Of a stretch of 52,765 bases of DNA, positions 1 to 52,765 are shown piece by piece. The position numbers and the translations under genes were made by a program. The notes beneath the pieces were generated by a model. It was not told the origin of the DNA and made no database searches. It saw nothing but the letters and a program-made list of their open reading frames with translations. The stretch comes from Rhodovulum kholense (lineage in GTDB: Bacteria > Pseudomonadota > Alphaproteobacteria > Rhodobacterales > Rhodobacteraceae), in contig NZ_QAYC01000022.1 of assembly GCF_003053725.1 (NCBI RefSeq), positions 1 through 52,765 of the forward strand, read 5' to 3'. Position 1 is the stretch's first letter; each line of letters opens with the position of its first letter.

Positions 1-523
1 AAGCCCCGAAACAGGACCGACCTGACGGCGACCCAGCCTGGAGCGGTGGCGCCATGACCTTGGCCCGGGCCGCCCGCCAGCCGTGGCGAACGCCGCGGCG
101 GAAGTCTCCGCTGCACGTCTCGAAAGGCGGGGCCGGCGCGCCCGACGATGCGTGCCTTTGTCCGACGCCGACAGCATGCTGTGGATACCGGCAGCATCAC
201 GCAGGCTGCCATTCGGCCGGTGCGGCCGACCCCGCGGCAGGCCAGTGAAGCGCATCCCGCAATCTGCGGGTAAGGCAGCGGACGGCCGGGACTTGATTCC
301 GAAAGAGAATTTCCGGTTTCGCCGCCGTGCTCTCATGACACGGACGGTGGACTGGCCATATGGCATGTCTGGCGGTCCGCGGACCGGACGTCGCGTTCTA
401 GGATCCGGGGCCATGGCTCGGATACGGCCGAGGGCATCGAAATGCCCGGTGCATTGGCCGCACAGGGGCAGCAAGCGATTTCGAGGATGAACTTGAGGTC
501 CAGCTTCGAGGGCTGCCGGATCG
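1..523. other. Left flank without a supported gene
   Basis: Short open frames exist on both strands, but none has a convincing ribosome-binding site, a recognisable domain or the third-position GC pattern of the genes downstream. I see no RNA gene. The stretch may hold the eroded remainder of the insertion sequence whose 5' half lies at 524-970, but no transposase motif can be read here. Confidence 0.4.
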
Positions 524-970
524 CTGACTGTCGCAGATGGCGTGCGGCTTGGTGTTCATCCCGCCTTTGGTTCGTCCGATCAGGCGACCACGCTCCCCTT
601 TTGGGCGGCCGTGCTGGTCGCCGTTCGATGGGCCTTGAGGTCTGTCGCGTCGAGCATCACGGTCTTCTCTTCGCCGTGTTCCGCCGCCAGCCCTCCCATC
701 ATCCGTGCGAAGGTCCTTTTTTCGCTCCATCGCTTCCAGCGGCTGTTAAGCGTTTCCAAGGCTTGCGCGGCCCCACCGCGACCACGGTCCTTTTCAACTG
801 TGTGGACCATTGGCAGAAAGAGCATCTCGCCAGCGTAAGTCATTGCGGTTGGTGAAGAAAACCCCAATCAATACGCGCCTGCCGTCGACCTGCGGCTCAC
901 CATGAGACTTCAGAAAGAAACGGGCAGACGTGCCATCTGCGCGTCGGTCAGCCAGAAGAGATCGCTCATG
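524..970 (-). pseudogene. Decayed IS5-family (IS427-like) transposase, 5' half
   Basis: Read from the ATG at 970 on the minus strand, the sequence begins MSDLFWLTDAQMARL and is then broken by frameshifts. After the first shift it reads FFLKSHGEPQVDGRRVLIG and TNRNDLRWRDA. After a second it reads SRWKRWSEKRTFARMMGGLA followed by MLDATDLKAHRTATS. After a third it reads GRLIGRTKGGMNTK and stops resembling a transposase at CDSQ. These segments follow the usual order of the N-terminal half of IS5-family DDE transposases. The catalytic C-terminal half is missing and no clear terminal inverted repeats were found. It is a non-functional remnant marking an old insertion beside the methylotrophy island. 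Confidence 0.8.
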
Positions 971-1092
971 TCACCTCTCCGTTATCGGAGTCGTGAGGTC
1001 ATGCTGCGCGACCGAAATCAAAGCACCCTGACCCGAAACCGTTGCCTTCCCGTTGCGCGATTTGGTAGCGTCCGGGCAGGGAGGAAAGACCA

Positions 1093-1827
1093 ATGAGCCA
1101 TGAACCGGTTATGCCGGCGGTGACGGCCATAGAGTCCGTTCTGGTCGTTGACGATCACCCGCTCTATTCCGATGCATTGGCCGTCGCCCTTCGACATGCT
1201 TTTCCCGATGCCGAGATCCAGACGGCCACGACGCTCGCCGAGGGATTGGGGACGCTAGGCTCCGGGTTTCTGCCGGACCTTGTGATGCTTGATCTCAAGC
1301 TGCCAGATGTCGCGGGGATCAGTGGCTTTGCCCGGCTGCGCGAGCGACTGCCGCAGGTGCCGATTCTGGTGATTTCGGCGCTGACCTCGGTCGAGGTGGT
1401 GACGGCGCTGATGGACGGTGGTGCGGCCGGTTTCGTGCCCAAGGATGCCTCGATTGACGATCTCAGACTGGCCCTGGCCGAGATCCGCGCCGGCAACCGG
1501 TATCTGCCGCTGGCCTATCGCCGCGCCTGCAGGTCGGCGGCGCGCGCGCCGCGGGCTGCCAGCGCGCAGGAAATTGGCCGCCGCATTGCCGAACTGACGC
1601 CGCAGCAGGCCCGTATCATGCGGCTGATCTGCGCGGGCAAGCCCAACAAGCAGATTGCCTATGAGCTTTCGTTGGCCGAGGCCACCGTCAAGGCGCATAT
1701 CACGGCGCTGTTGCGACGGCTTGGGGTGCAGAACCGGACCCAGGCGGCTGTGCTGATCGAAAGCGCCACGGTCGATGTCGGGGCGGGGTTCTCGGAGGCC
1801 GATGCGCGGTCCTTCCTCAGCCAGTAG
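1093..1827 (+). CDS. LuxR/NarL-family response regulator of C1 metabolism
   Basis: This 244-residue protein has an N-terminal receiver domain and a C-terminal LuxR helix-turn-helix. The acidic pair is D20/D21, the phosphoacceptor is D67 in MLDLKLPD, and the conserved Lys lies in FVPKDAS. The HTH (about 165-225) contains LTPQQARIMRLICAGKPNKQ and EATVKAHITALLRRL. GGAGG lies eight bases before the ATG. It is followed by a FIST protein and a hybrid kinase. The layout resembles FlhR/FlhS of Paracoccus and RfdR/RfdS of Rhodobacter, which control GSH-dependent formaldehyde oxidation. Control of the downstream xoxF and formaldehyde genes is therefore likely but inferred. The linker between the domains is Ala/Arg-rich. 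Confidence 0.88.
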   Translation: MSHEPVMPAVTAIESVLVVDDHPLYSDALAVALRHAFPDAEIQTATTLAEGLGTLGSGFLPDLVMLDLKLPDVAGISGFARLRERLPQVPILVISALTSVEVVTALMDGGAAGFVPKDASIDDLRLALAEIRAGNRYLPLAYRRACRSAARAPRAASAQEIGRRIAELTPQQARIMRLICAGKPNKQIAYELSLAEATVKAHITALLRRLGVQNRTQAAVLIESATVDVGAGFSEADARSFLSQ

Positions 1828-3001
1828 CGTCCGGGATGGCGCCGCGCCGCGGCCGGACCCCGGTCCCGGGACCCCCGGCGTCGGCTTGTCGCGGTCGGCC
1901 GACCCGGCGCGTGCCGCGTCCGAGGCGGCAGCGCAGATCGACCGGACCCAGGCGCGCTTCGTGCTGGCCTTCATTCCCGACCGGCTGGCATGCGCGTCGC
2001 TGGCCGAGGCTCTGGCGCAGCAATTGCCGGGCCTGCCCGTTTTCGGATGCAGCTCGGCCGGGCAGATCACGCCCGAGGGCTATGAGGACGACGCGCTGCT
2101 GCTGCTGGCCTTTCCGCGCGCCCATTTCCGCTGTGCCACGCGACTGATCCGGCCACTCTCGCCGTTTTCGATCGAGGAGGTCTCGACCGAGGCCCGCCGT
2201 CTGGCCGCCCAATTTGCCCATAGCGCACGGTGGAACCGACTGGCGCTGATCTTCGCCGACGGCCTGTCCAAGCAGGAAGACCTGCTGGTCGCCGCGCTGG
2301 CGGCGGGGCTTGAGGACGTGCCGGTCTTCGGCGGGTCGGCCGCCGATGCGCTGCGGTTCCGGGAAACCGCGATCCTGCAGGACGGGGCGCTGCACCGCGA
2401 TGCCGCCCTGCTGGTGCTGATCGAGACCGATCTGGAGTTCCGTGGCCTCGGCTTCGACCATTTTCTTCCGACCGAGCACCTGATGGTGGTGACCGAGGCC
2501 GTGCCCGAGGAACGGCTGGTGCTGGAACTGAACGGTGCGCCCGCGGCCGAGGAATACGCCCGGCTGGTCGGCTCCCCGGTCGAGGCGCTCAGCCCGCAGG
2601 TCTTTGCGGAACATCCGGTGCTGGTGCGCAACAATTCGATCTACCATGTCCGGGCGATCCAGAAGGTGACCGAGACCGGCGCGCTGTCCTTCCTGTCGGC
2701 AATCGATGACGGGCTCTTGCTGACGCTCGGACGCGGGCGCGAGATCCTGCGGACGCTTGAAGACGAACTTGCCGTGACCGATGCGGCGGGACGGGGGCCG
2801 GAGTTCATCCTGGGCTTCGACTGCTTCCTGCGAAAACTCGAGATCGGTCAGAAACAGCTGACCGCGCCGGCCTCCGAGATTCTGCGCCGCCACCGGGTGC
2901 TGGGCTTCAACACCTATGGCGAACAGCATTGCGGGGTGCATGTGAACCAGACCTTCGTGGGCGTCGCCTTCTTCGAGCCGCGCACCCGGGGTTTGGCATG
3001 A
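1802..3001 (+). CDS. FIST-domain sensory protein
   Basis: FIST_N and FIST_C sensory domains span most of the protein, about 399 residues from this start. Recognisable parts include PVFGCSSAGQITPEGY, VPVFGGSAADAL and, near the C-terminus, VLGFNTYGEQ. FIST domains are thought to bind small ligands such as amino acids and commonly pair with signalling proteins. There is no signal peptide, so it should be cytoplasmic. The ATG at 1802 lies inside the 3' end of the response regulator gene; an alternative ATG at 1775 is in frame. Its stop overlaps the kinase start (ATGA at 2998-3001), so translation is probably coupled. FIST-kinase pairs are known from Pseudomonas PQQ-alcohol regulation (ErcS'-type). 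The ligand here is unknown. Confidence 0.85.
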   Translation: MRGPSSASSVRDGAAPRPDPGPGTPGVGLSRSADPARAASEAAAQIDRTQARFVLAFIPDRLACASLAEALAQQLPGLPVFGCSSAGQITPEGYEDDALLLLAFPRAHFRCATRLIRPLSPFSIEEVSTEARRLAAQFAHSARWNRLALIFADGLSKQEDLLVAALAAGLEDVPVFGGSAADALRFRETAILQDGALHRDAALLVLIETDLEFRGLGFDHFLPTEHLMVVTEAVPEERLVLELNGAPAAEEYARLVGSPVEALSPQVFAEHPVLVRNNSIYHVRAIQKVTETGALSFLSAIDDGLLLTLGRGREILRTLEDELAVTDAAGRGPEFILGFDCFLRKLEIGQKQLTAPASEILRRHRVLGFNTYGEQHCGVHVNQTFVGVAFFEPRTRGLA

Positions 3002-5244
3002 TCGACCCGGACGCGCCGCCAAACGTCATCATCGCCCGGCAGGCGCGCATCATCGACGCTTTGATCCGGCGCAGCAACCGCCAGCACGACATGACCGGCA
3101 GCGCCTACGGTCTCTTCCAGTCGGCCGTCGCGCTGCAAGGGCAGGTCTGGGCCAAGACGCGCGATCTGGAACGGACCTCGACCGAGCTCGAGCGCGCCCG
3201 GGTCGACCGCGAAGAGACGCGCCTCAGGCTGAGCGAGGCGCTTGACGCGATGGAGGGCGGGTTCGCGCTGTTCCACGAGGGGCGGTTGCAGGTTTGCAAC
3301 GACCTTTTCAGGTTCATCCTGCCCGATATCTCTGCCCGGATCCTGCCCGGTCTGACGGTCGAGGACTATTTCCGCGCGGTGCAGTCAAGCCGGGCGCTGG
3401 CCGATCCCGACCGCGCCTGCCGCGACCTGGCCGAGGCCATCACCCGGCGCACCGCCGAGGGCGCGAGCCTGACCTTCGTGCTGGAATTGCAGGGCGACCG
3501 CTGGTTCCAGATCGCGCGGCAGCGCACCCGGTCGGACAACCTGATCCTGACCCAGACCGAGATTACCGACATCGTCCGCAAGAACCGGATGGAAAAGGAT
3601 CTGCTGATCGACATGCAGGCGCATTACCTTCAGGCCGCCTTCGATCACATGACGCTGGGGATCTGCACCTTTTCGCGAACGGGCGAGGTCACGATCCGGA
3701 ACGGCCGGTTCCGCGAGCTTCTGGCGCTGCCCTACACACTGGTGCAGGACGGCACGACCTTCAGCCAGATTCTGCGCCACGTGAAGGAGAACCGCCTGGT
3801 CGCCGAGGCCGACATCGCCGATATCGACCTCTGGCTGACGCGGCTGCGGGCCGAGGGGCAGTTGCGCCGGCGCCTGCGCCACGCCAGCGGCCGGGTGCTG
3901 GACCTGCATGTGCATCTCTTGCCCGATCGGGGCTTTCTGGCCGACATCTCGGATGTGACGCTGGAATCGCGGGCGACCGAGGTGCTGGAAAAGCGGGTCG
4001 AGGAACGCACCTACGAGCTGACCGAGGCCAACCGGCGGCTGCGCGACCAGCATGCGGCGCAGACCCGGGTCGAGGAAGAACTGCGTCAGGCCAAGGCAGA
4101 ACTCGAAGCCGCGATGAGTTCCAAGACGCGGTTCCTTGCCGCCGCGAGTCACGATCTGTTGCAACCGGTCAATGCCGCCAAGCTGATGATCTCGACACTG
4201 CGCGACACCGCGCGCGGCAGCGGGTTAGAGCCGATGGTCGAGCGGTTGCAGGGCTCGTTTGCCTCGATGGAGTCGCTTCTGCGGGCGCTGCTGGATCTGT
4301 CGCGGCTGGAAAGCACCGGGGCGGCGCTGACGCCGGGGCCGGTCTGTCTGGGGCCGATGATGCGGGCTCTGGGCGAGGATTACGCGATGGTCGCGGCCGA
4401 AAAGGGCATCCGGCTCGATGTGATCCCGGCCGCGCTCTGGGTCGAGAGCGATCCGCAATTCCTGATGCGGTCGCTGCAGAACCTCCTGGTGAACGCGATC
4501 CAGTATACCGAGACCGGCCGGGTTCTGGTCGGCTGCCGCCGCCGTCGCGGCCGGGCGCTTTTGCAGGTCTGGGATACCGGGATCGGCATTTCCAGCGAGG
4601 ATCAGGCGCGGATTTTTGAGGAATTCACCCGGGCGGGCAACGCGCTGCCGGGCTCGGGCATGGGGCTGGGCCTGTCCATCGTCGAGCGGACCTGTCGGCA
4701 TCTGGGCCATGATCTGAGCGTCCGGTCTGCACCCGGGGTGGGATCGGTCTTCTCGATCGCACTTGACCGGGTGGACCCGCCCGAGGAGGTCTGCCGGACG
4801 GGCTGCGACGAGCGGGCAGGCGGCGCGGGCGGCGGGATCGACGGGCTGATCGTTCTGGCGGTGGAGAATGACAGCGATGTGCTTTTCGCCATGACGCGCG
4901 CGCTCGAATCCTGGGGGGCGGGGGTGCTGGCCGCGCGCTCGACCGCCGAGGCGCTGGGCCTCGTGGCCGAGATCGGCATGGCCCCCGACCTGATCCTGGC
5001 CGACTATCAGCTCGACGGCGAGGATAATGGCGTCCTGGCCATCGACGCGCTGCGCCGCGCCGCGGGCGTGCGAGTTCCGGCGATCATGATCACCGCCGAT
5101 GCCAGCGAGGACCTGCCGCGGATCGGGGCGGACCGGGGCTTTGCGGTGCTGAGAAAGCCCGTCGATCTGGTGCGGCTCCGGCCGCTGATCGGCCGGACCC
5201 TGCGGGAGGGCGCTCCGGTCATGGCCGACGAAAGTCTGGCGTGA
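2998..5244 (+). CDS. Hybrid sensor histidine kinase with C-terminal receiver
   Basis: This 748-residue protein has N-terminal PAS-like segments (about 80-330), a coiled coil (about 335-375), a HisKA domain with phosphoacceptor His385 in AASHDLLQPV, a HATPase with NAIQYTETG, DTGIGIS and GMGLGLSIV, and a C-terminal receiver with D669 in LADYQLD and Lys in LRKPVD. No transmembrane segment is seen, so sensing is cytoplasmic, perhaps through the FIST partner. The SHDLLQPVNAAKL box is the NahK/ErcS'-type variant. The start at 2998 is chosen because it overlaps the FIST stop; an upstream in-frame start at 2929 would intrude into the FIST gene. It probably phosphorylates the LuxR regulator at 1093. 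This partner assignment is an inference from adjacency. Confidence 0.9.
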   Translation: MIDPDAPPNVIIARQARIIDALIRRSNRQHDMTGSAYGLFQSAVALQGQVWAKTRDLERTSTELERARVDREETRLRLSEALDAMEGGFALFHEGRLQVCNDLFRFILPDISARILPGLTVEDYFRAVQSSRALADPDRACRDLAEAITRRTAEGASLTFVLELQGDRWFQIARQRTRSDNLILTQTEITDIVRKNRMEKDLLIDMQAHYLQAAFDHMTLGICTFSRTGEVTIRNGRFRELLALPYTLVQDGTTFSQILRHVKENRLVAEADIADIDLWLTRLRAEGQLRRRLRHASGRVLDLHVHLLPDRGFLADISDVTLESRATEVLEKRVEERTYELTEANRRLRDQHAAQTRVEEELRQAKAELEAAMSSKTRFLAAASHDLLQPVNAAKLMISTLRDTARGSGLEPMVERLQGSFASMESLLRALLDLSRLESTGAALTPGPVCLGPMMRALGEDYAMVAAEKGIRLDVIPAALWVESDPQFLMRSLQNLLVNAIQYTETGRVLVGCRRRRGRALLQVWDTGIGISSEDQARIFEEFTRAGNALPGSGMGLGLSIVERTCRHLGHDLSVRSAPGVGSVFSIALDRVDPPEEVCRTGCDERAGGAGGGIDGLIVLAVENDSDVLFAMTRALESWGAGVLAARSTAEALGLVAEIGMAPDLILADYQLDGEDNGVLAIDALRRAAGVRVPAIMITADASEDLPRIGADRGFAVLRKPVDLVRLRPLIGRTLREGAPVMADESLA

Positions 5245-5291
5245 CAGGCAGGGCCGCGTGGGTAGGCTCGGTGGCAAAGGGAGGACAGGCG

Positions 5292-5972
5292 ATGCGCAGC
5301 AGGATGGTGGGTCTTCTGGCCGGGCTTTTGCTGGCGGGGGCCGCAAGCGCGGTATCCGCGGCCGATACGGCGCCCGGCGAGGCCTATGACCTGATCTTCC
5401 GGACCGGCACGCTTGACGGGGCGTCCCGCGACGCGGGGCTGGTCTACCAGCGGTCCTTGCAGAACGAGGCCCTGCCGGACGAGGAGGCGGCCGAGACCGG
5501 AGAGGTGCGACTGATCTTTCCGCCCGGATCGCCCGATACGGCCGATCTGCGGCTGGTTCAGGGCGAGCGGTTTCGCGCCATCGGCAGCTTTCCGGCCAGG
5601 GTCGGCAACCCGGTCGCGATGTATTTCGTCGAGAGCGTGGTGCGCGACATGGCCCGGACCATGGGCGGCAGCCCGTTCTATATCCGCAACCGCCTGAAGG
5701 AGGCGCTGATGCGTCCGGCCGAGCGGCGCGCGGTGCAAGTGTCCTGGGGCGCGGGCGAGGTGGCCGCCGAGGTGGTGGTGCTGCATCCGTTCGAGGACGA
5801 CCCGGCGCGCGCCCGGATGGGGGCCTTCGCCGATATGGAGATCGCGGTGACGGTGTCGGAGGCGGTGCCGGGCTGGTATCGCAGCCTTTCTGCGACGGCC
5901 CCTGGACCCTCGGGCGAGGTTTATGCCGCGCGGCTGACCCTGAGCGTGCCGGCCGCGGAGCCCGCGCGATGA
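5292..5972 (+). CDS. Exported protein of unknown function in the methanol island
   Basis: A 226-residue product with a clear Sec signal peptide (MRSRMVGLLAGLLLAG, then Ala-rich up to about residue 23). The mature part has no cofactor motif or cysteine cluster. A conserved-looking patch is SPFYIRNRLKEAL near residue 135. The start at 5292 is chosen because GGGAGGA lies just upstream and the signal peptide begins there. The next gene overlaps its stop by four bases, which suggests co-translation. The position between the regulators and the carrier genes points to a periplasmic accessory role in PQQ-linked oxidation. I do not recognise the family. Confidence 0.75.
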   Translation: MRSRMVGLLAGLLLAGAASAVSAADTAPGEAYDLIFRTGTLDGASRDAGLVYQRSLQNEALPDEEAAETGEVRLIFPPGSPDTADLRLVQGERFRAIGSFPARVGNPVAMYFVESVVRDMARTMGGSPFYIRNRLKEALMRPAERRAVQVSWGAGEVAAEVVVLHPFEDDPARARMGAFADMEIAVTVSEAVPGWYRSLSATAPGPSGEVYAARLTLSVPAAEPAR

Positions 5973-6331
5973 GGCGGGCTGTGTTTCTTCTTGCGGCAGC
6001 GCTGGGCACCGGGGCGGCCGGGTCGGTGGCGGCCGAGGATGTGGCGGCCGCGCTTAACGACTATCCGACCGCAGTCCGGGCCGATTACGTCTTTGCCTGC
6101 ATGGCGGTAAACGGGCAGGGGCGCGACGTGCTGCAGAAATGCGCCTGTTCGATCGACACCATCGCCTCGATCCTGCCTTACGAGGACTATGTCGAGGCCG
6201 AGACCGTGCTGTCGCTGCAGCAGGTGGGGGGCGAGCGGATGTCGATGTTCCGGACCGCGCCTTCGGCCCGGGCCTTCGTGGCCGAGTTGCGCCGCGCCCA
6301 GGCCGAGGCCGAGATCGTCTGTTTCGAGTGA
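5969..6331 (+). CDS. Small periplasmic protein with four cysteines
   Basis: A 120-residue product with a signal peptide ending near residue 22 (AGSVAAE). The mature part has cysteines at 44, 58, 60 and 118; the central pair forms KCACSID. There is no CxxCH, so it is not a c-type cytochrome. The even cysteine number fits disulfide bonding in the periplasm. The start overlaps the preceding stop (ATGA). Proteins of this kind are found as uncharacterised members of PQQ-methanol clusters; function is unknown. Confidence 0.72.
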   Translation: MRRAVFLLAAALGTGAAGSVAAEDVAAALNDYPTAVRADYVFACMAVNGQGRDVLQKCACSIDTIASILPYEDYVEAETVLSLQQVGGERMSMFRTAPSARAFVAELRRAQAEAEIVCFE

Positions 6332-6425
6332 GGGCGGGGCTCCCGCCCCCGGCCTGCACGGGGCTTCGCCCCGCTTGTCCGGCGTTGGGCCGGGCCGCGC
6401 GCGAGGCGCGCGGCGCCTCCGGCGG
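6332..6425. terminator. Three consecutive GC-rich hairpins between convergent genes
   Basis: Directly after the stop at 6331 come stem GGGCGGG/CCCGCCC with loop GCT (6332-6348), stem CGGGGC/GCCCCG with loop TTC (6359-6373), and a 9-bp stem GCCGCGCGC/GCGCGCGGC with loop GAG (6394-6414). No run of U follows, so this is not a classic intrinsic terminator. Its place between two convergent genes suggests 3'-end protection or bidirectional termination. A dispersed motif follows at 6426-6447. Confidence 0.55.
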
Positions 6426-6447
6426 GGGTATTGGGGCCAAGAAGAAG
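6426..6447 (+). repeat. Dispersed GGGTATT...CCAAGAAGAAG motif, copy 1
   Basis: GGGTATTGGGG followed by CCAAGAAGAAG. The same element occurs in reverse orientation at 36791-36812 and 44247-44266. All three copies lie between convergent genes. The CCTCCGGCGGGG just upstream extends this copy. Confidence 0.65.
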
Positions 6448-6455
6448 ACGGGGGA

Positions 6456-7271
6456 TCAGATCTGGCCGTCTTTGGGCAGGTCCTGTTCGAAGACATGGCC
6501 GTCGGTATCCTCGGCCCGGACATGCAGGCTGGCGGCGCCATTATCGGAATAGGAGAAGCGGAAGACCGGGTTTTCGCTGATCGAGATGCCGCCCTCGACG
6601 CGGAACAGAAGCTCGTCGCCCTGACGCACCTCGATCCGGTCGAGATAGAGCGGCGGGATGAAGAGCTGGGTCACCTGATCGCGTTGCAGGCCGGAATAGT
6701 TCGGGTGGCGGATCATGATCTGGGTCTCGCGCCGGGGCGTTGAAAGCGCGGGGGCTGTGTCGGCGAAGGGTTTGAGCCGCATCCGGCCGATATCGGCCAG
6801 CGCCAGATCGGGGCTCTTGCTGGCCGGGGCCGAGCAGCCCCCCGAGGCCTTGACGAAGCGGCCGTCCATGAAGAGGCCGGTTTCGGTATCGGCGATCACC
6901 CGGACGTTGGAATACTGGTTGACGCGCGCCCGAAGCTCGAGATCGAGCGGCGCCATGGCCGGGCCGAAGACGATGTCGGCGGCCAGCGGCATCGGGTTTT
7001 CGTCGATCACCAGGCGGGCGCGGGAGATATGCGCCTCGGGGTCGGTCTGGCGGATCCGGATCGGGACGGTGGCGGCGTCTTCGGCGCGGTAGGGCGCCTC
7101 GATCTCGAAGGGCGCGGGACCCTGGGCGAGGGGCGCGTCCTGGCCGAGGATCTGCGGCCGGATCTCGTCCCAGACCGGGCTTGCGGTCAGCGGGTTGGCG
7201 CGGAGGCTGTCTTCGGCGGCTGCGGGCATGGCGGCCAGCGCGGCCAGCGCCGTGGCGATGACGGTCTTCAT
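6456..7271 (-). CDS. Quinoprotein-associated SoxYZ-like carrier, paralog 1
   Basis: A 271-residue exported protein; the signal peptide MKTVIATALAALAAMPAAA defines the start at 7271. It matches the fused SoxY/SoxZ-like carrier family that accompanies quinoprotein dehydrogenases. Visible marks are VIDENPMPLA (about 88-97), a single conserved Cys146 in KASGGCSAP at the SoxY-like junction, and HPNYSGLQRDQVTQLFIPP in the SoxZ-like half. In Sox systems the carrier cysteine holds a sulfur intermediate. What this family carries is not established. The gene is divergent from the partner hydrolase at 7412 and has a paralog at 15294-16100. Confidence 0.85.
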   Translation of the reverse strand: MKTVIATALAALAAMPAAAEDSLRANPLTASPVWDEIRPQILGQDAPLAQGPAPFEIEAPYRAEDAATVPIRIRQTDPEAHISRARLVIDENPMPLAADIVFGPAMAPLDLELRARVNQYSNVRVIADTETGLFMDGRFVKASGGCSAPASKSPDLALADIGRMRLKPFADTAPALSTPRRETQIMIRHPNYSGLQRDQVTQLFIPPLYLDRIEVRQGDELLFRVEGGISISENPVFRFSYSDNGAASLHVRAEDTDGHVFEQDLPKDGQI

Positions 7272-7411
7272 GGGAACCTCCCTTTTCCGCATGAGATGCC
7301 GTTGAGGATGCCATAGCGGCAGGGTTCTGCCCATCGGCCAATGGTCGGTGTCGATCACGGTTGCGGGATCGGGCAGGGTCGGTGCCGGAGGCCCATCGGC
7401 AGGGAGGGGGC
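7272..7411. promoter_or_regulatory. Divergent promoter region, SoxYZ-like carrier and metallohydrolase
   Basis: A 140-bp gap between divergent starts at 7271 (minus) and 7412 (plus). Ribosome-binding sequences are visible for both genes (GGGAGGTTCCC on minus, GGGAGGGGGC on plus). No sigma-70 -35/-10 pair or clear operator can be assigned with confidence, so promoter function follows from gene orientation only. Confidence 0.45.
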
Positions 7412-8446
7412 ATGTTCGAGGCGGTCATGACGTTGTGTCTGGCGCTGTCGCGCGAGGTCTGCCGCGAGGTGGTGCTGCCCGGGATCTGGGCGGCCGGGGA
7501 CAAGGAGTGCCGCGCGGCGCTGGCGTCAGCGCCCGGGGCGTTTCCGGGGCTTGTGGCGGAGGGGCCGCCGCGCTGCCGGGAGGCGGGGCCCGCGCTGGCC
7601 TTCGACGAGATCGCGCCGGGGGTGCTGGTGCATCGCGGTCAGGTGGCCGAGGCCGATGGGGACAACCTTGGCGACATTTCCAATATCGCGGTGGTGATCG
7701 GCACGCGCTCGGTTGCGGTGATCGACAGCGGATCGGCGCGTTGGATCGGCGAGGCGGCCTGGCGGGCGATCCGAGCGCGGACCGCGCTGCTGGTCAGCCA
7801 TGTGATCCTGACCCATGTGCATCCCGATCACGTCTTCGGGGCCACGGCGCTGACCGAGGCCGGGGCCGAGGTGGTGGCCCATCAGGGGCTGGCGCGCGCG
7901 CTGGCCGACCGGCAGGCGGGGTATCTCGAGAGTCTCGGCCGGCTGATCGGGTCTGCCGCGCTGATCGGCACCGCCCCGCCGCCGGTCGACCGCGCGGTTT
8001 CCGGCGAGGCCGAGATCGACCTTGGCGGGCGGGTGTTGCGGCTTCGGGCCTGGCCGCCCGCCCATAGCGGCACCGACCTCACCGTTCTCGACAGCGCAAG
8101 CGGCATCCTTTTCGCGGGCGATCTGGTCTTCGACGATCATCTGCCCGCGCTCGACGGCACGGTGCGGGGCTGGGCCGCGGTGCTGGAGGAGATGGGGCAG
8201 GACGGCGCCGCCTTCGTCGTGCCCGGCCATGGCGGGCCGGTGCTGCCCTGGCCCGCGGGCGGGGCCGCGACCGCGCGCTATCTGGAGGTTCTGGCGCGGG
8301 ATGCGCGGGCGGCGGTCGCGACAGGCGAACGGTTGGGCGACGCGATCGGCCACATCGCCGGGGAAGAACGCGGGCACTGGCGCCTGTTCGACGCCTTCAA
8401 CCCCCGGAATGCCACGGTGGCCTTCACCGAGATGGAGTGGGAGTGA
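7412..8446 (+). CDS. Quinoprotein-relay metallo-beta-lactamase-fold hydrolase
   Basis: A 344-residue protein with the MBL zinc motif THVHPDHVFG (HVHPDH at 135-140) and later ligands in PPAHSGTDL, FAGDLVF and VVPGHGG. It matches the SoxH-related hydrolases that travel with PQQ dehydrogenases and SoxYZ-like carriers. The start at 7412 follows GGGAGGGGGC and gives a short hydrophobic N-terminus (MFEAVMTLCLALS), a possible signal peptide. Presumed role: periplasmic hydrolysis of a thioester-like adduct on the carrier cysteine, by analogy with SoxH; the substrate is unknown. The 3' end overlaps the convergent gene at 8424 by 23 bases. Confidence 0.85.
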   Translation: MFEAVMTLCLALSREVCREVVLPGIWAAGDKECRAALASAPGAFPGLVAEGPPRCREAGPALAFDEIAPGVLVHRGQVAEADGDNLGDISNIAVVIGTRSVAVIDSGSARWIGEAAWRAIRARTALLVSHVILTHVHPDHVFGATALTEAGAEVVAHQGLARALADRQAGYLESLGRLIGSAALIGTAPPPVDRAVSGEAEIDLGGRVLRLRAWPPAHSGTDLTVLDSASGILFAGDLVFDDHLPALDGTVRGWAAVLEEMGQDGAAFVVPGHGGPVLPWPAGGAATARYLEVLARDARAAVATGERLGDAIGHIAGEERGHWRLFDAFNPRNATVAFTEMEWE

Positions 8447-9059
8447 CCGCAGCCGCCTGCAGCATCTGCGCGATGGCATAAAGCCGCTTTTCCAGCAGCA
8501 CCGGCGTTTCGCAGACATAAGTCAGCGATTTCTGCCGGTCGGTATAGATGCGTTCGTCCCAGGCGATCTGTTCCTCGAGACTGTCGGCGCGGTCGTAGTC
8601 CGGCGGGTCGGCCTCCATCGCTGCGTCCATCTCGGCGCGCGCCGCGTCGATCCGTTCGGCAAGGGCGGTCTGTTTCAGCGCGTAGGATTGGATCCCCTTC
8701 ATGATGGTGCGGCGCTGGGCGGCGAGCCGGTCGAAGCTGGCCTGGAACAAAAGCCCCATAAGGTCGGGCCCGGCCGCCTGCGCGGCTGCGAAATCGGCGA
8801 CCCGGGGGCCGAGGTCTTCAAGCGAGAGCCGCCGGAGCGCGAGCCGGGCGGCAAGATCGGTCACGGCCGAGCGGGTGTCGGGGTCGAGGGCGGCGAGCCC
8901 CTCGGGGTCGATCGGTTCGGGCCACATCAGGCCCGGCGAAAGCCGGTCGACCTTGCGCTGGATGCAGGGCCAGGTCGGGTCCGAGAAATCGGCCGCCGCC
9001 GCGGGCAGCGTGCCTGCCAGCGCGCACAGCGCCACCGCCATCGTCGCAATGGTCCGCAT
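8424..9059 (-). CDS. Exported helical protein of unknown function
   Basis: A 211-residue product with signal peptide MRTIATMAVALCALAG and cleavage near AAAADF. The mature N-terminus reads DPTWPCIQRKVDRLSPGLMW, which looks like a family signature. The rest is helix-prone and charged (RIDAARAEMDAAM, DSLEEQIAWDERIY), suggesting a coiled or helical bundle. It has two cysteines, one in TWPC and one in YVCETP. The start at 9059 is set by the signal peptide. It lies divergent to the formaldehyde dehydrogenase gene. No enzymatic motif is seen. Confidence 0.7.
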   Translation of the reverse strand: MRTIATMAVALCALAGTLPAAAADFSDPTWPCIQRKVDRLSPGLMWPEPIDPEGLAALDPDTRSAVTDLAARLALRRLSLEDLGPRVADFAAAQAAGPDLMGLLFQASFDRLAAQRRTIMKGIQSYALKQTALAERIDAARAEMDAAMEADPPDYDRADSLEEQIAWDERIYTDRQKSLTYVCETPVLLEKRLYAIAQMLQAAAVTPTPSR

Positions 9060-9210
9060 GTCAGATCCTCCCGTGAGGAACTTTATCGGACCCGCGTCGC
9101 CTGTCCACCGGGTCGCATACCAACCAAGGTCGCAATTGCCGGTGGAAGGGGGGGCTTTCATACTCGTAACATAAGAGAATTCTAAGAACCGTCTCCGGAG
9201 GAACTATCCC
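9060..9210. promoter_or_regulatory. Divergent promoter region upstream of adhC
   Basis: A 151-bp gap between divergent genes, with an AT-richer stretch at about 9158-9185 (TTCATACTCGTAACATAAGAG) suitable for a -10 region of the plus-strand operon. CGGAGGAACT is the ribosome-binding site for adhC. No defined operator was recognised. Confidence 0.4.
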
Positions 9211-10323
9211 ATGAGAACCCGTGCCGCCGTGGCCTTTCAGGCGGGCAAGCCGCTTGAAGTGACCGAGGTCGAACTGGACGGCCCCCGCGAGGGCGAGGTC
9301 CTGGTCGAGATCAAGGCGACCGGCATCTGCCATACCGACGAATTCACCCTTTCGGGCGCCGACCCGGAGGGGCTTTTCCCGGCGATCCTCGGCCATGAGG
9401 GCGCGGGCGTGGTGGTCGAGGTCGGCCCCGGCGTGAAAAGCGTCAAGCCGGGCGATCACGTGATCCCGCTTTACACGCCCGAATGCCGCGAATGCGACTA
9501 TTGCCTCAATCCCAAGACCAATCTCTGTCAGTCGATCCGCACGACCCAGGGCCAGGGGCTGATGCCCGACGGCACCTCGCGCTTTCGCACGCTCGATGGC
9601 GACCCGATCCTGCATTACATGGGCTGTTCGACCTTCTCGAACTACACCGTGCTGCCCGAGATCGCGGTGGCGAAGATCCGCGAGGATGCGCCCTTCGACA
9701 AGGTCTGCTATATCGGCTGCGGCGTGACCACCGGCGTCGGCGCGGTCGTCAACACCGCCAAGGCCGAACCCGGCTGCCGGGCGGTGGTCTTCGGGCTGGG
9801 CGGGATCGGGCTGAACGTGATCCAGGGCCTGCGGATGATCGGCGCCGACCAGATCGTGGGGGTCGATCTGAACCCCTCGAAGAAGGCCATGGCCGAACGC
9901 TTCGGGATGACCGATTTCGTCAACCCCTCCGAGGTCGAGGGCGATCTGGTGCCCTATCTCGTGAACCTCACCAAGGGCGGGGCCGATTACAGCTTCGACT
10001 GCACCGGCAACGTCAAGGTGATGCGCACCGCCCTGGAATGCGCCCACAAGGGCTGGGGCGAGTCGATCATCATCGGCGTGGCGCCGGCGGGGGCCGAAAT
10101 CTCGACCCGGCCGTTCCAGCTGGTCACCGGGCGCACGTGGAAGGGCACCGCCTTCGGCGGCGCGCGCGGCCGCACCGACGTGCCGAAGATCGTCGAGTGG
10201 TACATGCAGGGCAAGATCGAGATCGACCCGCTGATTACCCACACGCTCAGCCTCGACGAGATCAACAAGGGCTTCGACCTGATGCATTCGGGCGAGAGCA
10301 TCCGCAGCGTGGTCCTGTACTGA
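9211..10323 (+). CDS. adhC: S-(hydroxymethyl)glutathione dehydrogenase (class III ADH)
   Basis: This 370-residue cytoplasmic zinc enzyme oxidises S-hydroxymethylglutathione, formed from formaldehyde and glutathione, to S-formylglutathione with NAD+. The sequence shows catalytic zinc ligands C40 (GICHTDEF) and H62 (GHEGAGVV), the four structural zinc cysteines C92, C95, C98 and C106 (ECRECDYC, then NLC), and the dinucleotide loop [13 protein letters not shown]. Length is typical of class III enzymes. A strong GGAGGAAC precedes the ATG. The hydrolase for its product starts 12 bases after the stop. Synonyms are flhA, adhI, frmA and gfaD. Confidence 0.97.
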
Positions 10324-10334
10324 GGCCGCTCGGG

Positions 10335-11171
10335 ATGGATGTGGTCACCCAGAACAGATGCTTCGACGGGGTGCAGATGGTCTGCACCCACCCGTCCGAG
10401 GTCTGCGGCACCGACATGACCTTCGCGGTCTACCTGCCGCCCCAGAGCGGGATCGGCCCGGTGCCGGTGCTGTGGTATCTGTCGGGGCTGACCTGCACCC
10501 ATGAGAACGCGATGACCAAGGGCGGCTTTCAGGAACATGCCGCCGCCCATGGTCTGGCCGTGGTCTTCCCCGACACCTCGCCGCGCGGCGACGGTGTCGC
10601 CGATGACGAGGCCTACGATCTGGGCCAGGGCGCGGGATTCTACGTGAACGCCACCCGCGCGCCCTGGGCCACGCATTACCGGATGTACGATTATGTGCTG
10701 ACCGAATTGCGCGATCTGGTGATGGACCAGTTCCCGCTGGCCGACCGCCACGGGATTACCGGGCATTCGATGGGCGGGCATGGCGCGCTGACGCTGGCGC
10801 TGCGCAACCAGGACCGGTTCGACTCGGTTTCGGCCTTCGCGCCGATCGCCAATCCGACCCAGTCCGACTGGGGCCGCAAGCAGTTGAGCGCCTATCTCGG
10901 CGATGACGAATCCGCCTGGGCATGCTACGATTCGAGCATTCTTCTTGAGGAATACGGCTGGAAGGACGCCATCCTGATCGACCAGGGCGCGGGCGACCAG
11001 TTTCTCGATCTGCTGCGCCCCGAGGCGCTGGCGGGCGTTCTGGCCCGCCGCCGGCAGGCGGGGCTCGTCCGGATGCAGCCGGGCTATGACCACAGTTACT
11101 ATTTCGTCGCCAGTTTCGCAGGCGAGCATGTCGCCTGGCATGCCGACCGGCTGCACCGGCCGCAAAGCTGA
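10335..11171 (+). CDS. fghA: S-formylglutathione hydrolase
   Basis: A 278-residue alpha/beta hydrolase of the esterase D family that releases formate and glutathione from S-formylglutathione. The catalytic triad is visible: Ser145 in GHSMGGHGAL, Asp in DQGAGDQFL and His in YDHSYYFV. The oxyanion region YLSGLTCTHENAM is also present. The ATG at 10335 begins MDVVTQ and lies 12 bases after the dehydrogenase stop, so the two are co-transcribed. Length is normal for the family. Confidence 0.96.
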   Translation: MDVVTQNRCFDGVQMVCTHPSEVCGTDMTFAVYLPPQSGIGPVPVLWYLSGLTCTHENAMTKGGFQEHAAAHGLAVVFPDTSPRGDGVADDEAYDLGQGAGFYVNATRAPWATHYRMYDYVLTELRDLVMDQFPLADRHGITGHSMGGHGALTLALRNQDRFDSVSAFAPIANPTQSDWGRKQLSAYLGDDESAWACYDSSILLEEYGWKDAILIDQGAGDQFLDLLRPEALAGVLARRRQAGLVRMQPGYDHSYYFVASFAGEHVAWHADRLHRPQS

Positions 11172-11489
11172 CGGACCAGAGGGAGGAACCGGCCATGACA
11201 GGAGGGGATCGCAGCACGGGACGGCGCGCGGCCCCCGGCTCTGGTCGGCCTGCCTCTCTCGCCGCCGTCGCCGTCGATGACGGACCCGCAGCCGCCCTGA
11301 CCCGGCGGCGGCGCCGGTCCCGGACCATTTCAGCAGAGGAGGGCAACGCCTGACATTTCCGAACGTGGCGTCGGAGGGAGGACCAAGACACCCGATCGCC
11401 GCGCATTCCGGTTTCGAAACGCCAGGACGCTGAGCCCGTCACGCGGCCGAGGCCGGAACAAGGACAAGACCAACGCAAGGGAGTTGAAC
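11172..11489 (+). promoter_or_regulatory. Leader/promoter region of xoxF
   Basis: The 318-bp gap contains a short Arg-rich open frame (11195-11353), a second purine-rich GGAGGGAGGACC at about 11371-11382 that is not followed by a start codon, and AAGGGAG as the ribosome-binding site before the xoxF ATG at 11490. No confident -35/-10 pair is visible. The long leader suggests xoxF has its own promoter in addition to read-through from adhC-fghA. Confidence 0.45.
11195..11353 (+). CDS. Possible 52-codon small ORF between fghA and xoxF
   Basis: ATG at 11195 is preceded by GAGGGAGGAACCGGCC, a very good ribosome-binding site at suitable spacing. It opens 52 sense codons ending at TGA 11351-11353. 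The product is rich in Arg and Ala, with a run of five arginines near residues 37-41 and no hydrophobic segment. It could be a translated leader or small protein of the xoxF operon, or a chance reading frame in GC-rich DNA. No homolog is recognised. Confidence 0.3.
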
Positions 11490-13292
11490 ATGAGAACGAT
11501 CTACGCCTTGACGTCTGTGATCGCCCTCTCGACGGGGACGGCGGCGCTGGCCAACGAAGCGCTGCAGCAGATGATGGACGACCCGACCCAATGGGCGATC
11601 CAGATGGGGGACTACTCGAACCACCGCTATTCCGAGCTCGATCAGATCAACGCCGACAACGTGGGCGATCTGAAGGTGGCCTGGACCTTCTCGACCGGGG
11701 TCCTGCGCGGCCATGAGGGCTCGCCGCTGGTGATCGGCGACACGATGTACGTGCATACGCCCTTCCCCAACATCGTCTATGCGCTTGATCTGAACGACAA
11801 TGGCCGCATCAAGTGGCGCTACGAGCCCAAGCAGGATACCAGCGTCATTCCGGTGATGTGCTGCGATACCGTCAACCGCGGCGTGGCCTTTGCCGACGGC
11901 AAGATCATCCTGCATCAGGCCGATACCACCGTCGTGGCGCTCGACGCCAATACCGGCGAGGTTCTGTGGTCGGTCAAGAACGGCGATCCCGAGAAGGGCG
12001 AGACCAACACCGCCACGGTGCTGCCGGTCAAGAACAAGGTACTGGTCGGCATCTCGGGCGGCGAGTTCGGGGTTCGCGGCTCGGTCACGGCCTATAACCT
12101 GGAAACCGGCGAGCGGGAATGGCGTGCCTATTCGATGGGCCCGGACAGCGACACACTGATGGACCCCGAGAAGACCACCATGCTGGGCAAGCCGGTCGGC
12201 GTCGATTCCGGCACCGCGACCTGGGAAGGCGACCAGTGGAAGATCGGCGGCGGCACCACCTGGGGCTGGTATTCCTACGACCCCGAGCTGAACCTCGTCT
12301 ATTACGGCACCGGCAACCCCTCGACCTGGAACCCCAGCCAGCGCCCGGGCGACAACCGCTGGTCGATGACCATCATGGCCCGCGATCCCGATACCGGAAT
12401 GGCGAAATGGGTCTATCAGATGACGCCGCATGACGAATGGGACTTCGACGGCGTCAACGAGATGATCCTGACCGATCAGGAAATCGACGGGCAGATGCGC
12501 AAGCTGCTGACCCATTTCGACCGGAACGGCCTGGCCTACACGCTTGACCGCGAAAGCGGCGAGTTGCTGGTGGCCGAGAAATACGATCCGGCGGTGAACT
12601 GGACCACCGGCGTCGACATGGACCCGAATTCCGACACCTATGGCCGCCCGGCCGTGGTGGCGGAATATTCGACCTCGCAGAACGGCGAGGACGAGAACAC
12701 CACCGGCATCTGCCCGGCGGCGCTGGGCACCAAGGACCAGCAGCCCTCGTCCTATTCGCCCAAGACCGGGCTCTTCTACGTGCCGACCAACCATGTCTGC
12801 ATGGATTACGAACCGTTCCGCGTCAGCTACACCGCCGGCCAGCCCTATGTCGGCGCCACGCTGTCGATGTATCCCGCACCCGACAGCCATGGCGGCATGG
12901 GCAACTTCATCGCCTGGGACAACATCAAGGGCGAGATCAAGTGGTCGATCCCGGAACAGTTCTCGGTCTGGTCGGGGGCGATGGCCACGGCGGGCGACAT
13001 CGTCTTCTACGGCACGCTCGAAGGCTATCTGAAGGCGGTCCGGGCCGATACCGGCGAAGAGCTTTACCGCTTCAAGACGCCCTCGGGCATCATCGGCAAC
13101 GTGATGAGCTATGAACATGGCGGCAAGCAGTATGTCGCGGTGCTGTCGGGGGTCGGCGGCTGGGCCGGGATCGGGCTCGCGGCGGGGCTGACCAACCCCA
13201 ATGACGGGCTCGGCGCGGTGGGCGGCTATGCGGCGCTCAGCGACTACACCGCACTTGGCGGCCAGCTGACCGTGTTCACCCTGCCGGATTGA
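11490..13292 (+). CDS. xoxF: Lanthanide-dependent PQQ methanol dehydrogenase XoxF
   Basis: A 600-residue periplasmic quinoprotein with signal peptide [20 protein letters not shown]. Family marks are the vicinal disulfide C124-C125 ([10 protein letters not shown]) near PQQ, repeated tryptophan-docking propeller blades ([28 protein letters not shown]), and [13 protein letters not shown]318 is the catalytic Asp. D320, two residues later, is the extra carboxylate that coordinates a rare-earth ion in XoxF; calcium-type MxaF has Ala there. The start is the ATG at 11490, preceded by AAGGGAG; a TTG six bases upstream is in frame. No mxaFI genes occur in the window, so this is the methanol dehydrogenase of the island. 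The downstream cytochrome XoxG is its acceptor. Confidence 0.98.
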
Positions 13293-13311
13293 TCCGGCAG
13301 CGCTTGCCACA

Positions 13312-13354
13312 GGGACCGGCGCTGCCATGCATGCGCTTCGGGCGCGCCGGTCCC
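13312..13354 (+). other. Perfect 11-bp stem-loop between xoxF and xoxG
   Basis: Arms GGGACCGGCGC (13312-13322) and GCGCCGGTCCC (13344-13354) pair perfectly across a 21-base loop that itself contains the palindrome GCATGCATGC. No U-tract follows, so it does not look like an intrinsic terminator. The position after the xoxF stop fits an mRNA processing or stabilising element that sets more xoxF than xoxG. Confidence 0.7.
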
Positions 13355-13379
13355 GACGATAACAGAACAGGGTGCGAAG

Positions 13380-13910
13380 ATGACGAAGATGAAACGCCTG
13401 CTTCTCGCGGGCCTTGTGACCGGGATCGCCAGTGCGGGCGCCGCGACCGACAATGCGGCGCAGGAGGCCCGCGGCGACAGTGCCGCCGTCACCGAAGAGA
13501 ACGGCCGCTATTTCACCGCAGACGGGATTCCCACCTACAAGGTGGCGGCCGACGGCACGGTCGACTGGATGACCTATTCGGGCTTCCGGCGCTACCATTC
13601 GGAATGCCATGTCTGCCATGGCCCCGACGGCATGGGCTCGACCTATGCGCCGCCGCTGAAGGATGCGGTCGAGCAGATGGATTATTACGATTTCGTGTAT
13701 ACCGTCTCGAACGGGCGCGAGAATGTCGATGTCTCGCATCAGAAGGTGATGCCCTCCTTCGGGCACAACAAGAACGTGATGTGCTATCTCGACGACATCT
13801 ACGTCTATCTCAAGGCGCGCGGCGACGGCGCGATCCCGCGCGGCCGACCGGCCAAGAAAGAGGCGAAATCCGATGTCATCGCCGAGGACGTGAATGCCTG
13901 CATGGGCTGA
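13380..13910 (+). CDS. xoxG: XoxG, cytochrome c acceptor of XoxF
   Basis: A 176-residue exported c-type cytochrome with one haem site, CHVCH at 76-80, and a likely axial Met124 in QKVMPSFGHN. The N-terminus (MTKMKRLLLAGLVTGIASAG) is a signal peptide. Like other XoxG/cL cytochromes it has a long segment before the haem site and an acidic, aromatic-rich body (DYYDFVYTVSNGREN). It takes electrons from PQQ in XoxF and passes them to the respiratory chain. The start is ATG 13380; ATG 13389 is an alternative. The gene overlaps xoxJ by 17 bases. Confidence 0.93.
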   Translation: MTKMKRLLLAGLVTGIASAGAATDNAAQEARGDSAAVTEENGRYFTADGIPTYKVAADGTVDWMTYSGFRRYHSECHVCHGPDGMGSTYAPPLKDAVEQMDYYDFVYTVSNGRENVDVSHQKVMPSFGHNKNVMCYLDDIYVYLKARGDGAIPRGRPAKKEAKSDVIAEDVNACMG

Positions 13911-14736
13911 CATTTTCGCGGCAGCGTCCTGCGCGGCCCTGCTTTGCTCCCTGGCGGGCGCCGGGCAGGCGCAAACCTCGGACCTGGTCTCGAAGACCGC
14001 GTTCCGGGTTTGCGCCGATCCGGCCAATCTGCCGGTGTCGGACGATCAGGGCGAAGGCTACGAAAACCGGCTGGCCGACCTCTTCGCCCGCGAGCTGGGG
14101 CTGCCGGTGGACTACACCTGGTATCCGATGGCGACCGGGTTCATCCGCAACACGCTTCGGGCCAATCGTTGCGATGTCGTGATGGGCTATGCCCAGGGCG
14201 ACGAGATGGTGCTGAACACCAACCATTACCTGACCTCGTCCTATGTGCTGGTGGTGCCGCGCGCGGGGCCGCTGGCCGGGGTCGAGACGCTGTCTGACCC
14301 CGCGCTGCAGGGCCGCCGGATCGGCATCGTCGCGGGCAGCCCGCCCGCCACCCATCTGGCGCGCGCCGGGCTGATCGGCAGTGCGCATTCCTATCCGCTG
14401 ATGGTCGACCGGCGCTATGAATCCCCCGCCGAGGACATGCTGAACGATCTTGCATCGGGCGAGACGGCGGCGGCGATCCTCTGGGGACCGATCGGCGGGC
14501 CTCTGGTCAAGGCGGGCTATCCCGGGCTGAAGGCGGTGCCGCTGATCCATGAAGAGCTGCCGCCCCGGATGGTCTACCGCATCACCATGGGCGTCCGCCC
14601 CGGCGAGAAGGTCTGGCAGCGCAAGCTGAATTCGCTGATCCGCCGCAATCAGGGCGAGATCGACGCGATCCTGCGCGAGGCCGGGGTGCCGCTTCTCAAC
14701 GACATGGGAACGGCGGTTCTGGACGCAAGCCAGTGA
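13894..14736 (+). CDS. xoxJ: XoxJ, periplasmic binding-protein-like accessory factor
   Basis: A 280-residue protein of the MxaJ/XoxJ group, with an ABC solute-binding fold but no transporter partner of its own. After a signal peptide ending near GAGQAQ, it reads FRVCADPANLPVSDDQGEGY, the hallmark N-terminus of this family, then CDVVMGYAQGDEMV. The fold has been proposed to help mature or activate the methanol dehydrogenase. The start lies within the xoxG 3' end, implying translational coupling, and the stop overlaps the next gene by four bases. Confidence 0.93.
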   Translation: MPAWADIFAAASCAALLCSLAGAGQAQTSDLVSKTAFRVCADPANLPVSDDQGEGYENRLADLFARELGLPVDYTWYPMATGFIRNTLRANRCDVVMGYAQGDEMVLNTNHYLTSSYVLVVPRAGPLAGVETLSDPALQGRRIGIVAGSPPATHLARAGLIGSAHSYPLMVDRRYESPAEDMLNDLASGETAAAILWGPIGGPLVKAGYPGLKAVPLIHEELPPRMVYRITMGVRPGEKVWQRKLNSLIRRNQGEIDAILREAGVPLLNDMGTAVLDASQ

Positions 14737-15284
14737 GACGCGGCGCGGCCGCTGTCCTGCTGGCTGCGCTGGCCCTGCCCGCGCTGGCAGGCGTGCGGGA
14801 ACCGTCCGGCTACAGGATGGACGACTACCGCGCGCCGGTGCCCGACACGCTGCAAGGCGCCCGTGTGGTTGGCCCCGAAGAGGCGCATGCGCTTTGGGCC
14901 TCGGGCGAGGCGGTCTTCGTCGATGTGCTGCCGCGCGCGCCCCGGCCCGCGAACCTGCCCGAAGGCGCGTTCTGGCGCGACCGCCCGCGGCTCTCGATCC
15001 CCGGCGCGGTCTGGTTTCCGAATGCCGGCTATGGCGCCATCGCCCCGGTGACCGAGACCTGGTTTCGCGACGGGCTGCGCGCGGCCACCGGCGGCGACAG
15101 CGCCCGGCCGCTGGTCTTCTTCTGTCTCGACGCCTGCTGGATGAGCTGGAACGCCGCGAAACGGGCGCAATCCTACGGCCATACCCAAGTGATCTGGTTT
15201 CCCGAGGGCTCCGATGGCTGGACCTTCATGGATTACCCGGTCGAGGCGCTGACCGCTGCGCCGGGCGAGCCCGTCACGCAGTGA
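14733..15284 (+). CDS. PQQ-catabolism-associated rhodanese-like protein (CxxxCW)
   Basis: A 183-residue exported protein (signal MRRGAAAVLLAALALPALAG). It has a rhodanese-like layout and the family signature FFCLDACWMSWNAAKRAQ with C131 and C135, followed by WFPEGSDGW. This is the protein annotated elsewhere as PQQ-dependent catabolism-associated CXXCW motif protein; the spacing seen here is CxxxCW. It may handle thiol or sulfur groups together with the SoxYZ-like carriers, but this is inference. It is translationally coupled to xoxJ (ATGA-type overlap) and ends nine bases before a convergent gene. Confidence 0.88.
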   Translation: MRRGAAAVLLAALALPALAGVREPSGYRMDDYRAPVPDTLQGARVVGPEEAHALWASGEAVFVDVLPRAPRPANLPEGAFWRDRPRLSIPGAVWFPNAGYGAIAPVTETWFRDGLRAATGGDSARPLVFFCLDACWMSWNAAKRAQSYGHTQVIWFPEGSDGWTFMDYPVEALTAAPGEPVTQ

Positions 15285-15293
15285 CCGCCCCCC

Positions 15294-16100
15294 TCAATAG
15301 CCCGGGAAATCTTTCCCCGCATGGGTGATCGTGCCCTCGGTATCGGTCATGGTCGCCTCGGCGTGCCGGGTGCCCGCGGGGACGTTCAGCCCGATCTCGG
15401 GGTTTTCCGACAGCGAGATCGATCCGGTGAGCGCAGCGTAAGGCTGGCCGTCAAGTTCGACCTCCAGCCGTTCGACGTAGCGCATCGGAATGAACAGAAG
15501 CGTCACCTGATCGCGTTGCAGCCCCGAGAGGCTCGGATGGCGTATGCCGATCCCCAGCCGCGCCTCCGGCCCGGCATGGGCGAGCGCGGCCAGCCGCCCG
15601 GCGGCGCCAAGGGGCGTCATCTCGAGGCTCATCTCGCCCAGCCGGGCCAGCGCTGCCTCGGGGTCGGTGCCGGGCGGCGCGGCGCAGGCGCCTTGGCCCG
15701 AGGTCTTGACGAAGCCTTCGGCCAGATAGACCTCGCCATCGGCGGTTTCGGCCAGCACATGCAGGGGTGTCGGTCCGTTGATGCGGAAGGTGACGTCGAA
15801 GGCCAGCCGGGGTTCGGGCCGGGCCAGCTCCAGCACCGCCGAGACCGGCATCGGGTTCTCGTCAAGAACGACCGTGACGCGTGCGATCAGCCGCCCGCCC
15901 GGGGCTTCGGCCTCGATCCCGATCACGGTGCGGGCGTCGTTCTCGGTGCGGTAGGGGCTGGCGATCCGGATCGCCTCGCCCGCGGGCAGGGGCGTGCGAC
16001 CCTCCAGCAGCATCGGCGCGATGGCATCCCAAGCGGTCTCGGCGGTCTGGGCCGGGACGGGCGCCGCGGCCAGCAGAAGGCACAGCAGGATCGGGCGCAT
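15294..16100 (-). CDS. Quinoprotein-associated SoxYZ-like carrier, paralog 2
   Basis: A 268-residue exported protein (signal MRPILLCLLLAAAPVPAQT) of the same family as the carrier at 6456-7271. Shared marks are VLDENPMPVS (78-87), one cysteine at the corresponding place (C139 in TSGQGACAAP) and HPSLSGLQRDQVTLLFIP. The residues around the cysteine differ from paralog 1 (SGGCSAP), so the two are not recent duplicates and may have different roles. The start overlaps the preceding propeller stop. It is the last gene of the minus-strand accessory operon. Confidence 0.85.
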   Translation of the reverse strand: MRPILLCLLLAAAPVPAQTAETAWDAIAPMLLEGRTPLPAGEAIRIASPYRTENDARTVIGIEAEAPGGRLIARVTVVLDENPMPVSAVLELARPEPRLAFDVTFRINGPTPLHVLAETADGEVYLAEGFVKTSGQGACAAPPGTDPEAALARLGEMSLEMTPLGAAGRLAALAHAGPEARLGIGIRHPSLSGLQRDQVTLLFIPMRYVERLEVELDGQPYAALTGSISLSENPEIGLNVPAGTRHAEATMTDTEGTITHAGKDFPGY

Positions 16101-17053
16101 CAGGGAGCCTTTGCGACAAAGCGCCCGAAGGCGCGGGGGCCGTCGCCGGTTTCGATCTCGCCGGTGGCGGTCAGGGTTTCGGCGTCGATCAGGCTGACGC
16201 TGTTGGAAAACCAGTTGGCCACGACGACGGTGCGGCCGTCGCCCGTGCTGTCGATGCCCTCGGGGTATTCGCCGACCGCGATTTCGGCCAGGGGCGCCAG
16301 CGTGGCAAGGTCGATGACGCTGACCGTATCGGCATACTGGTTGGTGACGAAGGCGCGCCCGGCCGCGAAGGCCACCCCATAGGGGCGGGCGCCGACCGGC
16401 AGCGTCGCGAGGACCTTGCCCGCTTCGGGGTCGAGGACGCTGACATCGTCCGAGCCGACATTGCCGGCGAAAAGCCGCCCGTCGGGGGCAAAGCCCAGCC
16501 CGAAGGGGCGGCTGCCGACCGGGATACGGGCGTGAAGCCCCAGTGTCGCCAGATCGAAGACCGAGACCTGGTCGGCATCGCGGTCGGCCGAGGCAAGCCA
16601 GCGCCCGTCGGGCGAGACCGCAAGCCCGGCGGGCGCGCTGCCCGTGACAAGCTCGGTCGCGACCGTCATCGCGGCCCCGTCGACCGCCCAGATCCGGGCA
16701 TTGTACCAGTCCGACACGAAAACCCGTCCGCCCGCCACGGCAACGCCCATCGGCCCGCCCTCGAGCGCAAGCCGCCCGGTCTCGGCGCCCGCCGGATCGA
16801 ACCGGCGCAGCGTCTTGCCCTCGGGCGAGACGACGAAGACCGCGCCGGGCGCCACGGCCACCCCGGCTGGCTTGCCGGGCACGTCGATCCGGGCGCGTTC
16901 GGTCCCGGCCGCGAGATCGAGGATCGACAGCCCGTTGCCGTTCTGCACCGTGACATAGGCCAGATCCTCCGCCGCGGCCGGGACGGCGAGGGCCAGCAGG
17001 GCCGCAAGGGCGGCAAGGGGCCTAGGGCGCGCCAAACCGCGCGACCAGCGCAT
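16100..17053 (-). CDS. YVTN-type beta-propeller protein, periplasmic
   Basis: A 317-residue protein with a signal-like N-terminus ending PAAAED and about seven repeats of roughly 42 residues of the YVTN/YNCE type. Examples are VSVFDLATLGLHARIPVGSR, VSVLDPEAGKVLATLPVGAR and VSVIDLATLAPLAEIAVGEY. No haem or quinone motif is visible. It is related in fold to, but distinct from, the propeller at 19421-20410. It overlaps the MxaD-like gene upstream by 32 bases, with no better start. The role is probably protein-protein or metal-ligand binding in the periplasm; unproven. Confidence 0.82.
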   Translation of the reverse strand: MRWSRGLARPRPLAALAALLALAVPAAAEDLAYVTVQNGNGLSILDLAAGTERARIDVPGKPAGVAVAPGAVFVVSPEGKTLRRFDPAGAETGRLALEGGPMGVAVAGGRVFVSDWYNARIWAVDGAAMTVATELVTGSAPAGLAVSPDGRWLASADRDADQVSVFDLATLGLHARIPVGSRPFGLGFAPDGRLFAGNVGSDDVSVLDPEAGKVLATLPVGARPYGVAFAAGRAFVTNQYADTVSVIDLATLAPLAEIAVGEYPEGIDSTGDGRTVVVANWFSNSVSLIDAETLTATGEIETGDGPRAFGRFVAKAP

Positions 17054-17564
17054 CGAGCCCCGCCTGATAGACCGCCGAGACGGCGGCGATGGCGGCCTCG
17101 TCGTTCAGCTCGGGCGGCGGGTCGTTGTTGGGATAGCCGCGGTAGAAGGCACCGCGCCATTCGACCTCGGACCCGCCGCCCTCGCGCGGCTTGACCGTCA
17201 GATGCGAGGAATAGTTGGTGACCGGCAGAACCTCGACCTTCACGTCGGTGATCCGGTAGGAATAGCTCATCTTGGTGGCGTCGTACTTGTAAAGCACCTC
17301 CGAGATCGTCGGCCCGTCGGCCGTGCCCAGATGCAGAACGCGGGTCGCGTCGATGGCATTGCCGCCCTCGCCGTCGGTGGTGGCGACAGCCGGATGCCAA
17401 CTCATGTCCTGGAAATTGCCGATGGCGGCCCAGACCTCTTCGGGCGGGGCGGCCAGGTCTGTCGTCAGGGTGATCTTCTGGCGCGTCGGCCCATGGGCCA
17501 GTGCCATGGCGGGTATCAGGGCGACAAGGCCCGCCAGGGCCGCGCGTCTTGCGATGGATGTCAC
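17022..17564 (-). CDS. MxaD-like SRPBCC protein, periplasmic
   Basis: A 180-residue exported protein with an SRPBCC (START-like) fold: ITLTTDLAAPPEEVWAAIGN, FQDMSWHP and SEVEWRGAFYR. This is the pattern of MxaD, a periplasmic protein that stimulates electron transfer between methanol dehydrogenase and cytochrome cL. The signal peptide ends near AMALAHG. GGGAGGAAAC is a clear ribosome-binding site upstream of the ATG at 17564. It lies second in the minus-strand operon, after the DUF3280-like gene. mxaD is mostly associated with mxa operons; here it belongs to a xox island. The functional assignment is by family and context. Confidence 0.85.
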   Translation of the reverse strand: MTSIARRAALAGLVALIPAMALAHGPTRQKITLTTDLAAPPEEVWAAIGNFQDMSWHPAVATTDGEGGNAIDATRVLHLGTADGPTISEVLYKYDATKMSYSYRITDVKVEVLPVTNYSSHLTVKPREGGGSEVEWRGAFYRGYPNNDPPPELNDEAAIAAVSAVYQAGLDALVARFGAP

Positions 17565-17576
17565 GAGTTTCCTCCC

Positions 17577-18101
17577 TCACTCTTTCCCGAAATAGTGGTT
17601 GTCCAGAATGTAGCGGATGCCGCGCAGCCAGGACTCGTCGGTGTTCGACCGGATATCGACCGACCGGCCCCGGACCATCCGGCCCTCGGGCAGCTCCAGC
17701 AGCACAAGATTCATCGACAGGATCAGGTTCGAGACCTTCTGGACCTCGCCCTCCAGCACATAGGCGGCGCCCAGCTTCCGCCCCATCCGCAGATCGCAGC
17801 CATAGCATTTCGCCGGGTTGACCGTGGCCTCCAGCTCGGCGGCGACCGGGGGCAGGTCCATCAGGGTGAAGCCCTCGGAGCGGAAGCGGCGCGCGACCTC
17901 GTCCCGCAGCAGGGCGAGCCGGGCCGTTTCGTCCTCGCGAGCGCCGAAATAGGCGCCCTCGGTCGAGGTATCGAGGAAGGCCAGCCCCAGAAAGGCCACG
18001 GGCCCCTTGCGGTCGAGCGGCGGCGCCTCGGGTGCCCCGGCATGCGCTGCGCCGAAGGGCAGGGCGGCAAGCAGGATGGTCAGGGCGAGGTGGCGCAGCA
18101 T
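17577..18101 (-). CDS. DUF3280-like exported protein
   Basis: A 174-residue product with signal peptide MLRHLALTILLAALPFGAAH. The mature part has FLGLAFLDTSTEG, a cysteine pair in NPAKCYGCDLRMGRKLGA, VQKVSNLILSMN and a C-terminal RSNTDESWLRGIRYIL. This fits a family of unknown function that recurs in PQQ-alcohol clusters, annotated as DUF3280 as far as I recall. It is the first gene of the minus-strand accessory operon, 12 bases before the MxaD-like gene. The paired cysteines may bind metal or form a disulfide. Confidence 0.78.
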   Translation of the reverse strand: MLRHLALTILLAALPFGAAHAGAPEAPPLDRKGPVAFLGLAFLDTSTEGAYFGAREDETARLALLRDEVARRFRSEGFTLMDLPPVAAELEATVNPAKCYGCDLRMGRKLGAAYVLEGEVQKVSNLILSMNLVLLELPEGRMVRGRSVDIRSNTDESWLRGIRYILDNHYFGKE

Positions 18102-18225
18102 CGTCCCAGCTTAGGAAGGGCCGGAACCGCTTCAATGCGCCTTTAGTATCGGTTTCCCCCGGCCGGGATCGTCTGCCACAGTCGGGCTGCGGGGCCCGCC
18201 AAGAGGCCCGACCGGGAGGATACCC
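18102..18225. promoter_or_regulatory. Divergent promoter region of the accessory and transport operons
   Basis: A 124-bp gap between the DUF3280-like gene (minus) and the transport operon (plus). It includes an AT-richer patch CTTTAGTATCGGTTT (18142-18156) and the ribosome-binding site CGGGAGGATA. An inverted repeat CGGGC/GCCCG occurs around 18182-18210. Both operons probably start here; exact promoters are not assignable. Confidence 0.45.
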
Positions 18226-19410
18226 ATGCTGCGCCCGATCTGCCTGCTGCTTGCGGCGGCGCTTGCGGTCCTGTCCGCGGGCGGTGCCTTTGCACTTGAG
18301 GTCCGGGTGGGCGTGATCCGTGTCGACCGGCCGCAGCTGGCGCCGATCTCGCGCCTTGAAGCATGGCCCCGCGACCTCGGCTTTGCCGGGGGGCGGCTTG
18401 CCGACGAGGACAACGCCACCACCGGCCGGTTTCTCGGCCATGCCTATATCACTGAAACAGAAGCGGTTGTGCCGGACGCGGCCCTGGCCGCGCTCGACCG
18501 GATGCTGGGCGAGGGCCTTCGGCTGTTCGTGGTGCTGGGGCAGGCCGACGATCTGCTGGCGTTGGCCGACCGGGCCGGGGACGGGGCCTTGGTGCTGAAT
18601 GCGGGCGCGCGCGAGACACGGCTGCGCGATGCCGATTGCCGGGCCAATCTGCTGCATGTGGCGCCGAGCGAGGCGATGCTGGCCGATGCGGTGGCCGAAT
18701 TCGCGATCTGGAAGAAGTGGACGCGCTGGGCGCTGATCTCGGGCTCGCATCCCGAGGACCGCGCGATGGCCGAGGCCTATCGCCGGGCGGCCGCGAAATT
18801 CGGTGCAAAGATCGTCGAGGAGCGGGTCTTCGAGGATACCGGCGGCGGGCGGCGCACCGATACCGGCCATGTCCTGGTGCAGCGCCAGATCCCGGTCTTT
18901 TCCGAGGGGATGAGGGACTACGATCTGGTGATCGCGGCCGATGCCTCGGACGTTTTCGCGCCCTATCTGCCGTTTCACATGTGGGACCCGCGCCCGGTGA
19001 TGGGCGCGGCGGGGCTGCGCCCTGTCAGTTTTCACGCCGCCACCGAGGCCTGGGGCGCGACGCAGTTCCAGCGCCGCTTCGAGGCGCTCACCGGCCGTCA
19101 GGTCCGCGAGGAGGATTATCAGGTCTGGCTGGCGCTGCGGGTCGTGGGCGAGGCCGTGACGCGGACCGACAGCGCCGATCCGGTCGCACTGCGCGACTAC
19201 ATGCTGGGCCCGGGGTTCGAACTGGCCGCCTTCAAGGGCCAGAAGGTGACGTTTCGCGACTGGAACGGCCAGCTGCGCCAGCCGATCCTTCTGTATGACG
19301 GGCGGATCAATGTCAGCGTCTCGCCGCAAGAGGGCTTTCTGCACCAGCGCTCGCCGCTTGATACGCTGGGGCTCGATGCGCCGGAATCGACCTGTGCGGC
19401 ATTCAGATAG
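18226..19410 (+). CDS. ABC substrate-binding protein of the PQQ-alcohol system (PedB/LutA-like)
   Basis: A 394-residue exported type I periplasmic binding protein with signal MLRPICLLLAAALAVLSAGG. Family marks are GVIRVDRPQLAPISRLEAWP, FLGHAYITETE, and WKKWTRWALISGSHPEDRAMA. This is the substrate-binding component of the ABC system found with PQQ alcohol dehydrogenases; its Pseudomonas (Ped) and Methylobacterium (Lut) relatives are tied to lanthanide utilisation. It heads a plus-strand operon. The ligand has not been shown; a lanthanide chelate is the leading idea from those relatives. Confidence 0.86.
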   Translation: MLRPICLLLAAALAVLSAGGAFALEVRVGVIRVDRPQLAPISRLEAWPRDLGFAGGRLADEDNATTGRFLGHAYITETEAVVPDAALAALDRMLGEGLRLFVVLGQADDLLALADRAGDGALVLNAGARETRLRDADCRANLLHVAPSEAMLADAVAEFAIWKKWTRWALISGSHPEDRAMAEAYRRAAAKFGAKIVEERVFEDTGGGRRTDTGHVLVQRQIPVFSEGMRDYDLVIAADASDVFAPYLPFHMWDPRPVMGAAGLRPVSFHAATEAWGATQFQRRFEALTGRQVREEDYQVWLALRVVGEAVTRTDSADPVALRDYMLGPGFELAAFKGQKVTFRDWNGQLRQPILLYDGRINVSVSPQEGFLHQRSPLDTLGLDAPESTCAAFR

Positions 19411-19420
19411 GGGGATGGAC

Positions 19421-20410
19421 ATGAGAGCGATACCGATCGCGCTGGCGCTGGCGCTGGCGCTGGGGGCAACCGGCGCCGAGGCCAACAAGGTCTTCGTCTC
19501 GAACGAGAAGGGCAACACCGTCACGGTGATCGACAGCGACAGCTGGCAGGTCATCGACGAATTCGCCGCCGGCAACCGCCCGCGCGGCATCACTATCAGC
19601 CCGGACGGCACCAAATTGTACGTCTGCGCCTCGGACGATGACACGGTGCGGGTCTTCGACACCGCCACCCATGACGAGCTTTATACCCTGCCCTCGGGCC
19701 CCGACCCCGAGCTGTTCGTGCTGAACCACAGCGGCAACCCGCTTTACATCGCCAACGAGGACGACAACCTGGTGACCGTGGTCGATACCGAAACCCATGC
19801 CGTGCTGGCCGAGATCCCCGTGGGGGTCGAGCCCGAGGGCATGGCGATCAGCCCCGACGGGCGGGTCGTGGTCAACACCTCGGAAACGACCAACATGGCC
19901 CATTTCATCTCGACCGAGGATTACCAGATCCACCACAATATCCTGGTCGATCAGCGCCCGCGTTATGCCGAATACACCGCCGACGGCCGCAAGCTATATG
20001 TCAGCGCCGAGATCGGCGGCACGGTCAGCGTGATCGACATCGCCGAGGACGGCACGCCCGCGCTGGTCGATACCATCCGCTTCGACGTGCCGGGCGTGCT
20101 GCCCGAATGGCTGCAGCCGGTGGGCATCCGCGTGACCTCGGACGGCAAATGGGTCTTCGTGGCGTTGGGCCCCGCCAACCGGGTTGCGGTGATCGACGCG
20201 GCGACCGACGAGGTGGTCGATTACATCCTGGTGGGCCAGCGGGTCTGGCAGATGGCCTTCACCCCCGACGAGGCTTTCCTGATCACCACCAACGGCAATT
20301 CCAACGATGTCACCGTCATCGACGTGGCGCGCCAGAAGGCGGTGCGCTCGATCCAGGTGGGCCAGCAGCCCTGGGGCGTGGCGGTGACCCCGGACGGAAC
20401 CCCCGACTGA
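19421..20410 (+). CDS. PQQ-catabolism-associated beta-propeller (PedA2/Lut-like)
   Basis: A 329-residue exported seven-bladed YVTN propeller. Visible blades include VFVSNEKGNTVTVIDSDSWQ, LYVCASDDDTVRVFDTATH and NSNDVTVIDVARQKAVRSIQ. The signal peptide is MRAIPIALALALALGATGAEA. The start at 19421 is preferred because AGGGGG ends six bases before it; an in-frame ATG at 19415 abuts that site. It lies 10 bases after the binding-protein gene. Homologs are constant partners of the PQQ-linked ABC transporter and probably act in the periplasm with the binding protein. Confidence 0.86.
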   Translation: MRAIPIALALALALGATGAEANKVFVSNEKGNTVTVIDSDSWQVIDEFAAGNRPRGITISPDGTKLYVCASDDDTVRVFDTATHDELYTLPSGPDPELFVLNHSGNPLYIANEDDNLVTVVDTETHAVLAEIPVGVEPEGMAISPDGRVVVNTSETTNMAHFISTEDYQIHHNILVDQRPRYAEYTADGRKLYVSAEIGGTVSVIDIAEDGTPALVDTIRFDVPGVLPEWLQPVGIRVTSDGKWVFVALGPANRVAVIDAATDEVVDYILVGQRVWQMAFTPDEAFLITTNGNSNDVTVIDVARQKAVRSIQVGQQPWGVAVTPDGTPD

Positions 20411-20445
20411 GCATGTGGAAACGCGCAGCGAGAGGGAGGAGAACG

Positions 20446-21414
20446 ATGCTGAAACGACTGACCGGCGCGGCGCTGGCGGTTCTGGCGCTGCTGGGACCGG
20501 CCCGGGCCGAGGATCTGCCGCAGCTGCGCGCGGCGGTGCTGAAGATCGGCACCGTGACCTGGGAGCTTGAGACGATCAAGGCCCATGGCTTCGACCGGGC
20601 GCATGGCTTCGAGCTGGTGCTGGCGCCCTATGCCGACAATGGCGCGACCCGGGTCGCCTTCGAGGGCGGCGCGGCCGAAACCATGGTCGCCGACTGGATC
20701 TGGGTCGCGCGTCAGCGCGCCGCGGGCCGACCCTATGTGGCGATCCCCTATTCCACAGCGGTGGGCGGGCTGGTGGTGCCTGCGGACAGCGATGCCGAAA
20801 CGCTGGCCGATCTGGCGGGCGGCAAGATCGGCATCGCAGGCGGGCCTTTGGACAAGTCCTGGCTGATCCTGCGCGCCTATGCGCAGGCCGAATACGGCAT
20901 GGATCTGGCGGCCCGGACAGAACAGGTCTTCGGCGCGCCGCCGCTGATCTTCAAGGCCGGGATGTCGGGCGAGCTGCAGGGCGCCATCAACTTCTGGCAT
21001 TTCCTCGCCAAGATGCGCGCGGGGGGCATGCGCGAACTGGTTTCGGTGTCGGAGGCCTCGGCCGCGCTGGGGCTCGATCCGGGCACGCCGCTTCTGGCCT
21101 ATGTGCTGGACGAGGGCTTCGTCGCCGCCCATCCCGGGATCGACCGCGCGCTTTATGCGGCCTCGCGCGATGCCAAGGACCTGCTGGCGACCGACGATGC
21201 CGCCTGGGACGAGATCCGGCCGCTGATGAACGCCGGGACCGACGCCGAATTCGAGGCGTTGCGCGCGGACTGGCGCGCAGGCGTTCCCGCGCCCGGCAAT
21301 GTTGCGCCCGAGGCCGCAGACCGGCTGCTGCGGCTGATGGCCGAGCTTGGCGGCGCCGATCTGGTGGGGGAGGCGACGACGCTGCCCGAGGGCACCTTCG
21401 CCGTGGTCGAGTGA
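20446..21414 (+). CDS. NitT/TauT-type ABC substrate-binding protein
   Basis: A 322-residue exported binding protein (signal MLKRLTGAALAVLALLGPARA) of the SsuA/TauA/ThiY-like group. Typical segments are AAVLKIGTVTWELETIKAHG and FEGGAAETMVADWIWVARQR, then LADLAGGKIGIAGGPLDKSW. GGGAGGAGAACG precedes the ATG. It begins 35 bases after the beta-propeller and is followed closely by a permease and an ATPase, forming a complete importer inside the Ped/Lut-like operon. The ligand cannot be predicted; candidates are a lanthanophore, PQQ or an organic acid. Confidence 0.85.
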   Translation: MLKRLTGAALAVLALLGPARAEDLPQLRAAVLKIGTVTWELETIKAHGFDRAHGFELVLAPYADNGATRVAFEGGAAETMVADWIWVARQRAAGRPYVAIPYSTAVGGLVVPADSDAETLADLAGGKIGIAGGPLDKSWLILRAYAQAEYGMDLAARTEQVFGAPPLIFKAGMSGELQGAINFWHFLAKMRAGGMRELVSVSEASAALGLDPGTPLLAYVLDEGFVAAHPGIDRALYAASRDAKDLLATDDAAWDEIRPLMNAGTDAEFEALRADWRAGVPAPGNVAPEAADRLLRLMAELGGADLVGEATTLPEGTFAVVE

Positions 21415-21420
21415 CCCGCG

Positions 21421-22170
21421 ATGCCGGACCGGATCGTCGTGCCCCTTGTCTCGATCCTGGGGCTTCTCGCGCTTTGGGCGGGGGCGGCCGCGCTGACGGC
21501 CGACCCGCAGATCCTGCCCTTTCCCTGGGCGCTGGCCGAGCCCTTCGGCCAAGCGATCCGGTCGGGCGAGCTGCCCTATCATCTGGGCCGGACGCTGACC
21601 CGGGTGGCCTGGGCCTTCTGTCTGGCGATGGGGGGCGGGGTTGCGCTGGGGCTGGCGATGGGGCGGCTGCCCCGGCTCGACCGCTGGCTCGATCCGTGGC
21701 TGGTGGTGTTCCTGAACCTGCCTGCGCTGGTCCTGATCGTGCTGTGCTACCTCTGGATCGGGCTGACCGAGACCGCGGCGATCGTCGCGGTGACGCTGAA
21801 CAAGATCCCGCAGGTGACGACGGTGATCCGCGAGGGCGCGCGGGCGCTGTCGCGCGATCTCGACGCCATGGCGCAGGTCTACCGGATGCCGCCTCTGGCA
21901 CGGCTCCGCCATGTGGTGTTGCCGCAGCTGGCGCCCTTCATGGTGGCGGCGGCACGGTCGGGCATCGCGGTGATCTGGAAAATCGTTCTGGTGGTCGAGT
22001 TTCTCGGCCGCTCGGACGGGATTGGGTTTCAGATCCACCTGTATTTCCAGCTCTTCGACGTGACCAGGGTGCTGGTCTACGCGCTTTCTTTCGTGGCGGT
22101 GATGCTGGCGGTCGAATGGCTGTTCCTGCAACCCTGGGAACGCCGCATCCGGCGCTGGCGCGCGGCATGA
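21421..22170 (+). CDS. NitT/TauT-type ABC permease
   Basis: A 249-residue integral membrane protein with about six transmembrane segments. It carries the binding-protein-dependent permease EAA-type loop EGARALSRDLDAMAQVYRMP, followed by RLRHVVLPQLAPFMVAAARS, as in SsuC/TauC. The start lies six bases after the binding-protein stop. The stop overlaps the ATPase start (ATGA at 22167-22170). It partners with the proteins encoded at 20446 and 22167. Confidence 0.9.
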   Translation: MPDRIVVPLVSILGLLALWAGAAALTADPQILPFPWALAEPFGQAIRSGELPYHLGRTLTRVAWAFCLAMGGGVALGLAMGRLPRLDRWLDPWLVVFLNLPALVLIVLCYLWIGLTETAAIVAVTLNKIPQVTTVIREGARALSRDLDAMAQVYRMPPLARLRHVVLPQLAPFMVAAARSGIAVIWKIVLVVEFLGRSDGIGFQIHLYFQLFDVTRVLVYALSFVAVMLAVEWLFLQPWERRIRRWRAA

Positions 22171-22760
22171 TCCGTCTGCATCTTCTGTCGAAACGCTTCG
22201 GTCCGGCCGAGGTTCTGGGCCGGATCGACCTGCAGATCGCGGCGGGCGAGACCGTCGCGCTGCTGGGGCCTTCGGGGATCGGCAAGTCAACGCTTTTGCG
22301 GATCGTGGCCGGGCTCGATTCCGATTTCGAGGGCCGGGTCGAGCGCCCCGGGCGCATCGCCATGGTGTTTCAGGAGCCGACCCTCCTGCCCTGGCGGACG
22401 GCGCTTCAGAACCTGCGGCTGGTGCATCCGGGCCTGAGCCGGGCCGCGGCGCAGGACATGCTGGCGCGCGTCGGTCTGACAGACAAGGGGCGGGCCTATC
22501 CGGGGCAGCTGTCGCTGGGCCAGCAAAGGCGGCTGGCGCTGGCGCGGGCCTTTGCGGGGCAACCGCAAGCGCTGGTGCTGGACGAACCCTTCGCCTCGCT
22601 CGACCCCGAGACCGCCGAAGCGATGCTGGCCCTGACCGAACGGCTGATCGCCGAGGCGCGGCCCGCGACGCTTCTGGTCACCCATGCCCGGGCCGAGGCC
22701 GAGCGGCTGGCCTCGCGCATTCACGTCCTTGACGGCCAGCCGGCCGTGCTGCGGCGGTGA
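22167..22760 (+). CDS. NitT/TauT-type ABC ATP-binding protein
   Basis: A compact 197-residue ATPase, shorter than the usual 240-260 residues of SsuB/TauB. Walker A is GPSGIGKSTLL, the Q-loop is VFQEPTLLPW, the signature is LSLGQQRRLALARA (LSLGQ instead of LSGGQ), Walker B is LVLDEPFASLD, and the H-loop is LLVTHARAEAE. All catalytic elements are present, so it should be active; the shortness comes from lacking a C-terminal extension. It is coupled to the permease upstream and overlaps the next ATPase gene (GTGA at 22757-22760). Confidence 0.9.
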   Translation: MIRLHLLSKRFGPAEVLGRIDLQIAAGETVALLGPSGIGKSTLLRIVAGLDSDFEGRVERPGRIAMVFQEPTLLPWRTALQNLRLVHPGLSRAAAQDMLARVGLTDKGRAYPGQLSLGQQRRLALARAFAGQPQALVLDEPFASLDPETAEAMLALTERLIAEARPATLLVTHARAEAERLASRIHVLDGQPAVLRR

Positions 22761-23491
22761 GTGCGATGGCCGAGGCGCTGCGGCTAGAGAATGTGAGCCT
22801 CTCCTACGGGGCGCGGCAGGCGCTGGACGATGTGTCCTTTTCGGTCGCGCCGGGGCGGTTCTGCGCGCTGCTGGGGCCGAACGGGGCGGGCAAGTCGACG
22901 CTGTTCGGGCTGATGACCCGGCTTCTGGTCACCCGCACCGGCCGGATCGAGATCGCGGGCCATGACATCGCCCGCGCGCCGCGTCAGGCGCTGGCCCGGA
23001 TCGGGGTGGTGTTCCAGCAGCCGACGCTGGATCTCGACCTCACGGTCGCGCGCAACATGCGCTATTTCGCGGCGCTGCACGGGCTGTCGGGGCGCGAGGC
23101 CGCGATCCGGATCGACGCCGCGCTCGACCGGCTGGCGATGCGCGAGCGGGCGGGCGAGAAGGCCCGCGCGCTCAATGGCGGGCACCGGCGGCGGATGGAG
23201 ATCGCGCGCGCGCTGGTGCATGAACCCGACCTTCTGCTGCTGGACGAGCCGACGGTGGGGCTCGATGCGATGAGCCGCAAGGCGATCACCGCCCATGTCC
23301 ACGATCTGGCCGAGGACGGGCTGAGCGTGCTGTGGGCCACCCATCTGGTCGACGAGATCGCGCCCGGGGACGATGTCGTCGTGCTGCATCGGGGCCGCGT
23401 GCTGCGGCAGGCCCAGGCCTCGGACATCGCGGGGCCCGCGGGTCTGGCCGAGGCGTTTCTGGCGATGACCGCCGAGGGGGGCGGGGCATGA
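22757..23491 (+). CDS. ABC ATP-binding protein of the PQQ-alcohol system (PedA1/LutE-like)
   Basis: A 244-residue ATPase with Walker A GPNGAGKSTLFG, Q-loop VFQQPTLDLDLTV, Walker B LLLLDEPTVGLD and H-loop ATHLVDEI. The signature is LNGGHRRRMEIARAL, with Asn for the usual Ser. The motif GVVFQQPTLDLDLT is typical of the ATPase that accompanies PQQ dehydrogenases. GTG 22757 overlaps the upstream stop; ATG 22766 is an alternative. It pairs with the ABC-2 permease that overlaps it by four bases. Confidence 0.9.
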   Translation: MSAMAEALRLENVSLSYGARQALDDVSFSVAPGRFCALLGPNGAGKSTLFGLMTRLLVTRTGRIEIAGHDIARAPRQALARIGVVFQQPTLDLDLTVARNMRYFAALHGLSGREAAIRIDAALDRLAMRERAGEKARALNGGHRRRMEIARALVHEPDLLLLDEPTVGLDAMSRKAITAHVHDLAEDGLSVLWATHLVDEIAPGDDVVVLHRGRVLRQAQASDIAGPAGLAEAFLAMTAEGGGA

Positions 23492-24276
23492 GCGGCTGGT
23501 TTTCTGCGCTCAGGGCCATCGTCGGGCGCGAGGCGTTGCGCTTTCTGCATCAGCGTGGGCGGTTCCTGTCGGCGCTGGTGCGGCCTCTGGTCTGGCTGGT
23601 GGTCTTTGCCGCCGGGTTTCGCGCGGCGCTGGGCCTGTCGATCATCCCGCCCTATCAGACCTATATCACCTACGAGGTCTACATCGTTCCGGGTCTTTGC
23701 GGGATGATCCAGCTTTTCAACGGGATGCAATCCTCGCTGTCGCTTGTCTACGACCGCGAGATGGGGTCGATGCGGCTTTTGATGACCTCGCCCCTGCCGC
23801 GCTGGTGGCTGCTGTTCTGCAAGCTGACGGCGGGCGTCGCGGTGTCGATCCTGCAGGTCTATGCCTTTCTGGCCATCGCCGCCGGTTTCGGCATCGTGCT
23901 ACCGCCCCTGGGCTATCTCTGGGCCTTTCCGGCGCTTGTTCTCAGCGGGCTGATGCTGGGCGCGCTGGGGCTTTTCATCTCGTCGACGGTGCGCCAGCTG
24001 GAAAACTTCGCGGGCGTGATGAACTTCGTCATCTTCCCGATGTTCTTCCTGTCGACCGCGCTTTATCCGCTGTGGAAGATGGCCGAAAGCTCGCGGCTTC
24101 TGCGCGACATCTGCGCGCTGAACCCCTTTACCCATGCGGTCGAGTTGATCCGGTTTGCCCTCTACGAAAGTCTGAATGGCTGGGCGCTGCTTTGGGTGGC
24201 CTCGGGCTTTCTCGTCTTCTTCCTGCTGGCGCTTTGGGGCTACGACCCGGCGCGCAGCCGCCCCGGGCGGGACTGA
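23488..24276 (+). CDS. ABC-2 type permease of the PQQ-alcohol system (PedC/LutF-like)
   Basis: A 262-residue membrane protein with about six transmembrane segments and the ABC-2 signature around LNPFTHAVELIRFALYE. Segments such as YEVYIVPGLCGMIQLFNGMQ and DREMGSMRLLMTSPLPRWWL match PedC-type permeases. ABC-2 permeases are usually exporters, yet the Lut and Ped relatives are linked to lanthanide uptake or tolerance, so transport direction is open. The start is ATG 23488, overlapping the ATPase stop. It ends five bases before pqqE on the other strand. Confidence 0.9.
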   Translation: MSGWFSALRAIVGREALRFLHQRGRFLSALVRPLVWLVVFAAGFRAALGLSIIPPYQTYITYEVYIVPGLCGMIQLFNGMQSSLSLVYDREMGSMRLLMTSPLPRWWLLFCKLTAGVAVSILQVYAFLAIAAGFGIVLPPLGYLWAFPALVLSGLMLGALGLFISSTVRQLENFAGVMNFVIFPMFFLSTALYPLWKMAESSRLLRDICALNPFTHAVELIRFALYESLNGWALLWVASGFLVFFLLALWGYDPARSRPGRD

Positions 24277-24281
24277 GGCGG

Positions 24282-25367
24282 TCAGCCCGCCGCCGCGCGC
24301 CAGAGGATCTCGGAGGCTTCCGCGGTGGCGAAGGCCTCGGCCCGGGCCTGAAGCGCTGCGTGATGCGGTGACTTGATGCAGACCGGGTCGGCCGCCGCCG
24401 GATCGCCCGCCAGCGCCATCGCCTGACAGCGGCAGCCGCCGAAATCGACGGTCTTGCGCTCGCAGCCCGCACAGGGCTCGCGCATCCAGTCGGTGCCGCG
24501 ATAGGCGGCGAAGGCGGCGCCCTCATACCAGATTTCGGCCAGCGGACGGTCGCGGACACTGTCGAAGACCAGGCCCGGGATGGTCTGGGCGGCATGGCAG
24601 GGCAGCACCGTGCCTTCGGGCGTGACGTTCAGCCCGGTCGTCCCCCAGCCGCCCATACAGCGCTTGGGATAGTCCGAATGGTAATCGGCCCGGACATAGT
24701 CGATGACCAGCACGCCCTTCAGCCGGGCGCGGGCCTCGGCCACGGTGGCATCGGCGGCGCGGGCCTGGGCGCGGGTCGGCATCAACGCTTCGCGGTTCTT
24801 CAGCGCCCAGCCGTGGAACTGGACGGTTGCGACCTCGATCCGGCGCGCGCCCATCTCGACCGCCATCTCGATGGCGCGCGGCAACTGGTGCAGGTTCTGG
24901 CGGTGCAGCACCGCGTTCAGGGTCAGCGGAAAGCCGATCTTGCCGATCAGCCGCGCGACCTCGAGCTTGCGGTCGAACCCGCCGCGATAGCCGCCGATCC
25001 GGTCGGCCATGGCGGCATCGGTGCCCTGCAGCGACAGCTGGATATGGTCGAGCCCGGCCGCATCGAGCGCGCGCAGCCGCTTTTCGGTCAGCCCGATCCC
25101 CGAAGTGATGAGGTTAGTGTAAAGCCCCGCCGCCCGGGCCTCGGCCACCAGCTCGGTCAGATCGCGCCGGGTCGCGGGTTCGCCGCCCGAGAGGTGCAGT
25201 TGCAGGACCCCCAGATCGGCCGCCTGCCGGAAGATCCCGGCCCAGGCGGCCGTGTCGAGTTCGCTGTCCTTCCGGGTCAGCTCCAGAGGGTTCGAGCAAT
25301 AGGGGCAGGCCAGCGGACAGCGGTGGGTCAGCTCGGCCAGCATGGCGATGGGGGGCGGAACACTCAC
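24282..25367 (-). CDS. pqqE: PqqE, radical SAM PqqA-peptide cyclase
   Basis: A 361-residue radical SAM/SPASM enzyme that cross-links Glu and Tyr of PqqA, the first step of PQQ synthesis. The SAM cluster cysteines are C17, C21 and C24 in CPLACPYC. C-terminal SPASM cysteines occur in RCMGGWG, VLPCHAAQ, EPCAGCERK and FGGCRCQAM. The start overlaps the pqqD stop by four bases. Length is in the usual range. It acts in the cytoplasm together with PqqD. Confidence 0.97.
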   Translation of the reverse strand: MSVPPPIAMLAELTHRCPLACPYCSNPLELTRKDSELDTAAWAGIFRQAADLGVLQLHLSGGEPATRRDLTELVAEARAAGLYTNLITSGIGLTEKRLRALDAAGLDHIQLSLQGTDAAMADRIGGYRGGFDRKLEVARLIGKIGFPLTLNAVLHRQNLHQLPRAIEMAVEMGARRIEVATVQFHGWALKNREALMPTRAQARAADATVAEARARLKGVLVIDYVRADYHSDYPKRCMGGWGTTGLNVTPEGTVLPCHAAQTIPGLVFDSVRDRPLAEIWYEGAAFAAYRGTDWMREPCAGCERKTVDFGGCRCQAMALAGDPAAADPVCIKSPHHAALQARAEAFATAEASEILWRAAAG

Positions 25368-25642
25368 CGGCGGATCTCCAGAAAGCGGCGGTCGAGAAGC
25401 GCGCCCAGAAAGCCCTGGCTGTCGGCGGCGATGGCGGCCTCGGGGGCGTCATAGGTTGCCGCCAGCGCGGCCGCGATGGCGGCGAAGCTGCGGATGCCGT
25501 CGATTTCGGCCAGGATCGCCCGGCCGGTCTCGTCAAGCGCCAGCGTGCGTTCGGGCGCCAGCAGCACCCAGCCGCCCCGCACCCGGTCCCGATGCAGACG
25601 CACGCCCCGCGGCAGGACGGGAATGTCCTCGGGTCCGATCAT
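25364..25642 (-). CDS. pqqD: PqqD, PqqA-binding chaperone
   Basis: A 92-residue RiPP recognition element-type protein: VLPRGVRLHRDRVRGGWVLL, then APERTLALDETGRAILAEID. It presents the PqqA peptide to PqqE. The start at 25642 forms an ATGA overlap with the pqqC stop; upstream in-frame starts would extend into pqqC and are not favoured. Size is normal for PqqD. Confidence 0.95.
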   Translation of the reverse strand: MIGPEDIPVLPRGVRLHRDRVRGGWVLLAPERTLALDETGRAILAEIDGIRSFAAIAAALAATYDAPEAAIAADSQGFLGALLDRRFLEIRR

Positions 25643-26394
25643 GATGCCCGCGCAAGTGCCAGCCCCTCGCCCGGCCGCCAGGCGCCGGGCGGGATGCGGG
25701 CGGGTGCGACATAGGCCGAATGCAAAGCGTCGAGCTGCGACCAAAGCACATCGGTCTTGAAGATCAGCGCATTGGCGGCGGCATCCTGACGGTCTGCGGT
25801 ATCGGCGTGATCCAGCACCCAGGCCAGCCCGAAGGCCACGTCCTTCGGCGCCTCGGTCAGGCGCTTGCGGAAATAGGACAGGCTGCTGTCATCGGCAAAC
25901 TCGTAGTTCCGCAGCAGGCCCTCGATCCGCTCGGCATGGATCTTCGGCGCGAACAGTTCGGTCAGCGACGAGGCCACGGCTTCGAGCAGGGTGCGTTCGC
26001 GCACGAAGCGCACATAGGCATCGACGGCAAAGCGGGTGGCGGGCAGCACGCCCGCGCAGGAGGCAACGTAGTCGGGGTCGAGCCCCACGGCCGAGGCCAG
26101 CCTGAGCCAGCGCGCGATGCCGCCCTCGTTGCCGTCGCTGCCGTCGTGATCCTCGATCCGCGAGCGCCAGGCGCGGCGCAGCGCCGGATCCTCGACCCGC
26201 GACAGGAAGGCCGCATCCTTCATCGGGATGCGGGACTGGTAGTAATAGCGGTTGATGACCCAGGCGCGCACCTGATCGGGGCTGCACTGGCCCCCATGCA
26301 GAAGGCCGTGGAACGGGTGCAGGTCGTGATAGCGCTCGGCGCCGATCCGGCGCAGCCGGGCCTCGAAGGCATCGCGTGTCGCGGGGGTGTTCAT
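25639..26394 (-). CDS. pqqC: PqqC, pyrroloquinoline-quinone synthase
   Basis: A 251-residue cofactorless oxidase that performs the final ring closure and eight-electron oxidation to PQQ. Recognisable stretches are YHDLHPFHGLLHGGQC, AWVINRYYYQSRIPMKDAAF, EDHDGSDGNEGGIARWL and SLTELFAPKIHAERI. His and Tyr residues of the active site are retained. The gene overlaps pqqB and pqqD by four bases each. Confidence 0.97.
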   Translation of the reverse strand: MNTPATRDAFEARLRRIGAERYHDLHPFHGLLHGGQCSPDQVRAWVINRYYYQSRIPMKDAAFLSRVEDPALRRAWRSRIEDHDGSDGNEGGIARWLRLASAVGLDPDYVASCAGVLPATRFAVDAYVRFVRERTLLEAVASSLTELFAPKIHAERIEGLLRNYEFADDSSLSYFRKRLTEAPKDVAFGLAWVLDHADTADRQDAAANALIFKTDVLWSQLDALHSAYVAPARIPPGAWRPGEGLALARAS

Positions 26395-27287
26395 GGGACG
26401 ATCTCCAGTCCATCCTGTCCGACGATCCAGCCCGCCGCCTCTGCCTCGGCCCGTTCGGGGCTGGAGGGATCGAGCACCGGATTGGTGTTGTTCATGTGCA
26501 CGAAGACCTTCTGTCCCACGTCGAGTCCGGCGAAGGCCCGGATCGACCCCTCGGGACCGCTCATCGAGATATGGCCCATCCGCCGTCCGGTCTTCTCGCC
26601 AAGCCCGGCCCGGATCATCTCGTCGTCGCGCCAGAGCGTGCCGTCGAAGAAGACCAGCGCCGCGCCGGCCAGCCGGGCCGCCAGATCGGGGGGGACGGCG
26701 GCGCAGCCGGGGATGTAGAAGGCCTTGGTTCCGCCTGCCTCGAGACGGACGCCCACGGTCTGTTCGCCGACGAGGTCGGTCTCGACCCTGTCGCCCTCGA
26801 GATAGAGCGGCACCTTGCCCGGCACCGGGAACAGCTCGGCCGTGAGGCCGGGTGCCAAAGGGAAGGGGCGGTCAAGTGCCACCGTCTCGCGCCGGACGAG
26901 GCCGGGGTTCAGCGCGCCGAAGATCGGGTTGGCGTCCAGCACCTCGTGGATCGCGGCCGTGGCCATCAGCGCGAAGGGCTGCGCCTCGCGCAGGGTCAAA
27001 AGCCCCGCGACATGGTCGATATCGCCGTTCGTCACCAGCACTGACCGCAGCGGCATCTCGCGCAGCCCGGTCGGATGCAGGTCGGGGCAGTTGGCCAGTT
27101 GCTGGCGGATATCGGGCGAGGCGTTCAGCACCGCCCAGTCGCGCCCGTTGCCGGTCACCGCCAGCGAGGACTGGGTCTGGGACGGAATCCGGCCCGCGCG
27201 GGCCGCATCGCAATTCGGACAGCCGCAATTCCATTGCGGCAGCCCGCCGCCGGCGGCCGCCCCGAGAATGCGCGCGCGAAGCGCCAT
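26391..27287 (-). CDS. pqqB: PqqB, metallo-hydrolase-fold PQQ biosynthesis protein
   Basis: A 298-residue protein of the MBL fold, thought to hydroxylate a tyrosine-derived intermediate in PQQ synthesis. Signatures are LGAAAGGGLPQWNCGCPNC near the N-terminus and VTNGDIDHVAGLLTLREAQP with the metal-site Asp/His. It starts 24 bases after pqqA and overlaps pqqC by four bases. Confidence 0.96.
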   Translation of the reverse strand: MALRARILGAAAGGGLPQWNCGCPNCDAARAGRIPSQTQSSLAVTGNGRDWAVLNASPDIRQQLANCPDLHPTGLREMPLRSVLVTNGDIDHVAGLLTLREAQPFALMATAAIHEVLDANPIFGALNPGLVRRETVALDRPFPLAPGLTAELFPVPGKVPLYLEGDRVETDLVGEQTVGVRLEAGGTKAFYIPGCAAVPPDLAARLAGAALVFFDGTLWRDDEMIRAGLGEKTGRRMGHISMSGPEGSIRAFAGLDVGQKVFVHMNNTNPVLDPSSPERAEAEAAGWIVGQDGLEIVP

Positions 27288-27311
27288 CGTCGCGCTCCGC
27301 GCGCCGTCGGG

Positions 27312-27410
27312 TCAGAACAGGACGCCGTCGTCTTCGCCGCTGTCGGGGCCGTACATGTTGATTTCCATTCCGCATTCGATTTCGCGGATAACAGGGGTCT
27401 TCCAGCTCAT
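27312..27410 (-). CDS. pqqA: PqqA, 32-residue PQQ precursor peptide
   Basis: The reading frame begins MSWKTPVIREIECGMEINMY and ends GVLF. It contains the Glu-x-x-x-Tyr pair (E16, Y20 in GMEINMYG) whose side chains become PQQ. The WKTPVIREIECGMEI leader is the conserved PqqA form. GGGAGGAG lies five bases before the ATG at 27410. It is the first gene of pqqABCDE and is easily missed because of its size. Confidence 0.97.
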   Translation of the reverse strand: MSWKTPVIREIECGMEINMYGPDSGEDDGVLF

Positions 27411-27522
27411 GTGATCTCCTCCCAGAGTCGGTCTTGGAACAGATCCAGAGTGTCCGGCGGAACCGCATGCCGGTCAAAGACTATGTTCTAAGAAAAATTA
27501 AGGATCGGGCGCCGACAGCGGC
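27411..27522 (-). promoter_or_regulatory. pqqA promoter/leader region
   Basis: A 112-bp gap between the upstream response regulator gene and pqqA. It holds an AT-rich patch (27489-27500, AAGAAAAATTAA on plus), a small dyad CCGGC/GCCGG flanking GGAACCGCAT, and the ribosome-binding site of pqqA. A TTGACC at about 27465 (minus) could be a -35 element, but no matching -10 is evident. Confidence 0.45.
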
Positions 27523-28209
27523 TTAGTCCGAGGTCAGCTGCAATATAAAGCCGCGATTGCGGAGGGTCTTGATCTCGAGCCCGTAAGTGGCGGCCGGGGC
27601 GAGCTTGCGGCGCAGATAGCCGATATAGACATCGACCACGTTTTCCGAACTGGTGCCCTCGCGCGCCCAGAGCCGGTCGAACAGGGCGGCGCGGGGCAGG
27701 ACATGGCCGCGATGGGTCCAGAGATATTCAAGCAGCGCGAATTCCCGTTCGGTCAGCGCGACGCTGCCCTCTGGGCCGTGCAGGCTGCGCGTGGCCGGAT
27801 CGAGCCGCGGCACCGGATCGCGCCGCGCCCCGGCGGCACGGCGTTCCTGCACCTTCAGCCGGGTCACCAGCTCGTCGAAGGAAAACGGCTTGGCGATGTA
27901 GTCATCGGCCCCGGCATCCAGCCCGGCGGCGCGATCCTCGACCTCGCTCAGGGCCGACAGCATGACGACCGGGATCCGGTTCCCCGCAGCCCGAAGCGCG
28001 CGCACCAAGGCGATGCCGCTGTCGGCGCCGATGCTGACATCGACAATGGCAGCGGCGAACGGGGCGGCGTCGAGCCTCGCCCGCGCCTCGTCGGCGCGGT
28101 GGGTGCAGACCGCGTCATAGCCATGCAGGGCCAGCCCGCGCGCAAGCGCCGAGGTGATTTCGGGGTCGTCGTCGACAATCAGGACAGAGGGCCGGGAGGT
28201 GGCGGTCAT
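27523..28209 (-). CDS. OmpR-family response regulator upstream of pqq
   Basis: A 228-residue protein with a receiver domain (acidic cluster DDDP, phosphoacceptor D57 in IVDVSIG, Lys in IAKPFS) and a C-terminal winged helix (LTEREFALLEYLWTHRGHVL, then VVDVYIGYLRRKL). It is encoded nine bases after the sensor kinase and 112 bases upstream of pqqA on the same strand. Control of pqq or the xox genes is therefore plausible but not shown. Domain lengths are normal for this family. Confidence 0.92.
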   Translation of the reverse strand: MTATSRPSVLIVDDDPEITSALARGLALHGYDAVCTHRADEARARLDAAPFAAAIVDVSIGADSGIALVRALRAAGNRIPVVMLSALSEVEDRAAGLDAGADDYIAKPFSFDELVTRLKVQERRAAGARRDPVPRLDPATRSLHGPEGSVALTEREFALLEYLWTHRGHVLPRAALFDRLWAREGTSSENVVDVYIGYLRRKLAPAATYGLEIKTLRNRGFILQLTSD

Positions 28210-28218
28210 CGGCGGGGC

Positions 28219-29886
28219 TCAGTCGGCAAGGGGCACATAGGCGCGGATCAGCGTACCCGGGGCCGTTCCCAGGCGAAAGCCGTCCGGCACCGGGCTTTCG
28301 ATCGCGATCCGGCCGCCTTGCTGGTCCAGCACCCAGCGGGCCAGCGCCAGACCGATGCCGAAGCATTCGCCGGGCGCGGCAGCGCTGCCGCGGCCGAACC
28401 TTTCCAGAACACGGGTGCGCTCTTCTTGCGGGATGCCGGGGCCATTATCAACCACCCGGACGCAGCCAAAGCCCGCCTCGGTCCCGACCGAGACCGCGAT
28501 CCGGCCGCCCTCGCGGGCGTGGTGCAGGACGTTGCGCGCAAGACCCGCGATCACCTGGCGCACCCAGTTGGGATCGCCCGTCACCTGAAGCGCCGGGCCC
28601 GACGTCACGGTCACCTCCAGCCCGGCTGCCTCAAGCTCGGGCCGGGTTTCTGCCAGCGCTTCGGCCAGCGCGATCCGCAGATCCATCGGCTCGGGGCACA
28701 GCTCGATCCGGCCGCTTTCGGACCGCGCGACCCGCAGCAGATCGTCGATTCGTCGGCTGAGCCGCTGCGCCCGCCCCTGGATGGTGGCGAAGGCGTCCTG
28801 CGGGGCAGCCCCCTTCAGGCCCAGTTCGGCCTCCATCAGGATCACGGTCAACGGCGTGCGCAGCTCGTGGCTGATATCGGCAAAGAACCGGCGGCGGTCC
28901 TCGTCGATGCGGGCCAGCGCGGCATTGGCGGTGCGCAGGTCCTCGGTGCGGGCGCGGATCGTGTCGTTCAGTCGGGCGCGGTCGCGGGCCAGCGCTGTCG
29001 CCGCGCGGTTGGTCTCGGCGAAAAGCTGGCCGATCTCGTCGGCGGTGCGTTCCGGCAGATCGGCGGCGAAATCGCTTGCGCCGATCCGGCGGGTCGCATG
29101 ACGGGCGCGGTCGAGCCGGGCGAATTGCGGGCGCAGCAGGCCCAGATAGAAGCCGCCCACCATCACCGCCGCCAGTGCCGCGACCGCGAGGGCAAGCCCG
29201 GTCAGTGTCCGGCGCAGGGCGGCGATCCGGGTCAGGATCGCGTCGCGGGTGCGGATCTCGTCGCCGACGGCCTCGTTCAGCAGCGGGTCGAACGCATGGG
29301 CAAAGCCGTTCAGGACGCCCTGCAGCCGCTCGCGGTCCCGGGTCTCCGAGGTCAGCCCGGCGCGGGCCGTCCGGAAGAGGGCATCCATCCGCGCGATGGC
29401 AATGCCCTGGGTGGCGCGGCGCGATTGTTCGGCAAGCCCGAGTGCTGCGGCCTCGTCGACGGCCGCCGCAAGGTCCTTGCGCATCAGGTCGAACGTCCGG
29501 TCAAGGTCCGCGGACACCGGCGAGAGCCGGGCCGCGCGGGCCTCGGGGGGCAGGCCGGACTGGATCGCCTCGGCCGCCACGACGAGGAAGGTCGAGACCT
29601 CGGTCGACAGCACCGCGTAGCGGGCGATCCGGCGTTCAGCCTGCAACGATGCCGCGATCCGGTCGCCGACCCGGTCCATGCCGACTACGGTCAGCGCGCT
29701 CGACAGAAGCGCGACCATTCCGATCATGCCGGCCCCGGCCGCGAGTCTCGTTTTCAGCGAAACAGCCCGGCGCGGCGGCGCGGCAGGATCATGCTGCGTC
29801 GCAGCGAAAGCGCCCGAAGATGAGGCAGGCGCCGGGCAAAGAGGCGCGTTTTCGGGATTCTCCGCGATTTGCGCAGTCGGAGACAC
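28219..29886 (-). CDS. Membrane sensor histidine kinase, partner of the OmpR regulator
   Basis: About 555 residues from the proposed GTG start. It has a first transmembrane segment (IGMVALLSSALTVVGM), a periplasmic helical domain of about 170 residues, a second transmembrane segment (ALAVAALAAVMVGGFYLG), HAMP, HisKA with H340 in DISHELRTPLTV, and HATPase motifs ARNVLHHAREGG, DNGPGIP and FGIGLALAR. GTG 29886 is chosen because AGGAG lies six bases upstream. ATG 29727 is an alternative but would cut into the first transmembrane helix. The helical sensor domain lacks a recognised ligand motif. Confidence 0.87.
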   Translation of the reverse strand: MSPTAQIAENPENAPLCPAPASSSGAFAATQHDPAAPPRRAVSLKTRLAAGAGMIGMVALLSSALTVVGMDRVGDRIAASLQAERRIARYAVLSTEVSTFLVVAAEAIQSGLPPEARAARLSPVSADLDRTFDLMRKDLAAAVDEAAALGLAEQSRRATQGIAIARMDALFRTARAGLTSETRDRERLQGVLNGFAHAFDPLLNEAVGDEIRTRDAILTRIAALRRTLTGLALAVAALAAVMVGGFYLGLLRPQFARLDRARHATRRIGASDFAADLPERTADEIGQLFAETNRAATALARDRARLNDTIRARTEDLRTANAALARIDEDRRRFFADISHELRTPLTVILMEAELGLKGAAPQDAFATIQGRAQRLSRRIDDLLRVARSESGRIELCPEPMDLRIALAEALAETRPELEAAGLEVTVTSGPALQVTGDPNWVRQVIAGLARNVLHHAREGGRIAVSVGTEAGFGCVRVVDNGPGIPQEERTRVLERFGRGSAAAPGECFGIGLALARWVLDQQGGRIAIESPVPDGFRLGTAPGTLIRAYVPLAD

Positions 29887-29979
29887 CGGCTTCTCCTGGA
29901 ACGGTCCGGCTGGAACTTTAACCGTTCCAAAATGGAAAGATGCAATACCAAGGGCTGAATTGACAATCGAGGTCCCGCC

Positions 29980-30183
29980 ATGGTCGAATTGCTGTTTGTT
30001 GCGTGCATGAGCCTGTCGCAGACCAATTGCGAAGAGCGCAGCCTGATCTTCACCGATGTCTCGCCGATGTCCTGTATGATGGGCGCCCAGCCCGAGCTTG
30101 CGAAATGGGTGCGCGACCATCCGAACTGGACGGTTTCTCGGTGGCAGTGCCGGTACCTGAACCGGACCGAGCGCAAGGCCTGA
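29980..30183 (+). CDS. Small conserved-looking protein with CMMGAQ motif
   Basis: A 67-residue product, MVELLFVACMSLSQTNCEER, continuing with SPMSCMMGAQPELAKWV and NWTVSRWQC. The four cysteines and the MMGAQ-x-x-x-A-K-W-V segment look like a small family I associate with Rhodobacteraceae, without a known function. A hydrophobic start is present but short. GAGGT lies just upstream of the ATG. It is divergent from the sensor kinase; the 93-bp gap (29887-29979) should contain both promoters. Confidence 0.65.
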   Translation: MVELLFVACMSLSQTNCEERSLIFTDVSPMSCMMGAQPELAKWVRDHPNWTVSRWQCRYLNRTERKA

Positions 30184-30559
30184 TCGCGAGTTTCCGGTGG
30201 AACAGGGGCAAACCCGGTGCCCTCCAACGTCGCCCTGCAGCCAGATCGGTCGTCCAAAGCCCCCCGTCAGGTCCCGGTTCGCCGGGCATCCCTTTACGGC
30301 GCCGCGTCCGGCCGGGCGTGCCGCGCCCATCGCCGGGATGGCACCGAGGTCTTTGGCCGTCCGCAGCCCTGAAAGGGTCTGACGCTTGCCGCCGGGCCGG
30401 GCAGGGCGGTCAAAGACGGTCTGGCGCCGTGCGTGCGGCCGGGAATGGCACAGATTCCGGGGGCAGGTGCCCGACTGACGCCAAGGCGTGCCGCTGCAAT
30501 CGCAGCACAATTGCGGCCATCTCTTGTTCGCCGCTTTCCGCCGCTCTACATGCGAAGAC
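30184..30559. other. Gene-free stretch between the PQQ island and the S49 peptidase
   Basis: No reading frame here has a convincing start, ribosome-binding site or domain. Base composition is GC-rich and no strong hairpin or RNA gene was recognised. The last 60 bases presumably hold the promoter of the peptidase gene. It is the right boundary of the methylotrophy island. Confidence 0.4.
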
Positions 30560-31360
30560 ATGAAACGGTGGCTTCCCTTCGTCAAATCAGATCCGCTCGT
30601 CTCGGTCGTCCGTCTTTCCGGCACGATTGCCGCTTCGACTCGCGGAAACACGCTGTCCGATGCCGCGCTCGGTCCGGTGATCGAGCGGGCCTTCAAGAAG
30701 GGCAAGCCCGAAGCGGTCGCCCTGATCGTGAATTCGCCGGGCGGGTCGCCCGCGCAAAGCGCGCTGATCGCCGCGCGCATCCGGCGGCTGGCCGAGGAAC
30801 GCAACACGCCCGTCATCAGCTTTGTCGAGGACGTGGCCGCCTCGGGCGGCTACTGGCTGGCCTGCGCGGGCGACGAGATCTGGCTTGATGCCTCGTCGAT
30901 CGCGGGATCCATCGGGGTGATCTATGCCGGGTTCGGCTTTCAGGACCTGATCGCGCGGTACGGGGTCGAGCGGCGGGTCCATACGGCGGGCGAAAGCAAG
31001 AGCTTCCTCGATCCGTTCAAGCCCGAGAAGCCCGAGGATGTGGCCCGGCTGATCCAGCTGCAGGAGCCCATTCACGAGGCCTTCAAGGCACATGTGCGGG
31101 CCCGGCGCGGCGCCAGGCTGAAGACCGACCGCGATCTCTTCACCGGCGATGTCTGGGTCGGGCAACAGGCCGTCGAGGTCGGTCTGGCCGACGGCATCGG
31201 GCATCTGGTGCCCAAGATGAAGGAGCGCTTCGGCGACAAGGTGCGCTTTGCGCTGCATACGCCGCGGCGGGGGCTCCTGTCGCGGCTGGGCGCCCCGGGC
31301 GTTGCCGCCGTGGTGGACGAGGTCGAGGCGCGGCTTCTCTGGTCGCGGTACGGTCTCTAG
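30560..31360 (+). CDS. S49-family serine peptidase (SppA/SohB-like)
   Basis: A 266-residue peptidase of the signal-peptide-peptidase family. The nucleophile Ser is in VAASGGYWLAC and the general-base Lys in GESKSFLDPF, the Ser/Lys dyad of bacterial SppA-type enzymes. VNSPGGSPAQSALIAARIRR and SSIAGSIGVIYAGFGF are conserved. It has the short single-domain form and no obvious N-terminal membrane helix. The ATG at 30560 begins MKRWLPFV and follows GAAGAC, a weak ribosome-binding site. It clusters with a small membrane protein and an antiporter. Confidence 0.9.
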   Translation: MKRWLPFVKSDPLVSVVRLSGTIAASTRGNTLSDAALGPVIERAFKKGKPEAVALIVNSPGGSPAQSALIAARIRRLAEERNTPVISFVEDVAASGGYWLACAGDEIWLDASSIAGSIGVIYAGFGFQDLIARYGVERRVHTAGESKSFLDPFKPEKPEDVARLIQLQEPIHEAFKAHVRARRGARLKTDRDLFTGDVWVGQQAVEVGLADGIGHLVPKMKERFGDKVRFALHTPRRGLLSRLGAPGVAAVVDEVEARLLWSRYGL

Positions 31361-31363
31361 CCC

Positions 31364-31546
31364 ATGCTGCTGAAGGTCGCGCTACTGTTTCTCGTCGGAA
31401 TGGCCGTTCTCGGCATGTTCGGAAAGCTGCGTCTGCCGCGCCCGCGCGGCGGGGGGCTCGCCCTGGGGCGCCGCCGCCCCGCTCGATGTCCGCACTGCGG
31501 GCGGTTCAGGATCGGCAGCGGGCCCTGCCCCTGCGGCAAGGGGTAG
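31364..31546 (+). CDS. 60-residue membrane-anchored zinc-ribbon protein
   Basis: One N-terminal hydrophobic segment (MLLKVALLFLVGMAVLGMF) is followed by a basic stretch and a compact cysteine motif CPHCGRFRIGSGPCPCGKG, giving two cysteine pairs (CxxC and CxC) suited to zinc. The start is three bases after the peptidase stop and the next gene follows six bases after its stop, so it sits inside an operon. Function unknown. Confidence 0.7.
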   Translation: MLLKVALLFLVGMAVLGMFGKLRLPRPRGGGLALGRRRPARCPHCGRFRIGSGPCPCGKG

Positions 31547-31552
31547 GGCCGG

Positions 31553-32533
31553 ATGGCAGGCGATCTGCTGAACGCGGGACTGGGGCTGGCCTTGTTGCTG
31601 CTGGCCGGGGACAGTCTGGTCAAGGGCGCAGTGAACCTGTCGCTGCGCCTTGGGGTTCCGGCGCTGATCGTCAGCCTGACGATCGTGGCCTTCGGGACCT
31701 CGGCGCCGGAACTCCTGATCTCGATCAAGGCCGTTCTGGACAATTCGCCCGGCATCGCCATGGGCAACGTGGTCGGGTCGAACATTGCCAATGTGCTGCT
31801 GGTGCTGGGGATACCGGCCCTGATGACCGGCATTCGCACCGATGAATGCGACACGCGGCGCACCTATGCGCTGATGGTCGGATCGACGCTCTTCTTCCTC
31901 TTCGTCTGCATGATCGGGCCGATCACCTGGATCCACGGCATCGGGCTGATGCTGGCGCTGGGCTTCGTGCTGGTCGATGCGTTCCTGTCGGCGCGCAACC
32001 ATCGGCGCGAGGCCGCGGTCGCCGCCGAGGCCGCCCGATGCGCGGCCGCGGACGAGGCCGAAGAGGTGGAGGGCGCCGACCCGTCGCTGGGCTGGTTCAA
32101 GATCGGCATGTTTCTGGTGCTGGGGCTTCTTGGCCTGCCGCTGGGGGCCGATCTGCTAGTCGATGCCTCGATCAGCATCGCGCACGAAATTGGCGTGTCC
32201 GACACGGTGATCGGCCTGACGCTGGTCGCGGTCGGGACCTCGCTGCCCGAACTGGCGACGACGGTGATGGCGGCGTTGCGCCGCCAGGCCGACGTGGCGA
32301 TGGGCAACGTGATCGGGTCGAACATGTTCAACCTGCTGGCCATCATCGGCATGGCCAGCTTCTTCGGCGATATCGCGGTGCCGCCCGAGATGCTGCGCTT
32401 AGATTTGTGGATCATGCTGGGGGCGGCGCTTCTGCTGACCCCCTTCGTGGTCTGGAAGCTGGCCCTGGGCCGCGCCTGGGGCGCGGTGTTCTTCCTGCTT
32501 TACGCGGCCTATGCCGGGGTGCTTCTGCTGTGA
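31553..32533 (+). CDS. Calcium/sodium antiporter family protein (YrbG-like)
   Basis: A 326-residue membrane protein with the two inverted alpha-repeats of Na/Ca exchangers. Repeat 1 contains VAFGTSAPELLISIKAVLDN, followed by VVGSNIANVLLVLG; repeat 2 contains VAVGTSLPELATTVMAALRR and VIGSNMFNLLAIIG. About ten transmembrane helices are expected. A charged cytoplasmic loop (about 145-180, Ala/Glu-rich) separates the halves. Ion specificity is not determined by sequence alone. Its stop overlaps the next start (GTGA). Confidence 0.92.
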   Translation: MAGDLLNAGLGLALLLLAGDSLVKGAVNLSLRLGVPALIVSLTIVAFGTSAPELLISIKAVLDNSPGIAMGNVVGSNIANVLLVLGIPALMTGIRTDECDTRRTYALMVGSTLFFLFVCMIGPITWIHGIGLMLALGFVLVDAFLSARNHRREAAVAAEAARCAAADEAEEVEGADPSLGWFKIGMFLVLGLLGLPLGADLLVDASISIAHEIGVSDTVIGLTLVAVGTSLPELATTVMAALRRQADVAMGNVIGSNMFNLLAIIGMASFFGDIAVPPEMLRLDLWIMLGAALLLTPFVVWKLALGRAWGAVFFLLYAAYAGVLLL

Positions 32534-33306
32534 CCGGCCGGGCGCTCGTCACCGGCGGCGCACCGGGGCTGGTCGCGGCGCTGGCGGTGCACCTGGCCAG
32601 AGACGGCCATGACGTGGCGCTGCACTGCGCAGGCGGCGCGGAGGCCGCCGCCCGGACAGTCGCCGAGATCCGCGCCCTCGGGCGCGTCGCGGTGGCACTG
32701 GAGGCCGATCTTCTCGACGAAGCTGCGGCCTCTGCCCTGGTGCCCCGCGCGGCCGAGGCGCTGGGGGGGCCGCTGACCGTGCTGGTGACTGCGGCCTCGG
32801 TTTTCGAGCATGACACGTTTCCGACCGCGACCCGCCAGAGCTGGGACCGCCATATCGGGGCCAATCTGCGAGCGCCCTTCGTGCTGATGCAAGCCTTCGC
32901 CGCCCAGGCGCCGGAGGCCGGACGCGACGCGGCGGGCGAGCCGCGGGCCGAGGCGCTGGTCGTCAACGTCATCGACCGGCAGGTTCTAAGCCCCACGCCG
33001 GATTTCATGACCTACACCATCGCCGAGACGGGACTTTGGGCCCTGACCCGGACGGCTGCCCAGGCGCTTGCCCCCGCGATCCGGGTGAATGCGATCGCCG
33101 TGGGCGAGGCCCTGCGCGGGACCCGGAACGCCGACGACCCCTACGCGGGGTTCCGGGCCAACGCGATCCCGGTCACGGGGCGGGGCCGCGCGCCGAAGGG
33201 GCTTGCGGGCGGCGGAGATGCCGCTGCCGCGCTCGGCTATCTGCTGGCGGCAAAGGCCGTCACGGGGCAGGTGATCTGCGTCGGGGACCGTGATCTTCCG
33301 GGGTGA
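32530..33306 (+). CDS. SDR-family protein with degraded catalytic motifs
   Basis: A 258-residue short-chain dehydrogenase/reductase-like protein, GTG start overlapping the antiporter stop. The nucleotide-binding loop reads TGGAPGLVAALA instead of TGxxxGIG. The active-site Tyr is followed by TIAE (TYTIAETGLW), so the Lys of YxxxK is replaced by Glu. The usual catalytic Ser position is within VVNVIDRQV, which has no Ser. The overall fold is kept (VLVTAASVFEHDTF, IRVNAIAVGEALRG). The overall pattern is close to pteridine-reductase-like SDRs encoded near uvrC. It may have lost catalysis and serve a regulatory or structural role. Confidence 0.82.
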   Translation: MTGRALVTGGAPGLVAALAVHLARDGHDVALHCAGGAEAAARTVAEIRALGRVAVALEADLLDEAAASALVPRAAEALGGPLTVLVTAASVFEHDTFPTATRQSWDRHIGANLRAPFVLMQAFAAQAPEAGRDAAGEPRAEALVVNVIDRQVLSPTPDFMTYTIAETGLWALTRTAAQALAPAIRVNAIAVGEALRGTRNADDPYAGFRANAIPVTGRGRAPKGLAGGGDAAAALGYLLAAKAVTGQVICVGDRDLPG

Positions 33307-33634
33307 TCCGGGGCCGAGGAACTTGCGTCGAAAGACCCTTGCAGGACGCCGCCGCGTCAGCTTTTCCACGCGTCATGCGAGCGTCACAGTTTCGTAATGA
33401 TTTCTTAAACAATATCAACGTTTTGCCGTGGCGCCAAATAATTTCATTTGGAATCAATGCCTTGAAAAGCTGCCCAAAAAGCGGGCAAACCGAGGAGTTG
33501 GGCGGAAAACAATGAAAATTTCGAGACGCCCGCAGCTTATCCGCAACCTTATCCACAGAAGTCGTGGATTTGTTTCCCCTTGCCTCCGGCCGATGCCCGT
33601 TGCAGGCAGTCTCCGGAATCACGATCTCTGAGCG
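33307..33634. promoter_or_regulatory. AT-rich gap upstream of uvrC with DnaA-box-like sites
   Basis: A 328-bp gap much richer in A/T than its surroundings between about 33380 and 33515. It holds TTATCCGCA (33537-33545) and a perfect DnaA box TTATCCACA (33549-33557) three bases apart. Weaker variants are TTTTCCACG (33362-33370) and, inverted, CGTGGATTT (33563-33571). It must also contain the uvrC promoter. It may be a DnaA titration or regulatory site, or part of a replication origin. No coding sequence is supported. Confidence 0.5.
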
Positions 33635-35512
33635 ATGACCCCGACCGCCGACCCCGATACCGCCCCGCGCCCCCGAGGCCATGCCTGCGTCCAGTCCTAT
33701 CTGGCGACGCTGGACAATTCGCCGGGCGTCTACCGGATGCTCGATGCCGAAAGCCGGGTGCTTTACGTGGGCAAGGCGCGCAACCTCAAGAAGCGGGTCT
33801 CGAACTACGCCAAGCCGTCGGGCCATAGCGGCCGGATCGCGCGGATGATCTCGGAAACCGCGTCGATGATGTTTCTGACGACGCGCACCGAGACCGAGGC
33901 GCTGCTTCTGGAGCAGAACCTCATCAAGCAGCTCAAGCCGCGCTACAACGTGCTTCTGCGCGACGACAAGAGCTTTCCGAACATCCTGGTGGCCAAGGAT
34001 CATCCGTTCCCGCAGATCCGCAAGCATCGCGGCGCCAAGACCGAGAAGGGGGCCTATTTCGGTCCCTTCGCCAGTGCGGGCGCCGTCAACCGTACCCTGA
34101 ACCAGCTTCAGCGGGTGTTCCTGCTGCGCAACTGCACGGATTCGGTCTTTGCAAGCCGCAGCCGTCCCTGCCTGCTGTTCCAGATCAAGCGGTGCAGCGG
34201 CCCCTGCGTCGGGCGGATCTCGGAGGCGGACTATGCGGCCTCGGTGCGCGATGCCGAGGATTTCCTGAAAGGCAAGTCCTCGGGCCTGCAGGAGGCGCTG
34301 GCGGTAGAGATGCAGGCGGCGTCCGAGGCGATGGAGTTCGAACGCGCGGCCGGGTTGCGCGACCGGATCAGGGCGCTGACGCAGGTGCAATCGGCGCAGG
34401 GCATCAACCCGCGCGGCGTGGCCGAGGCCGATGTGGTGGCGTTGCACATGGAAGGCGGGCAGGCCTGCGTGCAGGTCTTCTTCATCCGGGCGCACCAGAA
34501 CTGGGGCAACCGCGACTATTACCCGAAGACCGGCAGCGGCGCCGAGGCGCCGGAACTGCTGCAAGCCTTCCTCGGCCAGTTCTACGACAACAAGGAGCCG
34601 CCCCGGCTGATCCTGCTGTCCCATGACATCGAGGACCGCGAGCTGATGGAAAAGGCGCTGTCGCAGAAGGCCGGGCGCCGGGTCGAGCTGGCGGTGCCCC
34701 AGAGGGGCGAGAAGGCCGAACTGGTCGAGAACGCGACCCGCAACGCCCGCGAAAGCCTCGGGCGGCGGATGGCGGAAAGCGCGGCCCAGGGCAAGCTGCT
34801 GGCAGGGCTTGCCGAGGCCTTCGGGCTCGACGCACCGCCAAAGCGGGTCGAGATCTACGACAACTCGCATATCCAGGGCAGCCATGCGGTCGGCGCGATG
34901 GTCGTGGCCGGTCCCGAGGGGTTTCTGAAAAGTCAGTACCGCAAGTTCAACATCCGCGGCGACAGCCTGACCCCGGGCGACGATTTCGGCATGATGAAGG
35001 AGGTTCTGACCCGCCGCTTCCAGCGCCTTCTGAAGGAAGACCCCGACCGCGCGGGCGAAACCTGGCCCGATCTTCTGCTGATCGACGGCGGCGCCGGGCA
35101 GGTAGGGGCTGTGGCCGAGATCATGGCCGATCTGGGCGTCGAGGATTTGCCCGTCGTGGGTGTCGCCAAGGGCATCGACCGCGATGCCGGCAAAGAGGAA
35201 TTCCACCGCCCCGGCGAACGCCCCTTCGCGCTGAGGCATAACGACCCGGTGCTTTACTTCGTGCAGCGCCTGCGCGACGAGGCGCACCGCTTTGCCATCG
35301 GCACCCACCGGGCGAAACGCGCGAAAGCGATGGGCGCAACGCCCCTCGACGAGATCCCGGGCGTCGGTGCCACCCGCAAACGCGCGCTCCTGACCCATTT
35401 CGGCAGCGCCAAGGCCGTCAGCCGCGCTGGCCTCGCCGACCTCAAGGCGGTCGAGGGAATTTCCGATAGCCTTGCCGAAACCATCTACGGCTTCTTCCAT
35501 GAGCGCGGCTGA
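33635..35512 (+). CDS. uvrC: UvrC, excinuclease ABC subunit C
   Basis: A 625-residue nucleotide excision repair nuclease. The N-terminal GIY-YIG domain has [20 protein letters not shown] (GVY at 31-33, YVG at 44-46). The Cys-rich linker is [15 protein letters not shown], the UVR domain [18 protein letters not shown], the RNase H-like domain [19 protein letters not shown], and a helix-hairpin-helix pair follows at the C-terminus ([18 protein letters not shown]). All nuclease elements are intact. It lies 17 bases before pgsA, an arrangement common in Rhodobacteraceae. Confidence 0.98.
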
Positions 35513-35529
35513 CGCGCTATGACCCGGCC

Positions 35530-36096
35530 ATGAGATGGACTCTCCCCAATATCCTGTCGGTGCTGCGCCTCGCGGCCGCGCCGCTGTTCCCTCTGGTCTA
35601 TTTCCTCTGGGACAGCCCTGTCGCCGACTGGGTGGCGCTGGTGCTTTTCGTCGGGGCCTCGGTCACTGACTGGGTTGATGGCTATGTCGCCCGGCGCTGG
35701 CAGTTGACCAGCCGCTTCGGCGCCATGATCGACCCCATCGCCGACAAGGCAATGGTGTTGGCGGCCCTTCTGGTGGTGGTGGCCAAGTTCGGCATGCCGA
35801 CCTGGCTGACGCTGGCCGCGACGGTGATCGTCTTCCGCGAGGTGTTCGTCTCGGGCCTGCGCGAGTTTCTAGGTGCCCAGGCCGGACGGCTGAAGGTCAC
35901 GAAGCTCGCCAAATGGAAGACGACGGTACAGATGATCGCGATCTCGGTGCTGATCGCCCATGGCATCCTGCCTCATGCGGCCATCGAGGGGCTGGGCACC
36001 GCGCTGCTGCTGGCCGCTGCGGCGCTGACCCTGATCACCGGGGCCGACTATTTCGCCAAGTCCTGGCCCTATCTGAGGGATGAAAAGGCGCGATGA
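35530..36096 (+). CDS. pgsA: CDP-diacylglycerol-glycerol-3-phosphate 3-phosphatidyltransferase
   Basis: A 188-residue membrane enzyme making phosphatidylglycerol phosphate. The CDP-alcohol phosphotransferase signature is complete: TDWVDGYVARRW, then FGAMIDPIADK (D-x2-DG-x2-AR ... G-x3-D-x3-D). Four to five transmembrane helices are visible. N-terminal MRWTLPNILSVLRLAAAP is typical of PgsA. It overlaps moaD by four bases. Confidence 0.96.
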   Translation: MRWTLPNILSVLRLAAAPLFPLVYFLWDSPVADWVALVLFVGASVTDWVDGYVARRWQLTSRFGAMIDPIADKAMVLAALLVVVAKFGMPTWLTLAATVIVFREVFVSGLREFLGAQAGRLKVTKLAKWKTTVQMIAISVLIAHGILPHAAIEGLGTALLLAAAALTLITGADYFAKSWPYLRDEKAR

Positions 36097-36341
36097 TCGA
36101 CGTGCTCTATTTCGCCTGGGTCCGCGAACGCATCGGCCTGCCGAAAGAGCGGATCGAGACCGCGGCCCCGACCGTCGCGGCGTTGGTCGAGGAACTCTCC
36201 GCCCGCGAAGACCGCTATGCCGCCGCCTTTGCCGATCTCTCGGCGCTGCGGGTCGCGGTCGATCAGGATCTCGCAGATTTCGATGCGCCGCTTGTTGGCG
36301 TGCGCGAGGTCGCCTTCTTCCCGCCGATGACCGGCGGCTGA
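36093..36341 (+). CDS. moaD: MoaD, molybdopterin synthase small subunit
   Basis: An 82-residue ubiquitin-like sulfur carrier ending in the required Gly-Gly (FFPPMTGG), which is thiocarboxylated before sulfur transfer to precursor Z. N-terminal IDVLYFAWVRERIG and the central VREVAFFPP fit MoaD. It overlaps pgsA and lies one base before the moaE start codon. Confidence 0.95.
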   Translation: MIDVLYFAWVRERIGLPKERIETAAPTVAALVEELSAREDRYAAAFADLSALRVAVDQDLADFDAPLVGVREVAFFPPMTGG

Positions 36342-36342
36342 G

Positions 36343-36789
36343 ATGGACATTCGCGTCCAGGCTGCCCCCTTCGATTTCGGCGCCGAGGCTGGCGCCTTCG
36401 CCCGGGGCCGCCGCGACGCAGGCGCTATCGTCACCTTCGCCGGGATCGTGCGCGACGATGGCGGGCTCGCTCGGATGGAGCTTGAGCATTACCCCGGCAT
36501 GACCGAACGCTCTCTCGAGACCATCGCCGCCGAGGCGACGAGGCGTTTCGGGCTTCTCGACTGCCTCGTCATCCACCGCCATGGCAGCCTGACGCCCGGC
36601 GAGACCATCATGATGGTCGCAACCGCGGCGCCGCACCGCGCCGATGCCTTCGCCGCGGCCGAATTCCTGATGGATTACCTCAAGTCCCGCGCCCCCTTCT
36701 GGAAGAAGGAATTCGGCGCTGACGGCGCAGCCTGGGTCGCGGCGAAAGACGGGGACGAGGACGCGCTCGGCCGCTGGTCGCAGGACTGA
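36343..36789 (+). CDS. moaE: MoaE, molybdopterin synthase catalytic subunit
   Basis: A 148-residue protein with the MoaE signatures GAIVTFAGIVRD, LEHYPGMTERSLETI and APFWKKEFGADGAAWV, which includes the catalytic Lys. It acts with MoaD in the cytoplasm to build the molybdopterin dithiolene. It ends the uvrC-pgsA-moaD-moaE run. Confidence 0.96.
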   Translation: MDIRVQAAPFDFGAEAGAFARGRRDAGAIVTFAGIVRDDGGLARMELEHYPGMTERSLETIAAEATRRFGLLDCLVIHRHGSLTPGETIMMVATAAPHRADAFAAAEFLMDYLKSRAPFWKKEFGADGAAWVAAKDGDEDALGRWSQD

Positions 36790-36790
36790 T

Positions 36791-36812
36791 CTTCTTCTTG
36801 GGTCAAATACCC
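36791..36812 (-). repeat. Dispersed GGGTATTT...CCCAAGAAGAAG motif, copy 2
   Basis: On the minus strand it reads GGGTATTTGACCCAAGAAGAAG minus two internal differences from copy 1. It begins one base after the moaE stop, between convergent moaE and pckA. Other copies are at 6426-6447 and 44247-44266. Confidence 0.65.
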
Positions 36813-36845
36813 AATCCAGGCCGCGACGCGGCCAAGGGATACGGC

Positions 36846-36877
36846 AAAGGCCCGGTCGCGAGACCGGGCCTTTTCAT
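36846..36877. terminator. Intrinsic terminator between moaE and pckA
   Basis: Perfect 12-bp arms AAAGGCCCGGTC (36846-36857) and GACCGGGCCTTT (36862-36873) with loop GCGA. TTTT followed by CATTT lies at the plus-strand end, suiting moaE. Read on minus, the stem also ends pckA transcripts, with a shorter T-run. Confidence 0.9.
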
Positions 36878-36897
36878 TTGACTTCAGAACCGAAGGG

Positions 36898-38496
36898 TCA
36901 GCCGATGGCGGCTTCTTTCACATCCTCGTCGATGAAGGGCAGGTACTGGGCGAAGTTCTCCGAGAACATCCTGACCAGTTTCTGCGCCTGTGCGTCATAG
37001 GCCTCGGGATCGGCCCAGGTGCGGCGCGGGTCCAGCAGGACCTCGGGCACGTCATGCACCGCCAGCGGCACCTCGAAGCCGAAATTCGGGTCCTTGCGGA
37101 ACTCGGCGTCGTTCAGCGAGCCATCGAGCGCTGCGGTCAGCAGGGCGCGGGTGGCCCTGATCGGCATCCGCGAGCCGGTGCCATGGGCGCCGCCGGTCCA
37201 GCCGGTATTGACCAGCCAGCAGGTCGCGCCATGCTTGGCGATCTTGTCGCGCAGGAGGTTGCCGTAGGCCTCGGGGCGGCGCGGCATGAAGGGCGCACCA
37301 AAGCAGGTCGAGAAGGTGGGCTCGGGCTCGGTCACGCCTTTCTCGGTGCCCGCAACCTTCGAGGTGAAGCCCGACAGGAAGTGGTACATCGCCTGCGCCG
37401 GCGTCAGCCGGGCGATCGGGGGCAGCACCCCGAAGGCGTCGCAGGTCAGCATGATGATGTTCTTCGGATGCCCGCCCAGCGAGGTCTCGGACGCGTTCGA
37501 GATGTAGTCCAGCGGATAGGCGCACCGCATGTTCGCGGTCAGACTGTCATCCTCGAAATCGAGTTCCTTGGTATGCGGGTCGAACACCATGTTCTCGACC
37601 ACGGTCGAGAATTTCGACGTGGTGGCATAGATTTCCGGCTCGGCCTCGGGGCTCAGGCTGATGGTCTTGGCATAGCAGCCGCCTTCGAAGTTGAAGGTGC
37701 CGTTATCCGACCAGCCGTGCTCGTCGTCGCCGATCAGGGTACGGGCCGGGTCGGCCGACAGGGTGGTCTTGCCGGTGCCCGACAGGCCGAAGAAGATCGC
37801 GGTGTCGACCGGATTGTCCTTGGCGTGGTTGGCCGAGCAGTGCATCGCCATGATGCCCTTGCCGGGCAGGATGTAGTTCATCAGGGTGAAGACCGATTTC
37901 TTGATCTCGCCCGCATATTCGGTATCGCCGATCAGGATCAGCTTCTTGGCGAAGTTCAGCGCGACCACGGTCTTGGTGCGGCAGCCATGGCGCTCGGGGT
38001 CGGCCTTGAAGCTGGGGCAGTTGATGATGGTGAATTCGGGCACGAAGCTGTCGAGCTGGTCCAGCGCGGGGCGGCGCAGCAGGTGGCGCGAGAACAGGCC
38101 GTGCCAGGCCATCTCGGTGACGATCCGCACATCCAGACGGTTGTCGGGATCGGCGCCGGCATAAAGATCCTCGACGAACACCTCGCGGCCCTTCAGGTGC
38201 GCCAGCATGTCGGCATGCAGGCGGTCGAAGGCCTCGGGTTCCATCGGGCGGTTGTTTTCCCACCAGATGTGGTCGACCACGTCCGGCGTGCGCACGACGT
38301 GCTTGTCCTTGGGCGACCGGCCGGTATGGACCCCGGTGGTCACGAGGAAGCTGCCGCCCTGGCCCAGCGTGCCTTCGTTGCGCTTGAGAGCCTCTTCGAC
38401 CAGCGCCGGTTCCAAGAGGTTGTAATAGACCTTGTTCAGCCCTTCGATGCCCTGGGTCTCAAGGCGCTGATTGGGGTTCACACGTCCGAATTCCAT
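36898..38496 (-). CDS. pckA: Phosphoenolpyruvate carboxykinase (ATP)
   Basis: A 532-residue gluconeogenic enzyme converting oxaloacetate and ATP to PEP, CO2 and ADP. The kinase loop [14 protein letters not shown] (from residue 237) and upstream [16 protein letters not shown] and [14 protein letters not shown] are characteristic. The start at 38496 begins [16 protein letters not shown] and is preceded by AAGGAGCAC. It is divergent from chvI across a 330-bp gap with a repeated TAGCGCAA motif. C1 growth does not need PckA directly; it serves growth on organic acids. Confidence 0.97.
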
Positions 38497-38826
38497 GGTC
38501 TGTGCTCCTTGCCACCGCACTTCGGTCGGCGCGGCTATAACATGACGCTTCCATGAAACAACAGGGACTGGAGAGGCGTTAGCGCAATCATAGTTCGATT
38601 TTTTTACTGATAGCGCAACCATTTTGCGTGGCCTGGTAAAATTCGTTCGCGACTTGCACGGAACAGGCCCCGAAGGGTGTTAGCGGTTGGGTAAACGTTT
38701 TCCGGCTTCAATGTGCCGCAATGTAATGCTGCGATTCGCAACGGGCCTGCGATTCGAGCTGTGGCGTGAGTAAATGTTGCGTAGAATCAATTGGTTCCGC
38801 TTGCGGACAGGATAAGGAACTCTCCC
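38497..38826. promoter_or_regulatory. Divergent pckA/chvI control region
   Basis: A 330-bp gap without a gene. Near pckA it carries two copies of TAGCGCAAYCAT (38580-38591 and 38611-38622) spaced by 31 bases, around an AT-rich TTCGATTTTTTTACTGAT segment. Near chvI it has two CTGCGATTCG repeats 18 bases apart (38729-38738, 38747-38756). GGATAAGGAAC precedes the chvI start. It must hold both promoters. Confidence 0.6.
38580..38622. promoter_or_regulatory. Paired operator-like repeats upstream of pckA
   Basis: TAGCGCAATCAT and TAGCGCAACCAT lie exactly 31 bp apart, about three helical turns. Each is an imperfect palindrome around GCGC, the form typical of LacI-family operators. The second also forms CGCAA-N5-TTGCG (38614-38628). 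LacI-type regulators of central carbon genes are known in Rhodobacteraceae, so a carbon regulator acting on pckA is a reasonable guess. Confidence 0.45.
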
Positions 38827-39528
38827 ATGTCTAGGATTGCGCTCGTCGACGATGACCGGAACATCCTCACCTCCGTTTCCATGACGCTCGAGGCCGAAGG
38901 GTTCGAGGTGGAAACCTACAATGACGGCCAGGCGGCGCTCGACGCGTTCAGCAAGCGCATGCCGGACATGGCGGTGTTCGACATCAAGATGCCCCGGATG
39001 GACGGAATGGATCTGCTGCAGCGGGTGCGCCAGAAAAGCACCATGCCGGTGATCTTTCTGACCTCCAAGGATGACGAGATCGACGAGGTTCTGGGCCTTC
39101 GGATGGGCGCCGACGATTATGTCAAGAAGCCCTTCTCGCAACGGCTTCTGGTCGAACGGATCCGCGCGCTTCTGCGTCGGCAAGAGGTCATCGCAGCCGA
39201 TGCCGGGCCCACGCCCGAGGAAAGCAAGTCGATGGTCCGCGGCCAGCTGACCATGGATCCGCTGCGCCATTCGGTGACCTGGAAGGGCATGGATGTGTCG
39301 CTGACGGTAACCGAATTCCTGCTGCTGCAGGCGCTTGCCCAGCGGCCCGGTTTCGTCAAGAGCCGCGACCAACTGATGGATGTGGCCTATGACGATCAGG
39401 TCTATGTCGACGACCGCACCATCGACAGCCACATCAAACGGCTGCGCAAGAAGATGCGTCAGGTCGATTCCGACTTCTCGGCGATCGAGACCCTGTACGG
39501 CATCGGCTACCGCTACAACGAGGAATAG
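38827..39528 (+). CDS. chvI: ChvI, OmpR-family response regulator
   Basis: A 233-residue regulator with receiver (acidic DDD at 8-10, phosphoacceptor D52 in [10 protein letters not shown], Lys in VKKPFS) and a winged helix ([20 protein letters not shown], then [18 protein letters not shown]). It is the partner of the membrane kinase ChvG encoded next, a pair that senses envelope or acid stress in alphaproteobacteria. The start is the ATG at 38827 ([10 protein letters not shown]); an in-frame ATG at 38791 lacks a ribosome-binding site. Confidence 0.94.
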
Positions 39529-39554
39529 GCCGACGGTTCGGGGGGGCAGGGCCT

Positions 39555-41264
39555 GTGCGAGACAGCAAGCGGATGGCGGTTGACGAGGCCGGGTTCGGCG
39601 ATGATCCCTATGGCTGGGTCGGCGGCCGCGAGATCGACCGCCGCCGGTCGCCCCTGCCGAGCCGCGGCCTCATTTCGCTGAACCGCTCGCCGCTGGCGCG
39701 CCGGATCATTGCCGCCAACCTGATCGCCCAGATCGTGCTGATCTCGGGCGTTCTCTATCTCAACCCCGCCCGCGACAGCCTGCTGAGCCTGCGCGAAAGC
39801 GGGATGGTGGCCGAGACCAAGCTGGTCGCCGATGTCTTCGAGGCTCGGATCCCCCGGGGTGCCGCAGTCGACCTTGCCGCGTCGGACGGGCTCGATGTTG
39901 CGGCCACGCTCGACGCGCTGGAACTGGCGCCGGGGGCCGAGCTTTATGTCTTCGACACCACGCAGGGCCTCGTCGGCCGGGCGACCGGGGTCAGGCGGGC
40001 CGACTGGCCGGTGGACGCCTACGACGATGACGGCCGGATCACGATGATCACCGACGCGCTCTACCGGGTCTGGGAAACGATCCTGAGCCTCGCGGGCCCC
40101 GACCGCCTTGCCTCCCCGGATACCGCGGACCCGCGGGCCAGGCTGAAGGATCAGGTCGCGGCCACCCTGACCGAAGGGCCGCAGCTCGAGACCGGGGTCG
40201 ATTCCGAGAACCGCACCACCTTCACCGTCACCGCCCCGATCCTGCAGGAGGGCCGCGTGGTCGGCGTGGTCGCCATGGTCTCTGCCAGCGGCGAAATCGA
40301 CTGGCTGGTGCGGATCGAGCGCGAGCAGGTGCTTCAGGTCTTCGTGATCGCCCTTCTGGTGTCGATCGGGCTCAGCCTCGTGCTGGCCTCGACCATTGCC
40401 AACCCCTTGTCCGAACTCGCTGCCGCGGCCGAGATCGGACAGGATCGCAATGCCCGCTCGATGAGCCCCGGGCGCGTGCGGATCCCCGATCTCAGCGCCC
40501 GCCCGGACGAGATCGGTCGCCTGTCGGCTGCGCTACGCGGCATGGTGGCCGCGCTTTACGACAGGATCGACGCCAACGAACAGTTCGCCGCCGATGTGGC
40601 ACACGAAATCAAGAACCCGCTGGCCAGCCTGCGCTCGGCCACCGGAACGCTGCGTGTCGCCCGGCGCGAAGACCAGCGCGCCAAGCTGCTCGACGTGATC
40701 GAACATGACGTGCGCCGTCTCGACCGTCTGGTCAGCGACATCTCGAACGCCTCCCGGCTCGACAGCGAACTGGTCAAGGAAGAGGAAACCACGGTCGATC
40801 TGGTGCGGCTGCTGCGCGGGCTTGCGGACCATCTGGGCCAGCAGGCGCGAGAACGCGGGATCGATTTCATCGCCGACCTGCCGCCCGAGCCGATCCAGAT
40901 CCAGGGGCTCGAGGCGCGGCTGGCTCAAGTGTTTGTCAACCTGATCACCAACGCGATCTCGTTCTGCGAAACCGGCGATGCCGTCCGGATCTGGGCGCGC
41001 AAGCGCGACAACCGGGTTCTGGTGGTGGTCGAGGATACCGGGCCCGGCATCCCTGAACAGGCTTTGACCAAGATTTTCAACCGGTTCTATTCCGAACGGC
41101 CGGCCGGTCAGTTCGGCAACCATTCCGGCCTGGGGCTTGCCATCTCGAAACAGATCGTCGAGGCCCATGGCGGTGTGATATGGGCCGAGAATATCCGCCC
41201 GACCGAGGCCGATCTGACTTCGGAACAGCTGGGCGCCCGTTTCGTCGTGGGTCTGCCGATCTGA
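39555..41264 (+). CDS. chvG: ChvG, membrane sensor histidine kinase
   Basis: A 569-residue kinase. Two transmembrane segments (LIAQIVLISGVLYL and VFVIALLVSIGLSLVLASTI) bracket a periplasmic domain of about 195 residues. HAMP follows, then HisKA with H350 in VAHEIKNPLASLRS, and HATPase motifs NLITNAISFCETG, DTGPGIPEQ and HSGLGLAISKQIVEAHGG. GTG 39555 lies after GGGGGGCAGGG; ATG 39573 is an alternative. It acts on ChvI encoded 26 bases upstream. Confidence 0.94.
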   Translation: MRDSKRMAVDEAGFGDDPYGWVGGREIDRRRSPLPSRGLISLNRSPLARRIIAANLIAQIVLISGVLYLNPARDSLLSLRESGMVAETKLVADVFEARIPRGAAVDLAASDGLDVAATLDALELAPGAELYVFDTTQGLVGRATGVRRADWPVDAYDDDGRITMITDALYRVWETILSLAGPDRLASPDTADPRARLKDQVAATLTEGPQLETGVDSENRTTFTVTAPILQEGRVVGVVAMVSASGEIDWLVRIEREQVLQVFVIALLVSIGLSLVLASTIANPLSELAAAAEIGQDRNARSMSPGRVRIPDLSARPDEIGRLSAALRGMVAALYDRIDANEQFAADVAHEIKNPLASLRSATGTLRVARREDQRAKLLDVIEHDVRRLDRLVSDISNASRLDSELVKEEETTVDLVRLLRGLADHLGQQARERGIDFIADLPPEPIQIQGLEARLAQVFVNLITNAISFCETGDAVRIWARKRDNRVLVVVEDTGPGIPEQALTKIFNRFYSERPAGQFGNHSGLGLAISKQIVEAHGGVIWAENIRPTEADLTSEQLGARFVVGLPI

Positions 41265-41297
41265 CGCCCGCGCCCGCCGGAGACCGCCGCACCCGTC

Positions 41298-41726
41298 ATG
41301 CCCGACCCCGAGACCTGCATCCTCCATGCCAGCACCGTGGCCTATCGCGGGCGCGCCGTCCTGATCCGGGGCGCCTCGGGGTCGGGCAAGTCGGCCCTGG
41401 CGCTGCAGTTGATGGCGCTGGGGGCGAGTCTGGTCGCCGATGACCGCACGGTGCTGACCCGCGGCCCCGAGGGCCTTGTCGCCTCCGCTCCCGAAACGAT
41501 CCGCGGCCTGATCGAGGCGCGGGGCGTGGGACTTCTGCGCGCCGAGACGGTCGCCGCCGCGCCGGTATTCCTGGCAATCGATCTCGACGCGGACGAAACC
41601 GAGCGGATGCCGCCGCCGCGCGAGGTCGAGATCCTCGGTGTGCCGCTGCCCTTGCTTCGCCGCGTGGATCGGCCATATTTTCCTGCAGCTATCCTGCAGT
41701 TCCTCATCGCCGGACCCCGCTTCTGA
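41298..41726 (+). CDS. hprK: HPr kinase/phosphorylase, short alphaproteobacterial form
   Basis: A 142-residue protein comprising only the catalytic domain of HprK. Walker A is RGASGSGKSALALQ, followed by LVADDRTVL. The N-terminal domain found in Firmicutes is absent, as usual in alphaproteobacteria. It phosphorylates HPr on Ser and so links PTS status to ChvIG and carbon control. Its stop overlaps the rapZ start (TGATG). Confidence 0.93.
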   Translation: MPDPETCILHASTVAYRGRAVLIRGASGSGKSALALQLMALGASLVADDRTVLTRGPEGLVASAPETIRGLIEARGVGLLRAETVAAAPVFLAIDLDADETERMPPPREVEILGVPLPLLRRVDRPYFPAAILQFLIAGPRF

Positions 41727-42652
41727 TGTCCAACGCCGCAGAGACCGATCCGGGCCCCCGCCCTCAGCGCATCGTGCTGGTGACGGGTGCGTCCGGGGCC
41801 GGGCGGTCGACCGCCCTGAACGTGCTGGAGGATCTGGGGTTCGAGGCCATCGACAACCTGCCGATTTCGCTGATCCCGCGCCTCCTGGACGGCCCCATGC
41901 CGGGTCCCTCGCTGGCGCTGGGCGTCGATATCCGCACCCGCGACTTTTCGGCCCGGGCGCTGGCCGATCTGATCCGCGCGCTGGCGGCGGCCCCGGGGCT
42001 CGAGGCCGATGTCCTGTATCTCGACTGCCGGCCCGAGGTGCTGCTGCGCCGCTTTTCCGAAACCCGGCGGCGGCATCCGATGGCTCCGGCCGAAAGCCCG
42101 GCCGAGGGGGTTGCGCGCGAGCTCGATATCCTCGGTCCGATCCGCGAACTGGCGAGCAGCCTGATCGACACCTCGGATCTCACGATCCATGAGTTCCGGG
42201 CCGAGATGACCGCGCGTTTTGCCCCTGGCGGCGCCGCGCCGCTGGCGGTTTCGCTGCATTCGTTTTCCTACAAGCGCGGCCTGCCGCTGGGGCTCGACAT
42301 GGCCTTCGATTGCCGCTTTTTGCGCAATCCCTACTGGAACCCGACCTTGCGCGCGCTCGACGGGCGCGATCCGGCGGTCGTCGCCCATGTTGCGGACGAT
42401 CCGCGCTTTTCGGCCTTTCTCGACCGGATCTCGGATCTCGCAGCGCTCGTGCTGCCGGCCCATCGCGACGAGGGGCGCAGCCATATCTCGATCGGCTTCG
42501 GCTGTACCGGAGGGCAACACCGTTCGGTCGCCGTGGCCGAGGCCGTGGCAAAACGGCTTGCGGCAACGGAATGGCAAGTGTCTATAAGGCATAGGGAACT
42601 GGAGAGGCGGGCGCAGGGCGCGCCCGCAAGGCGAGCGGGAACGGGCGCGTGA
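41726..42652 (+). CDS. rapZ: RapZ-family nucleotide-binding protein
   Basis: A 308-residue member of the RapZ/YvcJ family with Walker A TGASGAGRSTALNVLEDLGF, YLDCRPEVLLRRFSETRRR, and the C-terminal RapZ domain (HSFSYKRGLPLGLDMAFDCR, then GFGCTGGQHRSV). In enterobacteria RapZ is an RNase adaptor; in alphaproteobacteria the role is less clear but the gene is constantly linked to hprK and PTS genes. It overlaps EIIA by four bases (GTGA). Confidence 0.94.
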   Translation: MSNAAETDPGPRPQRIVLVTGASGAGRSTALNVLEDLGFEAIDNLPISLIPRLLDGPMPGPSLALGVDIRTRDFSARALADLIRALAAAPGLEADVLYLDCRPEVLLRRFSETRRRHPMAPAESPAEGVARELDILGPIRELASSLIDTSDLTIHEFRAEMTARFAPGGAAPLAVSLHSFSYKRGLPLGLDMAFDCRFLRNPYWNPTLRALDGRDPAVVAHVADDPRFSAFLDRISDLAALVLPAHRDEGRSHISIGFGCTGGQHRSVAVAEAVAKRLAATEWQVSIRHRELERRAQGAPARRAGTGA

Positions 42653-43041
42653 TCGGAATCGTCATCGTCGCGCATGGGGGGTTGGCGCGAGAATACCTGG
42701 CTGCGGTCGAACACGTCGTGGGCCCGCAGCCCGGCGTGCGCGCCATCTCGATCGCACCCGACGACGATCGCGCTGCCAAGCAGGACGAGATCTGCCGCGC
42801 CGCGGACGAGGTCGACGAGGGCGGCGGGGTGGTAGTGGTGACCGACATGTTCGGCGGCTCGCCCTCGAACCTCTCGATCCGCGCCTGCGCGCCCGGCGAC
42901 CGGCGCATCCTTTACGGCGCCAATCTGCCCATGCTGATCAAGCTGGCCAAGTCGCGCCGGATGAGCGTCAGCGATGCCACCGCCTCGGCGCTGGCGGCCG
43001 GGCGCAAGTATATCGACAGTTTCGACGCAGGCGGCCTGTGA
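42649..43041 (+). CDS. Mannose-type PTS EIIA protein
   Basis: A 130-residue EIIA of the mannose family with phosphoacceptor His9 in VIVAHGGLAREYL and the conserved TDMFGGSPSNLSI. No EIIB, EIIC or EIID is nearby, so it belongs to a regulatory, non-transporting PTS. GTG start at 42649 overlaps the rapZ stop. HPr is encoded seven bases downstream. Confidence 0.93.
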   Translation: MIGIVIVAHGGLAREYLAAVEHVVGPQPGVRAISIAPDDDRAAKQDEICRAADEVDEGGGVVVVTDMFGGSPSNLSIRACAPGDRRILYGANLPMLIKLAKSRRMSVSDATASALAAGRKYIDSFDAGGL

Positions 43042-43048
43042 GGACCCA

Positions 43049-43330
43049 TTGACCAGCACCAGTGTGACCCGAGTGTTCGAGATCGTAAACGAAAAGGGGC
43101 TGCATGCCCGGGCGTCGGCCAAGTTCGTGGAATGCGTCGAAGAGCACGATGCCAGCGCCGAGGTGTCCCGCGACGGGATGAGTGCGTCGGGCGATTCCAT
43201 CATGGGCCTGCTGATGCTGGCGGCCTCGAAAGGCACCACTATTCAGGTCGCGACCCGCGGTCCCGAGGCCGCCAAGCTCGCGGATGCGCTGGAACGCCTG
43301 GTGGCGAACCGGTTCGGCGAGGACATGTGA
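43049..43330 (+). CDS. HPr phosphocarrier with a TTG start
   Basis: A 93-residue HPr with His19 in EKGLHARASAKFV (the EI-dependent site) and Ser50 in GDSIMGLLML (the HprK site). The start is TTG at 43049, four bases after AGGA; an in-frame GTG at 43064 has no ribosome-binding site at suitable distance. Both phosphorylation sites are intact, so it can be controlled by HprK and enzyme I. Enzyme I is not encoded in the window. Confidence 0.92.
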   Translation: MTSTSVTRVFEIVNEKGLHARASAKFVECVEEHDASAEVSRDGMSASGDSIMGLLMLAASKGTTIQVATRGPEAAKLADALERLVANRFGEDM

Positions 43331-43342
43331 CGCGAGCCCGCG

Positions 43343-44236
43343 ATGCAGGACATGGCTGACCACCGCGCGTCGATGGCCGCGCCCGTCCGGACCGAGCCGC
43401 ACGCGGACGCGTCGGCCGAACCGCCTTACGACGCGCGCGAGCTGTCCTACGCCCGGACCTTCCCCGACCCGCTCCGTGCTCAGGCGATCCGCGCCATCGA
43501 GATCCTGACCGGCAAGCTGACGCTCTTGCGTCTCGTGCGGGAATTCGAGGCGCGGGGCGTTCCCCGGGGCCAGGCCTTCTGGCGTCAGGCGCTGGATGTG
43601 ATGGGCATTGCCGTCGCGACCCCGCCCGACCAGGTGGCGCGGATCCCGCGCGAGGGGCCGCTGGTGATCGTCGCGAACCATCCTCACGGGCTGGTCGACG
43701 GCATGGTGCTGGCCGATCTCGTCGGCCGGGTGCGGACCGATTACAAGATCCTGACGCGCTCGCTGCTGACCGGCGTCGCCGAGGTCGCCGAGTTCATGAT
43801 CCCGGTGCCCTTTCCCCATGCCGCGGAGGCGCGCGAACAGAACCTCGAGATGCGGCGCGCCGCGATGGCGCATCTTGGCCAGGGCGGCGCCGTGGTGCTG
43901 TTCCCGGCCGGGGTCGTGGCCTCGTCGCCGACCTTCTTCGGCCCCGCAATCGAGGCTGGCTGGAATCCCTTCACTGCCAAGCTGATCCAGCGCTCGGGCG
44001 CCCGGGTCCTGCCGGTCCGGTTTCCCGGCGCCAATTCGCGCTGGTATCAGATCGCCAACCGGCTGTCGCCGACACTGCGCCAGGGGCTTTTGTTGCACGA
44101 GGTTGTTCACGCCCTGAACCGGCCCCAGTCCCCCGCCGTGGGCGAGCCTATCGACCGCGACGTGATCGAGCGCTGGGTGGGCGATCCGCGTGGCTTCGTC
44201 GCCTGGCTGCGCGAACGCACGCTGGCCCTGGCCTGA
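43343..44236 (+). CDS. Lysophospholipid acyltransferase family protein
   Basis: A 297-residue PlsC-like protein. The catalytic motif HxxxxD appears as NHPHGLVDGMVLAD (His, four residues, Asp). A second block is LFPAGVVASSPTFFGPAIEA and a third is VLPVRFPGANSRWYQIAN. It likely acylates a glycerophospholipid or ornithine lipid; substrate unknown. The start ATG 43343 lies 12 bases after HPr, extending the PTS operon. ATG 43352 is an alternative. Confidence 0.86.
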   Translation: MQDMADHRASMAAPVRTEPHADASAEPPYDARELSYARTFPDPLRAQAIRAIEILTGKLTLLRLVREFEARGVPRGQAFWRQALDVMGIAVATPPDQVARIPREGPLVIVANHPHGLVDGMVLADLVGRVRTDYKILTRSLLTGVAEVAEFMIPVPFPHAAEAREQNLEMRRAAMAHLGQGGAVVLFPAGVVASSPTFFGPAIEAGWNPFTAKLIQRSGARVLPVRFPGANSRWYQIANRLSPTLRQGLLLHEVVHALNRPQSPAVGEPIDRDVIERWVGDPRGFVAWLRERTLALA

Positions 44237-44246
44237 CCTAGCCCCA

Positions 44247-44266
44247 CTTCTTCTTGGAAAATACCC
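44247..44266 (-). repeat. Dispersed GGGTATTTTCCAAGAAGAAG motif, copy 3
   Basis: On the minus strand this copy reads GGGTATTTTCCAAGAAGAAG. It lies in the 66-bp gap between the convergent acyltransferase and 3-hydroxybutyryl-CoA dehydrogenase genes, as copies 1 and 2 do in their gaps. Confidence 0.65.
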
Positions 44267-44302
44267 ATGTCCCGACGGGCGCCGTCCGCCCGCGGCGCGT
44301 GT

Positions 44303-45178
44303 TCAGCGCGTGGGAACCGGCGTCTCGCCCCGGTAGTCGTAGAACCCGCGATGGGTCTTGCGTCCCAGCCAGCCCGCCTCGACATATTTGGTCAAAAGCG
44401 GGCAGGGGCGATACTTGGTGTCGGCCAGCCCCTCATGCAGGACATTCATGATCGCAAGGCAGGTGTCGAGCCCGATGAAATCCGCAAGCTCCAGCGGCCC
44501 CATCGGATGGTTCGCCCCAAGCTTCATCGACTCGTCGATCGACCGGACCGAGCCCACGCCTTCGTACAGCGTGTAGACCGCCTCGTTGATCATCGGCATC
44601 AGGATGCGGTTGACGATGAAGGCCGGGAAATCCTCGGCCGAGGCGGCGGTCTTGCCCAGCGACTCGACCACTTTCAGCAGCGAATGGTAGGTCTCTTCGT
44701 CGGTGGCGATGCCGCGGATCAGCTCGACCAGCTGCATCACCGGCACCGGGTTCATGAAATGGAACCCCATGAATTTCTCGGGCCGGTCGGTGCGGCTGGC
44801 CAGCCGCGTGATCGAGATCGACGAGGTGTTCGAGGTCAGGATCGTGGTCGGTTTCAGATGCGGCTGCAGATCCTCGAAGATCGCCGTCTTGACCGTCTCG
44901 CGTTCGGTCGCGGCCTCGATGATCAGGTCCGAAGACCCCAGATCGGTCAGTACCGTGGTGGTCGAGATCCGGTCCATCGCGGCCTGCTTCTCGGCCTCGG
45001 TGATCTTTTCGCGGCTGACCTGGCGGTCGAGGTTCTTGCCGATGGTGCCCAGCGCCCGGTCCAGCGCTTCGGCCGAGATGTCGTTCAGCTTGACCTCGTA
45101 CCCGGCCAGAGCAAAGACATGGGCGATGCCGTTGCCCATCTGGCCCGCACCGACTACCCCGACCGTCTTGACGTCCAT
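44303..45178 (-). CDS. 3-hydroxybutyryl-CoA dehydrogenase
   Basis: A 291-residue NAD(P)-dependent dehydrogenase. The Rossmann loop is VGVVGAGQMGNGIAHVFALA, the catalytic region TSNTSSISITRLA and FMGFHFMNPVPVMQLVELIR (with His), and the C-terminal domain FIVNRILMPMINEAVYTLYE. It acts in poly-3-hydroxybutyrate or butyrate/crotonyl-CoA metabolism. Start 45178 (MDVKTVG) is chosen because GGGGG lies about six bases upstream; ATG 45184 (MQMDV) is an alternative. Confidence 0.95.
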   Translation of the reverse strand: MDVKTVGVVGAGQMGNGIAHVFALAGYEVKLNDISAEALDRALGTIGKNLDRQVSREKITEAEKQAAMDRISTTTVLTDLGSSDLIIEAATERETVKTAIFEDLQPHLKPTTILTSNTSSISITRLASRTDRPEKFMGFHFMNPVPVMQLVELIRGIATDEETYHSLLKVVESLGKTAASAEDFPAFIVNRILMPMINEAVYTLYEGVGSVRSIDESMKLGANHPMGPLELADFIGLDTCLAIMNVLHEGLADTKYRPCPLLTKYVEAGWLGRKTHRGFYDYRGETPVPTR

Positions 45179-45329
45179 CTGCATCCCCCGCCTTGCTGGC
45201 GGCACATTGGCCGATGCGGCGCTGCCGCACAAGGGCGACGTTATCCATAGAATGCGAACTTTAGCGACTTCGAAACGCCGCATGCCCAACCTGAAAAGCG
45301 GTGAGTCGCAAGACGCGAGTGGGTGCAAG

Positions 45330-46163
45330 ATGAGCTTCGATAACATGGGCAGCGGATCGCTGTCCTACTTCCCTTGCCGTTACGGCAATTCGAGATTGCT
45401 GTTCAGGGGGCCAAGGAGATCGCTGGACCAGCCCTATTGTGCCGTGGTGGGTGGCACCGAGACCTATGGAAAATTCGTGCCGAAGCCGTTTCCGGCGCTG
45501 ATCGAAGAGGCGACCGGGCTGCAGATGGTCAATCTGGGCTGCGTCAATGCCGGGATCGACGTCTTCCTGAACGACGTCTCGCTGATGGACGTGGTGGCCG
45601 GGGCCAAGGTCTCGATCTTTCAGGCGCTCGGGGCCCATAACATGTCGAACCGTTTCTACGTGGTGCATCCGCGCCGGAACGACCGCTTCCTGCGCGCCTC
45701 GGCGATGCTGAAGGCGCTCTATCCCGGCGTCGATTTCACCGAGTTCCACTTCACCCGTCACATGCTGAGCGTGCTGAAGCAGAAATCGCCCTCGGCCTTC
45801 GAGATTGTGGTGGCCGAATTGCAGATGGCCTGGCAGGCGCGGATGCGCAAGCTTGCGGGGCGCATCCCGGGCGACAAGATCCTGCTCTGGCTGTCGGGTC
45901 ACGCGGCGGAAGACGATCAGCCGTCCGACGGGCTGGGCGAGGACCCGCTGTTCGTCACCCAGCACATGCTGGATACGGTGCGGTCCTATTTCACCCGGGT
46001 CATCGAGTTCGAACCCAGCCCCGAAGCGCTTGCCCAGGGCACCGAGGGCATGGTGCATGGCGAGATGGACCAGGCCGCGGCCGCGTCGCTGCCCGGACCG
46101 GCGGTGCATGAAGAACTTGCCGAAGTGCTGACCGTGGCGCTGCACGAGTTGCGCGTGCTCTGA
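45330..46163 (+). CDS. DUF6473-like protein
   Basis: A 277-residue protein with [20 protein letters not shown] and [20 protein letters not shown], then [16 protein letters not shown]. This resembles a Rhodobacteraceae family of SGNH-hydrolase-like or glycan-related proteins annotated as DUF6473. [10 protein letters not shown]-type glycine turns are kept. No signal peptide is present. It is divergent from the dehydrogenase at 45178 across a 151-bp gap. Function unproven. Confidence 0.75.
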
Positions 46164-46193
46164 CCCCGACCCACCCCGCTTGCCGACATGAAA

Positions 46194-46221
46194 AGGCCCG
46201 CCGGTGCGATCCGGCGGGCCT
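46194..46221 (-). terminator. Intrinsic terminator downstream of etfA
   Basis: Arms AGGCCCGCCGG (46194-46204) and CCGGCGGGCCT (46211-46221) with loop TGCGAT. Read on the minus strand the stem is followed by TTTT, suiting etfA; on plus the tract is TGTCGTT, so the DUF6473-like gene is terminated less well. Confidence 0.88.
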
Positions 46222-46243
46222 GTCGTTCCTTGGCGGCGGGGCC

Positions 46244-47170
46244 TCAGAGCTTGGAGACCAGCTCTGGCACCGCATCGAAAAGATCGGCGACAAGGCCGTA
46301 ATCGGCGACCTGGAAGATCGGCGCCTCTTCGTCCTTGTTGATCGCGACGATGACTTTCGAGTCCTTCATCCCGGCGAGGTGCTGGATCGCGCCCGAAATC
46401 CCCACTGCGATGTACAGCTCGGGGGCCACGACCTTGCCGGTCTGGCCGACCTGCCAGTCGTTCGGCGCAAAGCCGCTGTCGACCGCCGCACGCGACGCGC
46501 CGACCGCCGCACCCAGCTTGTCGGCCAGGTCCTCGATCAGCTTGAAGTTCTCTTCCGACCCGACGCCGCGGCCGCCCGAGACGATCACGCCGGCCGAGGT
46601 CAGTTCGGGCCGGTCGCTTTTCGCTTCGGTATCCGAGACCCATTCCGACAGTGCGGGGTTGCCCGCAGCCGCCACGTCCGAGACCGGGGCGCCCGCGCCT
46701 TCGCCCGCCGCCTCGAAGGTCGAGGTGCGGATGGTCAGGACCTTCTTGGCATCCGAGGACTTGACGGTCTGGATCGCGTTGCCGGCATAGATCGGCCGGT
46801 CGAACGTATCGGCATCGACCACGCCCACGACATCGGTGATGACCATGACGTCCAGCAGCGCGGCGACGCGCGGCATGATGTTCTTGGCGTCGGTCGTCGC
46901 GGGGGCCGCGATATGGTCATAGTCGCCCGCCAGCGACACGATCAGATCGGCGGTCGGTTCGGCCAGTCGGTGGCCGTAGATCGCATCCTCGGCGACCAGA
47001 ACCTTCGCCACGCCCTCGATCCTGGCGGCGGCCTCGCCCGCGGCCTTGGCATGTTCGCCGACGCAAAGCGCGGTCACCTCGCCCAGTGCCTTGGCGGCGG
47101 TCACTGCCTTGGCGGTCGCGTCAAGTTGCAGTTCGCCCCCGGTGACTTCGGCAAGCAGCAGAACGGCCAT
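46244..47170 (-). CDS. etfA: Electron transfer flavoprotein alpha subunit
   Basis: A 308-residue FAD-binding subunit. The C-terminal FAD motif is [20 protein letters not shown], followed by [18 protein letters not shown]-terminal domain I begins [20 protein letters not shown]. It carries electrons from acyl-CoA and other dehydrogenases to ETF-ubiquinone oxidoreductase. It overlaps etfB by one base (ATGA-type junction). Confidence 0.97.
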
Positions 47171-47931
47171 CAGAGCACCCCCGCTTCGTCTTTCAGTTTC
47201 GCGATCAGCTCATCGACCGAACCGACCTTGACGCCGGCCTTGCGCTCGCGCGGTTCGGCGGTCTTCAGCACGGTCAGGCGCGGCGCGGTGTCGACGCCGT
47301 AATCGGCGGGCGTCTTCTCGTCGAGCTGCTTCTTCTTGGCCTTCATGATGTTGGGCAGCGAGGCATAGCGCGGCTCGTTGAGGCGCAGGTCGACCGAAAC
47401 GATGGCCGGCAGCTTGACCTTGATGGTTTGAAGGCCGCCATCGACCTCGCGGGTGACCTCGGCCATGTCGCCGTCGATCTCGAGCCCCGAGGCGAAGGTG
47501 CCCTGGCTCCAGCCCAGAAGCGCCGACAGCATCTGGCCGGTCGCGTTCATGTCGTTGTCGATCGCCTGCTTGCCGCAAAGCACCAGACCCGGCTGTTCCT
47601 CGTCGACCACGGCCTTGAGGATCTTGGCGACGGCCAGCGGCTCGATGTCGTCATGGATGTCCTCGGCGGCGACGATCAGAATCGCCCGGTCCGCGCCCAT
47701 GGCCAGCGCCGTGCGCAGGGTTTCCTGGGCCTGCTTGACCCCGATCGAGACCGCGACGATCTCGGTGGCCTGACCCTTTTCCTTCAGGCGGATCGCCTCT
47801 TCGACGGCGATCTCGTCGAACGGGTTCATTGACATCTTGACGTTGGCGAGATCGACCCCCGTTCCGTCCGCCTTCACGCGGACCTTCACGTTGTAGTCGA
47901 TCACCCGCTTAACAGGCACAAGGACCTTCAT
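47170..47931 (-). CDS. etfB: Electron transfer flavoprotein beta subunit
   Basis: A 253-residue AMP-binding subunit with [20 protein letters not shown] at the N-terminus, [19 protein letters not shown] and [20 protein letters not shown]. The recognition loop [16 protein letters not shown] is intact. Start 47931 is preferred over upstream ATG 47979, which lacks family similarity. It pairs with etfA downstream. Confidence 0.97.
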
Positions 47932-48122
47932 CGGCGTGTGTCTCCCTTGCAGTCGCGCCCCCGTCCGGGGGCAAGTCAAACGTTCCGGGCAGTGTTAGCG
48001 AGTCTCAAACCGAGGGAACAGACCAAAAGCGTCGGGAAAGTATATTTCGTCAGGGAAGGTTGCTGCGGCCGTTTTGTTGCGCGCTGTGCCTTGGGGCGCG
48101 TGGTCCGGGCGCCGCGTCCCGC

Positions 48123-48950
48123 CTAGCCCTTGTCGATCAGCCAGTCGAGCGCGGGCGTGGGCAGCACCCGCCGCGCGATGTTCATCAGGTAGGTGGGCGT
48201 CGTCACGAAATAGCGCGGGCGCGGGTGTCGCGCTTCCAGCGCATGGACCAGCTTGCGGCTGACCGCCGAGGGCGGCAGTTCGAACCTGTCGCGGCCGCGA
48301 TCCTCGTAAAGCCGTTGCAGAAGCGAGGTGCGGTACTGATCGGCCCGGGCGCTGGCCGTCCAGTCGACCCAGCGTTCGAAGTGCGGGATCGAGTTCACCC
48401 GGATCTTCGAGGTCACCGGGCCGGGCTCGATCAGGATCACCCGGATCGGGGTGTCGCGCATCTCAAGCCGCAGCGTGTCGGTCAGCCCTTCCAGCGCGTA
48501 TTTCGTCGCCGAATAGGCGCCGCGCCATTTCAGCGGCACGAGCCCCAGCACCGAGGAACAGTTGACGATCCGGCCATGGCCCTGCGCGCGCATCGCGGGG
48601 ATCACCCGCCGGGTGAGGTCGTGCACCCCGAAAAGGTTGGTCTCGAAAATCTCGCGCAGCGCGCCGCGAGGCAGGTCCTCGACCGCGCCGGGACAGCCGA
48701 AGGCGCCATTGTTGTAAAGCGCGTCCAGCGTGCCGCCGGTGCGCGACAAGGCCTCGTCGACCGCGGCGGCGATGCTTTCTTCGCTGGCATAGTCGAGCGG
48801 GAAGCTTTCCAGCCCCTCGCTGCGCAGGCGCGCGCAATCGGCTTCCTGGCGGCAGGTGGCGAACACCCGCCAGCCCCGCGCGGCGAGCGCATGGGCGGCA
48901 TCATGGCCGATGCCAGAAGAACAGCCGGTGATCAGGACGCTGCGTGCCAT
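48123..48950 (-). CDS. SDR-family oxidoreductase
   Basis: A 275-residue short-chain dehydrogenase with an intact nucleotide loop ITGCSSGIGHDAA, NNGAF, catalytic Ser in IVNCSSVLGLVP and YSATK. All residues of the catalytic tetrad appear present, unlike the SDR at 32530. The C-terminal part (RPRYFVTTPTYLMNIARRVL) is typical of a group often annotated SDR family NAD(P)-dependent oxidoreductase. Substrate unknown. It lies 191 bases upstream of etfB on the same strand, with its own likely promoter. Confidence 0.9.
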   Translation of the reverse strand: MARSVLITGCSSGIGHDAAHALAARGWRVFATCRQEADCARLRSEGLESFPLDYASEESIAAAVDEALSRTGGTLDALYNNGAFGCPGAVEDLPRGALREIFETNLFGVHDLTRRVIPAMRAQGHGRIVNCSSVLGLVPLKWRGAYSATKYALEGLTDTLRLEMRDTPIRVILIEPGPVTSKIRVNSIPHFERWVDWTASARADQYRTSLLQRLYEDRGRDRFELPPSAVSRKLVHALEARHPRPRYFVTTPTYLMNIARRVLPTPALDWLIDKG

Positions 48951-49001
48951 GACGCGCTGTTGGCATCCGGCGCGCGCCCTGTCCAGCCCCGAGCTGTCCT
49001 G

Positions 49002-49346
49002 CTAGTTCACCGGGCAGCCCGAAAGATCGTCGGCGCAGGTCACCAGCGTGCCGGAACAGCTGACCGGTCCGACTTCGGTGCAGCCCGAGCAGGACACGCC
49101 CCCCGGTCCGCCCGGGTCGCTGCTGCAGCCGTCGCAGCAGAAGGACCGCGACTCTGCCCCCATGTCGATTATGGCGAATCCGGTCCCGACCGAAACGCGG
49201 GGGCCGCCGCCGGGATTGGCCCTGAGCGTGCCATGGCTGCCGGCCTGTGTGCCGGCCGACATGGACTGGTTCTGGGCGAGGGCGGGATCGGGAAGGGCGG
49301 CAAGGACAAGAGCGGTGCCCAAGGCGATTGGTGCAAAAAGTTTCAT
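49002..49346 (-). CDS. Small secreted Cys-rich protein
   Basis: A 114-residue product with signal peptide MKLFAPIALGTALVLAALPD ending at about residue 24 (ALAQ). Cysteines occur at 70, 71, 74, 86, 89, 97, 104 and 111, eight in the last 45 residues, within Gly/Ser-rich sequence (SFCCDGCSSDPGGPGG). The arrangement suggests disulfide knots or metal binding in the periplasm or outside. AGGGAGAA is the ribosome-binding site. The family is not recognised. Confidence 0.65.
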   Translation of the reverse strand: MKLFAPIALGTALVLAALPDPALAQNQSMSAGTQAGSHGTLRANPGGGPRVSVGTGFAIIDMGAESRSFCCDGCSSDPGGPGGVSCSGCTEVGPVSCSGTLVTCADDLSGCPVN

Positions 49347-49482
49347 TGGGGTTCTCCCTGAAAAGAAGGGGAGTATACCCTTTTCGCGTCCAAATTGCCA
49401 CGCGCGGGGCGGCGGCCGGGTCGGGGGCGGCAGGCGGGTTCCGCCTCTGGACTTGTCTGCCTGCCTTATCTAGACGACACAC

Positions 49483-51786
49483 ATGTCAGACGCCACCGAA
49501 ACCCCCAAGATGGACGCCGTGTCCGAACCGCTCCGCCGTGCCATCGGCGACCGGTATCTGACCTATGCGCTGTCCACGATCATGGACCGGGCGCTGCCCG
49601 ACGCGCGGGACGGGATGAAACCCGTGCACCGCCGGATCCTGTTCGCGATGCGCGAACTCAAGCTGACCGCGACCGGAGGCTTCCGCAAGTCGGCCAAGAT
49701 CTCGGGCGACGTGATGGGCAACTATCACCCCCATGGCGATGCCGCGATCTATGATGCGATGGCGCGGCTGGCGCAGGATTTCAACGTCCGCTACCCGCTG
49801 GTGGACGGGCAGGGGAACTTCGGCAATATCGACGGCGACAACCCCGCCGCCAGCCGCTACACCGAGGCCCGCCTGACCGCCGCGGCCGAGGCCCTGATGG
49901 AGGGGCTGTCGGAAAACGCGGTCGATTTCCGCCCCAATTACGACGGCACGCTGGAAGAGCCCGTCGTGCTGCCCGCGGCCTTTCCGAACCTGCTGGCCAA
50001 CGGGTCGAGCGGCATCGCGGTGGGGATGGCCACGAACATTCCGCCCCACAACATCGACGATCTGGTCGGCGCCTGCCTGCATCTGATCAAGTCGCCCGAG
50101 GCCCATGACGACACGCTGCTGCAATATGTGCCGGGACCCGATTTCCCGACCGGCGGCGTCATCGTCGAGCCGCGCGACAGCATCGCCCAGGCCTACCGGA
50201 CCGGGCGCGGCAGCTTCCGGCTGCGCGCCCAATGGGCGGTCGAGGATCTGGGGCGCGGCCAGTGGCAGATCGTGGTCACCGAGATCCCCTATCAGGTGCA
50301 GAAATCGAAGCTGATCGAGCGCATCGCCGACCTGATCCAGACCAAGAAGATCCCGATCCTGGCCGATGTCCGGGACGAAAGCGCCGAGGACATCCGGCTG
50401 GTGCTGGAGCCCCGCTCGCGCAATATCGACCCCGAAGTGCTGATGGGCACGCTGTTCCGCAACTCGGATCTCGAGATCCGGTTCAGCCTCAACATGAACG
50501 TGCTGATCGACGGGCGCACGCCGAAGGTCTGTTCGCTGAAGGAGGTGCTGCGCGCCTTCCTCGATCACCGGCGCGACGTGCTGATCCGCCGGTCCGAGCA
50601 CCGTCTGGACAAGATCGACCACCGGCTCGAGGTGCTGGAGGGGCTGCTGATCGCCTTCGTCAACCTCGACCGGGTGATCGACATCATCCGCTATGACGAC
50701 GAGCCGAAGGCCGCGCTGATGGCCGAGGACTGGGCGCGGCCGCGCGCCAAGGCGATGTCTGACCGCGACTATGTCTCGCCGCTGCCTGCCGACGGGCCGG
50801 GAACGCTCAGCGAGGTTCAGGCCGAGGCGATCCTGAACATGCGGCTGCGCTCGCTCCGGCGGCTCGAAGAGATGGAACTGACCGCCGAGCGCGACCGGCT
50901 GACCGAGGAACGCGCGGGCCTGCGCGATCTGCTGGACCACGAAGACCTGCAATGGAAGCGGATCGCCGAGGAACTGCGCGAGGTCCGCAAGACCTTCGGG
51001 GCCAAGGCGCCGGGGGGCGCGCGCCGGACCCGGTTCGCCGAAGCCGCCGAGGTAGCCGAGGTGCCGATCGAGGCGATGATCGAGCGCGAGCCGGTGACCG
51101 TCGTCTGTTCGAAGATGGGCTGGATCCGGGCGATGAAGGGCCATCTGGCCGACGGCTCGGCGCTGAAGTTCAAGGACGGCGACGAGGGCCGTTTCGTGAT
51201 CCCGGCCGAGACCACCGACAAGCTGATCCTGTTCGGTGCGAACGGGCGGTTCTACACCCTGCCGGTGGCCCAGCTTCCCGGCGGGCGCGGCATGGGCGAG
51301 CCGGTGCGGCTGATGGTCGATCTGCCCAATGAAAGCGAGATCGTCGCGCTCTTCATCCATCGCCCCGGCGAAAAGCTTCTGGTGGCCTCCAGCGCGGGCG
51401 ACGGCTTTGTCGTCGGCGCCGACGAGGTGCTGGCCCAGACCCGCGCGGGCAAGCAGGCGCTGAACGTCAAGGCGCCGGTTGCGGCCAGGGTCTGCGTGCC
51501 GGTCTCGGGCGATCACGTCGCCTGCGTCGGGCAAAACCGCAAGGTGCTGGTCTTCCCGCTGGAGGAACTGCCCGAAATGACGCGCGGCAAGGGCGTTCGG
51601 TTGCAGAAATACAAGGATGGCGGTCTGGTCGATGCCACCACCTTCACCCTGGCCGACGGGCTCAGCTGGCGCGATCCGGCCGGGCGCACGCGCACCGAGA
51701 CCGACCTCTCCGAATGGCTGGGCAAGCGCGCGGGCAGCGGGCGGATGGCACCGCGCGGCTTCCCAAGGGACAATCGCTTCACCTGA
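49483..51786 (+). CDS. parC: DNA topoisomerase IV subunit A
   Basis: A 767-residue type IIA topoisomerase subunit. The catalytic Tyr126 is in [10 protein letters not shown]. The quinolone-determining region is [14 protein letters not shown]. The sequence begins at [20 protein letters not shown] and has the C-terminal beta-pinwheel regions ([40 protein letters not shown]). It decatenates daughter chromosomes with ParE, which is not in the window. Length is typical of alphaproteobacterial ParC. Confidence 0.96.
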
Positions 51787-51856
51787 GCGCGAGCGTTGCG
51801 TGATCGCGGCCCTTGGGCTATTCCGGGGCGGCGATACAACATCTTGCGGGGACTCC

Positions 51857-52582
51857 ATGAGCCGTCTGTTCACGACCCTGAAGCCCGTTCTGCTTGTCGC
51901 GGCGCTGGCGTTCGTTTCGGCTTGCGGTGCCAAGGACGATCTCGACGAGCCGCCGGTGCCGCTGGGCGATTTCAGGCTGGGCTATGCCATCGTCGTGGCC
52001 AAGAACGCCAAGGACATCCCCCCCTCTCGACAGGCGACTGCGCAAGAATGGGAGACGGTGCTGAAGGAAGAGCTGGAACGCCGCTTCGGCCGCTATGACG
52101 GCGACAAGATCTACCATCTGGGCATCGCGGTCGACGGCTATGCGCTGGCAGTGCCGGGCGTTCCGGTGGTGCTGGCCCCGAAATCGATGCTGGTCATGTC
52201 GGCCAATCTCTGGGACGACGCGGCGGGCAAGAAGCTGAACGCCGAATCCGAGCAGCTGTCGGTGGGCGAAGGTCTGAACGGGGCCACCCTTATCGGCACC
52301 GGGCTGACCCGCACCAAGGAGGAACAGATGCGCGCGCTGGCCCGGAACGCGGCCAAGCGGATCGAGCGCTGGCTTGTCGAGCACCGCGAGGACTGGCTGA
52401 ACTACGATCCCGATGCTGCCGTGTCCGACGTGGGCCTGGCCGGGGTCGAGGCCGGATCGGCGGTCGACCCGCTGGCTGCCGCAGCGCCCGCATCGGCAGA
52501 CGAAATCGTGACGCGTCCGCTGGATGCGACCGCGGAACCGCCCTCGACGACCCCGGCGGCGGACCCGTCCCGGGCCAACTGA
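51857..52582 (+). CDS. Putative lipoprotein of unknown function
   Basis: A 241-residue protein with lipobox FVSACG (Cys at about residue 23) after MSRLFTTLKPVLLVAALA. The mature body has RLGYAIVVAKNAKDIP, KIYHLGIAVDGYALAVPG and a helix RALARNAAKRIERWLVEHRE. The C-terminal 60 residues are Ala/Pro/Thr-rich and low in complexity. It is 70 bases downstream of parC. The family is not named; it should be anchored at a membrane facing the periplasm. Confidence 0.82.
   Translation: MSRLFTTLKPVLLVAALAFVSACGAKDDLDEPPVPLGDFRLGYAIVVAKNAKDIPPSRQATAQEWETVLKEELERRFGRYDGDKIYHLGIAVDGYALAVPGVPVVLAPKSMLVMSANLWDDAAGKKLNAESEQLSVGEGLNGATLIGTGLTRTKEEQMRALARNAAKRIERWLVEHREDWLNYDPDAAVSDVGLAGVEAGSAVDPLAAAAPASADEIVTRPLDATAEPPSTTPAADPSRAN

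Positions 52583-52765
<183 letters not shown>

Follow-up and report, generated by a model that had tools for sequence, protein, structure and literature searches.

The window, a 52,765-nucleotide stretch of Rhodovulum kholense DNA (contig NZ_QAYC01000022.1), carries seven consecutive open reading frames on the plus strand between positions 18226 and 24276 (Table 1). The outer four form a Ped/Lut-type set, in which TIGR03863, TIGR03866, TIGR03864 and TIGR03861 are all represented and each exceeds its cut-off. Between the propeller and the first ATPase of this set, just where an earlier note on this DNA had placed it, lies a complete binding-protein-dependent ABC importer (20446-22760), so that the Ped/Lut binding protein and propeller flank it on one side and the Ped/Lut ATPase and ABC-2 permease on the other. 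The successive junctions consist of a 4-base gap between the first gene and the propeller, a 35-base gap containing a GGAGG-like site (20411-20445), a 6-base gap between the inner binding protein and its permease, and three 4-base overlaps (ATGA at 22167, GTGA at 22757 and ATGA at 23488). The assertion that all junctions are tight was therefore slightly overstated, because of the 35-base gap. The gene spacing nevertheless suggests that the seven genes are one unit. An alternative start is possible for the outer ATPase at an ATG at position 22766. A consensus scan of 17500-24900 detected no plus-strand sigma-70-like promoter and six terminator-like sites, compared with 3.4 (sd 1.9) expected by chance.

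Table 1. Genes of the nested operon and its neighbors in the window, with the basis for each assignment.
Feature	Coordinates	Strand	Basis
Methanol dehydrogenase, presumably xoxF5-like, motif WDFDG	11484..13292	+	Only match in the genome at E<=1e-30, own sequence as query
Ped/Lut-type substrate-binding protein, operon gene 1, LutA/PedA1-like	18226..19410	+	TIGR03863, 461 bits (cut-off 414)
Ped/Lut beta-propeller, PedA2-like	19415..20410	+	TIGR03866, 509 bits (cut-off 287)
PqqT-type solute-binding protein, 322 aa, likely ligand PQQ	20446..21414	+	phmmer, profile, AlphaFold fold match
PqqT-set inner-membrane permease	21421..22170	+	BPD_transp_1, 81 bits
PqqT-set ATPase, 197 aa	22167..22760	+	ABC_tran, 98 bits
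Ped/Lut ATPase, PedB/LutE-like	22757..23491	+	TIGR03864, 345 bits (cut-off 302)
Ped/Lut ABC-2 type permease, LutF-like	23488..24276	+	TIGR03861 PedC, 432 bits (cut-off 241)
Presumed pqqE-pqqD-pqqC-pqqB for PQQ synthesis, pointing toward the operon	24282..27287	-	Open reading frames and conserved neighborhood

The window also holds genes for a PQQ enzyme and, presumably, for PQQ synthesis. The upstream dehydrogenase, presumably xoxF5-like, carries the motif WDFDG, and of the four presumed pqq genes, pqqE (24282-25367) lies on the minus strand and runs toward the end of the operon. Among ten further window genes scanned, none matched a TonB receptor or lanmodulin family and three lacked any family; the window contains no tRNA genes. 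A second copy of the Ped/Lut binding protein, 62% identical and accompanied by its own propeller, is located elsewhere in the genome (G000:C7:166581-167729), and five open reading frames near this pair, picked mechanically, gave no Pfam match. In four other Rhodovulum the operon lacks the outer binding protein, yet one is kept elsewhere in the genome.

In family scans the inner binding protein gives only a weak match, to PF09084 NMT1 (24.3 bits, cut-off 20.5); NCBIfam yields nothing up to E 0.01. In contrast, phmmer matches it to PqqT of Methylorubrum extorquens AM1 (PDB 9b1u/9b1v) with E 1e-57. When a profile of 45 sequences is run against the PDB, PqqT is returned at E 6e-106, compared with 9e-4 for SsuA, and scores 357 bits, whereas the next entry of another kind reaches 26.7, SsuA 21.5 and TauA 15.1. 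The AlphaFold model (pLDDT 93.4) likewise has the PqqT-PQQ crystals as its top three fold matches (E 2.5e-32 to 9.2e-32, compared with 1.2e-14 for SsuA), at 38% identity to the PqqT chains. In both sequence and fold, the window protein is thus closer to PqqT than to any other solved binding protein, and a tree separates its family from TauA and SsuA with support of 99/98. The label NitT/TauT given in the earlier note holds for the fold superfamily only, the family being that of PqqT; a grouping with sulfonate importers, which would have told against the note's reading, is not seen. A sulfonate or thiamine-type importer is rejected on the profile scores, the fold matches and the tree.

Some residues can be compared directly. 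An alignment of 45 relatives has 18 invariant columns, among them K137 and W184. Under one offset, K142 of PqqT, a residue mutated in work reviewed in PMC12828617, would correspond to invariant K137, but the title of 9ooz (Y161W) uses another numbering. At the position mutated in 9ooz, the PqqT chain has Tyr161 and the window protein Phe183.

The remaining components of the importer appear sound. The ATPase retains its Walker A (GPSGIGKS), signature (LSLGQ) and Walker B (LVLDEP) motifs. Among NCBIfam models it scores highest against an SsuB-like one, at 139 bits (cut-off 395), and the permease against SaoP (80.8 bits, cut-off 295), then SsuC (74.1 bits, cut-off 347). With its binding protein outside the SsuA/TauA group and these parts below curated cut-offs, the system does not group with SsuABC/TauABC, with which it shares ABC importer architecture and the binding-protein fold superfamily but only very distant sequence. 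The permease is present at 48 of 49 loci examined. When pqqT stands without the permease next to it, the permease turns up at another place in the genome in all 13 distinct genomes concerned (14 entries, two of them evidently the same genome), six of which lack pqqC. The ATPase went undetected at five of the 49 loci (L226, L229, L235 and L261 are certain among them), although one of the five is at a contig end and one has the ATPase just past the detection range.

The earlier note regarded the nesting as something special. The arrangement is real, but a PqqT set inside a Ped/Lut operon is a common order in Alphaproteobacteria, and the set also occurs apart. Among the 80 closest loci, which were located via the binding protein, 39 have the full nested arrangement and 57 have xoxF within the fetched stretch; close xoxF islands do carry the set, as the earlier reading implied. 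Across the class, the two ATPases adjoin at 12 of 43 loci, drawn from 6 of 24 other families. No gene for a PQQ dehydrogenase, PQQ biosynthesis or a Lut binding protein or permease lies near 20 of these 43 loci, a count that includes short contigs and in which divergent marker genes may have escaped detection. The same is true of five of six Rhodobacterales loci that were chosen for the absence of a close marker. An accident of one genome is excluded by the recurrence among the closest loci and across the class, and the gene order exceeds chance because it recurs so widely. We found no description of a PqqT set inside lut operons in the open-licence PMC literature, a scope outside which the primary PqqT papers fall.

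The outer four genes belong to the PQQ-ABC/Ped families, like PedA1A2BC of Pseudomonas putida KT2440 (PMC12997753) and LutABEF of M. extorquens (PMC7391723), both of which are linked to lanthanide uptake. The gene table for P. putida in PMC12997753 has the four ped genes consecutive with no importer between them, whereas three importer genes intervene in the window. The resemblance to PqqT of AM1 (PDB 9b1u, 9b1v, 9ooz) extends over sequence, profile and predicted fold; the window gene differs in its 38% identity and its position inside a Ped/Lut operon. L225, the relative that comes nearest to the PqqT crystal chain (72%) in the class-level search, shares the window's pqqT-permease-ATPase order, with xoxF-xoxG-xoxJ no more than about 1 kb further on.

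Carriers of the PqqT gene are nearly always carriers of PQQ enzymes. Among 73 PqqT-bearing Rhodobacterales, 70 have a PQQ-ADH and 59 have one within 12 kb of the PqqT gene; class-wide, the enzyme is present in 43 of 45 PqqT-bearing genomes. Conversely, 103 of 292 Rhodobacterales genomes have a PQQ dehydrogenase, and the PqqT gene (the binding protein alone, not the whole importer) occurs in 32/35 of those lacking a match to a single pqqC query, compared with 38/68 of those that have one (Fisher p 2.6e-4, kinship ignored). The contrast persists when genomes are collapsed to genus-by-state cells (19/22 versus 19/36, p 0.011). It is absent within genera (permutation p 0.24) and among genomes with an xoxF5-like enzyme (6/7 versus 27/38, p 0.65), and the link between PqqT and the lack of pqqC partly reflects kinship. 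Of the 45 Rhodobacterales genomes with an xoxF5-like enzyme, the type in this window, 12 lack PqqT. Most carriers in the class are probably PQQ producers, since pqqC is present in 27 of the 34 PqqT-bearing genomes tested (of 45).

With membership in the PqqT family, an intact binding protein, permease and ATPase, conserved linkage, and co-occurrence with PQQ enzymes all established computationally, we consider it likely that 20446-22760 is a PqqT-type importer that captures PQQ, moves it inward with its own permease and ATPase, and is probably co-expressed with the Ped/Lut system. The Kd of M. extorquens PqqT for PQQ is 50 nM (PMC12124388), and by analogy the window protein would catch PQQ in the periplasm with high affinity. 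The dedicated permease and ATPase would then take PQQ, alone or as an adduct, through the inner membrane. The two systems may well be made together, because both would supply cofactors, PQQ and lanthanide, to the upstream-encoded XoxF. As R. kholense has genes for PQQ biosynthesis, its importer would regain PQQ that escapes into the periplasm or the medium, whereas in relatives without pqqC it would scavenge the cofactor. Several points count against this proposal: the identity to PqqT is only 38%, Phe183 replaces the tyrosine mutated in 9ooz, the pqqC contrast is partly kinship, and many class-wide loci have no marker gene nearby. Known PQQ enzymes are, in addition, periplasmic, so that moving PQQ into the cytoplasm has no use established to our knowledge, and this holds most of all for genomes unable to make it.

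In an alternative reading, the binding protein chiefly buffers PQQ in the periplasm or chaperones it for XoxF, and the ABC parts are little used or devoted to signaling. PqqT is said to help keep free PQQ from being lost, and quinoproteins are described as binding PQQ in the periplasm (PMC12124388). However, the near-constant retention of the permease, even away from pqqT, and the intact ATPase motifs in the window make this unlikely. It is very improbable that the set is a common sulfonate, nitrate or pyrimidine transporter brought into the island by drift: the best models of the permease and ATPase do point to such systems, but all are far under cut-off, the binding-protein profile strongly prefers PqqT to SsuA and TauA, and the linkage to PQQ-ADH and lut genes is kept over many genera alongside the co-occurrence.

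The earlier note had proposed a lanthanide complex or PQQ as the substrate. PQQ is well supported by the relatedness to PqqT and is favored; a lanthanide complex is only possible. In such a scheme, a light lanthanide would occupy the metal pocket of PQQ and both would enter the cytoplasm for sensing or storage, beside the Lut system. PqqT has been crystallized with PQQ and Gd3+ (PDB titles), unmutated PQQ-PqqT binds La3+ at 6 uM (PMC12828617), and the set sits within lut operons. A second aspartate also occurs in the dehydrogenases of all 37 PqqT-bearing Rhodobacterales without an xoxF5-like enzyme (one examined per genome), but this motif does not discriminate, because 17 of 20 dehydrogenases taken from genomes lacking PqqT show the same WD[FY]DG pattern. 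The La3+ affinity is weak, moreover, and lanthanide transport is already defective in Lut mutants (PMC7391723). We judge a lanthanide-PQQ cargo decidedly unlikely.

High-affinity PQQ acquisition is also the task of PqqU (YncD), a TonB-dependent receptor that differs in residing in the outer membrane and in having a fold unrelated to the window importer. According to PMC12124388, only 23% of PqqU carriers have PQQ biosynthesis genes, and PqqU is found in a single alphaproteobacterial genome, from which the class is inferred to be likely primarily PQQ producers. In contrast to that inference, 35 of the 103 PQQ-dehydrogenase Rhodobacterales lack a pqqC match, and all but three of them carry the PqqT gene. 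It is conceivable, if doubtful, that PQQ auxotrophs in the largely PqqU-free Alphaproteobacteria acquire the cofactor chiefly through the lut-linked importer, with PQQ, perhaps together with lanthanide, passing through the cytoplasm en route to periplasmic dehydrogenases and the uptake of cofactor and metal forming one module. Import by the PqqT set raises the question of why a cofactor whose known users sit outside should be brought into the cytoplasm. If the role as a PQQ uptake or recapture importer is correct, bacteria without pqqC would obtain PQQ from others via a protein other than PqqU, in a pathway paired with lanthanide uptake.

Among the seven genes at 18226-24276 (+), the first three junctions leave 4, 35 and 6 bases, in that order, and the last three are 4-base overlaps. 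The outer four all score above the cut-off for curated PQQ-ABC (Ped/Lut) families, and scans of the same genes reveal a complete importer set in the inner three. The inner binding protein, 97% identical to its R. visakhapatnamense counterpart, gives a weak NMT1 match and none in the NCBIfam scan. A PDB search with this protein returned two distinct sequences, both PqqT (9b1u/9b1v and 9ooz; E values of 1e-57 and 3e-57), the sole further match at E≤1 lying at 0.23. A profile from 45 relatives scores PqqT at 357 bits and the next protein of another kind at 26.7, with SsuA at 21.5 and TauA at 15.1. The top three Foldseek matches to an AlphaFold2 model (mean pLDDT 93.4, pTM 0.87) are crystals of PqqT (TM 0.83-0.84, 38% identity), titled as PqqT Y161W with PQQ, PqqT with PQQ and Gd3+, and PqqT with PQQ; 3qsl follows at 1.6e-16 and the first SsuA at 1.2e-14. 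In a tree with E. coli TauA and SsuA, 30 family members fall on one side of a 99/98 branch, and the same tree leaves much of the branching order within the family unresolved. The window set is a further member of the PqqT family, itself already known, with its own permease and ATPase. This assignment is independent of the locus counts, the second-aspartate counts and the split by enzyme type described below.

Features of the window, its genome and related loci
Feature	Location	Strand
Outer binding protein	window 18226-19410	+
Propeller	window 19415-20410	+
Inner binding protein (pqqT)	window 20446-21414	+
Inner permease	window 21421-22170	+
Inner ATPase	window 22167-22760	+
Outer ATPase	window 22757-23491	+
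Outer ABC-2 permease	window 23488-24276	+
SoxY-SoxZ fusion	window 15294-16100	-
SoxY-SoxZ fusion	window 6456-7358	-
Metallo-beta-lactamase-superfamily gene	window 7361-8446	
LuxR-type response regulator and hybrid histidine kinase	window 1093-5244	
Second TIGR03863-like binding protein and propeller pair (L161, L162)	G000:C7:166581-167729	
~145-aa exported protein, example	L012:9194-9634	
~145-aa exported protein, example	L015:12317-12739	

The second binding protein and propeller in the window's genome are 62% and 75% identical to the window pair, and the surrounding 16 kb contain no match to the Lut ATPase or permease. Two SoxY-SoxZ fusion genes flank xoxF, together with a metallo-beta-lactamase-superfamily gene that we take to be SoxH-like. 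The LuxR-type response regulator and the hybrid histidine kinase with PAS domains, 5' of the xoxF island, are candidates for its regulators.

The PqqT homologue would likely capture, in the periplasm, PQQ that has leaked from the cell or is offered to it, and the permease at 21421 and the ATPase at 22167 would then carry it inward. According to passages of PMC12124388 and PMC12828617, PqqT binds PQQ with a Kd of 50 nM and has a proposed role in limiting PQQ loss and aiding capture. The outer ATPase and permease are an ABC-2 type pair, for which the curated models ranking next are those of DrrA and DrrB, components of an efflux transporter that confers antibiotic resistance. In the PDB, ABCB and ABCA proteins match the outer ATPase best (among the best 60 of 110 matches), and for the outer permease the sole match is weak (E 0.0036), to an entry named 'Transport permease protein'. 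Yet genetic work, in the passages concerned, ties Lut (PMC7391723) and Ped (PMC12997753) to lanthanide uptake. The presence of an importer and an ABC-2 system in one operon raises the question of whether they act in opposite directions.

Gene order was compared in the best 80 of 178 relatives, a sample therefore biased toward close relatives. The full order (binding protein, propeller, pqqT, permease, ATPase, Lut ATPase, Lut permease) occurs at 39 of these 80 loci; the binding protein and propeller precede pqqT at 66, and the Lut ATPase and permease follow at 47. The fetched stretches, with at least 9.5 kb of upstream sequence at 67/80 loci, contain xoxF at 57/80 and pqqC at 14/80. Four other Rhodovulum species (L007-L010) have the operon without the outer binding protein and propeller; this binding protein is present in 12/12 genomes searched, in those four at another place. 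The permease does not adjoin pqqT at 3 of the 80 loci and in several further genomes, and was recovered in 14/14 entries searched, which represent 13 genomes because the coordinates of G159 and G682 are identical. Loci L045, L058 and L054 and genomes G066, G039, G159, G202, G209, G126, G174, G059, G041, G044 and G003 (L058 and G159 being evidently one genome) carry pqqT and its ATPase with no permease between; each of these genomes has the permease at another position, in most cases on the contig that bears pqqT. Plasmid-borne relatives occur in 176 of 72,556 PLSDB records, 74 of them from Sinorhizobium.

Relatives also carry in this region an extra exported protein of ~145 aa (70/124 sequences searched), located between propeller and pqqT in 41 loci and between the two ATPases in 15; neither the window nor the Rhodovulum loci L006-L010 and L022 gave a match to it. 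Two sequences scanned gave no Pfam match, and a model (pLDDT 85.6) shows modest cupredoxin likeness (best E 5e-7, TM ~0.5). In an alignment of 28 sequences, 90% conservation is reached by none of the His, Cys or Met residues, while E76, E99, E109 and D111 are invariant. The protein could be a metal-binding partner acting via acidic groups.

Beyond the closest loci, we searched 49 stretches, some on short contigs: 43 of 45 class-wide PqqT matches and six Rhodobacterales stretches chosen for absence of any marker within 12 kb. A gene for PQQ-ADH, PQQ biosynthesis or the Lut binding protein or permease is present in 24/49 (23/43 class-wide, 1/6 Rhodobacterales). The PqqT-set permease was detected in 48/49 and its ATPase in all except L226, L229, L235 (contig end) and L261. 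A Lut-type ATPase comes next after this ATPase, in the same orientation, at 12/43 class-wide loci (6/24 families), the matched ends lying 123-262 bases apart; propeller, binding protein and permease sometimes stand behind the Lut-type ATPase in altered order. Seven of eight such ATPases scanned with TIGR03864 exceed the cut-off, and the eighth, from a partial stretch, scores 263 vs 302. At locus L225, whose protein is 72% identical to crystallised PqqT, pqqT-permease-ATPase is followed within ~1 kb by xoxF-xoxG-xoxJ.

Among 292 Rhodobacterales genomes, PqqT is found in 73, PQQ-ADH (E≤1e-30 to XoxF) in 103, pqqC in 72 (11 matches spanning one in-frame stop being scored present) and the Lut permease in 104. 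PqqT coincides with ADH in 70/73 and with the Lut permease in 70/73, ADH with the Lut permease in 101/103, and the three PqqT-positive genomes without ADH hold the weakest three PqqT matches. Within 12 kb of the 73 pqqT genes lie ADH (59), Lut permease (52), pqqC (15) or any of these (66). Class-wide, ADH is present in 43/45 PqqT genomes and in 101/385 overall.

The second aspartate of WDFDG is presumably the additional Asp taken as a predictor of lanthanide use. We read 40 dehydrogenases, one from each of 37 PqqT-bearing Rhodobacterales without a xoxF5-like enzyme and three further enzymes of G131, G015 and G287. The second aspartate is present in every one of the 37 (WD[FY]DG in 36, FDHDG in L200). 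Among the further enzymes, L203 also carries it, L202 reads WDYTS and L204, 50% identical to XoxF and presumably MxaF-like, has alanine at that position. WD[FY]DG also occurs in 17/20 dehydrogenases from 21 PqqT-negative, ADH-positive, non-xoxF5 genomes. The motif is thus found in most dehydrogenases examined within Rhodobacterales and, being mostly shared by PqqT-negative genomes, does not tie the PqqT set to lanthanides. A passage of PMC12628762 states that an additional Asp serves to predict lanthanide use.

Among ADH genomes, PqqT is present in 32/35 without pqqC vs 38/68 with it (p 2.6e-4, kinship ignored). The proportions are 26/28 vs 11/30 in non-xoxF5 genomes (p 7e-6) and 6/7 vs 27/38 in xoxF5 genomes (p 0.65), 33 of 45 xoxF5 genomes having PqqT; the signal thus arises from non-xoxF5 genomes and not from the window's xoxF5 type. 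Collapsing by genus and state gives 19/22 vs 19/36 (p 0.011), and shuffling within genera gives p 0.24, since both states occur in only eight genera. Three ADH genomes lack both genes: G179 and G218, whose best dehydrogenase match has WDYTS in place of the aspartate motif, and G014, which has a xoxF5-like enzyme. Class-wide, 27 of the 34 PqqT genomes tested are positive for pqqC.

In open-licence PMC papers, a search that did not extend to the original PqqT papers, we found no description of the recurring lut linkage or of the PqqT-pqqC pattern. PMC12628762 reports that the strains it studied carry homologues of lutABEFG, and that genes for XoxF, Ln uptake and PQQ biosynthesis lie together in a 28.5 kb region of Sinorhizobium meliloti 2011; the importer goes unmentioned in the passages concerned, and the term 'ABC transporter' is absent from the main text. 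According to passages of PMC12124388, PqqU occurs in one alphaproteobacterial genome, and the class is likely composed primarily of PQQ producers. The Rhodobacterales pqqC counts qualify that view, as put in those passages, of a mainly PQQ-producing class.
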